Positions 1 through 64,000 of a DNA stretch of 64,000 bases are shown piece by piece; position 1 is the first letter of the stretch, and each line of letters opens with the position of its first letter. Below the pieces are notes generated by a model. The model did no database searches and had not been told where the DNA came from. It worked only from the letters and a program-made list of their open reading frames with translations. Source of the DNA: Branchiostoma lanceolatum (Eukaryota; Chordata; Leptocardii; Amphioxiformes; Branchiostomatidae); assembly GCF_035083965.1 (NCBI RefSeq), contig NC_089722.1, forward strand, positions 26,620,642 to 26,684,641, given 5' to 3'. Position numbers and translations under genes: made by a program.

Positions 1-72
1 TAAAGTCTAACACTTTTGTGACATACTGATTTCTTATCATTTCCAGATTCTAGAGTTGTTTAAACAAATACG

Positions 73-501
73 ATGTACCAGCCACGGAAAGCACCCGCTG
101 TACAAGGTTACCCTGACCGCATCGTCTATCTGAACGTCGGCGGTCACTTCTACACAACGACCATAGGTACTCTTGCCCGCTACCCAGACTCCAAGTTGGG
201 CAAAGAGTTTCGTGATGAGGTCAGACAAAACACGTATGACACGTATGACTGTTTGCCCGTCTTGTGGGACGATCGAGGTCGGTTCTTCATAGATCGAGAT
301 GGAATGGTCTTCCGACACGTCCTAAACTTCCTCCGACTGGGCGAGCTGGTTGTTCCTGATGGCTTCAGGGAACTCCGTCTGCTCGAGAAGGAGGCTGAGT
401 TCTATAAGATCAAGGGGCTGATCAGAGCTGTCCGGGTCACGATGGGAAAGGACCCTGGCGGTGACGAACATAACGCATACGGTTATGACCCTTGGGATTA
501 A
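73..501 (+). CDS. KCTD-like BTB/T1-domain protein, short form (copy A)
   Basis: Encodes 142 aa. Residues about 17-118 form a KCTD-type BTB (T1) domain: the LNVGGHFYTTT start, the RYPDS motif, FIDRDGMVFRHVLNFLR and an EAEFYKI end are all visible. Family knowledge: KCTD6/21/11-type proteins are cytosolic substrate adaptors for CUL3 ubiquitin ligases. The C-terminal domain of the long paralogues (9479-10108, 16493-17125) is missing; the protein ends in a short acidic/Tyr tail. A splice acceptor (TTTCCAG ending at 46) precedes a 26-nt leader and the ATG, so the coding region is one exon after a non-coding exon 1 outside the window. An insertion of about 14 residues after RYPDS, unlike the long paralogues, is partly shared with copy D (11932-12336). 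The 3' flank to about 2500 is homologous to the flank of copy D, showing segmental duplication. Family call is sure; exact orthology is not. Confidence 0.88.
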   Translation: MYQPRKAPAVQGYPDRIVYLNVGGHFYTTTIGTLARYPDSKLGKEFRDEVRQNTYDTYDCLPVLWDDRGRFFIDRDGMVFRHVLNFLRLGELVVPDGFRELRLLEKEAEFYKIKGLIRAVRVTMGKDPGGDEHNAYGYDPWD

Positions 502-1865
502 TCGAACTTTACTTTCGTACTTCATCGACCCGAATATTGAAACCTGAGTTCAATATTGGACCTAAGCGTTGACTTGTGATTTCGATCTTTGTTGGTTATA
601 CTTAGACCATTGCCTTTACTGCGTTACTCCGCAAGGGACTTTGTGAAAGACATAAGGATAGGATCGAATAGGATGGGAAATGTTGTTCCCTGGGAACAAC
701 CATATTACCATAAACCAATGTAAATACTCCCTACAGTCCTCTGCCAGGACTTTGAAAGCTGAATTTACCTATAGACCACATAAATTAATCAAGAGCCATG
801 GGGAGTCCAGCCATATCTGCAGCCAGAAAACAAAGGCTTTGCTTTCCACACAAAACAGACAGTTGTTTGCATATAAGATCGTTTCTGATTGACAAATGGT
901 ATGGAGTTGTTTTTACTAGTTAAAACATACGTTGTCAAACCATGTAAGATGACCCATAAAGTTATAGGAAGGCTAAAGATTGCATACAGTAATTTCCTCA
1001 AGTTTAGTTTTGACGAAAGATCAACTGATACAAAGCGTTGATCAGATTTTCCGTTATTTTGAATTCAGTGCAATCTTGCTGTGTACTTGCCTGAGAATGT
1101 CAATATCATCGATAAAAGCTAGTTGGTGTCTTCTTCTCATTTAAGAACTTCTGGCATCAATCTGCTTACTGCTACAGTCACCATCAGACATGTTTTCCTA
1201 CAAGGCTGTTTCCCTACCAGCCTGGGCTTAACTTTATATTCTTCCTGTTTAGAGGAAGCAGACTAATTCGATTTTTGTGTGAAAAACTCAAAGTCTTATC
1301 TGTTTGTTTCTGTATTTTAAAGTGTATTGAAGAGTAAGTACTTGGTACTCTACTGTGTCTTAGCCCAGCCCCAGCACTCATGTGCACGGCATGCCAGTCA
1401 GTGGTGGACTAAGCCAGACAGTTTACACAAGCCGAATTTATTGGGTGGTTTTATAGTGGAACCTCTCTCTTTACAAACAAGACACAAAAGTCACGTGTCA
1501 GGCCTGCTTTGAAGGTTTGAGAATAATGCCATTCTCACCGACGAGAACTGATATACTAAGTGAGACTGTACTGAAGAAAGGCATCATAGCTTATGATAAC
1601 AATATGATATTGAAACTTTCGGTAATCTTTGCTCTAATTAACCTTACGTGTAAACATTGTTTGTACATGCGAGAATTTGATATGCTTTAAGTTGTTCACA
1701 AATAAAGCGAAGCTGACGTCAAGGTTTTTCGTCTCCTTCTAGCATACGTGTAATGCAATGGTCAATAAGGATATGCCATTGATTATTTTGATAGTCAGGT
1801 AGGTCCACGGATCCATAGATTAGGATGAAAACATGTTGGTTTGCTTTTGTGAACGTCAACGCACA
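502..1865. other. non-coding 3' flank of KCTD copy A
   Basis: No supported gene. Blocks at about 510-660 and 1515-1800 match 12345-12520 and 12568-12920 downstream of copy D, so this is duplicated flank. The only open frames are short, unspliced and have no recognisable domain. Confidence 0.6.
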
Positions 1866-2105
1866 TAATGTACCGTTATGGTAGGTTTCAACTCATAACT
1901 CATGCGACTTATAAAGGTTCGCACTTTGACCTTTACTTTGTCACTTGACGATCGTGCCGTACCCAGTAAGCACCTAGCATACAATGGGCATGACGTCATT
2001 ACTTTACTTCCACGTAGGCGAAACTATAATTTAGCCGAGAGCTCCGACGTGAGGCCGAGGGGAAACATTTGTCGAGCGTGTCCAACTTCCTGTTTCACTA
2101 CTCAG
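1866..2105 (+). promoter_or_regulatory. Conserved KCTD promoter and non-coding exon 1 module (copy B)
   Basis: Recurrent module. In order it holds a TTTGACCTTTACTTTGTCAC block, a perfect CRE palindrome TGACGTCA at 1991-1998, the GTAGGCGAAACTATA box at 2014-2028, an ETS-like CAACTTCCTGTTTCAC block, and a splice donor (CTCAG|GTATTG) ending exon 1 at 2105. The same order is seen before 9479 and 11932, around 13100, and (split) before 16493. Exon 1 would join the acceptor at 2531-2532. Promoter function is inferred from position and conservation among paralogues. Confidence 0.65.
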
Positions 2106-2567
2106 GTATTGTCTTATTGCTGATGTATGTAGGGTAATCTTACAAACTCTGTTTTACAAACCGTTAGCCACGAAAACGCCAGTGTTGGTCACATGTCATA
2201 TCGCCATTAACTTTATGATTAAGTCTCGTCTAGAGAGAGCAATTCATTCCTTGTATTGTGTTGATTTACTGTATCGTTAACCCTATTGTATTGTTGTTTC
2301 GCGTGGGTTAGAATTCGCGCTCTTTGTCACTTTTGATAGTGCGAGAACCTTATAGTTTCTCCAATATGAAAACTGGCATACAGTTAGAATGTTAGAAGAG
2401 GGCTCGCATCCATTTGCTTACCGCGAGGTGTAATTACGGAAGGGTCACAATCTTTATGCTTATATTGGAGTTCAAAGTCCCCTACGCTTTTCCTAAATGG
2501 TTAGCATCTCATTTCTGTCTCGTTTCTTCAAGATTACAGAGTTGTTCTAAACAAACACCGGTGAAAA

Positions 2568-4524
2568 ATGAGCATCGCTGATTCCGTCGTGAGTCTGAAC
2601 GTTGGCGGCCACATCTACACAACCGCCCGATCCACCCTGACCCGCTACCCTGACTCCATGTTGGGCGCCATGTTTGGTGGGGACTTGAGGACCCTGCAGG
2701 ACGACCAGGGGAGGTACTTCATAGACAGGAACGGCAGGCTGTTCGAACATGTCCTCAACTTCCTCCGTACAAGCCAGCTGGTTCTTCCTGAAGACTTCAA
2801 GGAACTCCCTCTGCTCGAGATGGAAGCTGACTTCTACCAGATCAAGCCGCTCATCGAAGCACTGAAGAGTTAAGCTATGGTCACACTAAACTCACGTCGT
2901 ACCTGCGATGGGGTTTCTTCCGTCATGACAGCGCCGTATGTCGTACGTTTGGGAAAAACCGGGTGCAATAGTTAACACATACAAAGTGGTGGTCACATAG
3001 TGAAGTGAAGTGAAGTGAACTTTATTGCTCAACAATCGTACATGGTACAATGTATGGCATGAAATCAACAATACTACAAGGCTAATCTATCCTACAATTC
3101 TAAGTACAAAATATTTTCGAAACCAGTGTATTTGTTACATATAACGTAGGTAGATCGTACGATGGTTTTTTAGTGTACCTAGGTCAATCACAGGTAAATC
3201 GCACGTAAAAGTAGCCATCGCCGAGAGTCCTACGTCGAAAAACACAGCTAAAGATGATTTTGAACATGTTCAAAATTTTCCCTCCGTCGCCGTACGATTT
3301 TTATTGCCCCCAATACAGACTTCACTACGGCCTTCTTTTTATACCAATGAGGTGAAAAATGTATGCATTTCGATCGTTTTCTGATGGTTTCATTTTTCCC
3401 TGATATTGTCGATGTTGTTGAAAAGTGCAGCCAGAGCAAAGTGGCAACCGTTGTACAGCGCGCCCGCTGAAGAGCCTGCTTTCAAGGCTATCATTTTCCA
3501 CGTGTCAGATCAAGTATCGCGCGCAAGTGATGCATACGATTGTTTCATGGCTATCACACGTGGGTTCATAATTAAATCAGACCTCAGTCCCATCCTGTCT
3601 CTACTTTTAGTTTGCCAAGAGAACAGTTTGCGGATGGCCCAGAGAAAGAATATGACAGGCCAGTTGTATTGTCCATCAAAAAGAAAGCACACAAAAGATC
3701 ACAAAAGGCATAAAACGTCAAACAAAAACTAAAAATTGAAAATAGAGACAGGATAGGACTGAGGTATGATCTAATTATAAACCCAGGTGTATACAGACAT
3801 AAAGCAATTATATGCGCCTTGTTCTGGACCTGACACGTAGAAAATCTAAACTTGGAAGCAGGCTATTCTACTGGCGCACTGTTTTCTGGTTGCTATTGTC
3901 TTATGATGGTTACAATTTGCATCAGCATCGGCAATATATCAGGGTAACTGAAACCATCCGAACATGGTCGAAATTTATGGATTCGCCACCTCATTATTAG
4001 ATAAAAAGACCGCAAAAAGGCCTAAATATGAGGCTATAAAAATCGTACGACGTTGGATGAAATTCTGAACATTGCCCGACGCTCTGCGATAGCTGATTTT
4101 ACCTACGATTAACCTGCGATTTACCTGCGTTGTACGGGAAATGCATCGTACGTGCATCGTAGGTACGACGTGAGTTTAGTGTGACCGGGGCTTTACATTT
4201 ACAAGGACCCCATCGATCAACCCTGCGCTCAAGACTTTGTTTCATTTACCGTGAACCCAATTGCAACCGTAGAACCACCATACAACACACGAGTAGGCGC
4301 TAACAGTAAGGAAGTTGAGGATATGGTGAACAGCATGGTATACGCTCTAGAACAGACACTTTCAATCCAATCCATGCAGCGATATGGTGTATATAGGCAG
4401 GTATCTTGGAAAGCTCCATGAGATAGGGTTTATTGTTCAAAGTTTTGGTGTAGGCAGTGAGGAGACAGGAAGAGTATGGGAGCGGACTTGGGTTATGGTA
4501 CGGAAAACTGCCAGGGGTTGTTAA
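2568..4524 (+). pseudogene. KCTD-like long form (copy B), split by a DNA transposon
   Basis: The 5' part (2568-2870) encodes about 101 aa of an intact KCTD6/21-like BTB domain, nearly identical to the copies at 9479 and 16493. The frame then hits TAA at 2871-2873, created at the left junction of an inserted element (2873-4192). The missing C-terminal part resumes at about 4200-4524, matching residues after DFYQIQPLIEAL in the intact paralogues. It also carries an internal deletion and frameshift near 4390-4415, so it has at least two lesions. The 5' part could still make a BTB-only protein of about 101 aa, similar in size to short members A and D, so 'truncated gene' is an alternative to 'dead gene'. 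A promoter module lies at 1866-2105 and the acceptor at 2531-2532. Confidence 0.82.
2873..4192. mobile_element. Non-autonomous TIR DNA transposon, PIF/Harbinger-like, inside KCTD copy B
   Basis: The termini are inverted repeats: left end GGTCACACTAAACTCACGTC (2879 on), right end its complement ending at 4184, extending about 30 bp with few mismatches. The outermost bases read AGC...GCT and are flanked by TTA on both sides (2870-2872, 4193-4195). TTA fits the 3-bp TWA target duplication of PIF/Harbinger; the superfamily call is inference and a few extra bases at the right junction leave it imprecise. Subterminal inverted sequences around 3285 and 4035 (ATAAAAATCGTACG) also pair. No transposase ORF. 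A LINE-tail-like fragment (GTGAA repeats, then TTTATTGC) is nested at about 3000-3140. Confidence 0.75.
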
Positions 4525-4897
4525 GAACAGAAAAACAAACCTGTTCAAAGTCTTAAGATGCATTTCGCTATAGGTGGTAGTCCAGGTTACAATAGACATG
4601 ATATTAGTGTTTTGTGGATTTTAGTGTTTTTACATAATTAACGTTATGCATAACTCGTGTCATGAATATAGTTATGTTATGAATACAGCATCTCAACGTT
4701 TAAAGTATGTCTGAGTACCTGTATATGTGTCGTCGGTCCCATGACTTAAGCCGGTGAATGACCTTTGCAAGGCTATAGGTAAGCATGGTGACACATGGTT
4801 AAATCTTCAAATCTCTACTCATACATAGATTTCATTGCGAGTTCCATGGAAGTGTCTACCACGGTGCGGGACTTGATGAACCAACCCTCAGAGCAAC

Positions 4898-4959
4898 AAT
4901 GAATGAATGAATGAATGAATGAATGAATGAATGAATGAATGAATGAATGAATGAATGAA
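4898..4959. repeat. (GAAT)n microsatellite, 3' tail of the minus-strand LINE
   Basis: About 15 copies of GAAT. On the minus strand it follows an AATAAAGGTC stretch and forms the 3' simple-repeat tail of the retrotransposon at 4898-7711, as is common for CR1/L2-type elements. Confidence 0.85.
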
Positions 4960-5088
4960 AGACCTTTATTGTACATTTATGCTTAAACAAGCTAAGTACA
5001 GGTCATGGTGGTAAGCAAAGGACTACATACAGTGGTGATAATATAACGTAATATAATGTGATATCTTACTGTGTCTAATAGGACTAAT

Positions 5089-7455
5089 CTATACTTGTCT
5101 ACTATTTACAGATTCGACTTCTTCTCGCTTCATAAGGCAATTGTAGATGTATGTAGATATGGAACTCGTAATACATGGTTTGTTCAGTTTCATTATAAAT
5201 AGGAATTTCTCAGTACTGTTTATATATTTAAAACTAGGGAACTTATCTTGTATATAAGTATAAAGGATATTTCTCTCATCGTTGTATAATGTACATTCCA
5301 CAACAAAATGACTTTCGTCCTCAATTCTATCTAAATTACAAAATTGACAAATTCTTTCTTGCAGAGGAATGCGGTTGTGCCTGCCCTTTTCAATGTTCAG
5401 TTTGTGTGAACTTATCCGAAGTTTTGTGATTGCTGTTTTGTGTCGAGAGTTTGTAATGTTTAGATATTTCTCCTCGTGGTAAGTATTCTTAAATAATCTG
5501 TACGTTCGTAATTTGTTATTGTTTCGCATTTCTGTTGTAAAAAGTTGGAAATACATATCTTTCAGACGTTGGTGAATGGATGGAATAATCTGAGAAGAAT
5601 TTAAAACAAGATTCTGGGGTGAATGCCATACATAGGCAAAACCACATTCCTCAAGTGTCTTGCGGACTCCCGAAGCCCAGCATTTAGCCCCTGATGTATC
5701 TAAATCAAGTTGACACAAAAGGGCGTCTGCTGAAAGGCTGTCAGCTGGCACGTTCTGGCGTATTCTAATATAGTGTTTTATAGCGTTCAGGGAAGCTTCT
5801 AATCTAAGGGGGTATCTCCCCAATTCCGCCATCACAGCTAGATTACATGCAGACTTGGGGACTTTTAATGTTTGTTTGCAGAATTTTAAGTGAATGGCTT
5901 CAATTGGGGATGATTTTGGGCTTTTGAAAGATCCCCAGATTTCAGACCCATACAACAATATCGGTTTTACACATGCATCAAAGACTTTGTTTTTAACGGA
6001 AATTGTAGGATCGGCTTGGTGAAGAGATTGATTGATTCCAAAGAGGGCTCTTGAGCCTTTGCTGTGTAAGTATTTGTTGTTTGCCTTGAACGTGCCAGCT
6101 GAATTTACAACAATACCCAAATAACAATAGTTTGTCACAACATCTATAACATTATTACTAAACAAGAAATAACAGTCTTTAGGCAGACGGCCTCCCTTTG
6201 TAAAGACAATTACTTTCGTTTTCTTGAGATTAACATTCAAATGCCATGAATTACAATAGTTTTCTAATTTGTCTAAAGATGTTTGCAGTCCCCCTTGGGA
6301 TTCAGAGAAAAGCACTAGGTCATCTGCATATAATAAGCAGGACACTTTCTTATTATGTAAAGTAGGAGGGTTACAAATACCATCATCAAACGCATCTGCT
6401 AAATCACTTATGAATAGATTAAACAATGTTGGACTCAAGTTACAGCCTTGACGAACCCCACAGTTAGTTACAAAAGTTTCAGTTAGACCTTGGCTAGTTT
6501 TTACACAATTTGTTGTTTTGGAATACATGTCTTTTATTGTAAGCAAAAATTTACCCCCTATGCCAAGTTTATTCAATTTCAGCAAGAGACCCTCTCTCCA
6601 AACCGAGTCAAAAGCCTTGCTAAAATCTACAAAACATGCATAGAGTCGTTTATTCTTGCTTAGATATCTGCTTACTAAAGTAGACAATACAAAAATGTTA
6701 TCAGTTGTTCTAAATTTCTTTCTAAAACCGGCCTGTTGGGGTTTGAAAAGGCTGTAATGTTCTGCATAGTTAACAAGACGTGTATTTAAGATAGATGAGA
6801 ATAGCTTTCCCAGACAACTAATTATTGATATTCCCCGATAGTTGTCTGGGAGCGCGGTGTCTCCAGATTTATGAATAGGGACAATATGACAACGTGACCA
6901 TTCTTTAGGATAGTAACCATTTTGTAGACAGGAGTTGAAGATATGTAGAAGTGGTTTCTTTAAAATAACCTTTCCGCATTTTAGCATCTCATTTAAGACC
7001 ATGTCGTCACAACTTGATTTATTATTTTTCAAGTGAGATATGGCTAAGTCCAATTCTTTCTCTGTTATGGAGGAGCCCAATACGGAGCTGTCCATATTTG
7101 GGGCAGAAGGAAGACAAGTGTCCATGGAATCAGTGGCTGAGGCGTTTACATTACTGTTGTTATCTGTTGAATGTTTGTTGAGGTTACTAAAGTGTTGTAG
7201 CCAAGTTTCGTCTGGGATTTGGTTGCTTACAGATGTTTTTTCTGGTTTTAGCTTGTTTACCAAGTTCCAGAAAGCAGTTGGGTTAGTTTCTCTAAGGGAC
7301 GACAGCTCGTTCATAATTTGCTGATGAAAGTCACGCTTTTTCTTTTTAACCAGTTTCTTGTATTCTTTTTTCGTTTTAAAGAACCTTCCCCGTATTTCTG
7401 AGTTCAATGGGTTTTTTTCAAGTAAGGAAGCCAAGTTTTTAATTTCACGTTTCAT
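5089..7455 (-). CDS. LINE reverse transcriptase ORF (transposon protein)
   Basis: 788 aa from the first in-frame ATG. RT motifs in order: PDNYRGISII, AGFRKKFRTTDN, FVDFSKAFDSV, GVRQGCNLSPTLFNLFI, the catalytic YADD box (LLYADDLVLF), then thumb/connection. A C-terminal Cys/His cluster (CQFCN ... ESHFVVEC) is typical of several LINE clades (CR1/L2/jockey-like; clade not resolved). The frame continues upstream after a shift: 7472-7711 reads in another frame, and the join lies in a run of eight A residues (sense) near 7490, where the RWFDKSC motif is interrupted. So the copy has at least one frameshift and is probably inactive, although the RT itself is open. Confidence 0.88.
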   Translation of the reverse strand: MKREIKNLASLLEKNPLNSEIRGRFFKTKKEYKKLVKKKKRDFHQQIMNELSSLRETNPTAFWNLVNKLKPEKTSVSNQIPDETWLQHFSNLNKHSTDNNSNVNASATDSMDTCLPSAPNMDSSVLGSSITEKELDLAISHLKNNKSSCDDMVLNEMLKCGKVILKKPLLHIFNSCLQNGYYPKEWSRCHIVPIHKSGDTALPDNYRGISIISCLGKLFSSILNTRLVNYAEHYSLFKPQQAGFRKKFRTTDNIFVLSTLVSRYLSKNKRLYACFVDFSKAFDSVWREGLLLKLNKLGIGGKFLLTIKDMYSKTTNCVKTSQGLTETFVTNCGVRQGCNLSPTLFNLFISDLADAFDDGICNPPTLHNKKVSCLLYADDLVLFSESQGGLQTSLDKLENYCNSWHLNVNLKKTKVIVFTKGGRLPKDCYFLFSNNVIDVVTNYCYLGIVVNSAGTFKANNKYLHSKGSRALFGINQSLHQADPTISVKNKVFDACVKPILLYGSEIWGSFKSPKSSPIEAIHLKFCKQTLKVPKSACNLAVMAELGRYPLRLEASLNAIKHYIRIRQNVPADSLSADALLCQLDLDTSGAKCWASGVRKTLEECGFAYVWHSPQNLVLNSSQIIPSIHQRLKDMYFQLFTTEMRNNNKLRTYRLFKNTYHEEKYLNITNSRHKTAITKLRISSHKLNIEKGRHNRIPLQERICQFCNLDRIEDESHFVVECTLYNDERNILYTYIQDKFPSFKYINSTEKFLFIMKLNKPCITSSISTYIYNCLMKREEVESVNSRQV

Positions 7456-7711
7456 TTCCGTGCAACTTTTGTCAAACCATCGTTTGTTTTGTTTTTTTTC
7501 GTACGTGTTTTCTTTTTCTTTTCAGGCTCAAGCATTCATGACCAGCATCCCTCAACAATGAGCTAAATTCAGAGACAATGTTTTCAATTTGATCTGGGGT
7601 GGCTGCATTGTTGAGATTTTCGTGTGAAATGGCATGTAGCCTTTGTAAGATGCGAGGTTGGTAATATCCCCGGGGAAACGTGACCGCCCTAATCAAACGA
7701 ATCCAGGACAA

Positions 7712-8093
7712 GGGTTTTTCCCTGCATGGTTATGCAGCATGCGCGAGTGTGGGTCTTGGTACGAAAAAAACACCCGGGATTCCACAGAGAGGAAATAACT
7801 CGATAAAGCCTAACACTTGATGACTGCGTTATCTAGGTTGACCTAAACGAAAGTGTTTGGGACTGCAATTGTTGTAATCACTTAAATCTGTGGTATAATA
7901 CAAGTGAAGCCAAGTCAAAGTTTATTGCACAGCAATTGCACACATGAAGAAAACTGTGCAAATGTTCCACTCCATAACAGAAATCGCTGATAGGCAACGC
8001 AATGCAGATTTTGCAGTGTAGATATTTTATTTTCGTCATTTTTGAATATGTAACCAATGTAGCCACATGTGACTGTAACATTTATGCCAGCTA
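7712..8093. other. no gene seen; LINE/SINE-tail-like fragment
   Basis: Non-coding. Around 7900-7960 there is a short GTGAAG...AAAGTTTATTGCAC segment resembling the minus-strand retroposon 3' ends at about 3005 and 54970; no boundaries can be set. Confidence 0.4.
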
Positions 8094-8106
8094 GACTACT
8101 TTGGAG

Positions 8107-8199
8107 AACCAGAGCCTTGCCCAGGACAGACGGAACTGGCGAACTTTTGTTGCTGCCCTACATGCCGGGAGGCATAAAGGGCAGTAAGTAAGTAAGTAA
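8107..8199 (+). mobile_element. 93-bp extreme 5'-truncated LINE copy with 13-bp TSD
   Basis: Flanked by perfect 13-bp direct repeats GACTACTTTGGAG (8094-8106 and 8200-8212). The interior encodes the last 26 residues of a LINE ORF2 (QDRRNWRTFVAALHAGRHKG then TAA at 8185-8187) followed by an (AAGT)n tail. The C-terminal motif and simple-repeat tail resemble the family inserted at 29625, although the sequence differs. Confidence 0.85.
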
Positions 8200-8756
8200 G
8201 ACTACTTTGGAGTTCATGTATGTTGTAGGTCCCGTGACACTAAACGTTCCGTCCGAGGTATCAATAACAAGTACATGAATGTTGTACCAGCACCGTAGTA
8301 ACATATGATTAAAAGCTTTGAGCCACTGTATATGTTTGTAAAGTGGCTGCTTTGGCAACCTTACAATGATCATCAAAATACATGTAGACATCAGTAAAAC
8401 ATACCGAGACGGAATATGCCAAGAATGGCGAATACCATTGACTCAAAAGGAACCAAGAATTGATGCCAATGATCTTAGTCTCAACAAAGATAAGCCAATT
8501 ATTGTCGATAATGACTAAGTCAATGCGAATTTGTTTCGTACTGTTCACAAATGAATATAAGATAGTATTTGAATAAACCTGTGTGAGTTCTGTTTTCAAA
8601 ATTGTTTCCAATGTGTCGCTCATCTAGGCAATGGTCGCTACCGCCGACTAGAAAGGCCATTAGGTGAATACACAGGGAAGAGACATTTATGGAAGGGTTT
8701 ATGTAATTTATAACAATGTAAATAAAGAACTGACCCAATTTTCTATAGAGGTCAAT

Positions 8757-8986
8757 GTATAAAATGTACCATTAAGGTAGGTATGAACTCGAAACTCATA
8801 CGACATCATGACGAAGTTTCACACTCCGACCCTTGCTCTATCACCTGACTGTGCCGTACCCAGCATACATCTAGACCTAGCGTACCCTGGGCACAAGTTC
8901 GTCGTTTAACTCCAAGGAGGCGAAACTGTGTGAGACCAGGTCTCAAGGGTATCATCTGCTGAGCCACTTTCTGTTTCACAAATCAG
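8757..8986 (+). promoter_or_regulatory. KCTD promoter and exon 1 module (copy C, diverged)
   Basis: Aligns with the module at 1866-2105: ATGTACC start, GACCCTTGCTCTATCACCTG, GGAGGCGAAACTGT box near 8915, CTTTCTGTTTCAC, and a donor (AATCAG|GTATTG) ending exon 1 at 8986. The CRE is lost. It would splice to the acceptor at 9450-9451. Confidence 0.55.
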
Positions 8987-9122
8987 GTATTGTGTTGTCT
9001 TATTGTGTTATTTGTAGTTTTGCAAACTTCTCTTTTCAAACTTGGCCATCAACACATTGTCGACATGTTGTGGTTGTACATTGTGGTAGGAAACTTGTTA
9101 CCTTCAAGCTGCCAATGCATGT

Positions 9123-9231
9123 TAGCCTGGGTGCCATCCTATTTCTACCGGGGCTCCTACACTCGCTACCCTAAAGAGTTTAGGGTAGCGAATGTAGGAG
9201 CCCCGGTAGAAATAGGATGGCACCCAGGCTA
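9123..9231. mobile_element. Palindromic TAGCCTGGGT foldback MITE (copy 1)
   Basis: Near-perfect 52-bp inverted repeats around a 4-bp loop. Termini are TAGCCTGGGTGCCATCC and complement, flanked by a 9-bp direct repeat AATGCATGT (9114-9122, 9232-9240). It lies in the intron of KCTD copy C. Four more copies occur in this window. Confidence 0.85.
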
Positions 9232-9478
9232 AATGCATGTGTACGCCAGTAATCAATCTGCTCCCCAACTGGATCGCTGTTTCAAACGAAGTACAACAAG
9301 GCAACTTTGCAGTTTGACTATTTAAAGACTCGCATTCATGTGTTCAGACCAAAGTCTACTGTGACAATCATGTGATTATATGGCAGTTCAAAGTCCACTG
9401 CGCCTACCACGCTTCGTGACTTACTAAGTTCTATGTACTTCCATATTACAGATTTGTGCAAACTAAATATCGGTGAAG

Positions 9479-10108
9479 ATGAGTAGCTCCAAAGACATCG
9501 TGACTCTAGACGTCGGCGGCCACGTTTATCGAACCACCATAACCACCCTGACCCGCTACCCAGACTCCATGTTGGGCGCCATGTTTGGTGGGGACTTGAG
9601 GACCCTGCAGGACGACCAGGGGAGGTACTTCATAGACCGGAACGGCAGGCTGTTCGAACATGTCCTCAACTTCCTCCGTACAAGCCAGCTGGTTCTTCCT
9701 GAAGACTTCAAGGAACTCCCTCTGCTCGAGATGGAAGCTGACTTCTACCAGATCCAGCCGCTCATAGAGGCTGTAAAAAGTTACAAGACCAGTATTGATC
9801 AGCCCTGCGCTCAAGACGTTGTTTCATTTACTTTCGTGACACCAAACATTATCACGGTAGGTGCTAATACTAAAGAAGTTGAAGACATGGTGAGCGTCAT
9901 GGTACAGACACTCTCTAGCCAACTGCACACGTCGTTTCAGATTCCTGGCAATGTGAATCTACCACCTGACACTTACGTTGCCTCGCTACTCGGAAGACTA
10001 AATGAGATCGGCTTTACTACAGTTCAGATTTTTGGTGTATACAACCCTCACCGCTACGTAACTGAGAAAACTTGGATCATGGTACGGAAGACTTCTGGGT
10101 ATTCTTAA
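9479..10108 (+). CDS. KCTD6/21-like BTB/T1-domain protein, long form (copy C)
   Basis: 209 aa from the ATG at 9479 (an upstream in-frame GTG at 9473 is not a eukaryotic start). Residues about 7-103 form the BTB/T1 domain: VTLDVGGHVYRTT, TRYPDSMLGAMFGGDL, FIDRNGRLFEHVLNFLRTS, LPEDFKELPLLEMEADFYQI. The C-terminal domain (about 150-207) ends in KTWIMVRK and matches the overall pattern of KCTD6/KCTD21 C-termini. Likely role, from the family: pentameric CUL3 adaptor in the cytosol. One coding exon; acceptor TATTACAG ends at 9451; non-coding exon 1 ends at 8986. A long stretch from DSMLGAMFGG to EADFYQI is almost base-identical to copies B and E, suggesting recent duplication or gene conversion. 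Confidence 0.9.
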   Translation: MSSSKDIVTLDVGGHVYRTTITTLTRYPDSMLGAMFGGDLRTLQDDQGRYFIDRNGRLFEHVLNFLRTSQLVLPEDFKELPLLEMEADFYQIQPLIEAVKSYKTSIDQPCAQDVVSFTFVTPNIITVGANTKEVEDMVSVMVQTLSSQLHTSFQIPGNVNLPPDTYVASLLGRLNEIGFTTVQIFGVYNPHRYVTEKTWIMVRKTSGYS

Positions 10109-11075
10109 GATAGAGGAAACGAACCTTCTAAACGCTAAGATGTCTTTATTATACATATCTAAAGTATAAAGGAAATCGGTCCTCACGCGGAATTCCGGAA
10201 GTCGACAATAACGTCGAACTGCCTCACAATCGTTGAACAAGGTTTATCAACATTGTCTAACGATGATTCCCAAGACAATCCAGTAATCTCCCAGCAAACA
10301 AAGAAAAGGCTGAGCCAAACAACGAAAACCCGGTTGCAAAAGGCAAATGATAGAAAACTTCAGGAACACTGTAGCACTCTAAGGCACAAGGAAGATGGAC
10401 AGAACTTCTGCTAGTGGAAAGAAATATGTAAGATGTAATCTTTTATAAGGTGGAGACGTTCCCTGCACAAAGCCCCGCGAGGTTTGCGGTGAACAGGATG
10501 ACGAGTTGTGCTCACGGTGGTTACCATAGAAGTGGCCATGGGTAGCAGGGGGTGGGTTTACAGTGTCGATGTTAGAAAGTTGAAATCACTGTGCCCTGTA
10601 CGTAAGAAAGACAGTGAGGTGGGGTGAGAACGTTGAAGCGCAGACTAGGACACTGTGCTCTCTACACGTCCTACGCTATATATTGATTGTGTAATAGAAC
10701 AAAGCTCTCCCGATCATGGCGTAACTTGACGAGTCCGATGACGAGCGCCGTGTCTGATTTTGCGTCCCTATACATGCATGAATTTGATGTGTCAGTTGTT
10801 CGCAAGTAAACAGAAGCTGCATGTTTGTTGTCGATGTTTGTTGTCAATATGTAGTGTATATAGAACGTTACATGTATAGGGTTTTACTATATGATTCTAT
10901 GAAAGTACACAGACATACGCACAAACACACAGTACGTAATGACGCGCCCAAACACAAGTCACAGACACACAAATAGACAAAAAAACGCTGACATTCAAAT
11001 CGCAAAGAATTGTTTGTTAAATTCGTTTTTATAAACAGTATGCTTCGTCAATGCGAATGATGTACCTATAATGTA
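10109..11075. other. no gene seen between KCTD copies C and D
   Basis: Mixed-composition flank without a supported ORF, splice pattern or clear repeat boundary. Confidence 0.5.
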
Positions 11076-11306
11076 CCTTTCATGCAGGTTTGAACTTGAA
11101 ACGCATGTACGCGCGACATGCAAAATATTCGCACTTTGACCTTTACTCTATCACCTGGCCATGTCTCAGTGCCCTTGGCTCAAAGTCATATGACTTTACT
11201 TCCGGGTAGGCGAAACTATAAGGTTTAGCCGTTAGTCTGTTGCGTGGGACCGAACTTGAAGGGCAAAATCTGTCAAGCTGATTCCACTTCCTGTTTGACA
11301 AATAAG
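11076..11306 (+). promoter_or_regulatory. KCTD promoter and exon 1 module (copy D)
   Basis: Contains CGCACTTTGACCTTTACT, TCATATGACTTTACTTCC at the CRE position, the GGGTAGGCGAAACTATA box (about 11204-11220), CACTTCCTGTTTGAC and a donor (AATAAG|GTATTG) ending exon 1 at 11306. The order is as in copies B and C. Confidence 0.62.
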
Positions 11307-11931
11307 GTATTGTCTTACTTCTCATATGTATATGTGTTGCTATTTTCGCTTCCCAAACTTGGCCACGAATAAGCGTCAACCGTGTCGAAAAGCACGGCTG
11401 TACTGAGTAGGCCGGTTTACATTTATAATATTACATAAAGGTTGAGGCAGGTGTCAGTCTTTTGTTGTAAACTGTCTTTTATGTTTTTATTTCTTATTTT
11501 GATGTGTCAAGTTGGCAGGAGTGGGTTAACGTTGGTGAGAGCACGCGGACAAGTAACGTGTAATTGTCGTGGGTAGCTTGACACAGCCTTTTTCAGTCTT
11601 CCTTCCTTTGTCTAAGTTTTGGTAACCCCCAAAAAATGAAAAAAAGTTATATAAGTTCGTGTCTGTCCTGTCTAAGATTCCTCCTTTTTCATTTTGTTAT
11701 ACCCCAATAAAGAAAAGGTTCACTTGTTGCCATAAAGTTGGTCAAAAGACGACAATTATATTGCATCATTAGCGTCGTGAGCTTCTCTATAGCATCCCTG
11801 TTTTAAATGGGGTTACTTTATTTCTCTTCCTTTTACCGGAAGCCACTGTTTCTGTGTTCAAAGTCTACCACATTTTGTGACTCACTAATTTCTTATCATT
11901 TCCAGATTCCAGAGTTCTTCAAACAAATACG

Positions 11932-12336
11932 ATGTACCGTCAAGCACCCTCCGTACAATGTAGCCCTGGCATCGTGGCTCTCAACGTTGGCGGTCACTTC
12001 TACACAACTACTAGATCAACTCTTACCCAGTACGACTCCAGGTTGAGCGCCATGTTTGGTCACAGCCGGTCCCGGTATACAAGCGTTGACATCTTGCAGG
12101 ACGAGCGGGGTCGGTACTTCATAGATCGAGACGGGATGGTGTTCCGACACGTCCTAAACATCCTCCGACTGGGCGAGCTGGTCCTTCCTGAAGGCTTCAA
12201 GGAACTCTGTCTCCTCGAGAAGGAAGCCACGTTCTACCAGATCAGGGATCTGATCAGAGCTGTCCGGACCAAGATGGACAAGTACCTTCTCGATGATGAT
12301 GATGATCATTACGGGTATGACTACGGGTATGATTAG
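11932..12336 (+). CDS. KCTD-like BTB/T1-domain protein, short form (copy D)
   Basis: 134 aa, closest in the window to copy A (73-501). BTB/T1 residues about 13-112: VALNVGGHFYTTTRSTLTQYDSR, a short insertion, FIDRDGMVFRHVLNILR, LPEGFKELCLLEKEATFYQI. It ends in a run of Asp plus repeated YGYDYGYD, partly shared with copy A, and lacks the C-terminal domain of the long forms. The acceptor TTTCCAG ends at 11905; non-coding exon 1 ends at 11306. The 3' UTR is highly similar to that of copy A. Family knowledge suggests CUL3 binding through the BTB; without the C-terminal domain, substrate binding or pentamer function could differ. Confidence 0.88.
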   Translation: MYRQAPSVQCSPGIVALNVGGHFYTTTRSTLTQYDSRLSAMFGHSRSRYTSVDILQDERGRYFIDRDGMVFRHVLNILRLGELVLPEGFKELCLLEKEATFYQIRDLIRAVRTKMDKYLLDDDDDHYGYDYGYD

Positions 12337-12461
12337 TAGAAGTTCGCGTCCGTACTTCATCGAGCCAAATATTAAAACCTGAGTTCAATATTGGACCTAA
12401 GCGTTGACTTGTGTTGAAATCTATCTTGGTTATACTTAGATCAGCGTCTTAACTGCGTTAT

Positions 12462-12489
12462 AAACAAACAAACAAACAAACAAACAAAC
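12462..12489. repeat. (AAAC)n microsatellite
   Basis: About seven copies of CAAA in the 3' flank of copy D; absent at the homologous place after copy A, so it expanded after duplication. Confidence 0.85.
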
Positions 12490-12969
12490 TCCGCTAGGGA
12501 CCTTGTGAAAGACATATTCAGGATTGGAAAGCCAAGGTCGCTTTAGCTACGTTGCAGGTCTGCTTAGAAGGTTTGAGAATGATGAGTCATCACCGTCGAA
12601 AACTGATATCGTAGAGACCGTATTGAATAAAGACATCATTCAATATGAAGTGGTTATATATATAACTAGATAATAACAATATGACATTGATCCTTTCGGT
12701 AATCTTCACTGCTATGAGAAGTGACGTCCTCGTCCTTATGTACCACAATGATTGTTTGTACATGAGAGAACTTGATATGCTCAGGGCTGTTCAAAAATAA
12801 AGCTGGCGTCGAGTTTTTTTTGTCTCCTTCTAGCATACCTGTAATAACGTTATAAAATATCATTGTCGACAATGGTCAATAAGGATATGCCATTGATTAT
12901 TTTGGTAGCCTGGTAGGGTTATTAGGGATCAGAAGATAATGATGAAAATATGGTCGTTTTTGTGAATGT

Positions 12970-13212
12970 CGTTGCACATGATAAACTATTACGGTCGGTT
13001 TCTACTTAAAATTCATGCGACTTACAAAAGTTCGTACTTTGACCTTTACTTTATCACCCGATGACTGTGTCGTACTCAGTATACGTCTAGCCTACCCTGA
13101 GCATGACGTCATTACTTTACTTCAACGTAGGCGAAACTAAGATTTAGCCGTCACTTTCGACATGAGGGGCAACATTTGTCGAGCGTATCCAACTTCCTGT
13201 TTCACAGATCAG
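12970..13212 (+). promoter_or_regulatory. Orphan KCTD promoter and exon 1 module without its own coding exon
   Basis: Strongly similar to module B: TACTTTGACCTTTACTTTATCAC, TGACGTCA CRE (about 13106-13113), ACGTAGGCGAAACTA box, CAACTTCCTGTTTCACAG, donor ATCAG|GTATTG ending at 13212. The following 13213-13560 matches the copy B intron (2106-2500), but no BTB exon follows before the next module starts near 13640. It is either a relic of a deleted KCTD copy or an alternative promoter for copy E. Confidence 0.6.
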
Positions 13213-13721
13213 GTATTGTCTTATTGTATGCTGGGTAATCTTACAGACTCCGTTTTCCAAACCGTTGGCCAAGTAAACGCCAACATTGGTCACAATCATG
13301 TCACACTGTACCGTTGTAATTGGCCATGCCATATATTCATGTGTAGAGAGAGCAATTGATGCCTTGTATCGTGCCTTTTACTGGAGGGTTATGTTGCATT
13401 GTTGTTTCAGATGGGGAGAATCAGCACTCCTTGAGAAAAAATATAGCATGGCAACTTTGCAGTTTCACTATGAAAACTGGCATAAAGCAGCTAGTATGTT
13501 AAAAGACGACTCGCATCCTGTTCAACGGAGAGTGATCACGAAGGTTCCAAAATAATTGAACGCACCTAACAATGCAAATGGTACAACAATAAATCCTTCA
13601 GGAGGTAGGCTGTCTGTTCCTGATTCAGTACATGGTGTAACGCGTTAGCTATATAGCTAGTCATGGAACGTACAAAAGGTTCGCACTCCGATTCTTGTTT
13701 TAGCACCTGGCCCTGTCGTTA

Positions 13722-15058
13722 AGCCCCCGTCACAAATGAAGAATTTAGCTCGGCCGACTTGTCGGCGAGCTCCAAATGGCGATTTTCGGGCGAAGTACGA
13801 CCGACGTCCTGTCGATTCTACGGGCTTCGGGCGAATTTTCGGAGCTCGGCCGACGTTCGCGTGTCACTGGAAGCTGCGCTTAAATTCAGCGAGGCCTCGG
13901 CGACGATTTTGGAACTCGCGCAGCTCGTCAACAGTTTGCCCGAAGCTCGCCCGAGCAACGTCCAGCGCTCGGTCAATATTCGGGCGGGCATCCGAGGATT
14001 TTAGACTCGATTTTTGGTCGGTCGGAGGTCGCCCGAACTCTTCGGCCTCGTGCGAGCCTCGCACGGGCTTTGTACAATAATCGGACGACCGTCGTCAGTG
14101 TTCCGGCCGACTCATGAAAAGTAAGGCGTGCTTCGGGCGAGCGTTGTACTGGTGTCGATGGGAGCTTGGACGGGCTCCGGTCGAACTCCTCCTTGTTTAT
14201 AGATAAAAGGTAACGACAGCTTGGTTTATAACATAGATGATAAATAATACTTTGATATTAACTAATACTAATATCGACTTGTCAAAGAATGCTGCCGAAC
14301 TTTTCTAATGAAAGACAATTCAACTGCAAAGTTAAATTTTCATTGAATCAATTTTATCATAAATAGAATGTGGACACTTTTTCTTTTTGTGTTTCTTTTT
14401 GGTATTGGTTTGGATGTTTCAATTTATATATTAATGAACTTGGGCTTGCTTTTGAGGCTTGACTTGACTTCCTGAGTTTTTCCTCCACAAAATGACTAGT
14501 TGAAAGTCTACTGAGTCATTTTAGATCTATGTTTGTCTGCCGAGGCACGCCCAGGCGTCGGCAGGGCGTCGATAGGCTTATCAACGGTCGGCCGAAGCTC
14601 GGACGGCGTTCGCCCGAGCTCGAGCTTCGGTCGATTTCCGTTTGCCGAAAATGTTTGGATCGGGGTTAAACGACTGATCTGTTGACTTTGTGGCTCCTGC
14701 GCTAGTATTCGGATTGGTTTATGACAAAATTCCTGTTTAGGTTATTATTTTCAGTGTGCCCACCCACTTCACTCATGCCCGACAGATTTGCCACAACTCA
14801 GAAAGTAAAGTTGGTCCAAATTTGAGATTGTTACCAGGTCAGTTGATTCTGACTTCGTCCGTGTCCAAGACATGGTACCGTCTTATGTGGGATTTATGAT
14901 TATTAGTGTTCGACGGACGTCGCCCGAGCTCCGTTCAATTTGTGACGGGGCAGGTTTTCAGCGAAAAATACGGTCGACACTCGGGCGAATTTGAAATTCG
15001 GCGAGCTTCCGGCGATCTACAAAATCGGCCGATGCTCGCATGAATTGTGACGCCGGCT
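13722..15058. mobile_element. Non-autonomous TIR DNA transposon, PIF/Harbinger-like, in the copy E promoter
   Basis: The termini AGCCCCCGTCACAAATGA and the complement of AGCCGGCGTCACAATTCA are inverted; TTA flanks both sides (13719-13721, 15059-15061). The end consensus AGCCCC.GTCACA is shared with the element at 2873-4192. The two subterminal regions (about 13740-14200 and 14540-15050) are GC-rich with many GCCCGAGCT/TCGGGCGA motifs, while the middle is AT-rich. No transposase frame. Confidence 0.75.
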
Positions 15059-15076
15059 TTACCATGAACCGCCTTA

Positions 15077-15268
15077 TAAGCCCATTCGTAGATTCGAGTA
15101 GGCATGTGCAGTGTCAAAGGTGAAGGTTCCAGTCTGGCTTGTAAAAAAATTCTCGAGAAGTATCAACATTGTCTCGATTTGCATAACAATGCCCAGACGG
15201 GTTTGTTTACGTCTCAGGGCCTTCACCTTGGACACTGATCATGCGTACTCGAATCTACGAAGGGCTTA
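15077..15268. mobile_element. 192-bp MITE with about 45-bp TIRs
   Basis: Inverted ends start TAAGCCC(A)TTCGTAGATT and share about 45 bp, including CAGTGTC.AAGGTGAAGG. Target duplication unresolved. It lies 18 bp to the right of the preceding element, both in the copy E promoter. Confidence 0.75.
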
Positions 15269-15529
15269 TTTTTACTTCCGGGTAGGCGAAACTATACAAA
15301 ACTAAACCGTTTGCGGTGCGTGACCTGAGTATTTTAGTGACATATAGTGTCTGTATCCGACTTGCAGTGCCCAAACAGGTATCATATTCCACCACCTCTT
15401 TTTTGGGTAGTTTGGTGACTTCGGTTCTAAGCCTTTAGGAACAAAAACACAGGTAGCATTCGCCAGGTGGCTGTGAGGAGGGAGGGGGCACACTTGTTGC
15501 TACCGTGAAAAATGGACTTCGAGGAAACA

Positions 15530-16290
15530 ATACCTCCATGAAAATTGTGGTATTGTTACCTTTTCCGTGTCTGTCTGTCTGTGTGACTGTCTGTACACAC
15601 GATGACTCGAGTGCCTGTATGAATTGTTTTCATATATGGTAGGTGGGTAGTAGTCTGTAGAACACAAACTCCCTCTGTCCAGGACTTCTATGGTCCCTAT
15701 CCGCGGACTGACCGGTTATGGGCAGCCGCTATAACTTAGTATAAACGATTCAATCAGGCTAGGTGGGTAGGTCTTGGGGAGACCTCGACATGATTATATC
15801 TTGGGCCACTAGCGACTTTAGATGGTACTGCAGCGGAACCGGTTTGGATATCTCGTGTTCTAAACATGCTATGCAAATCAGGGGCTAATATGTATGATCA
15901 ATTTGCATAATCAAACGCAGCATGCAAACACATGACATTTGTAACTATATATTGATTGATATCAATTCTACAATTGAATACCTAATCAAATAATCAATGA
16001 CAAATACTATATTCTATAGTGTTACATGATGGGGATTTCATTCTTGCAGCATTTGGAAGTTGAGAAAATGTGGACATTATGAGGGTCTCATTAACATAAT
16101 TTTTTAGGAAATGCGAAAATAGCTTTCGTACTTTGAGCAACTTGTGTTATTTGGGTAGAGCAGATGATAAACTGATATGATTTATCCATTATGATGAGGT
16201 ACTTATTGCACAATGAATGAGAAACCGTATGATGTCACACGAAAAGGCGCAGGAATACGGTCGTGGAACTCTAGTCTTTAGTGTGTCTGT
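15530..16290. repeat. Dispersed AT-rich interspersed repeat (copy 1, degraded)
   Basis: Shares phrases with 19950-21830 and 43531-44830: GTGTCTGTCTGTCTGTGTGAC, TATGCAAATCAG...AATTTGCATAATC, GTCGTGGAACTCTAGT. Non-coding; lies in the presumed intron of copy E. Confidence 0.5.
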
Positions 16291-16492
16291 CTGTCTGTCT
16301 GTGGACTTGCCTCAATCCCCAATTTGACAAACATGTTCATGGTATACGAATGTTTTTTTAAAAGTCTTCACCCCCAGATTTCATATATCCTACACGTACA
16401 GAAGTAACCACCACTCACGTGCTTCATATGTTTAATGACTTTTCAGTCTCATTGTATTCTTCCACAGTTATTCAAAGTAGATACCGATAAAG

Positions 16493-17125
16493 ATGAGCGG
16501 CTCTATTGTTACCCTAAACGTCGGCGGTCTCATCTACACCACCGCCCGATCCACCCTCACCCGCTACCCAGACTCCATGTTGGGCGCCATGTTTGGTGGG
16601 GACTTGGGAACCCTGCAGGACGACCAGGGGCGGTACTTCATAGACAGGAACGACAGGCTGTTCGAACATGTCCTCAACTTCCTCCGTACAAACCAGCTGG
16701 TCCTTCCTGAAGACTTCAAGGAACTCCCTCTGCTCGAGATGGAAGCTGACTTCTACCAGATCCAGCCGCTCATCGAAGCACTGAAGACTTACAAGGACCG
16801 CATCGATCAACCCTGCCCTCAAGACTTTGTTTCCATTAACGTGAACTCAAGTGGAAACGTACCACCACAAAACACACGAGTAGGCCCTAATAGTATGGAG
16901 TTGGAGGATATGGTGGGCAACATGGTACAGACACTTGCAAGCCAAGTCATGCAGCGATATGGGTGGCGAGTGTCACATGAAACGTGGGTGGCCGCGCTGC
17001 TCGGAAAGCTCCATGAGAAAGGATTCACTGTTCAGAGTTTTGGTGTAGTCAGTTATCAGACTGAGTCAGGAGGAGTATGGGAGCGGACATGGGTTTTGGT
17101 GCGGAAAGCTTCAAGGAGTAGTTAA
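16493..17125 (+). CDS. KCTD6/21-like BTB/T1-domain protein, long form (copy E)
   Basis: 210 aa. The BTB/T1 domain (about 3-101) starts IVTLNVGGLIYTT and continues TRYPDSMLGAMFGGDLGTL, FIDRNDRLFEHVLNFLRTNQ, EADFYQIQPLIEALK. The C-terminal domain (about 150-208) holds ETWVAALLGKLHEKGFTVQSFG and ends TWVLVRKASRSS. This is the best intact counterpart of the broken copy B, including the base sequence at the transposon junction (GAAGACTTACAAG here). Acceptor about TTCCACAG at 16466 before the ATG. Its 3' flank (17150-17560) is homologous to that of copy B. Likely CUL3 adaptor by family; substrate unknown. Confidence 0.9.
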   Translation: MSGSIVTLNVGGLIYTTARSTLTRYPDSMLGAMFGGDLGTLQDDQGRYFIDRNDRLFEHVLNFLRTNQLVLPEDFKELPLLEMEADFYQIQPLIEALKTYKDRIDQPCPQDFVSINVNSSGNVPPQNTRVGPNSMELEDMVGNMVQTLASQVMQRYGWRVSHETWVAALLGKLHEKGFTVQSFGVVSYQTESGGVWERTWVLVRKASRSS

Positions 17126-17499
17126 GAGAAACATACCTGTTCAATGTCTTAAGATGCCTTTCGCTAGGCAATAGTCCATGTTACAATAGACATAATTTTA
17201 GTGATTTATGGATTGTAATATTTTTAGATAATTATGTATGATGCTGTACGGATTATTTGAGGTTAGCATTGCCATAAGCACACACTGTGCAAAAAAATGT
17301 TGCACACGCAATCAGAACTAATTTGTATTTGTAGCTGGTTCTTTAACCCGAATTACGTACCAAAAATATGGTATATCATATGCACGTTATAAGTATTTCA
17401 TTATGGTAGATATTTCGATTTCGTCATGTTGAAACTCGTGGCATGAATACTGTTATGTCATAAATGCAGCACCTCAATGTTTAAAGTATGTCTGAGTAC

Positions 17500-19275
17500 C
17501 TGTATATGTGTCGTCGGTCCCATGACAAAAGGTGAATGACCTTTGCAAGGCTATCGCTATGCATAATGGCAGGCACATATAAGGTGGATTGTCACCATTA
17601 CATCTAAGAAGTGAACTCATTTAGAAAAGGTATCACAGTTTAAGGCTGGCTATAAAAACTAAAAAGATAAACTCTTTCATTAAACATTACATATTTTCAA
17701 TGATTGTTCGAATCAATATTGTAGGTTTTCTACGTACACATATTACAGTCATTTCGAGAGTGACTAGTACAATTTTCAGTAGTTCACTAATAAACTTAAG
17801 CTGAATGTGAAATGACTCCAGATCTTTTCTGACTTACATGTAGTAGGGGACCGAACTTGCTCGTATAAGGTAGGCAAAAACAAATTTTACAAGGTGGATA
17901 TCTATCATATAAAATTGTGCAAGACGTTGAAGAAATTTAGATGAAAGGAACAGGGAAAATTACAGAAAAGAAAAAAGGTTTGAAAATTACAGAAGACGAT
18001 AAAGGTTTGAAAATTAGAGAAAATTAAAAATGTTTGCATTGACTGAAACATTTCACACACAAGCATAGTTCTGCCACCGAAATATGTAACACAATTCTGC
18101 TCCGAGTCGATGTAGTGGTCTAAACTATCCTTGGATGATCATTAACTTAGGTATTTTGGTAATTGTTCCGGGATACTGTACTGCCTTAGGGCATCCTACA
18201 CACCATGTGATGATCTCGAGTCAGTCCTGAAAACTATTTTAGCAGTGACATGTCGTTTATCAAATGTGTCAGTGATACTACTAGCGAAACCGAACCACGC
18301 AATTTCTTGTTTTCACTCAATTGTTACGACAAAAGCAACAAGGTCCGAAGTCAACGGGACTAAAACAGCATCTCTTCATTCTTTCAGTATGGTAGATATT
18401 CATCATCATCATCATCATCGGTCGGTCGGCCGATCAGTAGCCATTGCAGTGATGGCCTCGGGACTCAGGTCACCTGAGTGAAAGAAGATCTGGTAGATAT
18501 TATGTTTTCGTTAAATCATGAATGTAGCCGATCTCATGACTAAAGGGGAATGACACTTACAAGGCTATGGCCATGCATAGCGACAGCTATGTTGATTGTC
18601 TGCTAAGTGACCACATTAAACCTCCAACTAGCAAATGCAGACTATCAGGCTCTCGAAAATGAACAGCATGAATATATAGCTCGCGCACATGTGTATCACA
18701 TTGTCTGTTCGAGAATATCAAGTAACGTTATCAATACTGATAGTGTATGTTTTCCTTAGTTTATTTATACACGTAAACTGGGTGTGAAATGACACATTCT
18801 ATGCCTATTCTGACTTACATGTGGTTGGGTAAAGAAGTATAGAAAAGAAATACATTCTACGAGGCAAAAGTTGCGCAAGATGTTGAGCAAAATGGCAGAA
18901 GGGGAAAGGGTTTGACCGAAACTTTTCACACACAAGCTCAGTTTTGGACCGGAAAATATCTCATATTTCTACTCATATCCAAGCCGATAGTACTAGTTGT
19001 CTAAGCTATCCTTTGTCACCATTGTCTGCTTGAATGATCATCAAGGTGTTCTGTTCATTGTTCCGGGATACTATACTGCCTTAGGGCATCCTACACATCA
19101 TGTGACGATCTCGAGTCAGTCCCTTAGACTATCTTTAGCAGTGGCATGTCGTTTATCAATTGTGTCAGTGACACTACTAGCGAAATTTAAACCGAACGAC
19201 GATTTTTTTTCTTCTTACTCTCTTAATTGTTCCCACGACAGTAACAATGCCCGAAGTCAACTTCCAGACACCAAA
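17500..19275. repeat. Non-coding tandem duplication, about 900-bp period
   Basis: Copy 1 (about 17500-18370) and copy 2 (about 18490-19275) share ordered blocks: AAAGG.GAATGAC...CAAGGCTAT, TGTTCCGGGATACT.TACTG, CCTTAGGGCATCCTACACA, ATCTCGAGTCAGTC, GTCGTTTATCAA. Divergence is moderate. The left part also matches the flank of copy B (4700-4790). No coding potential; an (ATC)n run lies at about 18399-18418. Confidence 0.65.
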
Positions 19276-19949
19276 GCTCGCAAGACTATCTCGACTCACC
19301 TGATGAGAATTATGACTACATTAAAAGTGGCCCACTGAGAGAAACGGGGTTTACAAATACTCAGGAAACATTTCCTATCTCATCAGGTATCAACAGTATT
19401 GGATACTTTAAGTAAACGACAGTTTGTACAGGGTTTGGGCCTTATTTTTCTCACTCTTGGTGTAATATGATACAGTCAAACATATCTACGGTACCCGCTC
19501 GAGTGACTTGAAAAATAATTCTCACAGTAGACAGAAGGGCACTATAGGCAGGATTCTTCATGCTTGGGTTCTTGTCAAAATAATCTAAGGAACCATGCAT
19601 CTAAAAGGTGCTACAGTTGCGCATGCCAGGAGATCCCTTATGCATAGGTGGTCCCCAGCAAAGGTTTAATGGTATCACATTCTGATAGCACACTCCAAGT
19701 TGAACAGCAAAAGGTTATGATGCAAGTTGTCTGCTGGACGATTATTCCGTAACTTTAATTTTGAAGAAAGGACAATTATCACCCACAAAATGACTTCCAA
19801 AAGCTCGTTAGCATTCTCTCAATTACGATAATCTAATTAAAACAGGACTGACCAAGTATCGATGGCCGGCTGATTCCTTATCGTGTGATAAGATACATTC
19901 TAACACACCGATATAAGATACTAGTATACAGATTCATGGTAAGACTATT

Positions 19950-21830
19950 TGTTACCTTCGCGACGAATGGTTTCGTCGAGAAGGTTATGCGACGGTGCTT
20001 GTCTGTGTGTCTGTTAGTGAACAGAATAAGTCGAGAACGCCTGGATGGTTTGTTGTCGTAGTTGGTGTGTCGGTGTGTATGTGGCAAATCTCAAGATGAT
20101 TAGATTTTGGGCGAAGTGTTTTGCATAATTAACGAGAAAAGTGTAAAAATGTGTTCAATTGTATGCTTTACTATGCGTTCTGGTTGCGACGGGGATATTG
20201 ATACGGGTAGATTGGGGGCAAAGTTGGTCATGAGGGGTCATGAGGGGTCATGAGGCAGGCAGGAAACGTCAGTTACATGTACTGCAGCTGCCAGGGACAA
20301 ATTGGCTATCAGCCAGCTGTAGGGCAGATACAAGAGATAGGCTTGCCCATGCAGTAATGCTTTAAAGCACTAAAACAAGGGCTCAGAAAAGGATTCACCT
20401 TAATTGCAAGCCCCAAAAATTCTTATGCACCAGAAAGCCACATCTGTCTACTTTAGAATCATGCAAAGAAAATAGACAGTTGACCAGCTCGTTCTCTCGT
20501 AACAGCTGACAGACGAAAACAATCGTCAACTTTGACCTACTCCCAGCCTGGAAGAGTCCACTCGGAGCATGTGAAACCAAACCACAAAGATATCTCCTTA
20601 CACCAATTAAAAGACTGAAACATACAAATTTTGACCAAAGTTGGATATACACGGCCTTATATGAGTAAGAACAGTCATTAATGCAGTGCCACAGCATGGG
20701 AATACCGAGCATGTCTGTGTGTCTGTTAGTGAACACGATAAGTCGAGAATTCTTGGAAGGATTGTCTTGGTATTTGGTATGTTGGTAGGTCTCGATGAAA
20801 CCTGAAAATGATTAGATTTTGGGCCCCCTATCGGCTTGTTACGGTACTGCAGCGGAACTTCATGTTATGATATCTCGTGTTGTGGACATGCTATGGAACT
20901 GATTTTTAAGTGGTAGATAGCTCGTTGGGCAGAGAGTAAGTGGTATAGGCTTGGGCCCCCTAGCAACTTTTTTGGAACTGCAGGGGTAGGTTTTGCCTCA
21001 GACTTTGAAAGGGAATAACTCAAGAAGGGCTTGATGGAAGGTCATGATTTTTTGCATGTACATAGCTTGAGCGATGATGTACATGATTGGATACTTATTA
21101 TGCAAATCAGTAACTAATTTGCATAATTAATGAGGAAAGTTTATACATTCATCAATTTCCATGATAGGACTCGCAAACATGTGACATATGTAACTGAGGA
21201 AGAGAGAAATATTAATAGATATCAGCTATGCAAATGAGAACCTCATTTACATAATCAATGAGAAAATAATATAACTCGAGATGGGCTTGATGGATGGTCA
21301 TGATTTTTGGTATGTAGATAGCTTATGTGATGCTTTGTATGATTGGATGATAATTATGCAAATCAGATTATAATTAATGAGGCAATTTTAAAAACCTGCT
21401 GTGTTCCATGATATGACTATTCAAATATGTGACATTTGTAACTGAGGAAGAGAGGAATGTCAATAGATAGAAATTATGCAAATGTAGGCCTAATTTGCAT
21501 AATTCATGAGAAACTACTATCATTCCATACTAGTAAATAACGGCAATTTCATACTTGTTGCATTTAGAAGTTGTGTGAATGTGAACACCATTGAATCAAA
21601 TTATGCTAATAAGGAGCTTATTTGCATTATTGATGAAAAATGTTAGCATAACCTTCTTTGTTAAGCTCATAATCATAACAAGGAGGTTTGGACAACTTAT
21701 GTTATTTGGGTGAGGAGGATCAACTGGTATGATTTTTGATTGATGAAAAACACTCCTAATACGTCAGTCATAAAGGTCAAAATCATTTCGCGAAGGTATG
21801 AGGTCGTAGAACTCTTGTTGTCTATATAAA
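19950..21830. repeat. Dispersed AT-rich interspersed repeat (copies 2/3, composite)
   Basis: Begins TTACCTTCGCGACGAA and ends TTTCGCGAAGGTATGAGG, giving short inverted ACCTTCGC/GCGAAGGT termini. The interior carries repeated TATGCAAATCAG/AATTTGCATAATTAATGAG modules and ACTCGAGA.GGGCTTGATGG.TGGTCATGATTTTTGG. It is probably a non-autonomous DNA transposon family with an insert at about 20230-20700. Non-coding. Confidence 0.55.
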
Positions 21831-22057
21831 CAACCGAAAACTGAAGAACGTACAATTGGCATTCCGCATTCTTACCTCCCAGCAAGATCCTTTTCTTCAT
21901 CAATTACCCTCAGGGCAGGTTGTAGTCTTGTGACCGTCCCGTGATAGTCTTATGACCTGCAGACACAATTCATTAGCATGTCTTTTGTATCATAATTGAC
22001 TTTTAATCAACTCACCTGTAAGGAATACGCTGTGACGTTGTCTAACCTGTAATTACC

Positions 22058-22065
22058 TATAAATA
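22058..22065 (+). promoter_or_regulatory. TATA box of the C1q-domain gene
   Basis: TATAAATA 95 bp before the start codon at 22160, with C/T-rich sequence 25-35 bp downstream as a plausible transcription start. Confidence 0.6.
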
Positions 22066-22159
22066 CGGCGTTTGTCGTTCTACTTCCATCAGACCAGAAA
22101 AGTCATTCCCTCCGTGTGTTTAAAGTTGACGGGGCCGCGTATTTCTCGAGTGAAAAATC

Positions 22160-24490
22160 ATGAAGTTCCAGGCAGGAAGTTTGTGTGTTCTAGTTGCTGT
22201 TGCGTTGGTTGCGGTGTTGCCGAGCGCAAGGTGTGGGGTTCTACAAAAGCACAGACGCGATACCTTCTATTACGACGGTGAGTGTGAAAAATCTGTTCCT
22301 AGCTCTTTTTTGGACAAAAAGTCTGTCAGCTCGATCTACTAACATTCAATTCAATTTACTTTTGAGTAAAAATACTATATGTTGTAAATTCTGCAGATCT
22401 ATAATTTTGCTTTCTGTAAGGATGCCTTTTTTGCTATTGTAAGGGCAAATCGTAAAGTACTGATCGATCCACTGTTAGCTGTATGGTTGTCATGAAGAAA
22501 AGAAATAAGCGATGGTACCTTGGGCAACAATTCCTCCATTTTCTGATTTTGTCTTTTCTGTTAGATGGCAACAGAATAGTCGAGTTCAAAATCCGGGAAG
22601 AAGCGAACCCCGTATACCTCCCGGAAGCCGACGAATCGACGCTGTCGCCAGCGGAAACGACACCGGCAGATCCCACAACGGTAAAAACGACCACTGCGGC
22701 AACCCCGCCGACAACCACGGCGACAACCACCACCACGACCCAGCAAGCGAACGCCACCACTACCAGCGCGGCTACTACCACCGTTCAACCACCTGCAATT
22801 GTGACCACCACCGCCCAACCGTCAAATGCGACCACTACCGCCCAGCCGCCTGCAAATGCGACCACTACCGCCCAGCCGTCTGCAAATGCGACCACCACCG
22901 CCCAGCCACCTGCAGCGACAACCACCGCCGCCCAGCAAACGACGACAGCCTCGCAACCACAGCCTCCCCCCGTGCCCCCCAAGCCGGCCGCCCGAGTAGC
23001 CTTCTCCGTCGCACGGCTGTCGTCTTTCGGGCCCTCCAGGCGGGACGAGATCCTGCCGTACGACCACATGTACAGTAACGCAGGGGGAGCGTTCTGCATG
23101 CACACCAATACCTTCACTGCACCGTGCGCAGGTAAGATCATGTTACTGAGTCGGCATTTCTCTAGGTATACAAGGAACTGAAAAAAGCTTGTAAAAAGTA
23201 ATGGGTTTCTTTAAGATTTTCAGCGTAATGTAGATATGTTGGTTATGTCGGTCAATAATCAAAGCGCTCCTAAAGATGATATGAAGGAAAAGTACTTGTA
23301 GTGATGGTTTAAAGGTACATTCTGCATTTTTGTATTAAACATAATAGCGACTAGTTCTCTACGTCTTTTGCAACCCCCATGTTCGTTCTCACACGTACAG
23401 GGACATATCAGTTCTCGTGGAGCGGTCAGAAGCGGTCGGAGTTTAAGATGTACCTGGGGTTGTACAAGAACGGCGAGGAGATGGCCGGAGTGTACGCGGA
23501 TGACATCGACCCCGCAAGGTTCCCTAACCTGAACCCGCAAACCGCCTCCAACACCGTCATCTTGCATCTATACGAGAAGGACGAGGTTTGTTGAAAATCT
23601 TTGATTTTTTTAAACTGTTGATATTGATAAGTTGATTTGTAAACTTTAGAAACTGGTCGACTGCCAATGGGACGAAAACTGTGGTGTTAAAACATTCAAA
23701 TATTTGTAAGAGAAAAATACAAATTCAGCAAACATTTCAACCTGGTCTAATGCCTTTTAAATCTATACCATGTCAAGAATATTAGTAATACATTGCGTCT
23801 CGGAGATTTTCTATTTTCAAGCTGCTTATAAAATCATGGTGTATTTTACACTGTGTTTGCACAACGAATGCGTTGGCCAAAGCCCTTTCGACGGAAATAA
23901 TTATTCCATGGCTGAATTTTCTAAACCTCCAAACGACACTTCTTGAGAGAGAATACATTTTAGTGCACGTGAGAGATTTGGCAAGCTGCTATCTCAAAAG
24001 GCTACATTCAAAATACGGTTTCCTTCCTCGTGGTATTAGACAACTACTAATTTCTGCACTAATGAACATACGTGCCCTTTGGCTACGTACGTTTTCAGTG
24101 ACACTAAAGCGGTGACCTTTGAGCGACCAAAAATCTCATTCGTAACGAATTTCATTGATGAAGATGTGTTTTTTGGACGTTCTGCAACTGTTGACTCTCA
24201 AATAATAATCATTCAGTTTTCAAAGTCATAGGTCACACAAATCTAATTTCGCTCGCTCAAGGGTCTCCATCCATTGGTTACTACATATGTAACCTGAATC
24301 CAAGCAGATGTGTTTTCTCAGCGTAGACGATTTGTCAAATTTGTGCAAACATGCCTAATTTGTTGATATTGACATTTTCTCTCAGGTGACAGTCGTGATC
24401 GCCGAGGGGGCACAAACCTTTAGCAACGACATCGGCAAATACACCAGCTTCTCCGGCTTTCTTCTCTTCCAAGACGACCCCGAAGCCTAG
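22160..24490 (+). CDS. Secreted C1q-domain protein with mucin-like Thr/Pro linker
   Basis: Four exons: 22160-22277, 22565-23131, 23401-23585, 24386-24490, with canonical GT/AG and matched phases, giving 324 aa. Residues 1-25 form a signal peptide (hydrophobic LCVLVAVALVAVL, then SARC). Residues about 65-178 are a Thr/Pro/Ala-rich linker with four NATTTAQP.A-type repeats, likely O-glycosylated. Residues about 181-324 form a C1q domain: RVAFSVARLSSF start, FTAPCAGTYQFSW core, YKNGEEMAGVY, ending YTSFSGFLLFQDD. No collagen repeat. Family knowledge: C1q domains trimerise and act as secreted recognition or adhesion modules; several are immune lectins in amphioxus. The specific ligand cannot be told. 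A TATA box lies at 22058 and AATAAA at about 24967. Confidence 0.88.
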
Positions 24491-25619
24491 ACGTCTTCTG
24501 ACTACAGAACTTCTTGACAGGCAACGAAGCAGTACACATCGTATACGGTTCAAAGTTGCAATTTTCCCCCAGAAAGTAAACGAAAATGGAGGAATTTTCC
24601 CTGCTTTAAAGTTATATCGATATTGTTGAGCTTATTGTCTAAGTGTTACATTTTGCTGGTGTGTTATGCCAAAGGGTTATACAGATACAGACAATTCGGG
24701 AAAGGGCCCTTAAAAACTAATCACGTAATGAAACATGTACTTAGTCTCCATTTTGATTGACAACAACTTCAAACGATATTCAGGGCCCGTTCATTTTGAT
24801 TGACAGCACTTTCAGGCAATTTGTGGCCAGTTACGTACATGTAATTAAATTCTTCTTAGTTTTCAAACGAATTCGTCTGTCATATATGTTTTAAGACGTT
24901 TTTATCACGCGTTAGATGGCTGTATGTTAAGAATTAGCATATGGGAACAGAAGGTTTACTCTCTTTGAATAAATCATTTGATGTTTGAACTAAAGCCCGG
25001 TGTCTTTGTACCTGTTTAATCGTGTGGCATGAATGCTTTACTGTGGCCAGAGGGCACAATTAGTCCCTGTCACATGTCTGTCTTCAAATGTAGCACAAAC
25101 AGGTGCAGAGGGTGTTATCTAGTTGAAGGACTCGACACACTTTTCTTTCTCTTAACCTGCAGTTTGGGAAATACATGCTATCTGCAAAAACCAACACGAT
25201 AGCATTTTGTTCCTGCCTTTCCATAACCTTCTACAACAAATGAAGTATTTTGTGTCTCCTTGCATAACTTTGTAATAGTTTCAGTTATCCAGGCTTTTTC
25301 ATTTGCATGTTGCTTTATCCATGTAGCTAAACTATTGTTTACCATACCAAGTCTGAATTTTTCTAGCCTGTAGAATTACAAGTTGTTCAAATTTTTATCT
25401 CCCCATCTCTGGAAATGATAAGAAAAACTGCTGACTAAGAGAAAGAAAGATTGTAAACTGACAAAGCAGTGTGTGCTTATCATGAAAAAAAAAAACAGTA
25501 TAAAAATGATTACATATCTACACACACAACGTAGTTCTGTCTATAAAAAGACCATTTAATTATTACAAGGGAAGTATCCAAATGCCATACAAATGACATG
25601 TTTAATTCTGAATTTGTGT
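24491..25619. other. 3' UTR and intergenic, no gene seen
   Basis: Includes AATAAA at about 24967 for the C1q gene; the rest is unremarkable between the convergent C1q gene and iqcb1. Confidence 0.5.
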
Positions 25620-25625
25620 TTTATT
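25620..25625 (-). terminator. iqcb1: Candidate polyadenylation signal of iqcb1
   Basis: AATAAA on the minus strand about 80 bp after the iqcb1 stop codon. Confidence 0.5.
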
Positions 25626-25703
25626 ATGACACTTAAGGCATGTTGAGAACAGATATGACTTTGAAACACTTTTTGATAACATAGCTGCATTCCGTTTTCT
25701 ATT

Positions 25704-28700
25704 CTAAAAGTTATAGGCACTGTTTTCTTCCAAGTCGTCTCGAAGGCTGCCATCTTGGAACTCGTCGCCCAACTTCTGGTACCACTGCAGGTTCATGGCT
25801 CGCATGTGTTCAGCATGGGAGTGCCGAGCTTTGGCAGCTACAGGGACTGATTTGCTATAAACAACATAAAAACAACCTTTTGTTAATCAACTAGAAATTT
25901 TGTATGTTATACTTTAGGTTGATATCAACATTTCCAAGATCAGATAAAGCATTAAGCTAATACCACAATTTTAATGAATGAAACCCCAAATAGAAGTGAT
26001 CTTGCGCAAGAAAAGAGGAAACTAAGAATAACAATGGATGAACTGTATTCAACACAGTTTGAAAAATGATTCTACCATAAATTTGAGAAACTTGGCTAAT
26101 ATAGGGTAAATCTTGAAATGTTCATGGTGGTTTCACTGTACAGTCGTCACTGTGACCTCTCTGTTGCAAAGATTTATAAATTACGGTATGACACTGCGAA
26201 TGTAGTACTACTGACGAAAGACAGTGGATGCTGTCTGAAACGTCTGACTGTTTCAAAATCTTATCCAGTTGCTTGAGTAATTATTTTTGGTGTATCTTAC
26301 TACCTGGATGTCTAACTTTCATCAACGTAGTACTACTGTACTTACAGAATTGTTCCAACTGCAGAATGAAATCCTTGGAAACGAAGATGAATTCTCAGTA
26401 CTTCCTGTAATCATGGTATTTTCCTGTAGCTACTACACACCTTGAGAAGAGTAGGATGTCCTCCTCTGTTGCCTCCCCAAGTTTGGGAGCAGCTATCATC
26501 ATCTCAGCATCCGTATCCAGCGCTGCCAACAGCACTCTTCTCCTTACGACATAGATAAAAAAGAAGGAGGAACATGTATTAGACTGAGTATTGTTTTTGA
26601 TAGGTGTGTGTGTGTGTACATGATGTATGTCAACAAGGGTGTGACCTAGTTCTCATGGTTGGATTGCGGTGGTATTTGGTAGGTGAGTTGGTCTTGTGAG
26701 CCCAAAGATGCCCTTCTTTTCTGGACCTCCTACTAGCAGCACTCCCTGGTACTAAATGTATTCCTGTTTCTTATCACACATTTAAAGATGAAATAAAGGT
26801 ACAAATTCAGGTTAACATAGGCCAGTTATGAGAGAATAGACTACAAGTATGCATTCACCAGCACATATTCAAAACTTTATTGCTCATGTTATAACTTCAC
26901 TCTTGACTGAGTAATCCTAAAATTGCAAGTAAAATATACAACCAGGCCAAGAATTTTTCAGATCATCAAGGTATGTATTTAACCACATGTAAAGCTTTGC
27001 ACATTTGTTTACTTAAGAAATGATGTGTTTTGTGTAAAACATGGGGTACTATATAGACATGTCAAAGCTGTACGAAAGATAATTCATTTCTACCAACCTT
27101 TGGTCAGCTTTCAGTGATGCAGCTCTCCTCATCATGTGCGACGCGAGCACCGTATGTGCGTTCTCGTGTTGCTCCTTTAACTTTTCCCGCGAGATGCCGT
27201 GTACCGCGTGCATCTCGCGGTACTCGCGTATCTTTCCCTGAAGCTCCACTCTACGCGAGTCGCTCAGCTGTTGTGAGAACATGAACGACTCGTCCAGTTT
27301 CACTCGGCGCCGTCTTTCCAGCCAGAGCCGCACCTGTCGCTGGATCAGGGCCGCTGCACGGTACTGGACCCGGCTGCCTTTCTCTGTCTGTCAAATATAA
27401 GGATTGAAGCAGCTTGTGTTAGAATATTCAAATATTCAAGACAAGCACTTTTATAAACTAGAGTAGACTACCAGCATAGTTATTTTTAAACATTAATAAA
27501 TGGGGTAAAATGGCATCAAATGATATATTTGTAGAGTAAACAGCTATATGATTATAGGGTTTTGTAACTTTTGTTTCTGTATCAGATTTGTTCAAATTAC
27601 AATCCATTTTTGTTCACATCCTTTGATCCTTTTTTCATACACTGTACCACACTCTGTTTGTGTACTTTGACTTTGAAAACTAAATAAAATAATGACTCAA
27701 AATATGGAAAAAGATTGCAAGTTGCAACCTACAGGCCATTGATATTACAAAAAGAAAAATTTTACTTTAAAGTTTAATACCTGGAACTTTTTTCGAGAGT
27801 TGTGTCCTCTCCAGATCTTCTGAATCTTGATGGCGGCACTTTTTTGCTGCTGACTGATGTGTTTGTTGACTTGTGGAGCCGGCAGTGACTCCATCAGGTA
27901 CAGTTCCTTCCTCCGAGCCTCTCGCAGAGCTCGCTGACGCCGTACGCGCAGCTGGTGCTTCAGCTCGGCCTGCTGCTTCTGTACTGCCTGTTCCTGCTCC
28001 TTGTTTGCTCGCTTCTTCCTGAAACTCCGCTGTAGCGTCGACAGCGCCTTATTAGCCTTCTTGAGTTGCGTTCTCATCCGATACCCTCGGTACATTGCCT
28101 GAATCTTCCTTGCTGCATCGTGCAGCTTCTGTGACTCGACTTGTTCTACGGTTCCCGCGTCAAGTACCTTAGTCAGTTCCCTCAGCTCTTTCTCGAATCC
28201 CTTTCCTGACCACTTACCCAGGAGAGGTCGCAAACCCTTAAATCTTGCGCAGAGGATTTCTACGATAGTTGGATGCGCTTCAGTCATGTCTAGGATAGTC
28301 CTTGTGGCCGATCGTCCTAACGTACTGTCTGTGCTAGCCGAAAGTTTGTACACAAATTCATCCAAAAGACTGAACAGGAATTTCTCCTCCAAAGTTTGTA
28401 AGGCGGTGGGGTTGGCGTGGACGGCATTCTGGATCAGCGACATCACGCTACGAGAAGTCTCGACGTCGTCCGTCAGCAACATCTGGAGGAGAAACTGGGA
28501 GTGAAGCAAGTGACCAATCAGAGCAGGGATGGGGCTGATGAGCCAGCTGATGGTGTCCAGGACGCTACGGAAGTCCTTCAGCAGCTGGAGTTTGATCAGC
28601 GAGGACGGGTCCTCGATCTTGTCGTAGCGTACCTGGATCCTACGCGACAGGATGAGGAGGTTGTCCGTGGCCGACGGTAGCGTGAGGTCGTAGAACTCGT

Positions 28701-29613
28701 TGGCTTCAGGAGGGTCGAGTCCGGCGCAGCAGGTACTGAGGATCTGGGAGAGTTTAACTGCTGTGGCCCAGCCACCGTGTATGGTGGAGAAGTCCTGCTT
28801 CAGTACCAGGACCAGAACCTATAAACAAATAAACATCACAGTCAGAGGGAAATTAGTAGATATTGATTTATATTGTTCGAGCCAGATTTAAGCAAAATAT
28901 TACCCTACAGTACCATCCTCTGTAGTAACCACTGGCTCAATGCTTGTCGCTTGTTATCAAGCTACTTGTACAAGCATTGAGCCAACAGTCACTATGGAGG
29001 ATGGTACTCAGGCTAGCAATTATATCACAGACAAATGTAATGTTAGTACTTTACCTGCAATAAATCGTAGGTCCAGATGTCTAGTCGGATCTTGCGTGCG
29101 TTCGGACTCCCAGCTGGGGCCATATCCAGGATGTCCCGCAACTCCAGCAGTAATACTGGCACCTGCAAGGGAGCAGCTCATATCATTACTGGAATGTAGT
29201 CTTGTGTGTTACTGTACTGTACTTATGTGTGCATCTATTGTGTTTGTTTCTGAGCGCGCCATCATTGTGGGACTCGCAGAGCAGTATGGGTAAGGGGGTG
29301 ATGTCGGACATCTCTGATTTCCTTGTTGCGATAACCTTTACAGTGATCATGAGAAGCAGTACTAGTGGTAAACCCAGAGGGTGAAGCATATGCATGATAT
29401 GAGGCAACAAATATGACAAAAAATTTGACCTGATCATCTGATGTGAATAAATCTTTTAATCTTTATTCGTTTAAATCAAGATGACAGAAATACACATAAT
29501 ATCATACAATATTAAATAAGAAGCTTTACCTTTTTGTCCGGTGAATCAGCAACTTCTGCCGCGAGTTTGAGGATCCTGCCGGGATCATAGTCTCCCAAGA
29601 TTTCCGCCGCCAT
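25704..29613 (-). CDS. iqcb1: IQ calmodulin-binding motif-containing protein 1 (NPHP5)
   Basis: Six coding exons on the minus strand: 29613-29530, 29162-29055, 28818-27781, 27387-27098, about 26542-26441, 25854-25704; about 590 aa (human protein about 598). N-terminus MAAEILGDYDPGRILKLAAE, then VPVLLLELRDIL, resembles the vertebrate start. IQ motifs: KIQAMYRGYRMRTQLKK (about 301-317), IKIQKIWRGHNSRKKF (about 394-409), ALIQRQVRLWLERRRR after exon 4 starts; a coiled, Arg/Gln-rich stretch lies between. The C-terminus has WYQKLGDEF as in vertebrates. Family knowledge: binds calmodulin and CEP290 at the ciliary transition zone/centrosome; required for cilium assembly. Head to head with hdac6. A LINE (29625-31317) lies 11 bp upstream of the ATG. 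The exon 5 acceptor is ambiguous by 3 nt. Confidence 0.93.
28901..29015. mobile_element. TAGCCTGGGT foldback MITE (copy 2) in iqcb1 intron 2
   Basis: Inverted arms (ACCATCCTC...GGCTCAATGCTTGT and complement) around a short loop; right end GGATGGTACTCAGGCTA; the left end has decayed to TACCCTACAGTACC. Same family as 9123-9231. Confidence 0.7.
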
Positions 29614-29624
29614 CGTCGAGTTTT

Positions 29625-31317
29625 GGCCTGGAAATTGATCCGCGAGCTGTCAGGCAAGAAATCCGGAGTCATATTCATCCAGGGTGAGGATAGACTCAAT
29701 ACTTGGAAAAACCATTTCTCCAAGTTGCTCTCTGCCGAAAACCCGCTGTCCAACTCAACCGGAGTGTCAATTTCCCCAGTGTTCAACATGAACAACAACA
29801 TCAGTTGCAACCCTTTTTCACAAAATGAAGTAGACATTGCCCTTAAGCAGATGAAACCAGGGAAGGCTCCTGGGCTTGATGGCCTACCTTTGGAAGTATG
29901 GAAACTCCCCAAGACCAGTGAACGTCTCACATTTTTCTGTAATCAGACCCTAGCCGGTCACAGACCTCCAGAGTGGGGTCGTGCAGGTATTGTACCTGTT
30001 CCAAAGAAAGGAAACTTGACACTTCCTGACAACTATAGAGGAATTTCCCTCACCCAAGTGGCTGCAAAGGTCTACAACCGCCTTATACTGAATAGACTAA
30101 GACCCTTCATCGATAAACTACTTCGTCCAAACCAAAATGGATTCCGACCTTCCCGTTCAACATCAGGACAAATCCTGGCTCTCCGTAGGATTGTGGAAGA
30201 AGTCCAGAACCACCAGAAAGAAGCAGTTCTCATATTCATTGATTTCAAAAAAGCTTTTGATTCTATTAATCGTACTACTATGTTTGAAATTCTGTTAGCA
30301 TATGGCATACCAACCTCAATAGTTAATGCAATCAAAATCATGTATGACAACACATCTGCCACAGTTCTCACCCCAGAGGGGGAAACTGACTTCTTCAAGA
30401 TTGACACAGGGGTCTTACAGGGCGATCCCCTCGCACCTTTCCTTTTCATAATCGTTCTGGATTATGCACTCCGCAAGGCCATCAACGCCGATGATGGCCT
30501 TACGCTACAAAGGAGACGGAGTTCCAGGCACCCAGCAGTGGTCATTTCAGACTTGGACTTCGCAGACGATATTGGTCTACTCGAGGACACTATCCAAGCT
30601 GCACAAGACCTCCTATATAGGGTGGAATGTGCCACTCAGGAAATTGGCCTCTATCTCAATTCCTCAAAAACCAAAGTGATGCACATAAATCCAAGTGACC
30701 ACCCTCAGGCCTTACTAGCCAAAGATGGGTCCACTATTGAACGGGTTAGTGACTTTAAGTACTTAGGCAGCTATAGTAACTCTGTGTATGATGTCAATGT
30801 TCGTATTGGCCAAGCCTGGGGTGCATGCCATGCCCTAACAAAGGTATGGAAAGCCCCCATTCAAAACACCACAAAGCAGAAAGTATTTAAAGCATGTGTA
30901 GAGGCTATTTTGATTTACGGTTCAGACTCATGGACACTAACTAAGTCTCTGTCCAAGAAACTGGATGGTAACTACACCCGTCTGCTTCGTTATGCTCTGA
31001 ATGTACCCTGGCAGAGTCGCATAGGAAACAAAAAACTGTACAATGGACTTCCCCCGATCTCTAGAACAATTCAGAAAAGAAGACTGGCCCTTGCTGGCCA
31101 TGTAGCACGTCATGAGGAGATGGCTGCCAAAGTTCTCCTCTGGGAACCTGATGCAAAGAGAAAAAGGGGACGACCGAACCTGACACTTAAGAAAGTCTTG
31201 GAGGAGGAGGTTGGGTTAAAGGACTACAACCTGCTAGCCGCCATGCTTAATAGAAATGCATGGTTAGACATTGTGAATGGCACCTCGTATGAGGACGACC
31301 TGAACTGAACTGAACTG
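29625..31317 (+). mobile_element. LINE with open RT frame and perfect 13-bp TSD, inserted at the iqcb1 start
   Basis: Perfect direct repeats ATCGTCGAGTTTT at 29612-29624 and 31318-31330 flank the element. It ends in a short (CTGAA)n tail. The insert is 5'-truncated: it begins inside the ORF. Its open reading frame and perfect TSD suggest a young insertion. The duplicated target overlaps the last bases of the iqcb1 start codon on the other strand; the ATG itself is preserved. Confidence 0.92.
29626..31308 (+). CDS. LINE reverse transcriptase, 5'-truncated but uninterrupted
   Basis: About 560 codons open from the element's left end; there is no native start, the first codon being inside the truncated ORF2. 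RT motifs: PDNYRGISLTQVAAKVYNRL, QNGFRPSRST, FIDFKKAFDSI, GVLQGDPLAPFLFIIVLDY, catalytic FADD (LDFADDIGLL), then KYLGSY. The C-terminus has GHVARHEEMAAKVLLWEP and RGRPNLTLKKVL. The motif style resembles RTE/Proto2-like elements; clade not resolved. No endonuclease domain is left, so it cannot be autonomous. Oriented antisense to iqcb1. Confidence 0.88.
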   Translation, partial: AWKLIRELSGKKSGVIFIQGEDRLNTWKNHFSKLLSAENPLSNSTGVSISPVFNMNNNISCNPFSQNEVDIALKQMKPGKAPGLDGLPLEVWKLPKTSERLTFFCNQTLAGHRPPEWGRAGIVPVPKKGNLTLPDNYRGISLTQVAAKVYNRLILNRLRPFIDKLLRPNQNGFRPSRSTSGQILALRRIVEEVQNHQKEAVLIFIDFKKAFDSINRTTMFEILLAYGIPTSIVNAIKIMYDNTSATVLTPEGETDFFKIDTGVLQGDPLAPFLFIIVLDYALRKAINADDGLTLQRRRSSRHPAVVISDLDFADDIGLLEDTIQAAQDLLYRVECATQEIGLYLNSSKTKVMHINPSDHPQALLAKDGSTIERVSDFKYLGSYSNSVYDVNVRIGQAWGACHALTKVWKAPIQNTTKQKVFKACVEAILIYGSDSWTLTKSLSKKLDGNYTRLLRYALNVPWQSRIGNKKLYNGLPPISRTIQKRRLALAGHVARHEEMAAKVLLWEPDAKRKRGRPNLTLKKVLEEEVGLKDYNLLAAMLNRNAWLDIVNGTSYEDDLN

Positions 31318-31330
31318 ATCGTCGAGTTTT

Positions 31331-31904
31331 AGAAATGTTTTTAAATCGACCGCCTATGGCTCGAACAAGATGGGGAGGGGGGCAAAGTTATGGTGACTAA
31401 ATATTTCCTAGCTTATAAACCTTCTGTCGACACTCGACAATGTTAGACTGGGTTTACTAAGATCTAGGATGAGGCTCCAAACGCTGACCACGACTTTATC
31501 AAAGACAGTCACGCTTTTACAGGAGAAAAACCATCACACTTCGCTGTGTCGAACGTTTGACAACATTTGGGCGCCATGATCGCGCTTCGGTGTTACCCAG
31601 CGACAGTTGAACTAGCGCACTGAGAAAAAGGGGATGAGTACCGAAAATATAATAAATAATTACCATATTTGAATAATAACTGTAACACAAAAATATCCCA
31701 GCATTGCCTATATATTTATGCTTTAATCCTTGAATAGAGGTTATTTCTAATTTTGCGTGTAGTTTTCAAAACTTAGACATACATATTTGGAATCACCCCT
31801 TTTCTTGAATGTAGCAATCTAAAAAGGTCAGAGTTGAAAAGTTCGTTTTGGCGCCTGAGGTGAAACAGTTTCCGGAAGAGGTAGCAGATTAAACTGAAAA
31901 AGAG
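31331..31904. promoter_or_regulatory. Shared bidirectional promoter of iqcb1 (-) and hdac6 (+)
   Basis: The compact interval between the two divergent genes once the LINE is discounted. It contains an RFX X-box-like GTTACCCAGCGAC (31592-31604; one mismatch in the right half), two E2F-like sites (TTTGGGCGCC at about 31566; TTTTGGCGCC 31846-31855), and an ETS-like CCGGAAG (31872-31878). There is no TATA box. Candidate hdac6 exon-1 donors are at 31881 or 31905. Assignments are motif matches only. Confidence 0.55.
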
Positions 31905-32547
31905 GTAACTAATATGTCATTTTTCTCGGCTTTTCTGCATTGCTTGGTCTTCTCTTGGGATATTTGATCTCCAGAGCGTGTTATAGACTAGTCTAATGGT
32001 TGATTTGTGTGCATTGTTTTGGAAAAGAGGGGTGGATCACGGATGGGCGTGGTCATTCATTCATGGACTTGGCCACTTGGGCAAAGTTTACGGAACAGTT
32101 TTGTTACCTAAACAACATGAGTATGCTCACAGTCACGCACATTGAAATATCGTGCACAATGAATGCTAGTGCCATACCATGGGTACATCGCTGAAAAATT
32201 AAGACAAGATAATTTTTATGTTTTACTTGTCTTATCACCAAGTTTGAACCAAGAAATTTCACACTAGTATTATATAACGTTACACATGAGTGCCTGAGAA
32301 TGTGTGTATGTGTGTGTGTGTGTGTGACAGTATGTGCACTTTACAAAGTATATATACCTACGTGAGCATACATGTATCTGCATATAGGTGCATTAGAGCA
32401 AGGAGGTTTTGTATAGAAAACCTCCTTGATTATAGAGTTAACTGTAACATAACTATGTATATTACAATATTTCAGATATTTCAGTCACTGCACCCTAGTG
32501 TCATTGGAATGTGGTGAAATAACGGTTAGCTGCAAATACCAAGCAGC
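31905..32547 (+). other. hdac6: hdac6 5' UTR intron and leader
   Basis: Likely intron ending at an acceptor TATTTCAG near 32475, then a leader of about 70 nt to the ATG at 32548. Holds a (TG)n run at about 32300 and a 12-bp-stem hairpin CAAGGAGGTTTT/AAAACCTCCTTG at 32399-32428. Confidence 0.5.
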
Positions 32548-35500
32548 ATGGAAGGGGCTGTGCAACCACTGCCAGATAGTGTGCAACCCATAGAAGGGGC
32601 TGTACAACCTCCATCAAATAGTCCGCAACCTCAGATACCACCCAAAGTTGAAGAAATATCATCAAGAGATCACAGCGACAATCCCTCCTCCGATGTGCTT
32701 TTCCCTGACAGAACAGACCCAGCTATGACAAATCTTAATCAACCTACAGTAGACACTCCAGAACTGGACAGCACTTCTCAGCGAGATATTGCAGCGATTT
32801 CCACAAGTGAAACTGCTGGCGTGCAACTTGTCTCAAAGGGAGATGACAATCGAGAAGGTACAACAGTAAGCATGAAGAATGCAGACCAAATCACTTTGCC
32901 AGCATCAGAGAATCAACCAATCACAGAAGGTTCTGACATGACAACAGAAGCAAGCGATATTTCTTGGTCTGAAAACATTCCCCGCCATCCCACAAGTCCG
33001 CCTGCGGCAGAAAGTTCGAGTATCGGTGATGTCATCACGCCAAACCGGAACAAAAATGACGACTCACAAGCGGACAACAATAAAGAGCAGCGTAAGGGAA
33101 CAGGATCAGGCAAGAAAAAAGGAAGAGGTTCAAAAAAGAAGAACGTCACCCCCACGGGGGTGGGGAGCGGGAACTCTCAATCCCTTCAAGAAGCAAAGAA
33201 GAAGGGAAGAAAAGCGAGGAAGGCTGAGTTTGACCTCCCAGATTTGAGTGGACTGAGCCTGGAGGAGAGGGTTGTACCAAAAGGGACGGGGGTGGTGTTT
33301 GATGAGAGAATGGCAGATTATCACTGTCTGTGGGAAGACCTGAGCGACTGTAAGGCGGAGCGACCAGAGAGGTTCACTGAGACGTTGAAGTTACTGCGAC
33401 AGAAAGGTCTTGTGGACAGGTAAGAAACAACTTATTATCATGCTGTGCTTATCTATGTTTTTTTTACATTTATTCATCTTTTTCACATGTATCTGTATTG
33501 TAGAGCTGGTATAATCACCCTTCCTTGTGATTACAAACCAGCATGTAAAAGCCATATAAGTGCTAGGAACTGTACATTGTGGCAAGGATTGTTTTTGACA
33601 GTCAAACATTTTGATATATTGGCACATTTCTTGATGTAATCGATGGGATTTTTGCTGCTGCTATTTTGCAATTAAAAACCTGTACTAGTATCTTTCCATG
33701 AAGTAAATTAAAAACAATGACACAAAGATTCTGAAGACTTCTAATCTACAGATGCTTTGACATCTTCCGCTGTCCTTCAGATGTGTTGGTATCCCTTCCC
33801 GTCCCGCCAGTGAAGATGAGGTCCTCAGCATCCACTCTGAGGATCTCCTAGGGAAGCTGGAGAGCAGTGTTACCATGGTGACAGACCAGCTAAGACAGCT
33901 CTCAGGTATCCACAGTCTATCCCTGTAAAACCCTGAGGGAACCATCAAGATATGTCATGTTTTCTCTTCAGATCCTTGATTAAGTTTTGAGAAGGAAGTT
34001 CTTGACAGTTTCGTCAGGCCTTAGATATCATTTTAAAGGGCAATAACAAACTTTCCTATGATTAAGGAGACACAGTGCTAACCATAAGAAGCAAAAGACA
34101 TATGATCAGGGGAAATTGTGATCACAGCATATGGGGTGTCTCAGTAAAGGGTAACAGATTAAAGCTTTCCAATGGTATAAAATACAATATTGACAAAGTA
34201 GCAATGGAGATATGATCCCCAAACTTAAGTTTCCTTATCATATAATATTATTAGTAACTTTTTGGGTAAGTTTTTGATGAGTAAAGTTATAACAGTCATG
34301 TTTGCTCTCTTGCAGAGACTTTCGAAGACATTGCCATCCACCCAAAATCTTTTGAATGTGCTCGTCTGTCTGCTGGTTGTACCCTCCAAGTTATGGACCA
34401 AGTCCTCACCGGGAAGGTACGCAACGGAATGGCCGTGGTACGTCCCCCGGGTCATCACGCCGACAGCAATCAATCCTGCGGCTACTGCCTCTTCAACAAC
34501 GTCGCCATCGCTGCCAAACAAGCGTTGACGAAGTATGGCTTGGAAAGGGTTCTGATTGTCGACTGGGATGTCCACTTCGGGAACGGAACCCAGGACCTTT
34601 TTTACGACGATCCGCGGGTTCTCTTCTTCTCTGTGCACAGATACGAGCACATGGAGTACTGGCCACACATGGAGAGAGCCAACTACAACTTTGTGGGGAG
34701 GGGGGCTGGAAAAGGCTATAACGTGAATGTGCCATGGAATAAGATAGGGCTGGGAGATCCCGACTATATTGCCGCTTTTCAACAGGTATGTGTTAACCTT
34801 TGGAACATTTTCTGTTGCTGCATTGAGCTGCTTAACTGTGCTTAGATTTAGCATCTTCCAGATGAATCAGGATTCATACTGAATTTGATCAATAACAAAA
34901 TACACATGATGAGTATTTGCATATGAAATTGACCATTCTTAAGACATGATGCTTACATATGCTTCAATACACTTGCATATTCAGGGGTTTTTCTAGAAAA
35001 ATTAAACATTAGGGAGCACACACATGCAAGGGAGTGAATTCTATGTATTTATGGAAGAATCAATTGCTGAGTGAAGGTAGTATGCTCATATTAAGCTAAA
35101 ATCTGAATTTGACAAGAGGGTGCTGGGCTGAAACAAGAGGGTGCAGCGCCCCTAGCCTCTTTCCTGATTTAAATGAACCCCTGATATTTATCCCTGTAGG
35201 TTCTTATGCCCATGGCGTATGAATTTGCGCCCCAGCTAGTCTTGGTTTCCGCTGGATTTGACTCAGCGGTGGGAGACCGTATGGGAGAGATGGTCACCTC
35301 TCCTGTCTGCTATGCTCATTTACTTCACATGCTTACAGGTAGTTTTAACCTAAATAACAACAAAAATACTGAAACAGCCACAAAAATCACGCTAGCATTT
35401 GATGTCTGTTGGGGAAAGACTGCATGTTATACAGTTCTGCATTGAAAACTGAAAAGTATTCATTTTTATAAGTTTTATTCTAATTCTCATTCATTTCTGA

Positions 35501-38500
35501 AATAAGTTTTATCTAAGAAAAAAAAGAAAACTTAATGTTCAGCAAAAAACTACAGAGCAGAATTGTTGGGTTTTGATTTCTCTAGCCAGATGTTAGTGTG
35601 GAATTTTTGTGGCTTGTTTCAGGCATTCAAATTGTCTTCACTTCTTCATGAATGTTGCTTGTGTATGTATGTCTAGGTTCTTATGCCCATGGCGTATGAG
35701 TTCAACCCTCAGTTGGTTCTGGTATCAGCTGGTTTTGACTCAGCTGCCGGGGATCCAAAAGGAGAAATGAGCACCACCCCAGCAGCTTATGCACACCTCC
35801 TACACATGCTGAAAGGTACTGCAGCATGGTTCGGCTCAGAATGATGTTGAGTTGTGTACATGTGCCTATAAAATTGTTAAGTACAGAACTGAATGCCAAG
35901 AGTGCCTGTACCAGTACGTGTACCTATAAAATTGTTTAGTACAGAACTGAATGCCAAGAGTGCCTGTACCTGTACGTGAACCTATAAGATTGTTTAGTGC
36001 AGAACTGAATGCCAAGAGTGCCTGTACCTGTACGTGAACCTATAAAATTGTTTAGGTACTGTACATGTACAGGTACAGACTTGATGTCAAGAGTGCCTGT
36101 ACCTGAACAAAACACTAGTACATATACAATTTTTTAAAGACTAGATATAGTAAATCCTGTCTCAAAGATGACAATTTTAGCAATACTAGTACTTGAGGAT
36201 ATCTAGATCTGGTGGAATTACGAGAGTTGCTGTTCTATGGCAGTGTTATACATCAATATATCTGCTATAGTTAAATAAAAACTGAGACCAAGTGTGCTGG
36301 TTGATGCAAAATTGAATTCCATCTATCGATACATAATCTATTTCTTTAACTTCATTCTGCAAATAATATCTATATATTCAAAAATATTGTTATTGTTTTT
36401 ATTGCAGGTCTTGCTGAGGGAAAAGTCTGTGCCGTCATGGAGGGAGGGTACAACATACAGACGTTGTCAGAGTGTGTAGCCGTGTGTGTGGAAACTCTGT
36501 TGGGAGACCCCTGTCCGCCCCTCCCCCCACTACAGCCTGATCCCAGCTCCGTGGAGACTTTACTCGATGTCCTCGGAGTTCACCAGAATAGTTGGAAATG
36601 CTTCCAGTACCAGGTAATAATCTATATTCTCAAAGAAATTTTTCCATGACTTTTGAAGTAGGATCAGATACAAAAATTTCTCCATATTTTTATTTTGAAT
36701 TTTCTTTGTCCCAAGGGGTGTTAAACCCTTAAGACCAAATTGAATTCAAGATATCGATGACTGATATCACTGTTATAGGTTTCAAAAGACGCTCTGACCA
36801 GTGAGGAAGATCAGCATCCACAACAAAAGTCTGAAGACATGTCCCACTGGAGGTCTGTTGGAAGGGGTATGTTTACACCAAGATATTCTACCATATAAGT
36901 TATTTGCATACTCAAGACATTCTAAAAGGATCTGTAATCGATTGTTTTCAAATATGAACTTGTTGATTTTGTAGCTGATTGCTATATACATTAGCTTGAA
37001 GCTACATCCCTTCAATACATGATTGTCACCCTGTCCCTATCTGGTTTAGGCACCTGTACATCAGGTCGAGAGGTGGGGCTGGTACATGATGAGGCCATGA
37101 CGAACCACGTTAACATCTGGTTCCCCGGCCACCCTGAACAACCATACAGGATACGCAGGATCATGCAGGCACTGGACAGGCACAGGCTACAAGACAGGTC
37201 AGAAAATAATTTACATATACCTACTTTGCATGCTCAGGATACTTCATATCCTCACTGGTCCTAATCTTCTCCCTATCCTGTTCAAACTTTTGTCATGCAT
37301 AGTGAATGTGAATGGTTTTCATTGCTATGAGCTGTTGACATAGATGTTGGATAGGATTGCATTTCAGTACCACAGACAGATGTTCCTTTTCAGTACCATG
37401 GACAGGTGCTCCACTTAAGTACCATTGGCAGGTGTTCTATTTCAGTATTATGGGAAGGTGTTCCATTCAAGTACCATGGACATGTGTTCCATTTCAGTGC
37501 CATGGACATGTGTTCCATTTTAGTACAATGGAAAGATGTTCCATTTCAGTACCATGGACAGTGTTCCATTTCAGTACCATGAACATGTGTTCCATTTTAG
37601 TACTGTACCATAGAAAGATGTTCCATTTCAGTACCATGGACAGTTCCATTTCAGTGCCATGGACACGTGTTCCATTTCAGTACCATGGGCAGGTGTTCCA
37701 TCTCAGTACCATGGACAGGGGTTCCAGTTCAGTTCCATGGTCAGATGTTCCATTTCAGTACCATGGACAGGGGTTTCATTTCAGTACCATGGACGGGTAT
37801 TCCCTTTCAGTACGATGGACAGGTGCTCCATTTCAGTACCATGGACAGTGTTTCCATTTCAGTACCATGGACAGTGTTCCATTTCAGTACCATGGACATG
37901 TGTTCCATTTTAGTACTGTACCATAGAAAGGTGTTCCATTTCAGTACCATGGGCAGTGTTCCATTTCAGTGCCATGGACACGTGTTCCATTTCAGTACGA
38001 TGGACAGGTGCTCCATTTCAGTACCATGGACAGTGTTTCCATTTCAGTGCCATGGCCAGGTGTTCCATTTCAGTACCATGGACAGGGGTTCTATTTCCAT
38101 ACCATGGACAGGGGTTCCATTTCAGTATCATGGACAGGTGCTCCATTTCAGTACCATGGCCAGATGTCCCATTTCAGTACCATGAACAGATGTTCTAAAC
38201 CTCACATTTTCCCACCAGGTGTGTTAAGCTAGAGTCCAGACTGGCCACAGAAGAAGAGCTGCTGTACCTGCACACGTCTGAACACCTGCAGCTGATGCAG
38301 GAGACAGTCGAGATGACACCACGACAGCTCAACAAAACACAGGCAGACTTCAACTCCATCTTCCTATGTAACGACACATACAAGGTGAGGAGGGATGAGG
38401 AAGTTAACATTTAATTATGTGTGTAGAATGATACACAGAAAAACAGTATGTAACTAGCTGATGAGCTATAGCAAGTGAAATGTTACATCAAAATTCAGTT

Positions 38501-41500
38501 TACTTCCTTGCATTTTAAACTTTGTCTTTCTTTATTTAATCAGTATAAAAAAAGGACTGTTCTTGTGATAAGGGAATACTCATGCTTTGTGTAAAAATAG
38601 GAATGAGGAAATGGACATAGGGTTTGAAGTTCACTAATACACAAATTATGTAGTAAAGTTACTTCTTTGACATCTTTACCACTAGAATGTTGCTGTTATT
38701 TGTCCAGTGCTAATGACTAGAACTGTACCCTGGTTTAGATTTCCAACAATTTGATATGGCTGTGAACAAGAATATTTTCCATTTTTCCCTTTATTTCCAG
38801 AGTGCCTGTTTAGCGGCTGGGTGTTCCATGAATGCCGTGGAGGCCGTGGTCACTGGGAGCGTACGCAGTGCCGTCGCTGTTGTCCGTCCCCCGGGTCATC
38901 ACGCGGAGGTGGACAAACCGTGCGGCTTTTGTATCTTCAACAGCGCGGCGCTGGCAGCACGCTACGCACAGAAGAGGCTGGGGGTGGGGAGGGTACTGAT
39001 TCTGGACTGGGATATTCACCATGGTAACGGTACACAACACATGTTTGTGGAGGACCCAACAGTGCTCTACATATCCATACACAGGTAACAACAGCACTCC
39101 CTTGACTATCTTTTTGGCAATGCCTCAGGAGAGGCATTTAGCAGCATGCTACTAGTACTATGAAGAATTTTAGAAAATTGCACCAATGCATTTCTGTGAA
39201 AATTGGTTTTGTTTTAGGACAGCATAACCGAAGAAAATTTGAATGGATCTGTATAAGATTTGGTACTGATGTGTGAGCAACACCAAGGACAAGTTTACAT
39301 TTGGGTTCCCTGGCAGCTTTCTTTCGTAATGCGGTTGGACCTCCAGTTTTCATATAGAGCTGCGGATGTGCTTTTCTTCGAAGCTTTGTTAGATGAATCA
39401 CATCTCAAGTCTTTGAAAATTTCATCCTTTTGCTGTAGTATTAACAAAAAAGTATTTCATAAAAAGAGTATTTCATTTGTTTTACTATATTTTTAATTCT
39501 AATTTCTTGTTTAAAGAAATAATGTTAATTGTACATGTGATTAATACTCTGTTGCATGTCAGTATTGTGTGATTGAACAATAAAGTATTTTTTTTCCCAT
39601 CCAGGTATGACAATGGATCATTTTTCCCTGGGAGTCCTGATGCTGACTGTACGGTGGTGGGGAGTGGACCGGGGGAGGGGTTTACTGTCAACGTGCCGTG
39701 GAGTAAGGGAGGCATGGGGGACGCTGAGTACATGGCTGCGTTTCAACAGGTCAGGGGACAGACACATGGGTTATGTTCTGGTTACTGCATCATACAAAGC
39801 ATTTTTACTCACTTTGCATGTCAATGAAGCAGGCAGGTGCTAAGTTACCATGTTGGTGTCCCTGATTGTATTTCAAGGGATTGTACATGTAGCTCAAGCA
39901 TACACAACATTTTTGTGTGTCATCTGTAAGTTTAAACTATCCTTCTGGTATTGTCTACTTGGAGCTGGAGACATTTAATAGAAGTTGTTTGACAGAGTCA
40001 GAAGATCTTTAAATGTCTGAAAACTCTTGAGCTATGATTCGCTGAAATGCTGCAATACAGTACTGACACCAACATGGTAGCAGACACAGCAATAATGTCA
40101 TGTGCAAACACTTGGTAGTAACTTAATCATTCTGATACCTTTTTATGAAGAAATATGGTTCATATTGTTCTATTTTAAAGTCATTTTCCACGGACTGAGA
40201 GTAACTCCCTTTCCTTGCCTGCAAACAAACATAAATTTGCAAGATCTTCAGATCAAAATGTCTAGAAACTTATTGATATCAGATTCATAGTACAAATGTA
40301 TCTGTTTTCTGACTCCACGTCCAGGTTGTGATGCCCATAGCGTACCAGTACTCCCCCGAGCTGGTTATCGTATCAGCGGGATTTGACGCGGCCAGGGGGG
40401 ACCCCCTGGGACACTGCGACGTTACCCCCTCGGGCTACGCCCACATGACGCACATGCTGAGCAGCCTGGCAGGGGGGCGGGTCGTACTACTGCTGGAGGG
40501 GGGGTACAACCTGTCGTCCATCTCTGAGTCCATGTCGGAATGTACCAAAATCCTCCTGGGAGACCCCTGTCCTGCCTTTGATCATGAGTACTCCCCTCCT
40601 TGTGAAGAGTAAGTATATCTCTATAACCAGTTCTCTACAGTCTCAACACCCCCTTTATTTACTTCGAAAAATATTCCAAACTTTTCTGTCTACATTATGT
40701 TTTCAGCTGTTGACTTGTGAACTACGGACAAAATGTATTTGTTTACAGTACATTTTAACTTAATATCCTTCTCTTTCTCTATCTATTGCAGTCTTTAAAA
40801 AACTTTTATAGGATTCTAGGATTTTTAGTTATTTTATGGATTCTAGGATTGTTTAAGTAACTTGGAATGCATAAAAGTTCTACAATTATAGTCTATGATA
40901 TAGTGTATGATAAGTTAACATTCACAATTGTCTTACAGGGCAGTGGAGTCCATATTGAGCACCCTGCATGTTCACCAGAAGTACTGGAGAAGTCTGGCTT
41001 TCCAAGGTAAAATCAACTCTCTCTGTCTTCAATGCCCTGATGTAGATGGCCTCCTTTCTATTCCTGCCTTATACTCTATTTTAAGTATGTTTGATTGGAA
41101 AACGTCTACATATGTCTACATATGATTCAATGTTTGAATCCTCTGAAACTTTTGGAAGTGTATGAGGGACATGTATGGAACATTTCTATTTTACACAGTT
41201 GATGTAGCGACCAAAGATGACTGCAGTGATGAGGGAAGCAACGAAACCAGTAACACCACAAGCAAAGCAATAGAACCAGACAGGTATATAATTGGAATAA
41301 CACTATTATCATAATGATAACATGATAACACCATAAGTCATTAGGTCTCTGTTATCTGTTTAATTCTATGATTTTTATTTTCTACCAAAATTCAGAATGT
41401 CACTTTTCGTCATCCATTGTAAAATAATAGTTGGGCAACTGTATATTCCCCATGAGCTGTCTGCATACAGTAAGCACTTCTGGTATTCATTTCATCTGTG

Positions 41501-42012
41501 CATTCTTTTGTGATCTTTTGTAAATAATTCTTTGATACCTGGCAGTATTAGGATAATGATTTATTGCACTTTGACCTGTATTTCAGACCAGCCTCAACAG
41601 ACCTGAATCTTCAGATGGAACAACTCAGCATTACTGGGGAAGAAAAGGACAATCAGAACACAGCGGAGGGTATAGAAGGGAAGACATCAGGGGAAGAGTC
41701 TGAAGACAATGCACCAGCGCCTCCTATCCAAAATCATCTGCAAGTGCAGCCCCCAGGTCTGTAGAGCACTGTTTGAATGATACAGTCAATGTATCATCAT
41801 TCCATGCACCCTTATCTCACTATCAAAAAAATACAAACAAATGTTTTCTATCTGAGTTGTCATGTATTGATATTCAAGGTAGTAAATAAACTAGAATGTG
41901 TTATACAAATACCAAATAGCAATAAGTTTGTTATTATAGCTTCTTTAAGTCAGCAAAACAATCTTTGACATAATGTGTTTCATCTACAGACAGCATGGCT
42001 GGTCAAGATTAA
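32548..42012 (+). CDS. hdac6: Histone deacetylase 6-like, tandem deacetylase domains, no ZnF-UBP seen
   Basis: Fifteen coding exons in one splice form: 32548-33419, 33781-33905, 34316-34785, 35200-35338 OR 35677-35815, 36408-36613, 36779-36866, 37050-37197, 38219-38384, 38801-39084, 39605-39749, 40325-40608, 40939-41006, 41199-41283, 41587-41756, 41990-42012; all phases match, 1090 aa. The N-terminus (1-245) is low-complexity with EGAVQP repeats and basic [19 protein letters not shown] (possible NLS). CD1 about 246-600: GHH 378-380, zinc ligands D417/H419/D510, catalytic Y550. CD2 about 634-975: GHH 770-772, D809/H811/D902, Y942. Both domains keep catalytic residues. Family role: cytoplasmic alpha-tubulin/HSP90 deacetylase. 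The C-terminus (977-1090) is acidic and Ser/Thr-rich; no ubiquitin-binding zinc finger was found to the end or in the next 3 kb. AATAAA at 42191. Confidence 0.93.
35200..35338 (+). other. hdac6: hdac6 alternative exon 5a
   Basis: 139 nt, acceptor CCCTGTAG, donor TTACAG|GTAG. Encodes [20 protein letters not shown] then D510 (zinc ligand) and [14 protein letters not shown]. Same length and phase (0 in, 1 out) as exon 5b; using both would shift frame and meet TGA eight codons into 5b. Confidence 0.85.
35677..35815 (+). other. hdac6: hdac6 alternative exon 5b
   Basis: 139 nt, acceptor GTCTAG, donor GAAAG|GTACT. Encodes [20 protein letters not shown] then the zinc-ligand Asp and [14 protein letters not shown], closer to the vertebrate HDAC6 consensus than 5a. 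Confidence 0.85.
35866..36110. repeat. 58-bp tandem repeat in the hdac6 intron, about four copies
   Basis: Unit includes CCTATAAAATTGTTTAGTAC and GAATGCCAAGAGTGCCTGTA; copies 2-4 are nearly identical. It starts 50 bp after exon 5b. Confidence 0.85.
37352..38196. repeat. 26-bp minisatellite in the hdac6 intron (about 32 copies)
   Basis: Variants of a unit containing AGTACCATGGACAGGTGTTC and a CATTTC tail, ending 23 bp before exon 9 (38219). The period is 26 bp, so every frame is open over long stretches; these frames are artefacts. Higher-order repetition is visible (for example 37580-37680 resembles 37880-37980). Confidence 0.92.
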
Positions 42013-43530
42013 CTAGCATCACATTTGCCTCCAGTAAGAGATTCATCTACTTGAGAAGCTGCTGATTTGCAAGCAACAGATTCAAAGATACTAGTACCGC
42101 TCCTAATAAGGCATCTCCTCAGACATCTGGACAGTGCAAATCTAGAGCTAGGTTTACACATGTAGGTTTCAATAATACCTCATTATATGGAATAAATTTG
42201 TTTGAAATTATGTATTGTTATGAATGAATATGATGAATGCTTCAATGTACCCAAATCACAATTGTAGCCATGTATCAAATAGATATGCAATACAATTTAT
42301 ATGTAATACTCTCTATACTCGTTTATGGCTATGTACTGATGTCATTTTATGTATTGATTTTTGAAACTTGTAAGTTGGAAGATCCATCATTTATCTGTGT
42401 ATATAACCCGTGCAAATGATTTTGAAATTAAAATCTATCATGATGGGTTGAAGCAAATGTTTGACTGCCACTGTACCATCATTCCGTATATGAAACAAGA
42501 CAAAACTTTTGCGATAGAACGGTATGAATGAGATAACCGTATCTTACACCGATCTTACTGCAATCACTAACAATTGTCAATGATAATATGTGTATATAGA
42601 CAGACAGAATCTCTATACCCAAATTGTGTGTATGACATTGTCACCACCAGGATTTGTGGACTTTATGCACTTAAACTGTGCTACCTCAGGTTAAGAGGTA
42701 TGTTTGCTATGAGGACTGGTTAAGCCTTAGCTTCTCATATTCAAAAAATTATGATGATTAAGCATATAGCTGGTAAAGCTTCTCTGCATTATTTTATATT
42801 ATACAAGGCCATATGACAACTATCCTTCCAATCTCCAGCATTTGTGTGACCATTCTTAGCATTCATTCACTTGCTTTTGCTTGCTTAACTTGTGAAGTAC
42901 TGTTATACATCTATAATAATTTAGATCAATTTGCTGTTTAGTACCATGTGATTTTCATGAACAAAGCCAAATTTTGAGAATTGTGCTGTGAGAAATGCTT
43001 CAAAATGTAACATTGCAATGACAACAATATAAGTTATATATTGCATATTTGTTATTTGATTACCAGTAATTTGGATGTTTGTATACTTGTACTCTAGATT
43101 TTTTTCTTTGAAAGTTAATAGTTATGGTTTCCTTGATTGCTGTCATGTGTAACACAACAATCTACATTTACCTGTTTTTGCTTAATCAATATTTTTTATA
43201 AACATTTTGATGGTCTTATTTGGTTGTTAATTTACCTTCGATGACATACAGAAGATAGACCACAATGTCATCTTCATACATGATTAATGTATTCTGTCGT
43301 GTACTTTGACTTTTAATTTTAATGTTGTTTGTATCATACTAATATATGTGTGCATGCAATATTCCAAGTAAAATCTCATAGTTGAAGTGCTGTATCAACA
43401 TTTCTTCATATTTAAGTCAAATCTGTTAAAACTACAGATTACTAGAAGTATATAGAGGCTTGCTTTTTTTAGGGGGGGGGGGCTGGAAGTTCCTGATTTA
43501 AGACCTTATACTATTACCTTATACCGTAGT
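42013..43530. other. hdac6 3' UTR and AT-rich intergenic DNA
   Basis: AATAAA at 42191 gives a plausible 3' end. No ZnF-UBP-coding exon or other gene recognised; G-run (9 Gs) at about 43473. Confidence 0.5.
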
Positions 43531-44830
43531 TATTATCTTCGCCGAGAAGATTATGTTTTCGGTTACGCCTGCTGTTGGGTGGGTCAGTATGTATGTCAAG
43601 AGCATAACTCGAGAAACCTTTGATGGATCTTCATATGATTTTTGGTAAGTTTGTAGTGGTTGTGCAAAGGAAGGTCAAGTTTAAAAATCGTTCACCTTAC
43701 GTTTTCCAACAGTACTGCAGCGGACTTTGAATTTTTCGTGTTTGTATGTAGGCAAAAAAAGTGACTGAAATGTTGATGGATCTTCATGATTTTTGATAGT
43801 TGAGAAGCGGTTGTGGGAATGGAGGTCAAGTTCGAAAATGGTTTACCTGGCGCTTTCCTACGCGTTGTGCAGCGAGCTGTGTATGTTTCTGTGTTTGTAT
43901 GTCACCAAGATAACTTGAGAAGTGGTTCACGGTTCTGTATGATATTTAATGGATGGGTAGGGTTTGCAAAAAGGAAGGTCAAGTTCGATAATGGGCCTTC
44001 TAGCGGGTACCTAAGGTACTGCAGCAGAGCTTCAAAGTTTGAGGTCAAATTTTCTGGAGGCGCCAGGTACATTATTTTTTTTATAGTAGATCGGTCTTGG
44101 GGCAGGGAACAAGTGGTGTAAGTTTGGGCCTCTTGGCGGCTTGTTTTGAGCTGCAATGGGCCTCGGCCAAATGAGTGTATCGTTGTATACTTTCAAGGTT
44201 AAATAGAGGTTGAGAAAAAAATTTGGATGAGGATAACTCATGCAGGGTTTGGTGTATTTTCATTGCTTTTGGTCTGTAGGTACCTTAGGTGATGATTAAC
44301 ATAATGAAATATATAGTATGCAAATCAGGACTTCATTTACATGATCAAAGAGAATGAGGTATAATTCCATTGAAAGCTGTTACTCGACACCTGGAGGATT
44401 GCCTGGCTTGGGATTAAGGTCACCCAGCTGTGTGCCAGCTGTGCGCCCTTCATTTGGTAATAACTCAAGAAGGGGCCAACAGATCATCATGATTTTTGGT
44501 TTGTTAGTAGCTTAAGTTATAATTTGATATAGATAAATGGTAATTATGCGTATAGGAGCCAATATGCATAATTGAGGAGGAATTAGGGTCACATTCACAT
44601 AATTGAGAAAATGTTGGGCCACATTTGCATAGTTGAGAATAGCTGTCTTTGCTAACTTAAGATAAGACTTTCATACTTTGGACAACTTGTGTTATTTTAG
44701 TGGACAAGATCATCGATCGATATCATACATTTGTAAATAGAAATTAGGATTTTATCATCAATGAAAAACCTCATCAGTTGTGAAGGTCAATATCATTTGG
44801 CGAAGGTATGAGGTCATGGAACTCTAGTTA
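43531..44830. repeat. Dispersed AT-rich interspersed repeat (copy 4)
   Basis: Begins TTATCTTCGCCGAGAAG and ends TTTGGCGAAGGTATGAGG then TCATGGAACTCTAGT; shares inner phrases (TATGCAAATCAGG, CTTGTGTTATTT, CTGCAGCGGA) with 15530-16290 and 19950-21830. Terminal ACCTTCGC-type inverted motifs; no transposase. Confidence 0.6.
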
Positions 44831-45712
44831 CTGATTCAAATTATCATTGATGATTTGAGCTCAGTATGTAATTTTTTTATAAGAACACAATGAGATTTCT
44901 TATACCTTGCCCATCTAAACTGAATCTTACTGATATTTGCCTTTTAACTGTTCTGTAAAGATAAGTTATTTTACAGTCTTTCATGAAATAGACAAGAACT
45001 TCTTATTGCCTTACCAATCACGTTTCTGTCCTTAAGTACTACTGTTAAAAAGTGAAATACAGAAGAGCCGTATATTTGAATACAAAATTAGTTTATTTGC
45101 ACAAAAACTAGTATAGTTGAAGATACGTATAGTATAGTAGACAATTTTTTCAACACTGCTAGAGAGAACAGTCTTCAAATATGGTTTTACATTTTCTGAT
45201 GGGGAACAACAAAACTCGAGGTTTCCTCCTTCCTGTGCATTTTGCATGTTTTGACCTCAAGAAGTACACATATATTACATGGGGGGACTAATACATACTA
45301 TGCAAAAACCATTTTAAAGACCAGTATCCAAAAAATCTTTAAGTTAGTACATGATCAAAATCATGAGAACAAAAACACATTTCAATGTAAAATATGATTA
45401 ACTTTAGATCACAAGTACATCACTGCCTTGGTATTGCAAATAAAATACAATGTATTATTTCCCATTCTGCAACAAGTTGAAATTCATGTTTCTTGTACCA
45501 TGCATCTAAACCTTTGCATACATACTGTAACAACTGATGAGGACTGCATCATGTACATGTATCTTTACCTGATAAAATAATGAGATCTCAAACAAAAGGT
45601 ACATACATTAATTTTGTTTTTCTTAGTCATCTTTCCACATAGCTCTCTTGGTCCTTATATGTAATGGACATTTTGTATAGACACCCTACCCTTATGGCAC
45701 TGATACTCAATT

Positions 45713-47205
45713 CTATAAAGCAACAAATGTTTGATAATTGACAAACATAATGGCAAAGTTGACCGCGTATGTTGCGATGCATACCACACATGTGTCGTTC
45801 AGAATGAAGTAGAGAACATACGCTAACCACAGACACCCTAGGCACGATAGTACGGATGTATAGAACAGGAGATGAACACACAGATATCCACCAACATGTC
45901 CTGCAGAGGGAGGATGGAAAGCAAAGTTAGAGACATTCTACTTTCTAGTTCAACATGTATTCAAGTCATGTTGTCCATTCTGTCTAATGTAGTACCTATA
46001 GTGGCACATAGGTCAGCAAGTTTCCTTGCTGTTTCAGTAGCAGGGTATTTTTTGTAGGGAGGAGTTGCTACTAGCTGAGCCCTTCCACTCTAAAGTGCTT
46101 GAGGCACCTCCTCGAACATGTCCTTCCGAAAGACAGTGCAGCCCCAACCGAGATGTCCTGACCCCGGAACTTGAACTGGGGTCTCCAAGTTCAACTTCAA
46201 CTTGATTTACCCCCAGATAACCCCGCGAGGGGCAAAGTAGGGAGGGGGGGGAGGTCCCAGGCTAAGGTGGGCAGGCCTCCAGCCTGGCGCGGTATGACTC
46301 AACGGTGGGAGCCGTAACAACCGCACCAGGCAGGGCGTTCCACTCGGGGATTGTGCGGGGGAAGTTACCAACTAATTAGAAACAGGAGCTTAACTGTAAG
46401 GCTGCTACCAGTTGAGCCATAGCTTAACTTGTACTTTTAATAGATTGCTTCACAATAGTCACTATTAAACCTCCCCACACTGATGGCTGGATGTCTGGCG
46501 AAGTATCATCAAGATTTAGTAAGGTCATCATCGTTGTACATTATGATTTTTAACTTACCGAGGACAAGTTGCAGCACGTAGAAGATGATTCCAAGTACGC
46601 TGTTGGGCTGAAGCAGGATGCTGTCCTCCCCCACAATGTATTGGAGTAGTCCAAACCCTTTGCCATAGCTGGAATGTGTTCAAAGAGAAATATAACTTAA
46701 TTTTGAATGTCCTTCCGTTATTTGTGCATGACATGTCATGTGTGAAGTCAAGCTTTAATGTTAGTTCATACATCAAATTCACAAGCTACCAATACCTCCC
46801 ATGCACCCAGTGTATAAACATAACCTACTACTTGTGGGCGGGGCCGTAAATTGCCGTTTTCGGGGTTAAATATGCCATAACCATATACTCAATCATACAT
46901 CTAAAAAAACGTCGCCTTCCTGTCCACTGAGACTACCACCCAAAATCTTCGAGCTCTATCATAGTCAAAGCAGTTTCCATGTGGTTCTGAATGTGTCTAT
47001 CGCCGCCCTCCCCCGTATGACTCCCGTATAATCAAACTTACTAAGAACTGAAGGCCTTGGTACAGCTCACACGGTCACTGAAGTCACAGAACGCCACGTA
47101 ACTCTTGTTCTTCTCCTTTTCTAACTCCACATGTAAAGCGTAGATAGACAGGATGATTCCTAAAACACACAGGCTAGCGTGGAGGGATACAAACTCGACG
47201 ATCAT
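45713..47205 (-). CDS. vkorc1: Vitamin K epoxide reductase complex subunit 1
   Basis: Three exons on the minus strand: 47205-47042, 46668-46559, 45900-45713, total 153 aa (human 163). Start chosen at the ATG in GACACCATGA, which puts TM1 ([19 protein letters not shown]) right after the start as in vertebrates; an upstream in-frame ATG at 47394 would add 63 unrelated residues. Loop cysteines C40 and C48 ([11 protein letters not shown]), the FGLL...[14 protein letters not shown] segment, and the redox CVVC motif in the last helices are all present. Function by family: ER-membrane reduction of vitamin K epoxide/quinone for gamma-carboxylation. Tail to tail with hdac6. The protein ends [10 protein letters not shown] without a basic ER signal. 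A candidate AATAAA (minus) lies at about 45092-45097. Confidence 0.93.
46060..46440 (-). mobile_element. tRNA-derived SINE interrupted by a truncated LINE tail
   Basis: On the minus strand: a box A-like TGGCTCAACTGGTAGCAGC near 46410-46428, a box B-like AGTTCAAGTTCC near 46170, then a core CTGTCTTTCGGAAGGACATG typical of metazoan SINEs. Between the boxes sits about 170 bp encoding [19 protein letters not shown], the C-terminal motif of a LINE ORF, ending in AAGTTG repeats (about 46195-46370). Nested insertion in vkorc1 intron 2; borders approximate. Confidence 0.6.
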
Positions 47206-47897
47206 GGTGTCGTTGAGCTTGAGTGTAACGGAGCTGAGAACTGAAGTCAGGAACGCTGAAATCTGGAAGCAACCCGGAAGTGCTAGCCGATTCCACTCGC
47301 CCACAGGGGTGTAATACATTCTTAGTAGAAAGTGAATTTGATCAGAAATGTGACGTAAGATATATTGAGTTGAGTTTTTCATAATGTATCTCATTCAATG
47401 TTTAAGGGCTGAAAGCTAGTAAACAGTATCATCAGATTTAAGATAAAAATTATACCAATGGTCCAGTGGCATAGTCTATGCCCATATACGGTGTTGTCTG
47501 CTAATTCTAACTCACGTACCGGTTTTGTAGCTTTGCGCTACCAATATATATTCTTTTGCTAGCAAAGGTAAAAGATTTTAGGAATATCCTTATTGCAGAT
47601 TGATAAATCAAAAGAAAGGCACGGCGACTTGTTTATAGCAGGGTTAGGTACCTAACTACGTACCTTTTGAATTATGTGAAAATCATAATATCATGACACC
47701 TAATAATAATGACCTATTTGATTGACAAATGATACAAATTATGGAGTGATACAAATCATGGGGAAAAATCGTGTGTCGATTGTGATGGATTTTTATTGAT
47801 CAGTTTATCTATCATTATCATATGCATCACCTGACACTACCATTCTATGGTCATTAATCAATGTGAATTAGTTATCATGTAGTCATTGCCTTGTCAC
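47206..47897. other. upstream region of vkorc1
   Basis: Includes the presumed 5' UTR/promoter of vkorc1 (minus); no clear TATA box or other gene. Confidence 0.4.
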
Positions 47898-48377
47898 TAG
47901 GGGTGGGTACCGGTACAGAAAATTCAGGTACGGTCCAGGTCCAGGTCCAGAGGGTCAGGTCCAGGTCCGGACACCGTACTTTGGAGAGTGATTTACTTTA
48001 TTGCAAGTATATGCGTGTGTCGGACAATAACGCCATGTCTGGAACGATATAATTTTTTAGGTTCGCACTGTCTTATAATTAACTATACTCGCCTCGCCCT
48101 GTGTTGACTCATCCTTTGAGTGTTTCTAGATATATTTCACAGCTAACATCTTCGAAAAAGAGCAACCACGACTCGTTAAATCTGCTGTTTTGTATTTTCT
48201 TAGACCAGTAACATTATTATATTTTATTATGTGACCGCCTGCTGGTAGTCTTGTATTGTGAATTTTCCAATCGGTCCAAAGTCTGGTCCACTGATTTTTT
48301 CCGGACCGGTTTATTTTGACCGGTCCACACAAAAATACCGGTTTTGTACCGGTACACGGTACCGGTACCCACCCCTA
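47898..48377. mobile_element. 480-bp hAT-type MITE with 8-bp TSD
   Basis: Terminal inverted repeats TAGGGGTGGGTACCGGTAC, perfect over 19 bp, flanked by the 8-bp direct repeat CTTGTCAC (47890-47897, 48378-48385). The TSD length and TAGGGGTG termini fit hAT. The interior has GGTCCAGGTCCAG repeats near the left end. A shorter copy lies at 61404-61515. Confidence 0.88.
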
Positions 48378-49011
48378 CTTGTCACTATGAAAGAATGCAC
48401 ATATCTGCGAATGGCCATTAGCTGTTTGCACATGCCAATGTTAACCTTTATTCAAACGCAAAGTTTGGAAGCATATCTGATATAGATCTAGAACTCCACA
48501 AAACCATTTATTCCATAAGTTGCGTTTCCAATACACTCGAGCTTTATATCACATTCGATATATTCTCGGCGTAACATACTTTCAATCAATCAATCAATCA
48601 ATTCTACAGAAACACTAATGAACACAAACCAGTGCATTCCTATTTCTTCACCTTTTTTTCCTCTTTATTTTTGAAATAAAAAACACTGACGATTACATGG
48701 CGAATCAAACAGGTCTGAAATTCAGAATTTATGAACATATTCTTCAAAGTTATCGATATTTTCCATTCAGGGAACAAGTTAGTCATTGATTATGATTGCG
48801 AGCAAACATGTGTCCATATGGTTTCGGCAAAATGCGTTCTCTATCTCTAATGACTGGCTTTTGCGTGTTCCATGAATGCCATAAATTCTATCCTCTTATG
48901 CTCTTGTATATATATAGTTTCTCATATTCCTGATAATGATTTTCCTACGATTTGACGGAAAACACAAGTATCTGACTTCATGAAAACTCAGACCGAGAGC
49001 TCGGAGCAGAT

Positions 49012-52000
49012 CTAGCACGAGAAGACCTCGTTCGAGCCGTCCCATTTGCAGGGTTTGTCCTCCTGGTCTCGCTGAAGCACGTCCTCGTCATCAAACTTCT
49101 TCTGGGAACGAGAGCAGATGACGACGTCGTCCTCTCCAACTTTGCAGCGCACCTGGTGGAAAGACAAAGCACAGCAGCGTCAGCTCAGAGGCTTGGGACA
49201 GTACTAGTGCCATAGTACAATTCTGTCACCAAATATAGCACAGATCTTATGTCTTTCTTTTCACAACCACCTTTACCATGCCCCGGTGCATGTTTTAAAC
49301 ATCCCAGCCCAGTCCATCCTTCCTAGTCAGTCAGATAAAAGTACAAAGCCACATTAGCTTTAGATAGTCATAAAATGTCTAGCACCTTCTCCTCATAAAC
49401 TTTGATGGGGAATGGCTCTTCCACGTCTGTCTCCCCCTCTGGTCTTTCCTCTGCTCCCTCCACCCATGTGATCTCGGCATCTTGTCCCTCGGGCTCCCCG
49501 GCCTCGGGATGAACCTCGGGTTCCCCGGCCTCGGAATGCGTCTGGCGCTCTCGGCAGTGGTAGTCCAACATTAGGCCGCTGTCGTCACAGTTGAGGGAAT
49601 CTTCGGTCACCGGATCGTTGGAGTCGGGGCAGAAAACGGCGATCTAGAGGGAAGAGACCCAAAAGAATAACTGAATTTTGAATAAAATTACGAGACATAA
49701 GTATGGATCTAGTACTAGAAACTGGGTTAGCTAGTAACGGTATCAATGGTAATTATAAACGTAGCGAAAAATAAGTACGGAAACTTATCAGTTAAAACTC
49801 CGTTCGCACTGTATCAACTTTTATATGTCTTAAAAAGCTTGTTGATTTAATGTCTTGCCTTATTTTTTATGCTCATATATTTGTGAGCCAAACACGAGGG
49901 CTGGGTATACGTGAGCTCGAGTAGACTGAATCGTGAATATTAAGTCGCCTTCATATATTGCAACTTCAATGATATTTTCTTGCAAGTAGGTTTACTTCGC
50001 AGATTTTCCTTATCAAACGTTCATGTCTCTAGTATCTCCCTAAAGGTTCCATACAAGCTAAGTGGGCCAAGAAAACACCATCTCTCGCCTGGGGTCAAAT
50101 CACTGCAAACGTAAACAGAGGATACAAAGCCTCGGTTCTGGCCAAAGTACAACGTCCAACCTGTATTTCATAAGCTTTAGATGACCCTAGTCACGCCGCA
50201 CTCACACTGTACTTTGGCCAGCGACGAAACTGTAGTCTATTTACATGACCTGGATACCACCTCATCAACCAATCACTCTACACTAGTATGCATGACCAGC
50301 TAAAAACAACTTAACATTGGTTCACAATTACAGACATCTAAACTTTAAACAAGTCAATATGGGGGAAAAGTCAAATGAATCTCCAAAACAATAAGACTAC
50401 TAGACAACACGTATGGCAGCTGCTCTTTTAGGGTCCGTTATATATGTATGCACACGTCCATACATTATATAGGGGTAGATAAGATACTTCATTTGCATGA
50501 TTTGTCACGATACGAACAAACATAAACTGCGAATCAGCAGATATAGACAACGCCCACTTGGAAACGGGTAGCCCTCATAGAGTCTGACACACTTAAGGAT
50601 AAAACGCAGTCATGGCCTTTCTGTCTCTTCAGCTGCTCGTAGTTCTGGTACTTTTTGGTTGTGGTATCTGTAGAAGTGGTGCCTCGGATGGTCCGGTCGC
50701 CCAGACGTCGCACGGCCCTGTCAGGGGAATCTATGTCGAGGAGGGAAAAATCTTTTACGGTATACCGTTTGCAGATCCTCCAACAGGAAACCTAAGGTGG
50801 CGCCCACCACAGCCTTCTAAGCCATGGGCGCCTGACATCTACAATGCCACCAAACGGAGCCCTATCTGCATCCAGGCTACCTGCGGTCCCAACGACCCGG
50901 ATAACATTGCACAATGCCCTCCGGTCGCGGAGAGGGTGAGAAGTGAGGACTGTCTTTACCTGAACGTCTTTGTGCCGAACACTGCCAGCCCCAAGTCAAA
51001 GAAACCGGTCATCATCTACATCCATGGAGGCAATTTCTTTGAATACTCTGCTATGGGTATCTTGTATGACAGCAGATTCTTTGCTAACAAAACTGACACT
51101 GTTGTTGTGGCAGCCAACTACAGACTGAGCTCTCTGGGCTTCCTCAGGGCAGGGACTGGGAAAGACGCCGCTATGGGCAACTACGGCCTCCTCGATCAAG
51201 TAGCAGCACTTCAGTGGGTACAGGACAACATCGGAGCCTTTGGTGGAGACAAGAACCAAGTCACACTGTTCGGGGAAAGTGCAGGAGCGTACTCCGTGCT
51301 ATTCCACCTGGTCAACGAAGGAAGCGAGAGGCTGTTCCACAAAGCCATCGTGTCCAGCGCACCCACAGGCCTTTACTTCAGAAGTCAGCTGGAAGGCATC
51401 ATCTTTGGTAACGACTTTGCTGCAATCCTGAACTGTTCAGTCGGAGACATGGAGTGCCTGCGAGAAGCGGACGCCTCCAGAATCTCTAACGCCCAGCAAG
51501 CAGTTCAAAATACGATCGTCAATCCGCTTCACTTAACTGAAATAGCCGAACCCTGGGGACCTATCATAGATGGTGACATGATCACTAGACAAATGGTGCA
51601 AAGCTTCTCGACTGGAAACTTTCAGAAAAAGCCTCTCATTATCGGAACAAATACAGAAGAAGCCGTTCTGTTCATAGGCGAAGGTTTGTCATCACCTTTG
51701 TCAACAAGTAAATATCAGGAAGCAATGCTTGCCATCTTTAAGACGTCAGCCTTCTCAGTTCTTAGGATGTACCCACCCTCCAATACAGGCGACGAACGTC
51801 CGACCCTGTCAACACTGGCCACCCATTTCATCTTCTCCTGCCCGACACGTAATATCCTCAAAAGCGCTCTCAAGAACGGACATTCGAGCACATGGCTGTA
51901 TGTCTTCGCTCATCCCGTATCAAACGGTTATATTTGGGGACAGTTCCCGTACTGTAACGGCAAAGTCTGCCATGGCACTGAGCTACCCTTCGAGTTCCAG

Positions 52001-55000
52001 TCCATTTCACTAGCGCCTGCGGCAAGTCAGTTCAAGTTCACCCCCGAAGAGCAGGTCCTAGCTGACTCCATGGCATACTACTACGGCAACTTTGCTCACA
52101 CCGGCAACCCCAACACCCCTGGCACTCAACAGACCAGCCTTCCTGCTGACCAAGTCCTGGCCTGGCCTTCCTTTGGATCTGCCCAGAACTACACCAACCT
52201 GGTCTTTGATGTTCCGAAGAACAGCGTTGGTCAAGGCTACCTTCGAGATAAGTGCGACTTTTGGGATGAGGAGAACCTCTACCCTTAGTTTCTTCCAGCT
52301 ACGCACAGCAAAAATGTAACTAGGAACATTACTTGTAAAAACATGCCTGAATGAATTATCACCAATTTGCCTCTTTTTTCGAAATAGCCTTGAAAGACTT
52401 GACAAGGACAATATTTTGAGTTATACCTGCAAGTTGACATTTTCCGCTTATATGATACACTGCAATCCATTGTCAAAACATAAAAGAGACATTTCACATT
52501 TCCGAGGGCGCATGTGAAGTCGCACTTCATTGTGGCCTATGGTCAAAGTTTTTGTACAAACCATTCTTAGCTTTGTCTTGTTTGTCCACAAGCCAGGGCC
52601 TAAACCCACAATGTGGAGTTGACAGCCACTTTTGCGTAGCTCTTGCTGTGGTATTACAATTATTAGCTATTGTTTACAACTGAAATCCCGGTATTCAAAT
52701 CAAATTACAATACAATACAATACAATACAATACAATACAATACAATACAAGGCAAAATAAATATCCAAGATGACAGGCTGGTCTCTCAGTGTTTGTACGG
52801 TATTTTGTCAATAAGCTTGTTGAAAAGATTTCATCTATGCATATACCTCTCGTACCCTAAGTCTAGCGACCGGTGTCACAGCCCCCCTCACCGGGACAAA
52901 ATAACTAGCAATTAACCAAAGAACTAACACTAGTAAATGAATAACAGTAACAGCTAACAATCAACACTGATAAGCGATGAACCAAATAGATGACGATAAG
53001 ACCAGCGATGTTTTAAAAGTTTTGGAATGAAAGAACCGCTACTAGTTGCATAACAACGTCCATGCAGAATTATCAAACAGCGAAATAAATCAAATAAAAC
53101 TTGAACAGAGAAATTTGCGATCATTATACATTATTTCAACTGTGTTTAAATGGTGTATCGTGTCTACGTACATGTATACTATTCGCAAATTAAAAGACGT
53201 CTCCTCTTATGTATTGAATTGATAATGTGACGCGATTGTTAATGAATGTGAATATGTTTTAATGTTGTCTATCATAGATTTTAGCTTATTTGTAAACTTT
53301 TGATATTGAATTAGCTTACCGAGATTTAGTCAGAACATCATAATTCAGACTCAGTATGTCTGTTCAATGAAGATTGAATTGAATTATATGTGACTGCTGG
53401 ACGATGAGAAACCCAAGTGTGGGCATGCACCAATGACTGACCTGTAGTGGCCGGAACAAGCAGTCCACGCGGCGGTCGAACACCTTGACCAGGTCGAACC
53501 CCGTGGGCTGGACAGGTGCCCCGGGGCAGGTGCGCACTCCCTCCTCCACCGTGCAGTTCCCGGCCACCTGCGTGGTCTCCTCCCTGTCGTCTTGCTTACG
53601 GAAGGTTGTACAGTTGTAGGTGTCAGCCTGCCATATACACTTCGTGGACTGGACCTGCCACGAGAAGTCGCCTTATTAACGTACACTAACATAAATTCCA
53701 CCAGGGTACATAATTCCGCCACCTGAAAAGATACGTCCGAACAGCTAGATCTCCAACGCAACGTCCGCCAGTATAATGCACTACTGTATATCTAAAGTGT
53801 GCATACCTGGGGGTGCTGCACCGAGAAATCTCTCAAACCCACTGTTTTTCAAAGCGGCGGATTTATGTAACCCGCTGGATTAATGTTAATGGAGGCTATA
53901 TGTCATGGCTGTCAACTAGGAAAGCTTTTACTTAAGTTCCTTTACCTAAATAATGAAGCTATCGATGTACCGCAGACTTTGACCCCTAGAGACAAACAGC
54001 CATGTTCTAGCAGATGTCGGGGTGAAATTCCTAACGTTTTCGTACAGGCCGGCTTTTCAGGCGGTCCACTGTTACCCCACCCCATATCTGCTTGGAGATA
54101 CGCCATATCCAGCTAGGAATGATGGTTCTTGCACAGCCCATTCAGTACAACATACATAACTTTGTGATGACAGTTTTTACTCCAGTAAATAATGCTTGCC
54201 CATACTTACAGTGACGGTGGAGGTAGTATTGCCGGTACAGTTTGGTCTCATGTTGTCCCAGTCATAACTACAGCCGAACGATCCAGCGCTTGTGTGGACA
54301 AAAACACTCGCACCATCCAAGAAATCTGCGGTCAATGGGGGAAAAGTACCCTTAACGATTTATTGCAATTGATAAATGTTCTATTTTACCTGAAACAATT
54401 TAGATGCTTTCCGGGTCTATACTTTTTGATTTTGTACTTTATATTATTCTTTTCATACAATTCTGTTGTCTAAGAGTTAAAATGTAGATATTCGTAATAC
54501 TGCTTTTACTACTGTACACAGGTCAGTCTTTCTGGTGTATTTTTTTACCATATCGTCTTATAGATTACTAGAAACTAGTATAGTTCTAACAAAATATTGA
54601 TTTTCGTTGTTGAGATGTTACTTACCGTCCGTGGAATTGCGGTCCAAAGTTGGGAAACCGCCGAGTCCGGAGAGCATCTCACTCCACGTCTGGGTGAAGA
54701 GAGCTGCGAGACGACATTAATAGAAATAATCAGACAAACATACAGCCTTGCAAGATATCTATTTAGAGATACCCATGGCCAGAGCATATACTTATATCAC
54801 AAAAATGAATACACAGTTCAAACTTGGAGTACTCCATAAAAAACAGTCATACTAGCCTGGGTAACATCCTCCGAAGTTAGCACTGGCTCTCCGTGTTAAG
54901 CAAGCAAAAAGGGAAAGCCAGCGGTAACTACGGAGGATGGTACCCAGGCTACATCAATACATAGTTAAAGAAGTTTATTGCAAGTTCATGCCCGTGGGCT

Positions 55001-58000
55001 AATTGCAAATACATGATAAAAACATAGGAAAAACATACATGCGTCAGTAAACTGTGTCTGACTTTGCTGTAACAATAGGTTATTGATACTTTTAGTACCA
55101 TTAGTCAAACTAGGTTATTGATACTTTTAGTACCATTAGTCAAACTTTTTGATCTATTCCTGTCTGCAGGATACTTTCCCCAGGAATGGTGCAAGAGCCA
55201 CATTGTTGCACTACACAAAGGTGGTGCAAAAGATGACGCAAATAACTACAGGGGAATTTCGGTGACAAGCGGCTTAGCCAAGCTATTCACCTCTGTTATA
55301 AATACAAGACTTACAACATATTTAGATGAATACAAACTAATCTCTCCTAACCAGGCAGGTTTTCGGAAAAACTTTGGTACAAACGACAACCTATTTGTTA
55401 ACACTGTTGGTTGAAAAGAAATGGTTGCGTCCGGGAAATTGTGAAAACCGTGGGGGAGGTAGGGCGGTATGTATTTTACCCCATCTCCTTTAATTGTTGT
55501 TACCATATCCCATGCAATAAATCATTTTTGACACGCTTACGTGCACACTTCCATTTGAAAAAAGGGAAAAAAGCATTAGGAACACCCCTATGTGAAATCT
55601 TGCAATAGAACATTCCATTTTGACCGTGATAAGAATACATGTACCAATGCCACCGAACTAGACTGTGTCAAAGTCCAACTATTTGTATTCCGAACCCCGT
55701 ACCAACATGTCGGACTTCGAAGCTAGATCGCAAGAATTAACAAGAGGACGATTCGCCGAAGACTTTATATTTTTAGCTGAGATGAAAGATTTTGTTCTCT
55801 CGCAAGTGAACTCCGCTGGCGCTGAAGAATTACCAGAAATAACTGATGCCATGAAAGGCACGTTTTACGAGTTGAGCGACGGGAGAAAAATACAGTGTTT
55901 TTTTCCTAACGGGAAACGCAGACTTCAGGAATGTTCGTCGAAAGGTAAGTTTGTTTTGGCGCATAGGAGAGGTGTTTGTTTAAATGCAAGTCAGAGGTGT
56001 AACTTTTATATCATACATACAAAAGAAAACAAAAAATTATGTATCTTGAGACTTCGGATTCGCGGAGTAGCTTGTATGACCTTCCAATGAACTTTGTCCG
56101 ATTACGCGGTCGAAGGCATGCAGTTCATGCGTAAGAATCTGCACTTCTGCAATGGATCACCTATACTAGTATACGTACTGTATATATATATACTGCACTG
56201 CAGCCTCGCGTTTACGCAAGTCTCCCGATATGAATAAATTATGCATAATCAAGAGATTTTAAAAGGCCATAGTCCATAAATGAATTCATTTTTTTTTTTT
56301 TAGATTTCCCACTCTTTGCTACATCACCTGCATATACTGTTCTCTTCTGACCAAACGACATTGTAGATAGACAACAAGAAATGTTTCTTAATCTTCAATC
56401 TAGAATGGTTATTTGTGGGATTCTTGGGAAGAAAACTGCCATATGAAGACATCCCCACTGAAGTGGAATCTCTGGTGTGGGAGAAAAACACCGGACTGAT
56501 CGCACAGCTACAGACACACCGGGACATCCTGGCCTACTGCTCGGCGGAGAGAGAGGCGGGCGGGGATTGGGGGAACATTATCTTCATGGCCAGCCAGGGG
56601 GCGCTGCTGCACTGGCGACAGTTAGAACTGCACGGTGACACTGTCAGGTTGGTGGATCATGTATCATTTGGGGGATTTGAAACTTCTGATCAATTCCTCA
56701 AATGTTAATGTTTTTGTTCTTTTTCAAAAATATATCCTAACCTTGCCTGTAATTGTCACAGTTATTCAATTATTTCGCATTGTCACAAATCTTGTCCCCG
56801 TGCCGCAAGCGGTAACACAACCCCGCTGCTTCGCCATCTGGATCAAATTCCGTTCGATCCTCGGGGTCGATTCGAGCTCGGACATGTTGTAAGGGATTGC
56901 ATACGTCATTTCGGATGGTGACGTAAAGCCGGCGGCCCCGTGTATGATGGAGCTTTAGGCATTAGCCTCAAGCGTCAAACATCTGCACGTAAAAGAACCC
57001 AACACGTGCACACTTTAATATCGAGAAGAGTAGGGGTGACCCGGTGTGCTTGGCCAAACTGTTGAACGCGAGCCGTAGCGAAGCCGCATTGCACTACCAC
57101 TAGCTACTTGGAAAAGCATCATGCTTCACCTCAAATGAGGATGCATTGAAACGAGAAAAAAAATCTTTAATACTGAGGGAGACATTTTTTCCTTCTTTTT
57201 TTGTTGTTGTTGAAAGCTAACCATTTTCTTCACACCATCTCCAGGGATCTGTCTCCCCGGTATTACAGAGACATACGGATCCACTGCGGTCTACTGCGGC
57301 ACGGGGAGCGGGGTGACTGTTTCCTGCATCAACGGACGATCTTTCTCGACTACGGGGACTTCTCAACCACCGGTAAAATCAACAGGATCGAAAAATACTG
57401 GGAAACGGACACGACTGAACCAGAACAGCCAGAGAACGCGTAGAGATTACCTTGACAGAATGAAAATTTTCTAATTCGGATACATAATAGGTCAAAAAGG
57501 CGATTCACGTTCAGCTTTTAGATCTAGCTATAGACACCCGTCTACGTAAAATTTAAATGTAGAAAACCACATTGTAACGACTTTGATGAAATAAAATGCA
57601 AATCTATGCACAAAGCACATTGTGACGACTCTCGACAGTAACACTCAAAAATTATGACCATCATATGAGATTCCAAAAACAGAGGTTCTGCTGCAGTACC
57701 ATAGAAAGCTACCAGGAGCCCAATGATTAACAAAAATCTGTCCTTCGTTTTGTCAACACATGTCGAATTTAATAACTATCCACTGATAACTTTAGTTTTG
57801 CTGTTCACAAACACGCACACACATACACATACAAAAAACACAAACAAACACGTACGGAGACATATCGTTAACCTTTTTGGCGAAGGTATCACCTATAAAA
57901 ACGGAATGAAGTACTACAACAGGCCGCACATAAAAATTCATCCTTGCAACTGTACGTTGGCTGCTCTGAAAGTCGTAAAAAATTCTCAACACTCACCAGA

Positions 58001-58839
58001 CATTCTGTCCCAGAAGTTCTGACCGGGTCGACCGAAAGGGCTGAAACTGGACCCTGGCGAGAAGTTGCTCGGACGTTCCGGGTCGGATGTTGGGTCCTCA
58101 TCGTGAAAGTGACCTGTTGAAAAGGCATATTCACTGTCAGTATGCCTTGTTCAGAAATAGTTATGTATAACTTTTGAAGAGATTTACTGTTTGCAAAACT
58201 TAAGGAATCGCTTAGGGGAAAATCTAAACAAATGACGAATTATATCGGTCACGAGCTAGGCAAGCTTTTCATAAAGTCAATTGTTTTTCTTTTCTTTTAA
58301 CGCTATTTGTTTTGGCCTCTCAACTTTTTTGTGTGCAACGCAGTACTATTAGCATTCTTCGATCGCATTTTGTCTAGCCTGGGTGCTATCCGGTTACCAC
58401 CGGGGATCTTACTACTGACTCATTAACGGTCATTAACCTGAAAGATCCTGAAAAATCTTCTTTAAGGGCAGCGAGTGTAGGCGTTCTGGTACTAGTATAA
58501 AGCGGATGCCACCCAGGCTATGAATTGAGAAAAAAATGTACAAATCAAGACCTAGATGTTATTTTTACGATGACAGTAGATACTGTGTTCCATTTTCTTA
58601 AGGACGTTCCTAAGATGCGTTTTGAAATGGCTGAACATTTTACATTGAAAAGCTGCGCCTTTTTCGAAATGAAGAATAACATCGCCGAACAAATGTATCA
58701 AACAGATGTTACATTTATAACCTATCAAACTCAAACAAAAAGAAACAAGGGACAAAGTATGTCTGTACTTACGCCAGAAACTGCCCGGCCAGGCCTGTGC
58801 GGCCACAAGAAAACAGCACAGCACGAACACCGTCTTCAT
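49012..58839 (-). CDS. Secreted Cys-rich, N-glycosylation-rich protein of unknown function
   Basis: Seven exons on the minus strand: 58839-58773, 58113-57997, 54703-54626, 54325-54210, 53654-53442, 49643-49386, 49152-49012; phases match, 329 aa. Signal peptide: MKTVFVLCCFLVAAQAW. A Phe/Pro/Ser-rich N-part (FSPGSSFSPFGRPGQNFWD) is followed by a Cys-containing middle with NxS/T sites (NSTD, NCTGNTTS, NCTTF, NCTVEE), then a strongly acidic stretch with two EAGEPE repeats, and a last exon with four Cys ending in SNEVFSC. I do not recognise a domain. A TATA-like box on the minus strand lies at 58971-58978. Introns 2 and 5 host genes on the opposite strand (55707-57443, 50612-52288). Exon prediction rests on splice sites and frame only, so small errors are possible. 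Confidence 0.75.
49644..50611. other. intron sequence of the secreted gene and carboxylesterase promoter
   Basis: Includes TATA-like stretches at about 50440 and 50465 and an octamer ATTTGCAT at about 50493 upstream of the carboxylesterase start; otherwise no gene. Confidence 0.4.
50612..52288 (+). CDS. Carboxylesterase/cholinesterase-family protein, intronless, nested in an intron
   Basis: 558 aa in one exon. Signal peptide about 1-21 (LSLQLLVVLVLFGCGICR). Alpha/beta-hydrolase type B carboxylesterase: GIPFADPPTGNLRW, EDCLYLNVFVP, oxyanion HGGNFF, nucleophile elbow GESAG with Ser223, acid Glu349/350 (GTNTEEAVLF), base His454 (CHGTELPFEF); the triad is complete. Two N-glycosylation sites near 78 and 274. 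It ends DFWDEENLYP without HDEL-type retention or a TM, so it is probably secreted. It lies antisense within intron 5 of the gene at 49012-58839. Intronless structure suggests a retrocopy or ancient intron loss; no poly(A) tract or target duplication seen. The substrate cannot be told. Confidence 0.9.
   Translation: MAFLSLQLLVVLVLFGCGICRSGASDGPVAQTSHGPVRGIYVEEGKIFYGIPFADPPTGNLRWRPPQPSKPWAPDIYNATKRSPICIQATCGPNDPDNIAQCPPVAERVRSEDCLYLNVFVPNTASPKSKKPVIIYIHGGNFFEYSAMGILYDSRFFANKTDTVVVAANYRLSSLGFLRAGTGKDAAMGNYGLLDQVAALQWVQDNIGAFGGDKNQVTLFGESAGAYSVLFHLVNEGSERLFHKAIVSSAPTGLYFRSQLEGIIFGNDFAAILNCSVGDMECLREADASRISNAQQAVQNTIVNPLHLTEIAEPWGPIIDGDMITRQMVQSFSTGNFQKKPLIIGTNTEEAVLFIGEGLSSPLSTSKYQEAMLAIFKTSAFSVLRMYPPSNTGDERPTLSTLATHFIFSCPTRNILKSALKNGHSSTWLYVFAHPVSNGYIWGQFPYCNGKVCHGTELPFEFQSISLAPAASQFKFTPEEQVLADSMAYYYGNFAHTGNPNTPGTQQTSLPADQVLAWPSFGSAQNYTNLVFDVPKNSVGQGYLRDKCDFWDEENLYP
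52704..52750. repeat. (ACAAT)n microsatellite
   Basis: About nine copies of a pentanucleotide, downstream of the carboxylesterase. Confidence 0.9.
52751..53441. other. intron sequence without a gene
   Basis: AT-rich; no ORF, repeat border or splice pattern supported. Confidence 0.5.
54853..54951. mobile_element. TAGCCTGGGT foldback MITE (copy 3)
   Basis: Left TAGCCTGGGTAACATCCTCCG, right complement CGGAGGATGGTACCCAGGCTA; arms also pair over the GCTGGCTTTCCC-like region. Lies in intron 2 of the secreted gene. Confidence 0.8.
55076..55145. repeat. 35-bp perfect tandem duplication
   Basis: Two exact copies of a unit starting TAGGTTATTGATACTTTTAG (55076-55110, 55111-55145), at the left border of the LINE fragment. 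Confidence 0.9.
55136..55414 (+). mobile_element. LINE reverse transcriptase fragment
   Basis: Encodes the RT start: KLFDLFLSAGYFPQEW, HIVALHKGG, NNYRGISVTSGLAKLF, NQAGFRKNFGTNDN, then breaks off. It resembles, but is not identical to, the LINE at 5089-7455. A dead fragment. Confidence 0.85.
55707..57443 (+). CDS. Unrecognised conserved-looking protein, three exons, nested antisense
   Basis: Exons 55707-55944, 56404-56647, 57245-57443; phases match, 226 aa. Start at ATG 55707 (ACCAACATGTCG); upstream in-frame codons lack an ATG. There is no signal peptide or membrane helix. An N-terminal helical acidic part (residues 1-80) is followed by a globular-looking part: EWLFVGFLGRKLPYEDI, GGDWGNIIFMASQGALLHWR, DIRIHCGLL, then RTIFLDYGDFSTTGKINRIE. 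The order 'hydrophobic strand - short polar turn' suggests a compact beta-rich fold. I do not recognise the family. It lies within intron 2 of the minus-strand secreted gene. Confidence is that of a real gene; function unknown. Confidence 0.72.
56790..57130 (+). mobile_element. SINE-like element with conserved core
   Basis: Core ATTTCGGATGGTGACGTAAA near 56909 and 3' block GCACGTAAAAGAACCCAACA near 56985, followed by TCGAGAAGAGTAGGGG: phrases common in metazoan SINE cores. Sits in intron 2 of the gene at 55707. The core is related to 46060-46440. Borders approximate. Confidence 0.55.
58375..58520. mobile_element. TAGCCTGGGT foldback MITE (copy 4)
   Basis: Left TAGCCTGGGTGCTATCCGG, right complement CCACCCAGGCTA; arms partly paired (ACCGGGGATCTTAC / diverged). 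Lies in intron 1 of the secreted gene. Confidence 0.7.
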
Positions 58840-58970
58840 CCTGTAACGTCACTTCTTCAAGAAGACACAAGAAATCAAGCTACGCTAGATGTTCCCTCGG
58901 CTGAGAGGCGCTGTCGTCTTGAGCTAGCCTGCCCTCGGGTTTCTGGCACATTCGCTTCGATAACAGCTGG

Positions 58971-58978
58971 TATTTATA
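58971..58978 (-). promoter_or_regulatory. TATA box of the secreted Cys-rich gene
   Basis: TATAAATA on the minus strand 131 bp before the ATG at 58839. Confidence 0.5.
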
Positions 58979-60223
58979 GAACAGTAGGTCCATCACCATG
59001 GGGACGGGGGCGTGGACCTCCGGACCTGTTTGTCGACCCTCTGGAGAAATCCTGGCACGGAAATCTCGCTGACAGAAGCAGAAAAAACAGGAAGTCAAGA
59101 CGATCTGTTTTAACAGACCGCAACTTCCAAGAAAGCTAAGCCTTGCCAAGTTCACTGAACGGAGTGACAAAACCCATGACCTAAGAGTTGATTCAAATAA
59201 TATTTCAGTGTTATCTAAGTTTGTACATGACAGTCCGACGATCAAACTTCAAGTTGCAATAGGAGAGGGGGTAAAGATCAGAGTACAGATTAATCCGCCT
59301 TATTTTATGCAATCAATAACTTACAGATTAACTTTTGATAACCCCAATCATAAATCATACGCGAAGAAGACTCATATAGCCTGGGTCTTTAGACGCATGG
59401 CAATAGCATAGCAGGTTTACCGAATTTTGTTATTTTGACCAGTATTCGCAGCTCATTTCTGTTCTAACTACTAATTAGATTTGTTTAAAAAAGACGTTGA
59501 TTTGTCAAATGTTGTCGTGTTTTATTAATCTCTTGCAAGCCAATCGTGTACTGATTTAGATTTAGTCTTCTCACAGCGTAATATTTTTCTCCTTATGTAT
59601 ATATATATTGACAGGTTTGTAGCCTTTCTCGTGTTACAAGTCACTAGAGATCGCATCTTAATGATTTTCCCATCATTCATTACATATAGCGTGAAACATC
59701 TGTCCATGACTCACACCCCCTCAAATGTCACGATGTCTACAGTGCATTTCACAACTTCATGCCATCAGAAAACATGTCTGGTGAGAAATGTGCTGATTTG
59801 TCGGTTTGAGGTTGGTTAATGGCGGGGACTGAATTGGCGGTTTGCCGATACCCGCTGAAGGTCACCCGGCACTACCAGGCACAACAAGCCACAAACTAGC
59901 ACACGTGTCTTTTCTATGGAGACAGTTGGATTCAGTCAGACCACTGTGTGAGTCATCGACACTTGTGATTCTGATTGGTTGCCAAGATGATGTGGTTATC
60001 TCGTGGTGGTACCAGGAGCATGTGCCTGGCACGTTTGGATCTTCAAGCAGATGCGTGGCTTACTCTTGCGCGTTTAATTCGGCCTTATGTGCTTTATTCT
60101 GTGAATGCTCCGCTTTACATGTGTATATCCAGCCAAAGTGGAGGAAACAAGAGGGCTGTTCAACAAAGATTTCCCCTGACACACAGGAAGCTGAAATTGC
60201 GCGTGTATAACTGAATTTCAGCG
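58979..60223. other. intergenic, no supported gene
   Basis: Several short open frames, none with a domain, signal peptide or splice pattern. GATTGGTTGCC near 59971 is CCAAT-box-like but no gene is attached. Confidence 0.45.
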
Positions 60224-60430
60224 ACCTGATACCTTCGCCAAACGACGATAACCTTTATAATTACAACTGACGTTTCATAGATGTTTCTCAGCGATTATGC
60301 AAATAAATAAGGTCCTCATTTGCATAAATCATATAAGTTGATGATATTCTCTTCAGAAATAACACAATTTGTCCAAAGTATGCAAAGTATCTTAGCAAAG
60401 AAGCGAAGGCCAAAAATACTACAATAACTA
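60224..60430. repeat. Fragment of the dispersed AT-rich repeat (copy 5, inverted)
   Basis: ATACCTTCGCCAAACGACGA start and TATGCAAATAAATAAGG..CTCATTTGCATAA, CACAATTTGTCCAAAGTATG: reverse complement of the right end of 43531-44830. Confidence 0.55.
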
Positions 60431-61403
60431 CATACAATGCATCACAGTGTACTCATGGCTCACTCTTTATTTATGTACAACCCACCACCTGACACTTTCT
60501 TACGCCTTACCAAAAATAACATGGGTCCCTGCAGTATAAAAAATATACCAAGAAATATTCTAAAATTACTTGTGTAGAGATTACAATGCTGTAACATTTG
60601 CACTTTTAATAAAACCAACTCCTTAACAATGCTGAAGTTTTTTTCATAAGTAGAGCATACAAATGCATTAAAGCATGACATTACACCTGCACAAAATAGA
60701 ATTATTGTATATCCCTGATACAGAATTTTTTTTATCCTACATTGTAGATGACAGGCAAAATCTGATTTTTTTCTATGAACATAATAAAAATGCAATTGGC
60801 TCTACCTATGGCAGAGGCACAATTTATAATTTATATCTTTAAAATTAGTACTATTTACAGATTATCACTCTTTATTTACGTGATTACTTAAAAGCACCAC
60901 CCTTGTAACCTGATTATAATGCTGGCATGAATAGAACTTAACACATATTTTGTTCCAAACATAACTACATGTTACTATAGGAAGACTTCAGTATTTTTCT
61001 GCCAGTCTTTTGCTGCAACCATCTGACGTTTTTGACCTACTGGCACAAAAGAGGCAAAGAAGATCAACATGGATGCCACCTGACAACTGACATTTGAACT
61101 GCAGCTGGTGGAAGTAACTGGAATCAGTGATGGTAGACTTCAAGCAAGGAGGTTTAAAAACCAAACAAACTCACATTATTCTCTTGTAACATATAAACAT
61201 GTTATTGTTAGATATGATGATGACTGTTATATATATATATAATTGTTTAAAAGATAAAATAAAGGAAAGCAAGTTTTTGTCATTTACAATCCAAATTGAA
61301 TTTGAATTGTGCCTCTCCCAAATGTAGCAATATCAATGGTTCATGAATTTTACTATAATCAAGAAAACCTGTAAAAACATCAACAGCCTACACTACACAC
61401 ATG
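60431..61403 (-). other. probable 3' UTR of the receptor-like gene
   Basis: AT-rich, several minus-strand AATAAA candidates (for example at about 60470 and 60873). No gene on either strand. Confidence 0.4.
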
Positions 61404-61515
61404 TAGGGGTGGGCACTGGGCACCTGTCTGCCATTCAGTTCCAGTTCTAGATCTGGACCTGATCCTGTTTAGCAGTACATTTTGTATATGATTCAGTGTA
61501 CCGGTACCCACCCCT
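61404..61515. mobile_element. Short copy of the TAGGGGTGGG hAT-type MITE
   Basis: Starts TAGGGGTGGGCACTGGGCAC and ends GTACCGGTACCCACCCCTT; about 112 bp, internally deleted relative to 47898-48377. It ends 3 bp from the stop codon of the adjacent minus-strand gene. Confidence 0.7.
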
Positions 61516-61518
61516 TGC

Positions 61519-64000
61519 TTACACATCTAACGCCTCTAGACTCCCAGGGGGTGTTTTAGAATACTCCATAAAACTGTCATAGGCAGGAGGAGGCATGTCA
61601 GGTGACCTTTGACCCTCAAATGGGACCTGATTACCCTCATACTGAGATGGAAGACCATCTGTAGAACTCGGTAGCGCTGTCGGCCGCACGCCTCTGTCGT
61701 GGTTGGACAGTTCTGTTTGCTGGTTGGCTGTTGGTGGATGACTGCGGATTTCGATGTTGTCGTACATTGGTGGCTCCGTGACGGACAGTTCAGTCAGGGC
61801 GGGGTTCACGTCTGTAACCGTGACAACCTCTTGGTAGGTGGGCGGGTTGAGGTCAAAGGCAACTTCACTGGACTGAGTCATGGGTATGGCCGTTGTGGCT
61901 GTGGGGAGACGATAAAAAGTCAAATATAGGATTTGTAGAGATGTAAAATAAACACGTATACCAAGTACAAAGTGAAAGATGTGAACGAAAAATAGGTTTC
62001 TACAATCAAAATAAATGAGAAATCCTAATGCTTCCATAAATCAATTGTAATACCCAGTATTACTTAATATAAAAGTATCATCATCATCATCTACTATGCT
62101 GCATTTAGTCTTTCTTTTGAAAAAACATTTGTCATCTAAACCTATATCAAGTGAACTTATCTAGGACCGAGTATCAAATAGAAATGATAATACTTATTAA
62201 TAGGGCACACAAGATTTCCCTAGTTCTCTGACATTTTGAAGGTGTCTCCAATTGTAAGTTTTTGGAGATGGAATAGATATTTCAGTATATTCATATGCAG
62301 TATTTCTGGAGTGATCTTAGATTGATATTTCAAGAAAAGCAGGTGATGGTGCAATTATTTGTGTAGTATACTCAGTCTGTACATTTTGAAATTTTTGCTA
62401 TGTTTTTAAGATTGTGGTTTTCATGGTGACCATGCAGTTTTGCTGAAAACTCATCTCATTCGTGAAGTTTGATGATAATGTTTTGTTTTCCACTATGTAA
62501 CTGCTATCAGCTTCAACCTGCAATTTTCAACTTTAAATACCATGAAATTTAAGTGCTGTGAATCTAAAAAGTTTACTGTAGCATGCAGGTCTTACTTTGT
62601 GCAGCCTGTGGACTGCGTTGAGGTTCCTTCTTCCTGAATATACAGAAAAACAGGCCGAGTACAGCAAAGAAAGCGAGGGGAATGAAGACCCAGACTGGGA
62701 ATGCACCATCCTCAGTCTCAACTGCGTTGGGTCTGGTTCTGTCGTTTTCTGGGAAACGAAATACATCAAATTTAGATTTTCAAAAAAAGAAAATTTTGTT
62801 GTTTTTTGTTGCATGCGTGCTTTTGTCTAGCCTGAATTCAATCAAGCCTCCTGTGACCGCTCGCCATCCTGTAATCGGCAGGGAGGGGACAGAAATCCCC
62901 GGACAGGTGGAGTTTGCGTTATACAGACTAGCGTTTGTCAGAGTACTGGGGAAAATACCTGTGTAATGCCCAAATATGATAGGGCTTACTTGGCGTGCGC
63001 TCTGGACGCTGCTTTTGGTTAACACAGTAGCACAAACAGAGCAGAGCCACAAAAATACAGACTGAAATGACGATAACCCAGATTATGGGCAATTCATCGT
63101 CATCAGTGAAGAAATTGTCTCTGTTGTCCTTGTTGTCACCATTGTTGTCTGAAGGAAAATAGATTACATATCAGAACTTACACTAATTAATTATGCACAT
63201 GTACATAAGCTATAAGCCTAAACAATTACCAAAAAATTATTGCAATGTTCCCCCCAAAAAAGTACTGTACCATACTCCGTATGATTGTGTGCTTTGAGTT
63301 TAAACAGTAATAAAAAGACCCATTTCAAAAAAGCAAACCACTAAAAAGATGTGCAAATGAGTGCTATTTGGTTCATGCAGCATCACCCGAAAAGTGTTAT
63401 ATATAAAGCTAATAAAAAGCTAAAATAATTGAGTTGTTTCTCTGGAAGAACAATAACAAAGATAACAACATGTTTATACTCCTTTAGAAAAATTCATTCA
63501 ATTTTCCAGACAATCTATATCTACATTAACATTTATTATTGCTTAACAAATAAGGTGCTACTGGTGTCACACTGTCAACAGCCTTCGACAAAACTTGTTG
63601 ATCATCAGAAGGTTTCAAATCTCAACATCGCCAGAGAATTGAGTGTATATTTCACCTGAAAATCAACTATACTACATTATTTTTCAAAGGGGCTCAGTGA
63701 CCTGCGAACATCAGCTGCTTCCTAAACATTTAGCAGTGATCAAGAGAACACTGGCAGTGTGTATAGCCTGGAGTCCAGCCTTGTTAGCTTTGGCCCTCTC
63801 CCAACGTCGCTACCCCAAAGCAAACAAGGCTGAACTCCAGGCTATTGAAAATGTCCTTTTCAACTCGTAGAAAACAGGCAAGCAATTTTCCAAACGTGTG
63901 ATGCTGGCTAACAGAAATGACAACAAAAATCCAGCATGAAAGTACCTGTGCATCCTTGAGCTGCTCCACATGGCCATGGGGCGAGGGTTGTCCTGCCACA
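61519..64000 (-). CDS. 3' end of a type I transmembrane protein with alternative TM exons and PPxY tail
   Basis: Partial; exons on the minus strand: A 64000-63946 (cut by window end), B 63148-62990, C 62748-62596, D 61898-61519. A encodes an extracellular end (CGRTTLAPWPCGAAQGCT). B and C each encode an acidic juxtamembrane stretch plus one TM helix (B: LPIIWVIVISVCIFVALLC; C: VWVFIPLAFFAVLGLFFCIF) and a basic/Pro stop-transfer (QKQRPERTP; RKKEPQRSP). Both are phase 1-1, so A-B-D, A-C-D and A-B-C-D all stay in frame. D is the cytoplasmic tail (126 aa) with three PPxY motifs (PPTY, PPMY, PPAY), likely docking NEDD4-type WW domains. The extracellular family cannot be told from this window. Confidence 0.78.
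63764..63844. mobile_element. TAGCCTGG foldback MITE (copy 5)
   Basis: Left TAGCCTGGAGTCCAGCCTTG, right complement; about 30-bp arms with a TTTGGGGTAGCG-like inner match. Lies in the intron between exons A and B of the receptor-like gene. Confidence 0.75.

Follow-up and report, generated by a model that had tools for sequence, protein, structure and literature searches.

The first catalytic domain (CD1) of an HDAC6-type deacetylase gene of the lancelet Branchiostoma lanceolatum is encoded with two versions of one exon, A and B, and mutually exclusive splicing of these exons probably determines whether CD1 has a restricted or a broader range of substrates, as judged from the genomic sequence. 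The exons have 139 nt each and are located at positions 35200..35338 (exon A) and 35677..35815 (exon B) of the window, the 64,000-nucleotide stretch of DNA that was analysed; all features described here are on the + strand. An earlier note on this DNA had proposed them as a mutually exclusive pair in the HDAC6 first catalytic domain. The coordinates, lengths, and common phase are confirmed, and the sequence evidence fits and supports the proposal. We infer that both exons are used in RNA and that each mRNA takes strictly one of them. Both versions would provide the same zinc-ligand aspartate and fold segment, shared exons would provide the other catalytic residues, and the choice would alter mainly the pocket-rim loop that follows the aspartate.

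Gene model and predicted splicing of the exon pair

The gene model spans positions 32548..42012, contains 15 coding exons when one of the two alternative exons is included, and has a product of 1090 amino acids with either of them. The exon A form contains two Hist_deacetyl domains in tandem (Pfam PF00850, E 7.5e-190), and the top PDB matches of the product by whole chain are HDAC6 chains. The chains used for comparison include those that we take to be human and zebrafish HDAC6 CD1. As a single domain, CD1 scores about equally against HDAC10 and HDAC6 CD1: the exon A form reaches 322.9 bits with HDAC10 chain 6ufn and 314.2 and 317.6 bits with two HDAC6 CD1s, and the exon B form 328.3, 327.0, and 321.2 bits, respectively. 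The assignment to HDAC6 is therefore based on the two full deacetylase domains and the lysine at the gatekeeper position. The C-terminal ubiquitin-binding finger zf-UBP was not found by Pfam in the 1090-residue model, nor was its motif in a loose scan of the three + frames of positions 40601-46000, which is why we call the gene HDAC6-type. The gene model may have missed a zf-UBP exon.

Upstream of the pair, a constitutive CD1 exon (34316..34785, donor at 34786) encodes what we take to be the tandem histidines of GHHA and the zinc ligands of DVH. The catalytic tyrosine is presumably that of the EGGYN motif, in the constitutive exon downstream of the pair (36408..36613). The codon of the zinc-ligand aspartate (SAGFD) is at 35260..35262 in exon A and 35737..35739 in exon B. 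The corresponding exon of the second catalytic domain (CD2, 40325..40608) has the same 5' splice position as A and B and a leucine gatekeeper (GDPLG), and is present in the window as a single copy.

Exons A and B are entered in phase 0 and left in phase 1. In the gene model, the reading frame is open with A alone or B alone, joining of A to B leads to a stop at codon 543, and skipping of both exons shifts the frame, as the earlier note had claimed, with a stop at codon 513. The early TGA in the product containing both exons was also anticipated; however, it is preceded by seven sense codons rather than eight, since the junction reads GSYAHGV* and the TGA is the eighth codon with the junction codon counted. 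Both stops precede many exon junctions, and products with both exons or neither would be removed by nonsense-mediated decay.

Splice sites were scored using a leave-one-out matrix derived from the remaining acceptors and donors of the same gene, 13 of each. The scores of the acceptors are 3.8 for A and 4.0 for B (other acceptors 2.2-10.5, with two of the 13 lower), and those of the donors 6.2 and 3.8 (others 3.1-11.1, with three of the 13 lower than A and one lower than B). When a plain matrix is applied to positions 32000-42000, the acceptor of A is matched or exceeded by 6.4% of the 641 other AGs and that of B by 5.5%, and their donors by 1.6% and 10.9% of the 634 other GTs, respectively. 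Thus, the sites previously described as good are GT-AG on both exons, but their scores are in the weaker part of their own gene's range. By eye, the donors and acceptors of both exons look like ordinary U2 sites, and incompatibility of U2 and U12 introns was rejected as the mechanism of exclusion.

The gatekeeper loop

The variable loop after the zinc-ligand aspartate contains the gatekeeper residue of class IIb enzymes, which is lysine in exon B and methionine in exon A. The position of the loop near the substrate pocket had been recognized earlier, but the gatekeeper had been missed. Exon B has the codons CCA AAA for Pro-Lys (35755..35760), the lysine being the CD1 gatekeeper, and exon A has CGT ATG for Arg-Met (35278..35283), with the methionine at the gatekeeper position. 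Codon 28 of the exon aligns without gaps with residue 274 of HDAC10 chain 6ufn, the gatekeeper E274 according to excerpts of PMC5454378. Counted on the alignment, with residue names from the excerpted papers cited here, a single offset of 72 in HDAC6 chain 9k91 places codon 28 at K353 and the tryptophan and tyrosine from the shared exons at W284 and Y225, and an offset of 37 in chain 5g0h gives K330 and W261. In the same excerpts, the gatekeeper is described as lysine in CD1, glutamate in HDAC10, and leucine or methionine in every other human isozyme, and the E274L substitution in HDAC10 as decreasing polyamine activity 20-fold and increasing acetyllysine activity about 100-fold (PMC5454378). 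K353/K330 was proposed to restrict HDAC6 CD1, and the activity of vertebrate CD1 is reported to be restricted to C-terminal acetyl-lysine, according to part of PMC10157890. The Pro-Lys of exon B, corresponding to the known CD1 gatekeeper, would limit the domain to C-terminal acetyl-lysine, and the Arg-Met of exon A would provide a neutral gatekeeper, as in other acetyl-lysine HDACs, and relax this limit.

The differences between A and B were compared against six other deacetylase domains. Eight of the nine differences are at positions that vary among these domains, including the gatekeeper column, which contains K, L, or E depending on the subfamily. The ninth is the change from proline to arginine in A, which adjoins the gatekeeper and replaces a proline invariant in all six domains; the arginine at this position could impair folding or activity. 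Seven of the nine changes are within residues 24-37 (hypergeometric P 0.0016, with the region picked post hoc).

The two exons could also be mutually exclusive and leave the specificity of CD1 unchanged, with the products differing in how stable they are, which partners they bind, or how their domains pack, or with exon A giving a catalytically weak CD1 and CD2 working alone. This would agree with the location of seven of the nine differences outside the gatekeeper dipeptide, the loss of the invariant proline from A, and the restricted activity of vertebrate CD1 (PMC10157890, in part). However, the two most striking changes are at or beside the residue that sets specificity in the sister enzyme HDAC10 (PMC5454378, in part). 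Furthermore, A retains 16 of the 18 positions invariant in the comparison domains (B retains 17) and thus does not look degenerate. We consider it unlikely that the choice of exon does not affect specificity.

Divergence of the exons and the intron between them

Exons A and B are identical at 99 of 139 nucleotides and 37 of 46 amino acids (tblastn E 9e-22). Their homology is limited to positions 35197-35341 and 35674-35818, that is, it extends at most 3 nt past the exon edges, and the introns around A and B do not align with each other. The exons differ at 15 of 92 first and second codon positions versus 25 of 46 third positions, and 19 of the 33 degenerate codons that specify the same residue differ. 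Four methods were used to calculate dN/dS, two of which (LWL85 and YN00) gave no estimate owing to saturation; dN is 0.14-0.18 and dS is saturated. In a neutral simulation with the same 40 nucleotide differences, none of 20,000 runs kept 37 of the 46 residues (the maximum was 31), and 36% were free of stops. The tblastn score and the simulation exclude chance similarity. The saturated synonymous sites, together with the preserved residues and the similarity ending at the exon edges, argue for long-kept protein-level selection on both A and B.

A and B begin with 23 identical nt, and all five degenerate codons in this part are unchanged (P 0.008, post hoc). The CD2 exon matches 18 of these 23 nt; therefore, a splicing enhancer, gene conversion, and chance are all possible reasons for the identity. 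The tblastn relatives of the exon in the window are A, B, the CD2 exon, which is the only other full-length one, and one 11-residue match with E 0.29, which was rejected as a third or decayed copy.

The weaker splice sites of A and its proline-to-arginine change could indicate that the exon is an unused relic or pseudo-exon within an intron and that B alone is spliced in. Nevertheless, a relic of such age is expected to have decayed, whereas A has no stop, has kept its residues despite saturation beyond any neutral run, has intact AG and GT, and resembles B precisely up to the exon edges, and the relic explanation was rejected as very improbable. It is similarly hard to credit that the pair serves mainly to silence the gene by way of products with both exons or neither: although both products stop early, with many exon junctions still to follow, the protein sequence of a poison exon does not have to be preserved, and the divergence shows selection at the protein level. 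Such regulation can coexist with a substrate switch. Two haplotypes of one exon set in tandem by the assembly, which the earlier note had named as a refuting condition, are conceivable in highly heterozygous lancelet genomes but extremely improbable here, because the synonymous divergence is saturated, the introns of A and B are unalignable, whereas those of allelic copies should have sequence in common, and the window contains no N.

The intron between A and B (35339..35676) contains a predicted 33-bp hairpin with a left arm at 35369..35401 and a right arm at 35587..35622, with three bases unpaired. The folding z of the intron is -3.88, and none of 100 shuffles is as stable; in a control comparison, in which its z is -3.86, three of 99 other windows of equal length reach this value and four reach -3.5. 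Exclusion by steric hindrance occurs when the donor is within about 50-60 nt of the branch site. Two candidate branch-site adenines of exon B, identified by motif match only (35640 and 35648), are 301-309 nt from the donor of A in linear sequence, which is beyond this range, and would be 47-55 nt away if the hairpin 35369-35622 forms. The hairpin may thus leave too little distance between the donor of A and the branch site of B for splicing, and we propose with low to moderate confidence that it is a steric lock against joining of the two exons. Since three of the 99 windows match its z and foldback repeats are frequent (eight pairs were listed by an ungapped repeat finder, the hairpin not among them), it may be a mobile-element relic; a search of the window for a second copy of it gave short matches only. 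Docking-site and selector pairing of the Dscam type was not clearly stronger than in shuffled sequences: for the start shared by the exons (24 nt of A) against the three introns, 131, 68, and 196 of 200 shuffles paired as strongly, and for the introns against each other, 59, 13, and 51 of 60 did.

Comparison with other deacetylases and exon pairs

The gene shares with human and zebrafish HDAC6 the two tandem Hist_deacetyl domains and, in exon B, the GDPKGEM motif with the lysine gatekeeper of CD1. Unlike those proteins, it encodes the segment a second time, with a methionine gatekeeper preceded by arginine, and no zf-UBP finger was found at the C-terminus of the gene model. The human CD1 segment matches B at 30 and A at 26 of 46 residues, and the HDAC10 segment matches B at 30 of 46. 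Exon A resembles class I HDACs (HDAC1/2, GDRLG) in having Gly-Asp-Arg followed by a neutral gatekeeper, but the rest of the exon follows the class IIb segment, and common descent of the loop is not implied. In the polyamine deacetylase HDAC10, the same column (Glu274) decides the substrate class, and single changes switch specificity, according to part of PMC5454378. The gatekeeper is glutamate there and lysine or methionine here, and the difference is between genes there and, as proposed, between splice forms of one gene here.

Mutually exclusive exons are also present in other enzymes, such as exons 9 and 10 of PKM. Exons 7a and 7b of ATE1 are alternative, with one per mRNA, alter part of the enzyme, and are selected by competing RNA structures, as described in excerpts of PMC11802352. 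Unlike in ATE1, the RNA structure here is a predicted hairpin within the inter-exon intron, and unlike in both ATE1 and PKM, the exons differ at a residue with a known role in deacetylase specificity. No earlier report of a pair of this type was found in the open-access literature searched, within which A and B would be the first mutually exclusive exons proposed to set deacetylase specificity.

To our knowledge, the cellular role of HDAC6 CD1 is still unsettled. The choice between A and B would swap a single amino acid known to set the substrates accepted by the enzyme domain. It is quite possible, and we suggest it tentatively, that one gene provides two forms of CD1, one limited to C-terminal acetyl-lysine and the other able to accept internal acetyl-lysines, perhaps in tubulin-like targets, under cell-type control and with the hairpin preventing the joining of A and B. 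With two versions of precisely the gatekeeper residue kept in one gene, the animal would constitute a natural experiment, in which the same enzyme exists with and without the restricting lysine and the use of each form in tissues can be read from RNA.

The exon pair and the HDAC6-type gene

The HDAC6-type gene model (32548–42012) encodes two histone deacetylase domains (Pfam PF00850, searched with the protein form containing exon A), and its top whole-chain match among solved structures is HDAC6. The first catalytic domain (CD1) alone scores about equally, or slightly higher, with HDAC10 than with HDAC6: 322.9 bits against 314.2 and 317.6 when it contains exon A, and 328.3 bits against 327.0 and 321.2 when it contains exon B. 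We call the gene HDAC6-type because no zf-UBP finger was found in the 1090-residue model or in a loose motif scan of the three forward frames of 40601–46000; the gene ends in a short tail that lacks this ubiquitin-binding finger (41587–42012). The shared CD1 exon (34316–34785) reads DWDVHFG versus DVHHG in the aligned HDAC6 and HDAC10 chains, with Phe following the zinc-ligand His. An open frame with an IQ calmodulin-binding motif (27745–28818, reverse strand; PF00612) is located upstream of the gene, and a VKOR family exon (47041–47394, reverse strand) downstream. The intergenic frame 29545–31308 (587 codons), which contains a reverse-transcriptase domain (PF00078), is probably a fairly young retroelement.

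Exons A (35200–35338) and B (35677–35815) are each 139 nt long, have AG/GT borders and the same phase, and are positioned in the interval from the CD1 exon, whose last base is 34785, to the next exon, whose first base is 36408. In the gene model, the inclusion of either exon singly results in a single open protein of 1090 residues, the joining of both introduces a stop at codon 543, and the skipping of both introduces one at codon 513. The earlier note's observation of the pair is correct, and its interpretation of the two exons as mutually exclusive is well supported.

Searches of the open-access literature gave no report of the pair; genome databases may already list the two transcripts in their annotations. 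Searches of this literature returned no paper, by title, on HDAC6 in amphioxus, none on HDAC6 with mutually exclusive exons in a catalytic domain, and none on deacetylase exons, by titles and abstract starts, for mutually exclusive exons and deacetylase substrate specificity. Mutually exclusive exons in amphioxus gave no title on HDAC6, and the addition of exon duplication in Branchiostoma gave only Esrp.

Age of the pair and selection

Nucleotide identity between the two exons is 99 of 139, and amino acid identity 37 of 46; differences fall at 25 of 46 third codon positions and 15 of 92 first and second positions. The dN is 0.14–0.18, whereas dS exceeds what NG86 can measure and is estimated at 3.6–7.6 by maximum likelihood. 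When 40 differences, as in the real pair, were simulated under neutrality, no run in 20,000 retained 37 residues; the best run kept 31, and a stop arose in 64%. BLASTN similarity is limited to 35197–35341 and 35674–35818, which indicates that the surrounding introns have diverged past alignability. Such saturated synonymous divergence and unalignable introns are not what a recent copy or two haplotypes would show. The comparison indicates that the likeness of A and B exceeds chance and that the pair is old, and selection on the protein appears to have kept both exons.

The first 23 nt of A (35200–35222) and B (35677–35699) are identical despite the saturated synonymous sites elsewhere, and the CD2 (second catalytic domain) exon matches them at 18 of 23 positions. 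This identity may reflect a splicing signal within the exon or gene conversion confined to this stretch.

Possible enforcement of exon choice

Faulty products containing both exons or neither would have early stops and should decay. The splice sites of A and B belong to the weaker part of this gene's range; weaker sites are usual for regulated exons. The 338-nt intron between A and B folds with a z of −3.88, equalled by none of 100 shuffles, and contains a hairpin with a 33-bp stem (arms 35369–35401 and 35587–35622) and more paired stretches within. Donor A is 301–309 nt in linear distance from the candidate branch sites of B, which are motif matches only, and 47–55 nt after subtraction of the hairpin's 254 nt. 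Splicing is sterically blocked at donor–branch distances in this range. The hairpin would draw donor A near the branch site of B and may block A–B joining. This lock is a testable idea rather than a result, because some control windows fold as strongly (in a control where the intron's z is −3.86, this value is reached by 3 of 99 further windows of 338 nt, and −3.5 by 4 of 99), foldback repeats are plentiful in the window (8 pairs), and the branch sites are motif-based. Intron–intron pairing and pairing of introns with the shared exon start were no better than in shuffles.

Foldbacks 9122–9232, 54853–54951, and 63763–63845 have TAGCCTGG starting at most 2 bases from the left end and its complement at the other end, and foldback 28909–29008 has a GGATGGTAC-like motif in common with them; the four look like one palindromic repeat family. 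A tandem array (35865–36055; 58 bp, 3.3 copies) lies in the intron downstream of exon B. A minisatellite (37360–38195; 26 bp, 32 copies, 81% matches) forms most of the intron where CD2 starts, and several of its reading frames stay open over long distances. Many of its units contain acceptor-like ttccatttcag and donor-like cag/gtg, which gives the array the look of serial decoy splice sites.

Gatekeeper residues and the proposed substrate switch

In ungapped alignment, exon codon 28 (query position 186), in the pocket-rim loop after the zinc-ligand Asp, corresponds to residue 274 of HDAC10 chain 6ufn; it also falls on the GDPKG Lys of the HDAC6 CD1 chains. In chain 9k91, a single offset of 72 places codon 28 at K353 and the shared-exon Trp and Tyr at W284 and Y225; in chain 5g0h, the offset is 37 and gives K330 and W261. 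The offsets were counted along printed alignments, and since one offset per chain fits the named residues, the correspondence holds at several of them. The structure tables identify these chains by molecule name.

PMC5454378 describes residue 274 as the E274 gatekeeper of HDAC10, the Lys gatekeeper of HDAC6 CD1 as dictating specificity for C-terminal acetyl-lysine, and the gatekeeper of all other human HDACs as Leu or Met; the substitution E274L converts HDAC10 from a polyamine to a lysine deacetylase. Human K353, zebrafish K330, and CD2 L749 are given as equivalent positions in PMC10157890. The gatekeeper is Lys in exon B, Met in exon A, and Leu in CD2 of the same gene. The preceding residue in A is Arg, similar to the Arg in the HDAC1 and HDAC2 loop GDRLG, whereas B has Pro, as do all six deacetylase domains compared. 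The Arg of this loop contacts inositol phosphate in class I enzymes; the reading of exon A does not depend on this contact. The remaining seven differences are at positions variable among the six domains.

The analysis shows the exon anatomy, the selection, and the match of residues; from these we infer the use of both exons in RNA, their exclusivity, and their specificity. Each mRNA would contain one exon: B would provide a standard, restricted CD1, and A a CD1 with a neutral gatekeeper and all catalytic residues, which we take to be the tandem His, the zinc ligands in DVH and AGFD, and the Tyr of EGGY. CD1 with exon A is predicted to accept acetyl-lysine inside a chain. The pocket-rim Trp (YWPH) and Tyr (GYC) are encoded by shared exons, and the gatekeeper is described as necessary, not sufficient, in PMC5454378; therefore, the substrate broadening by exon A may be partial. 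It is the gatekeeper swap that raises the value of the exon-pair finding.
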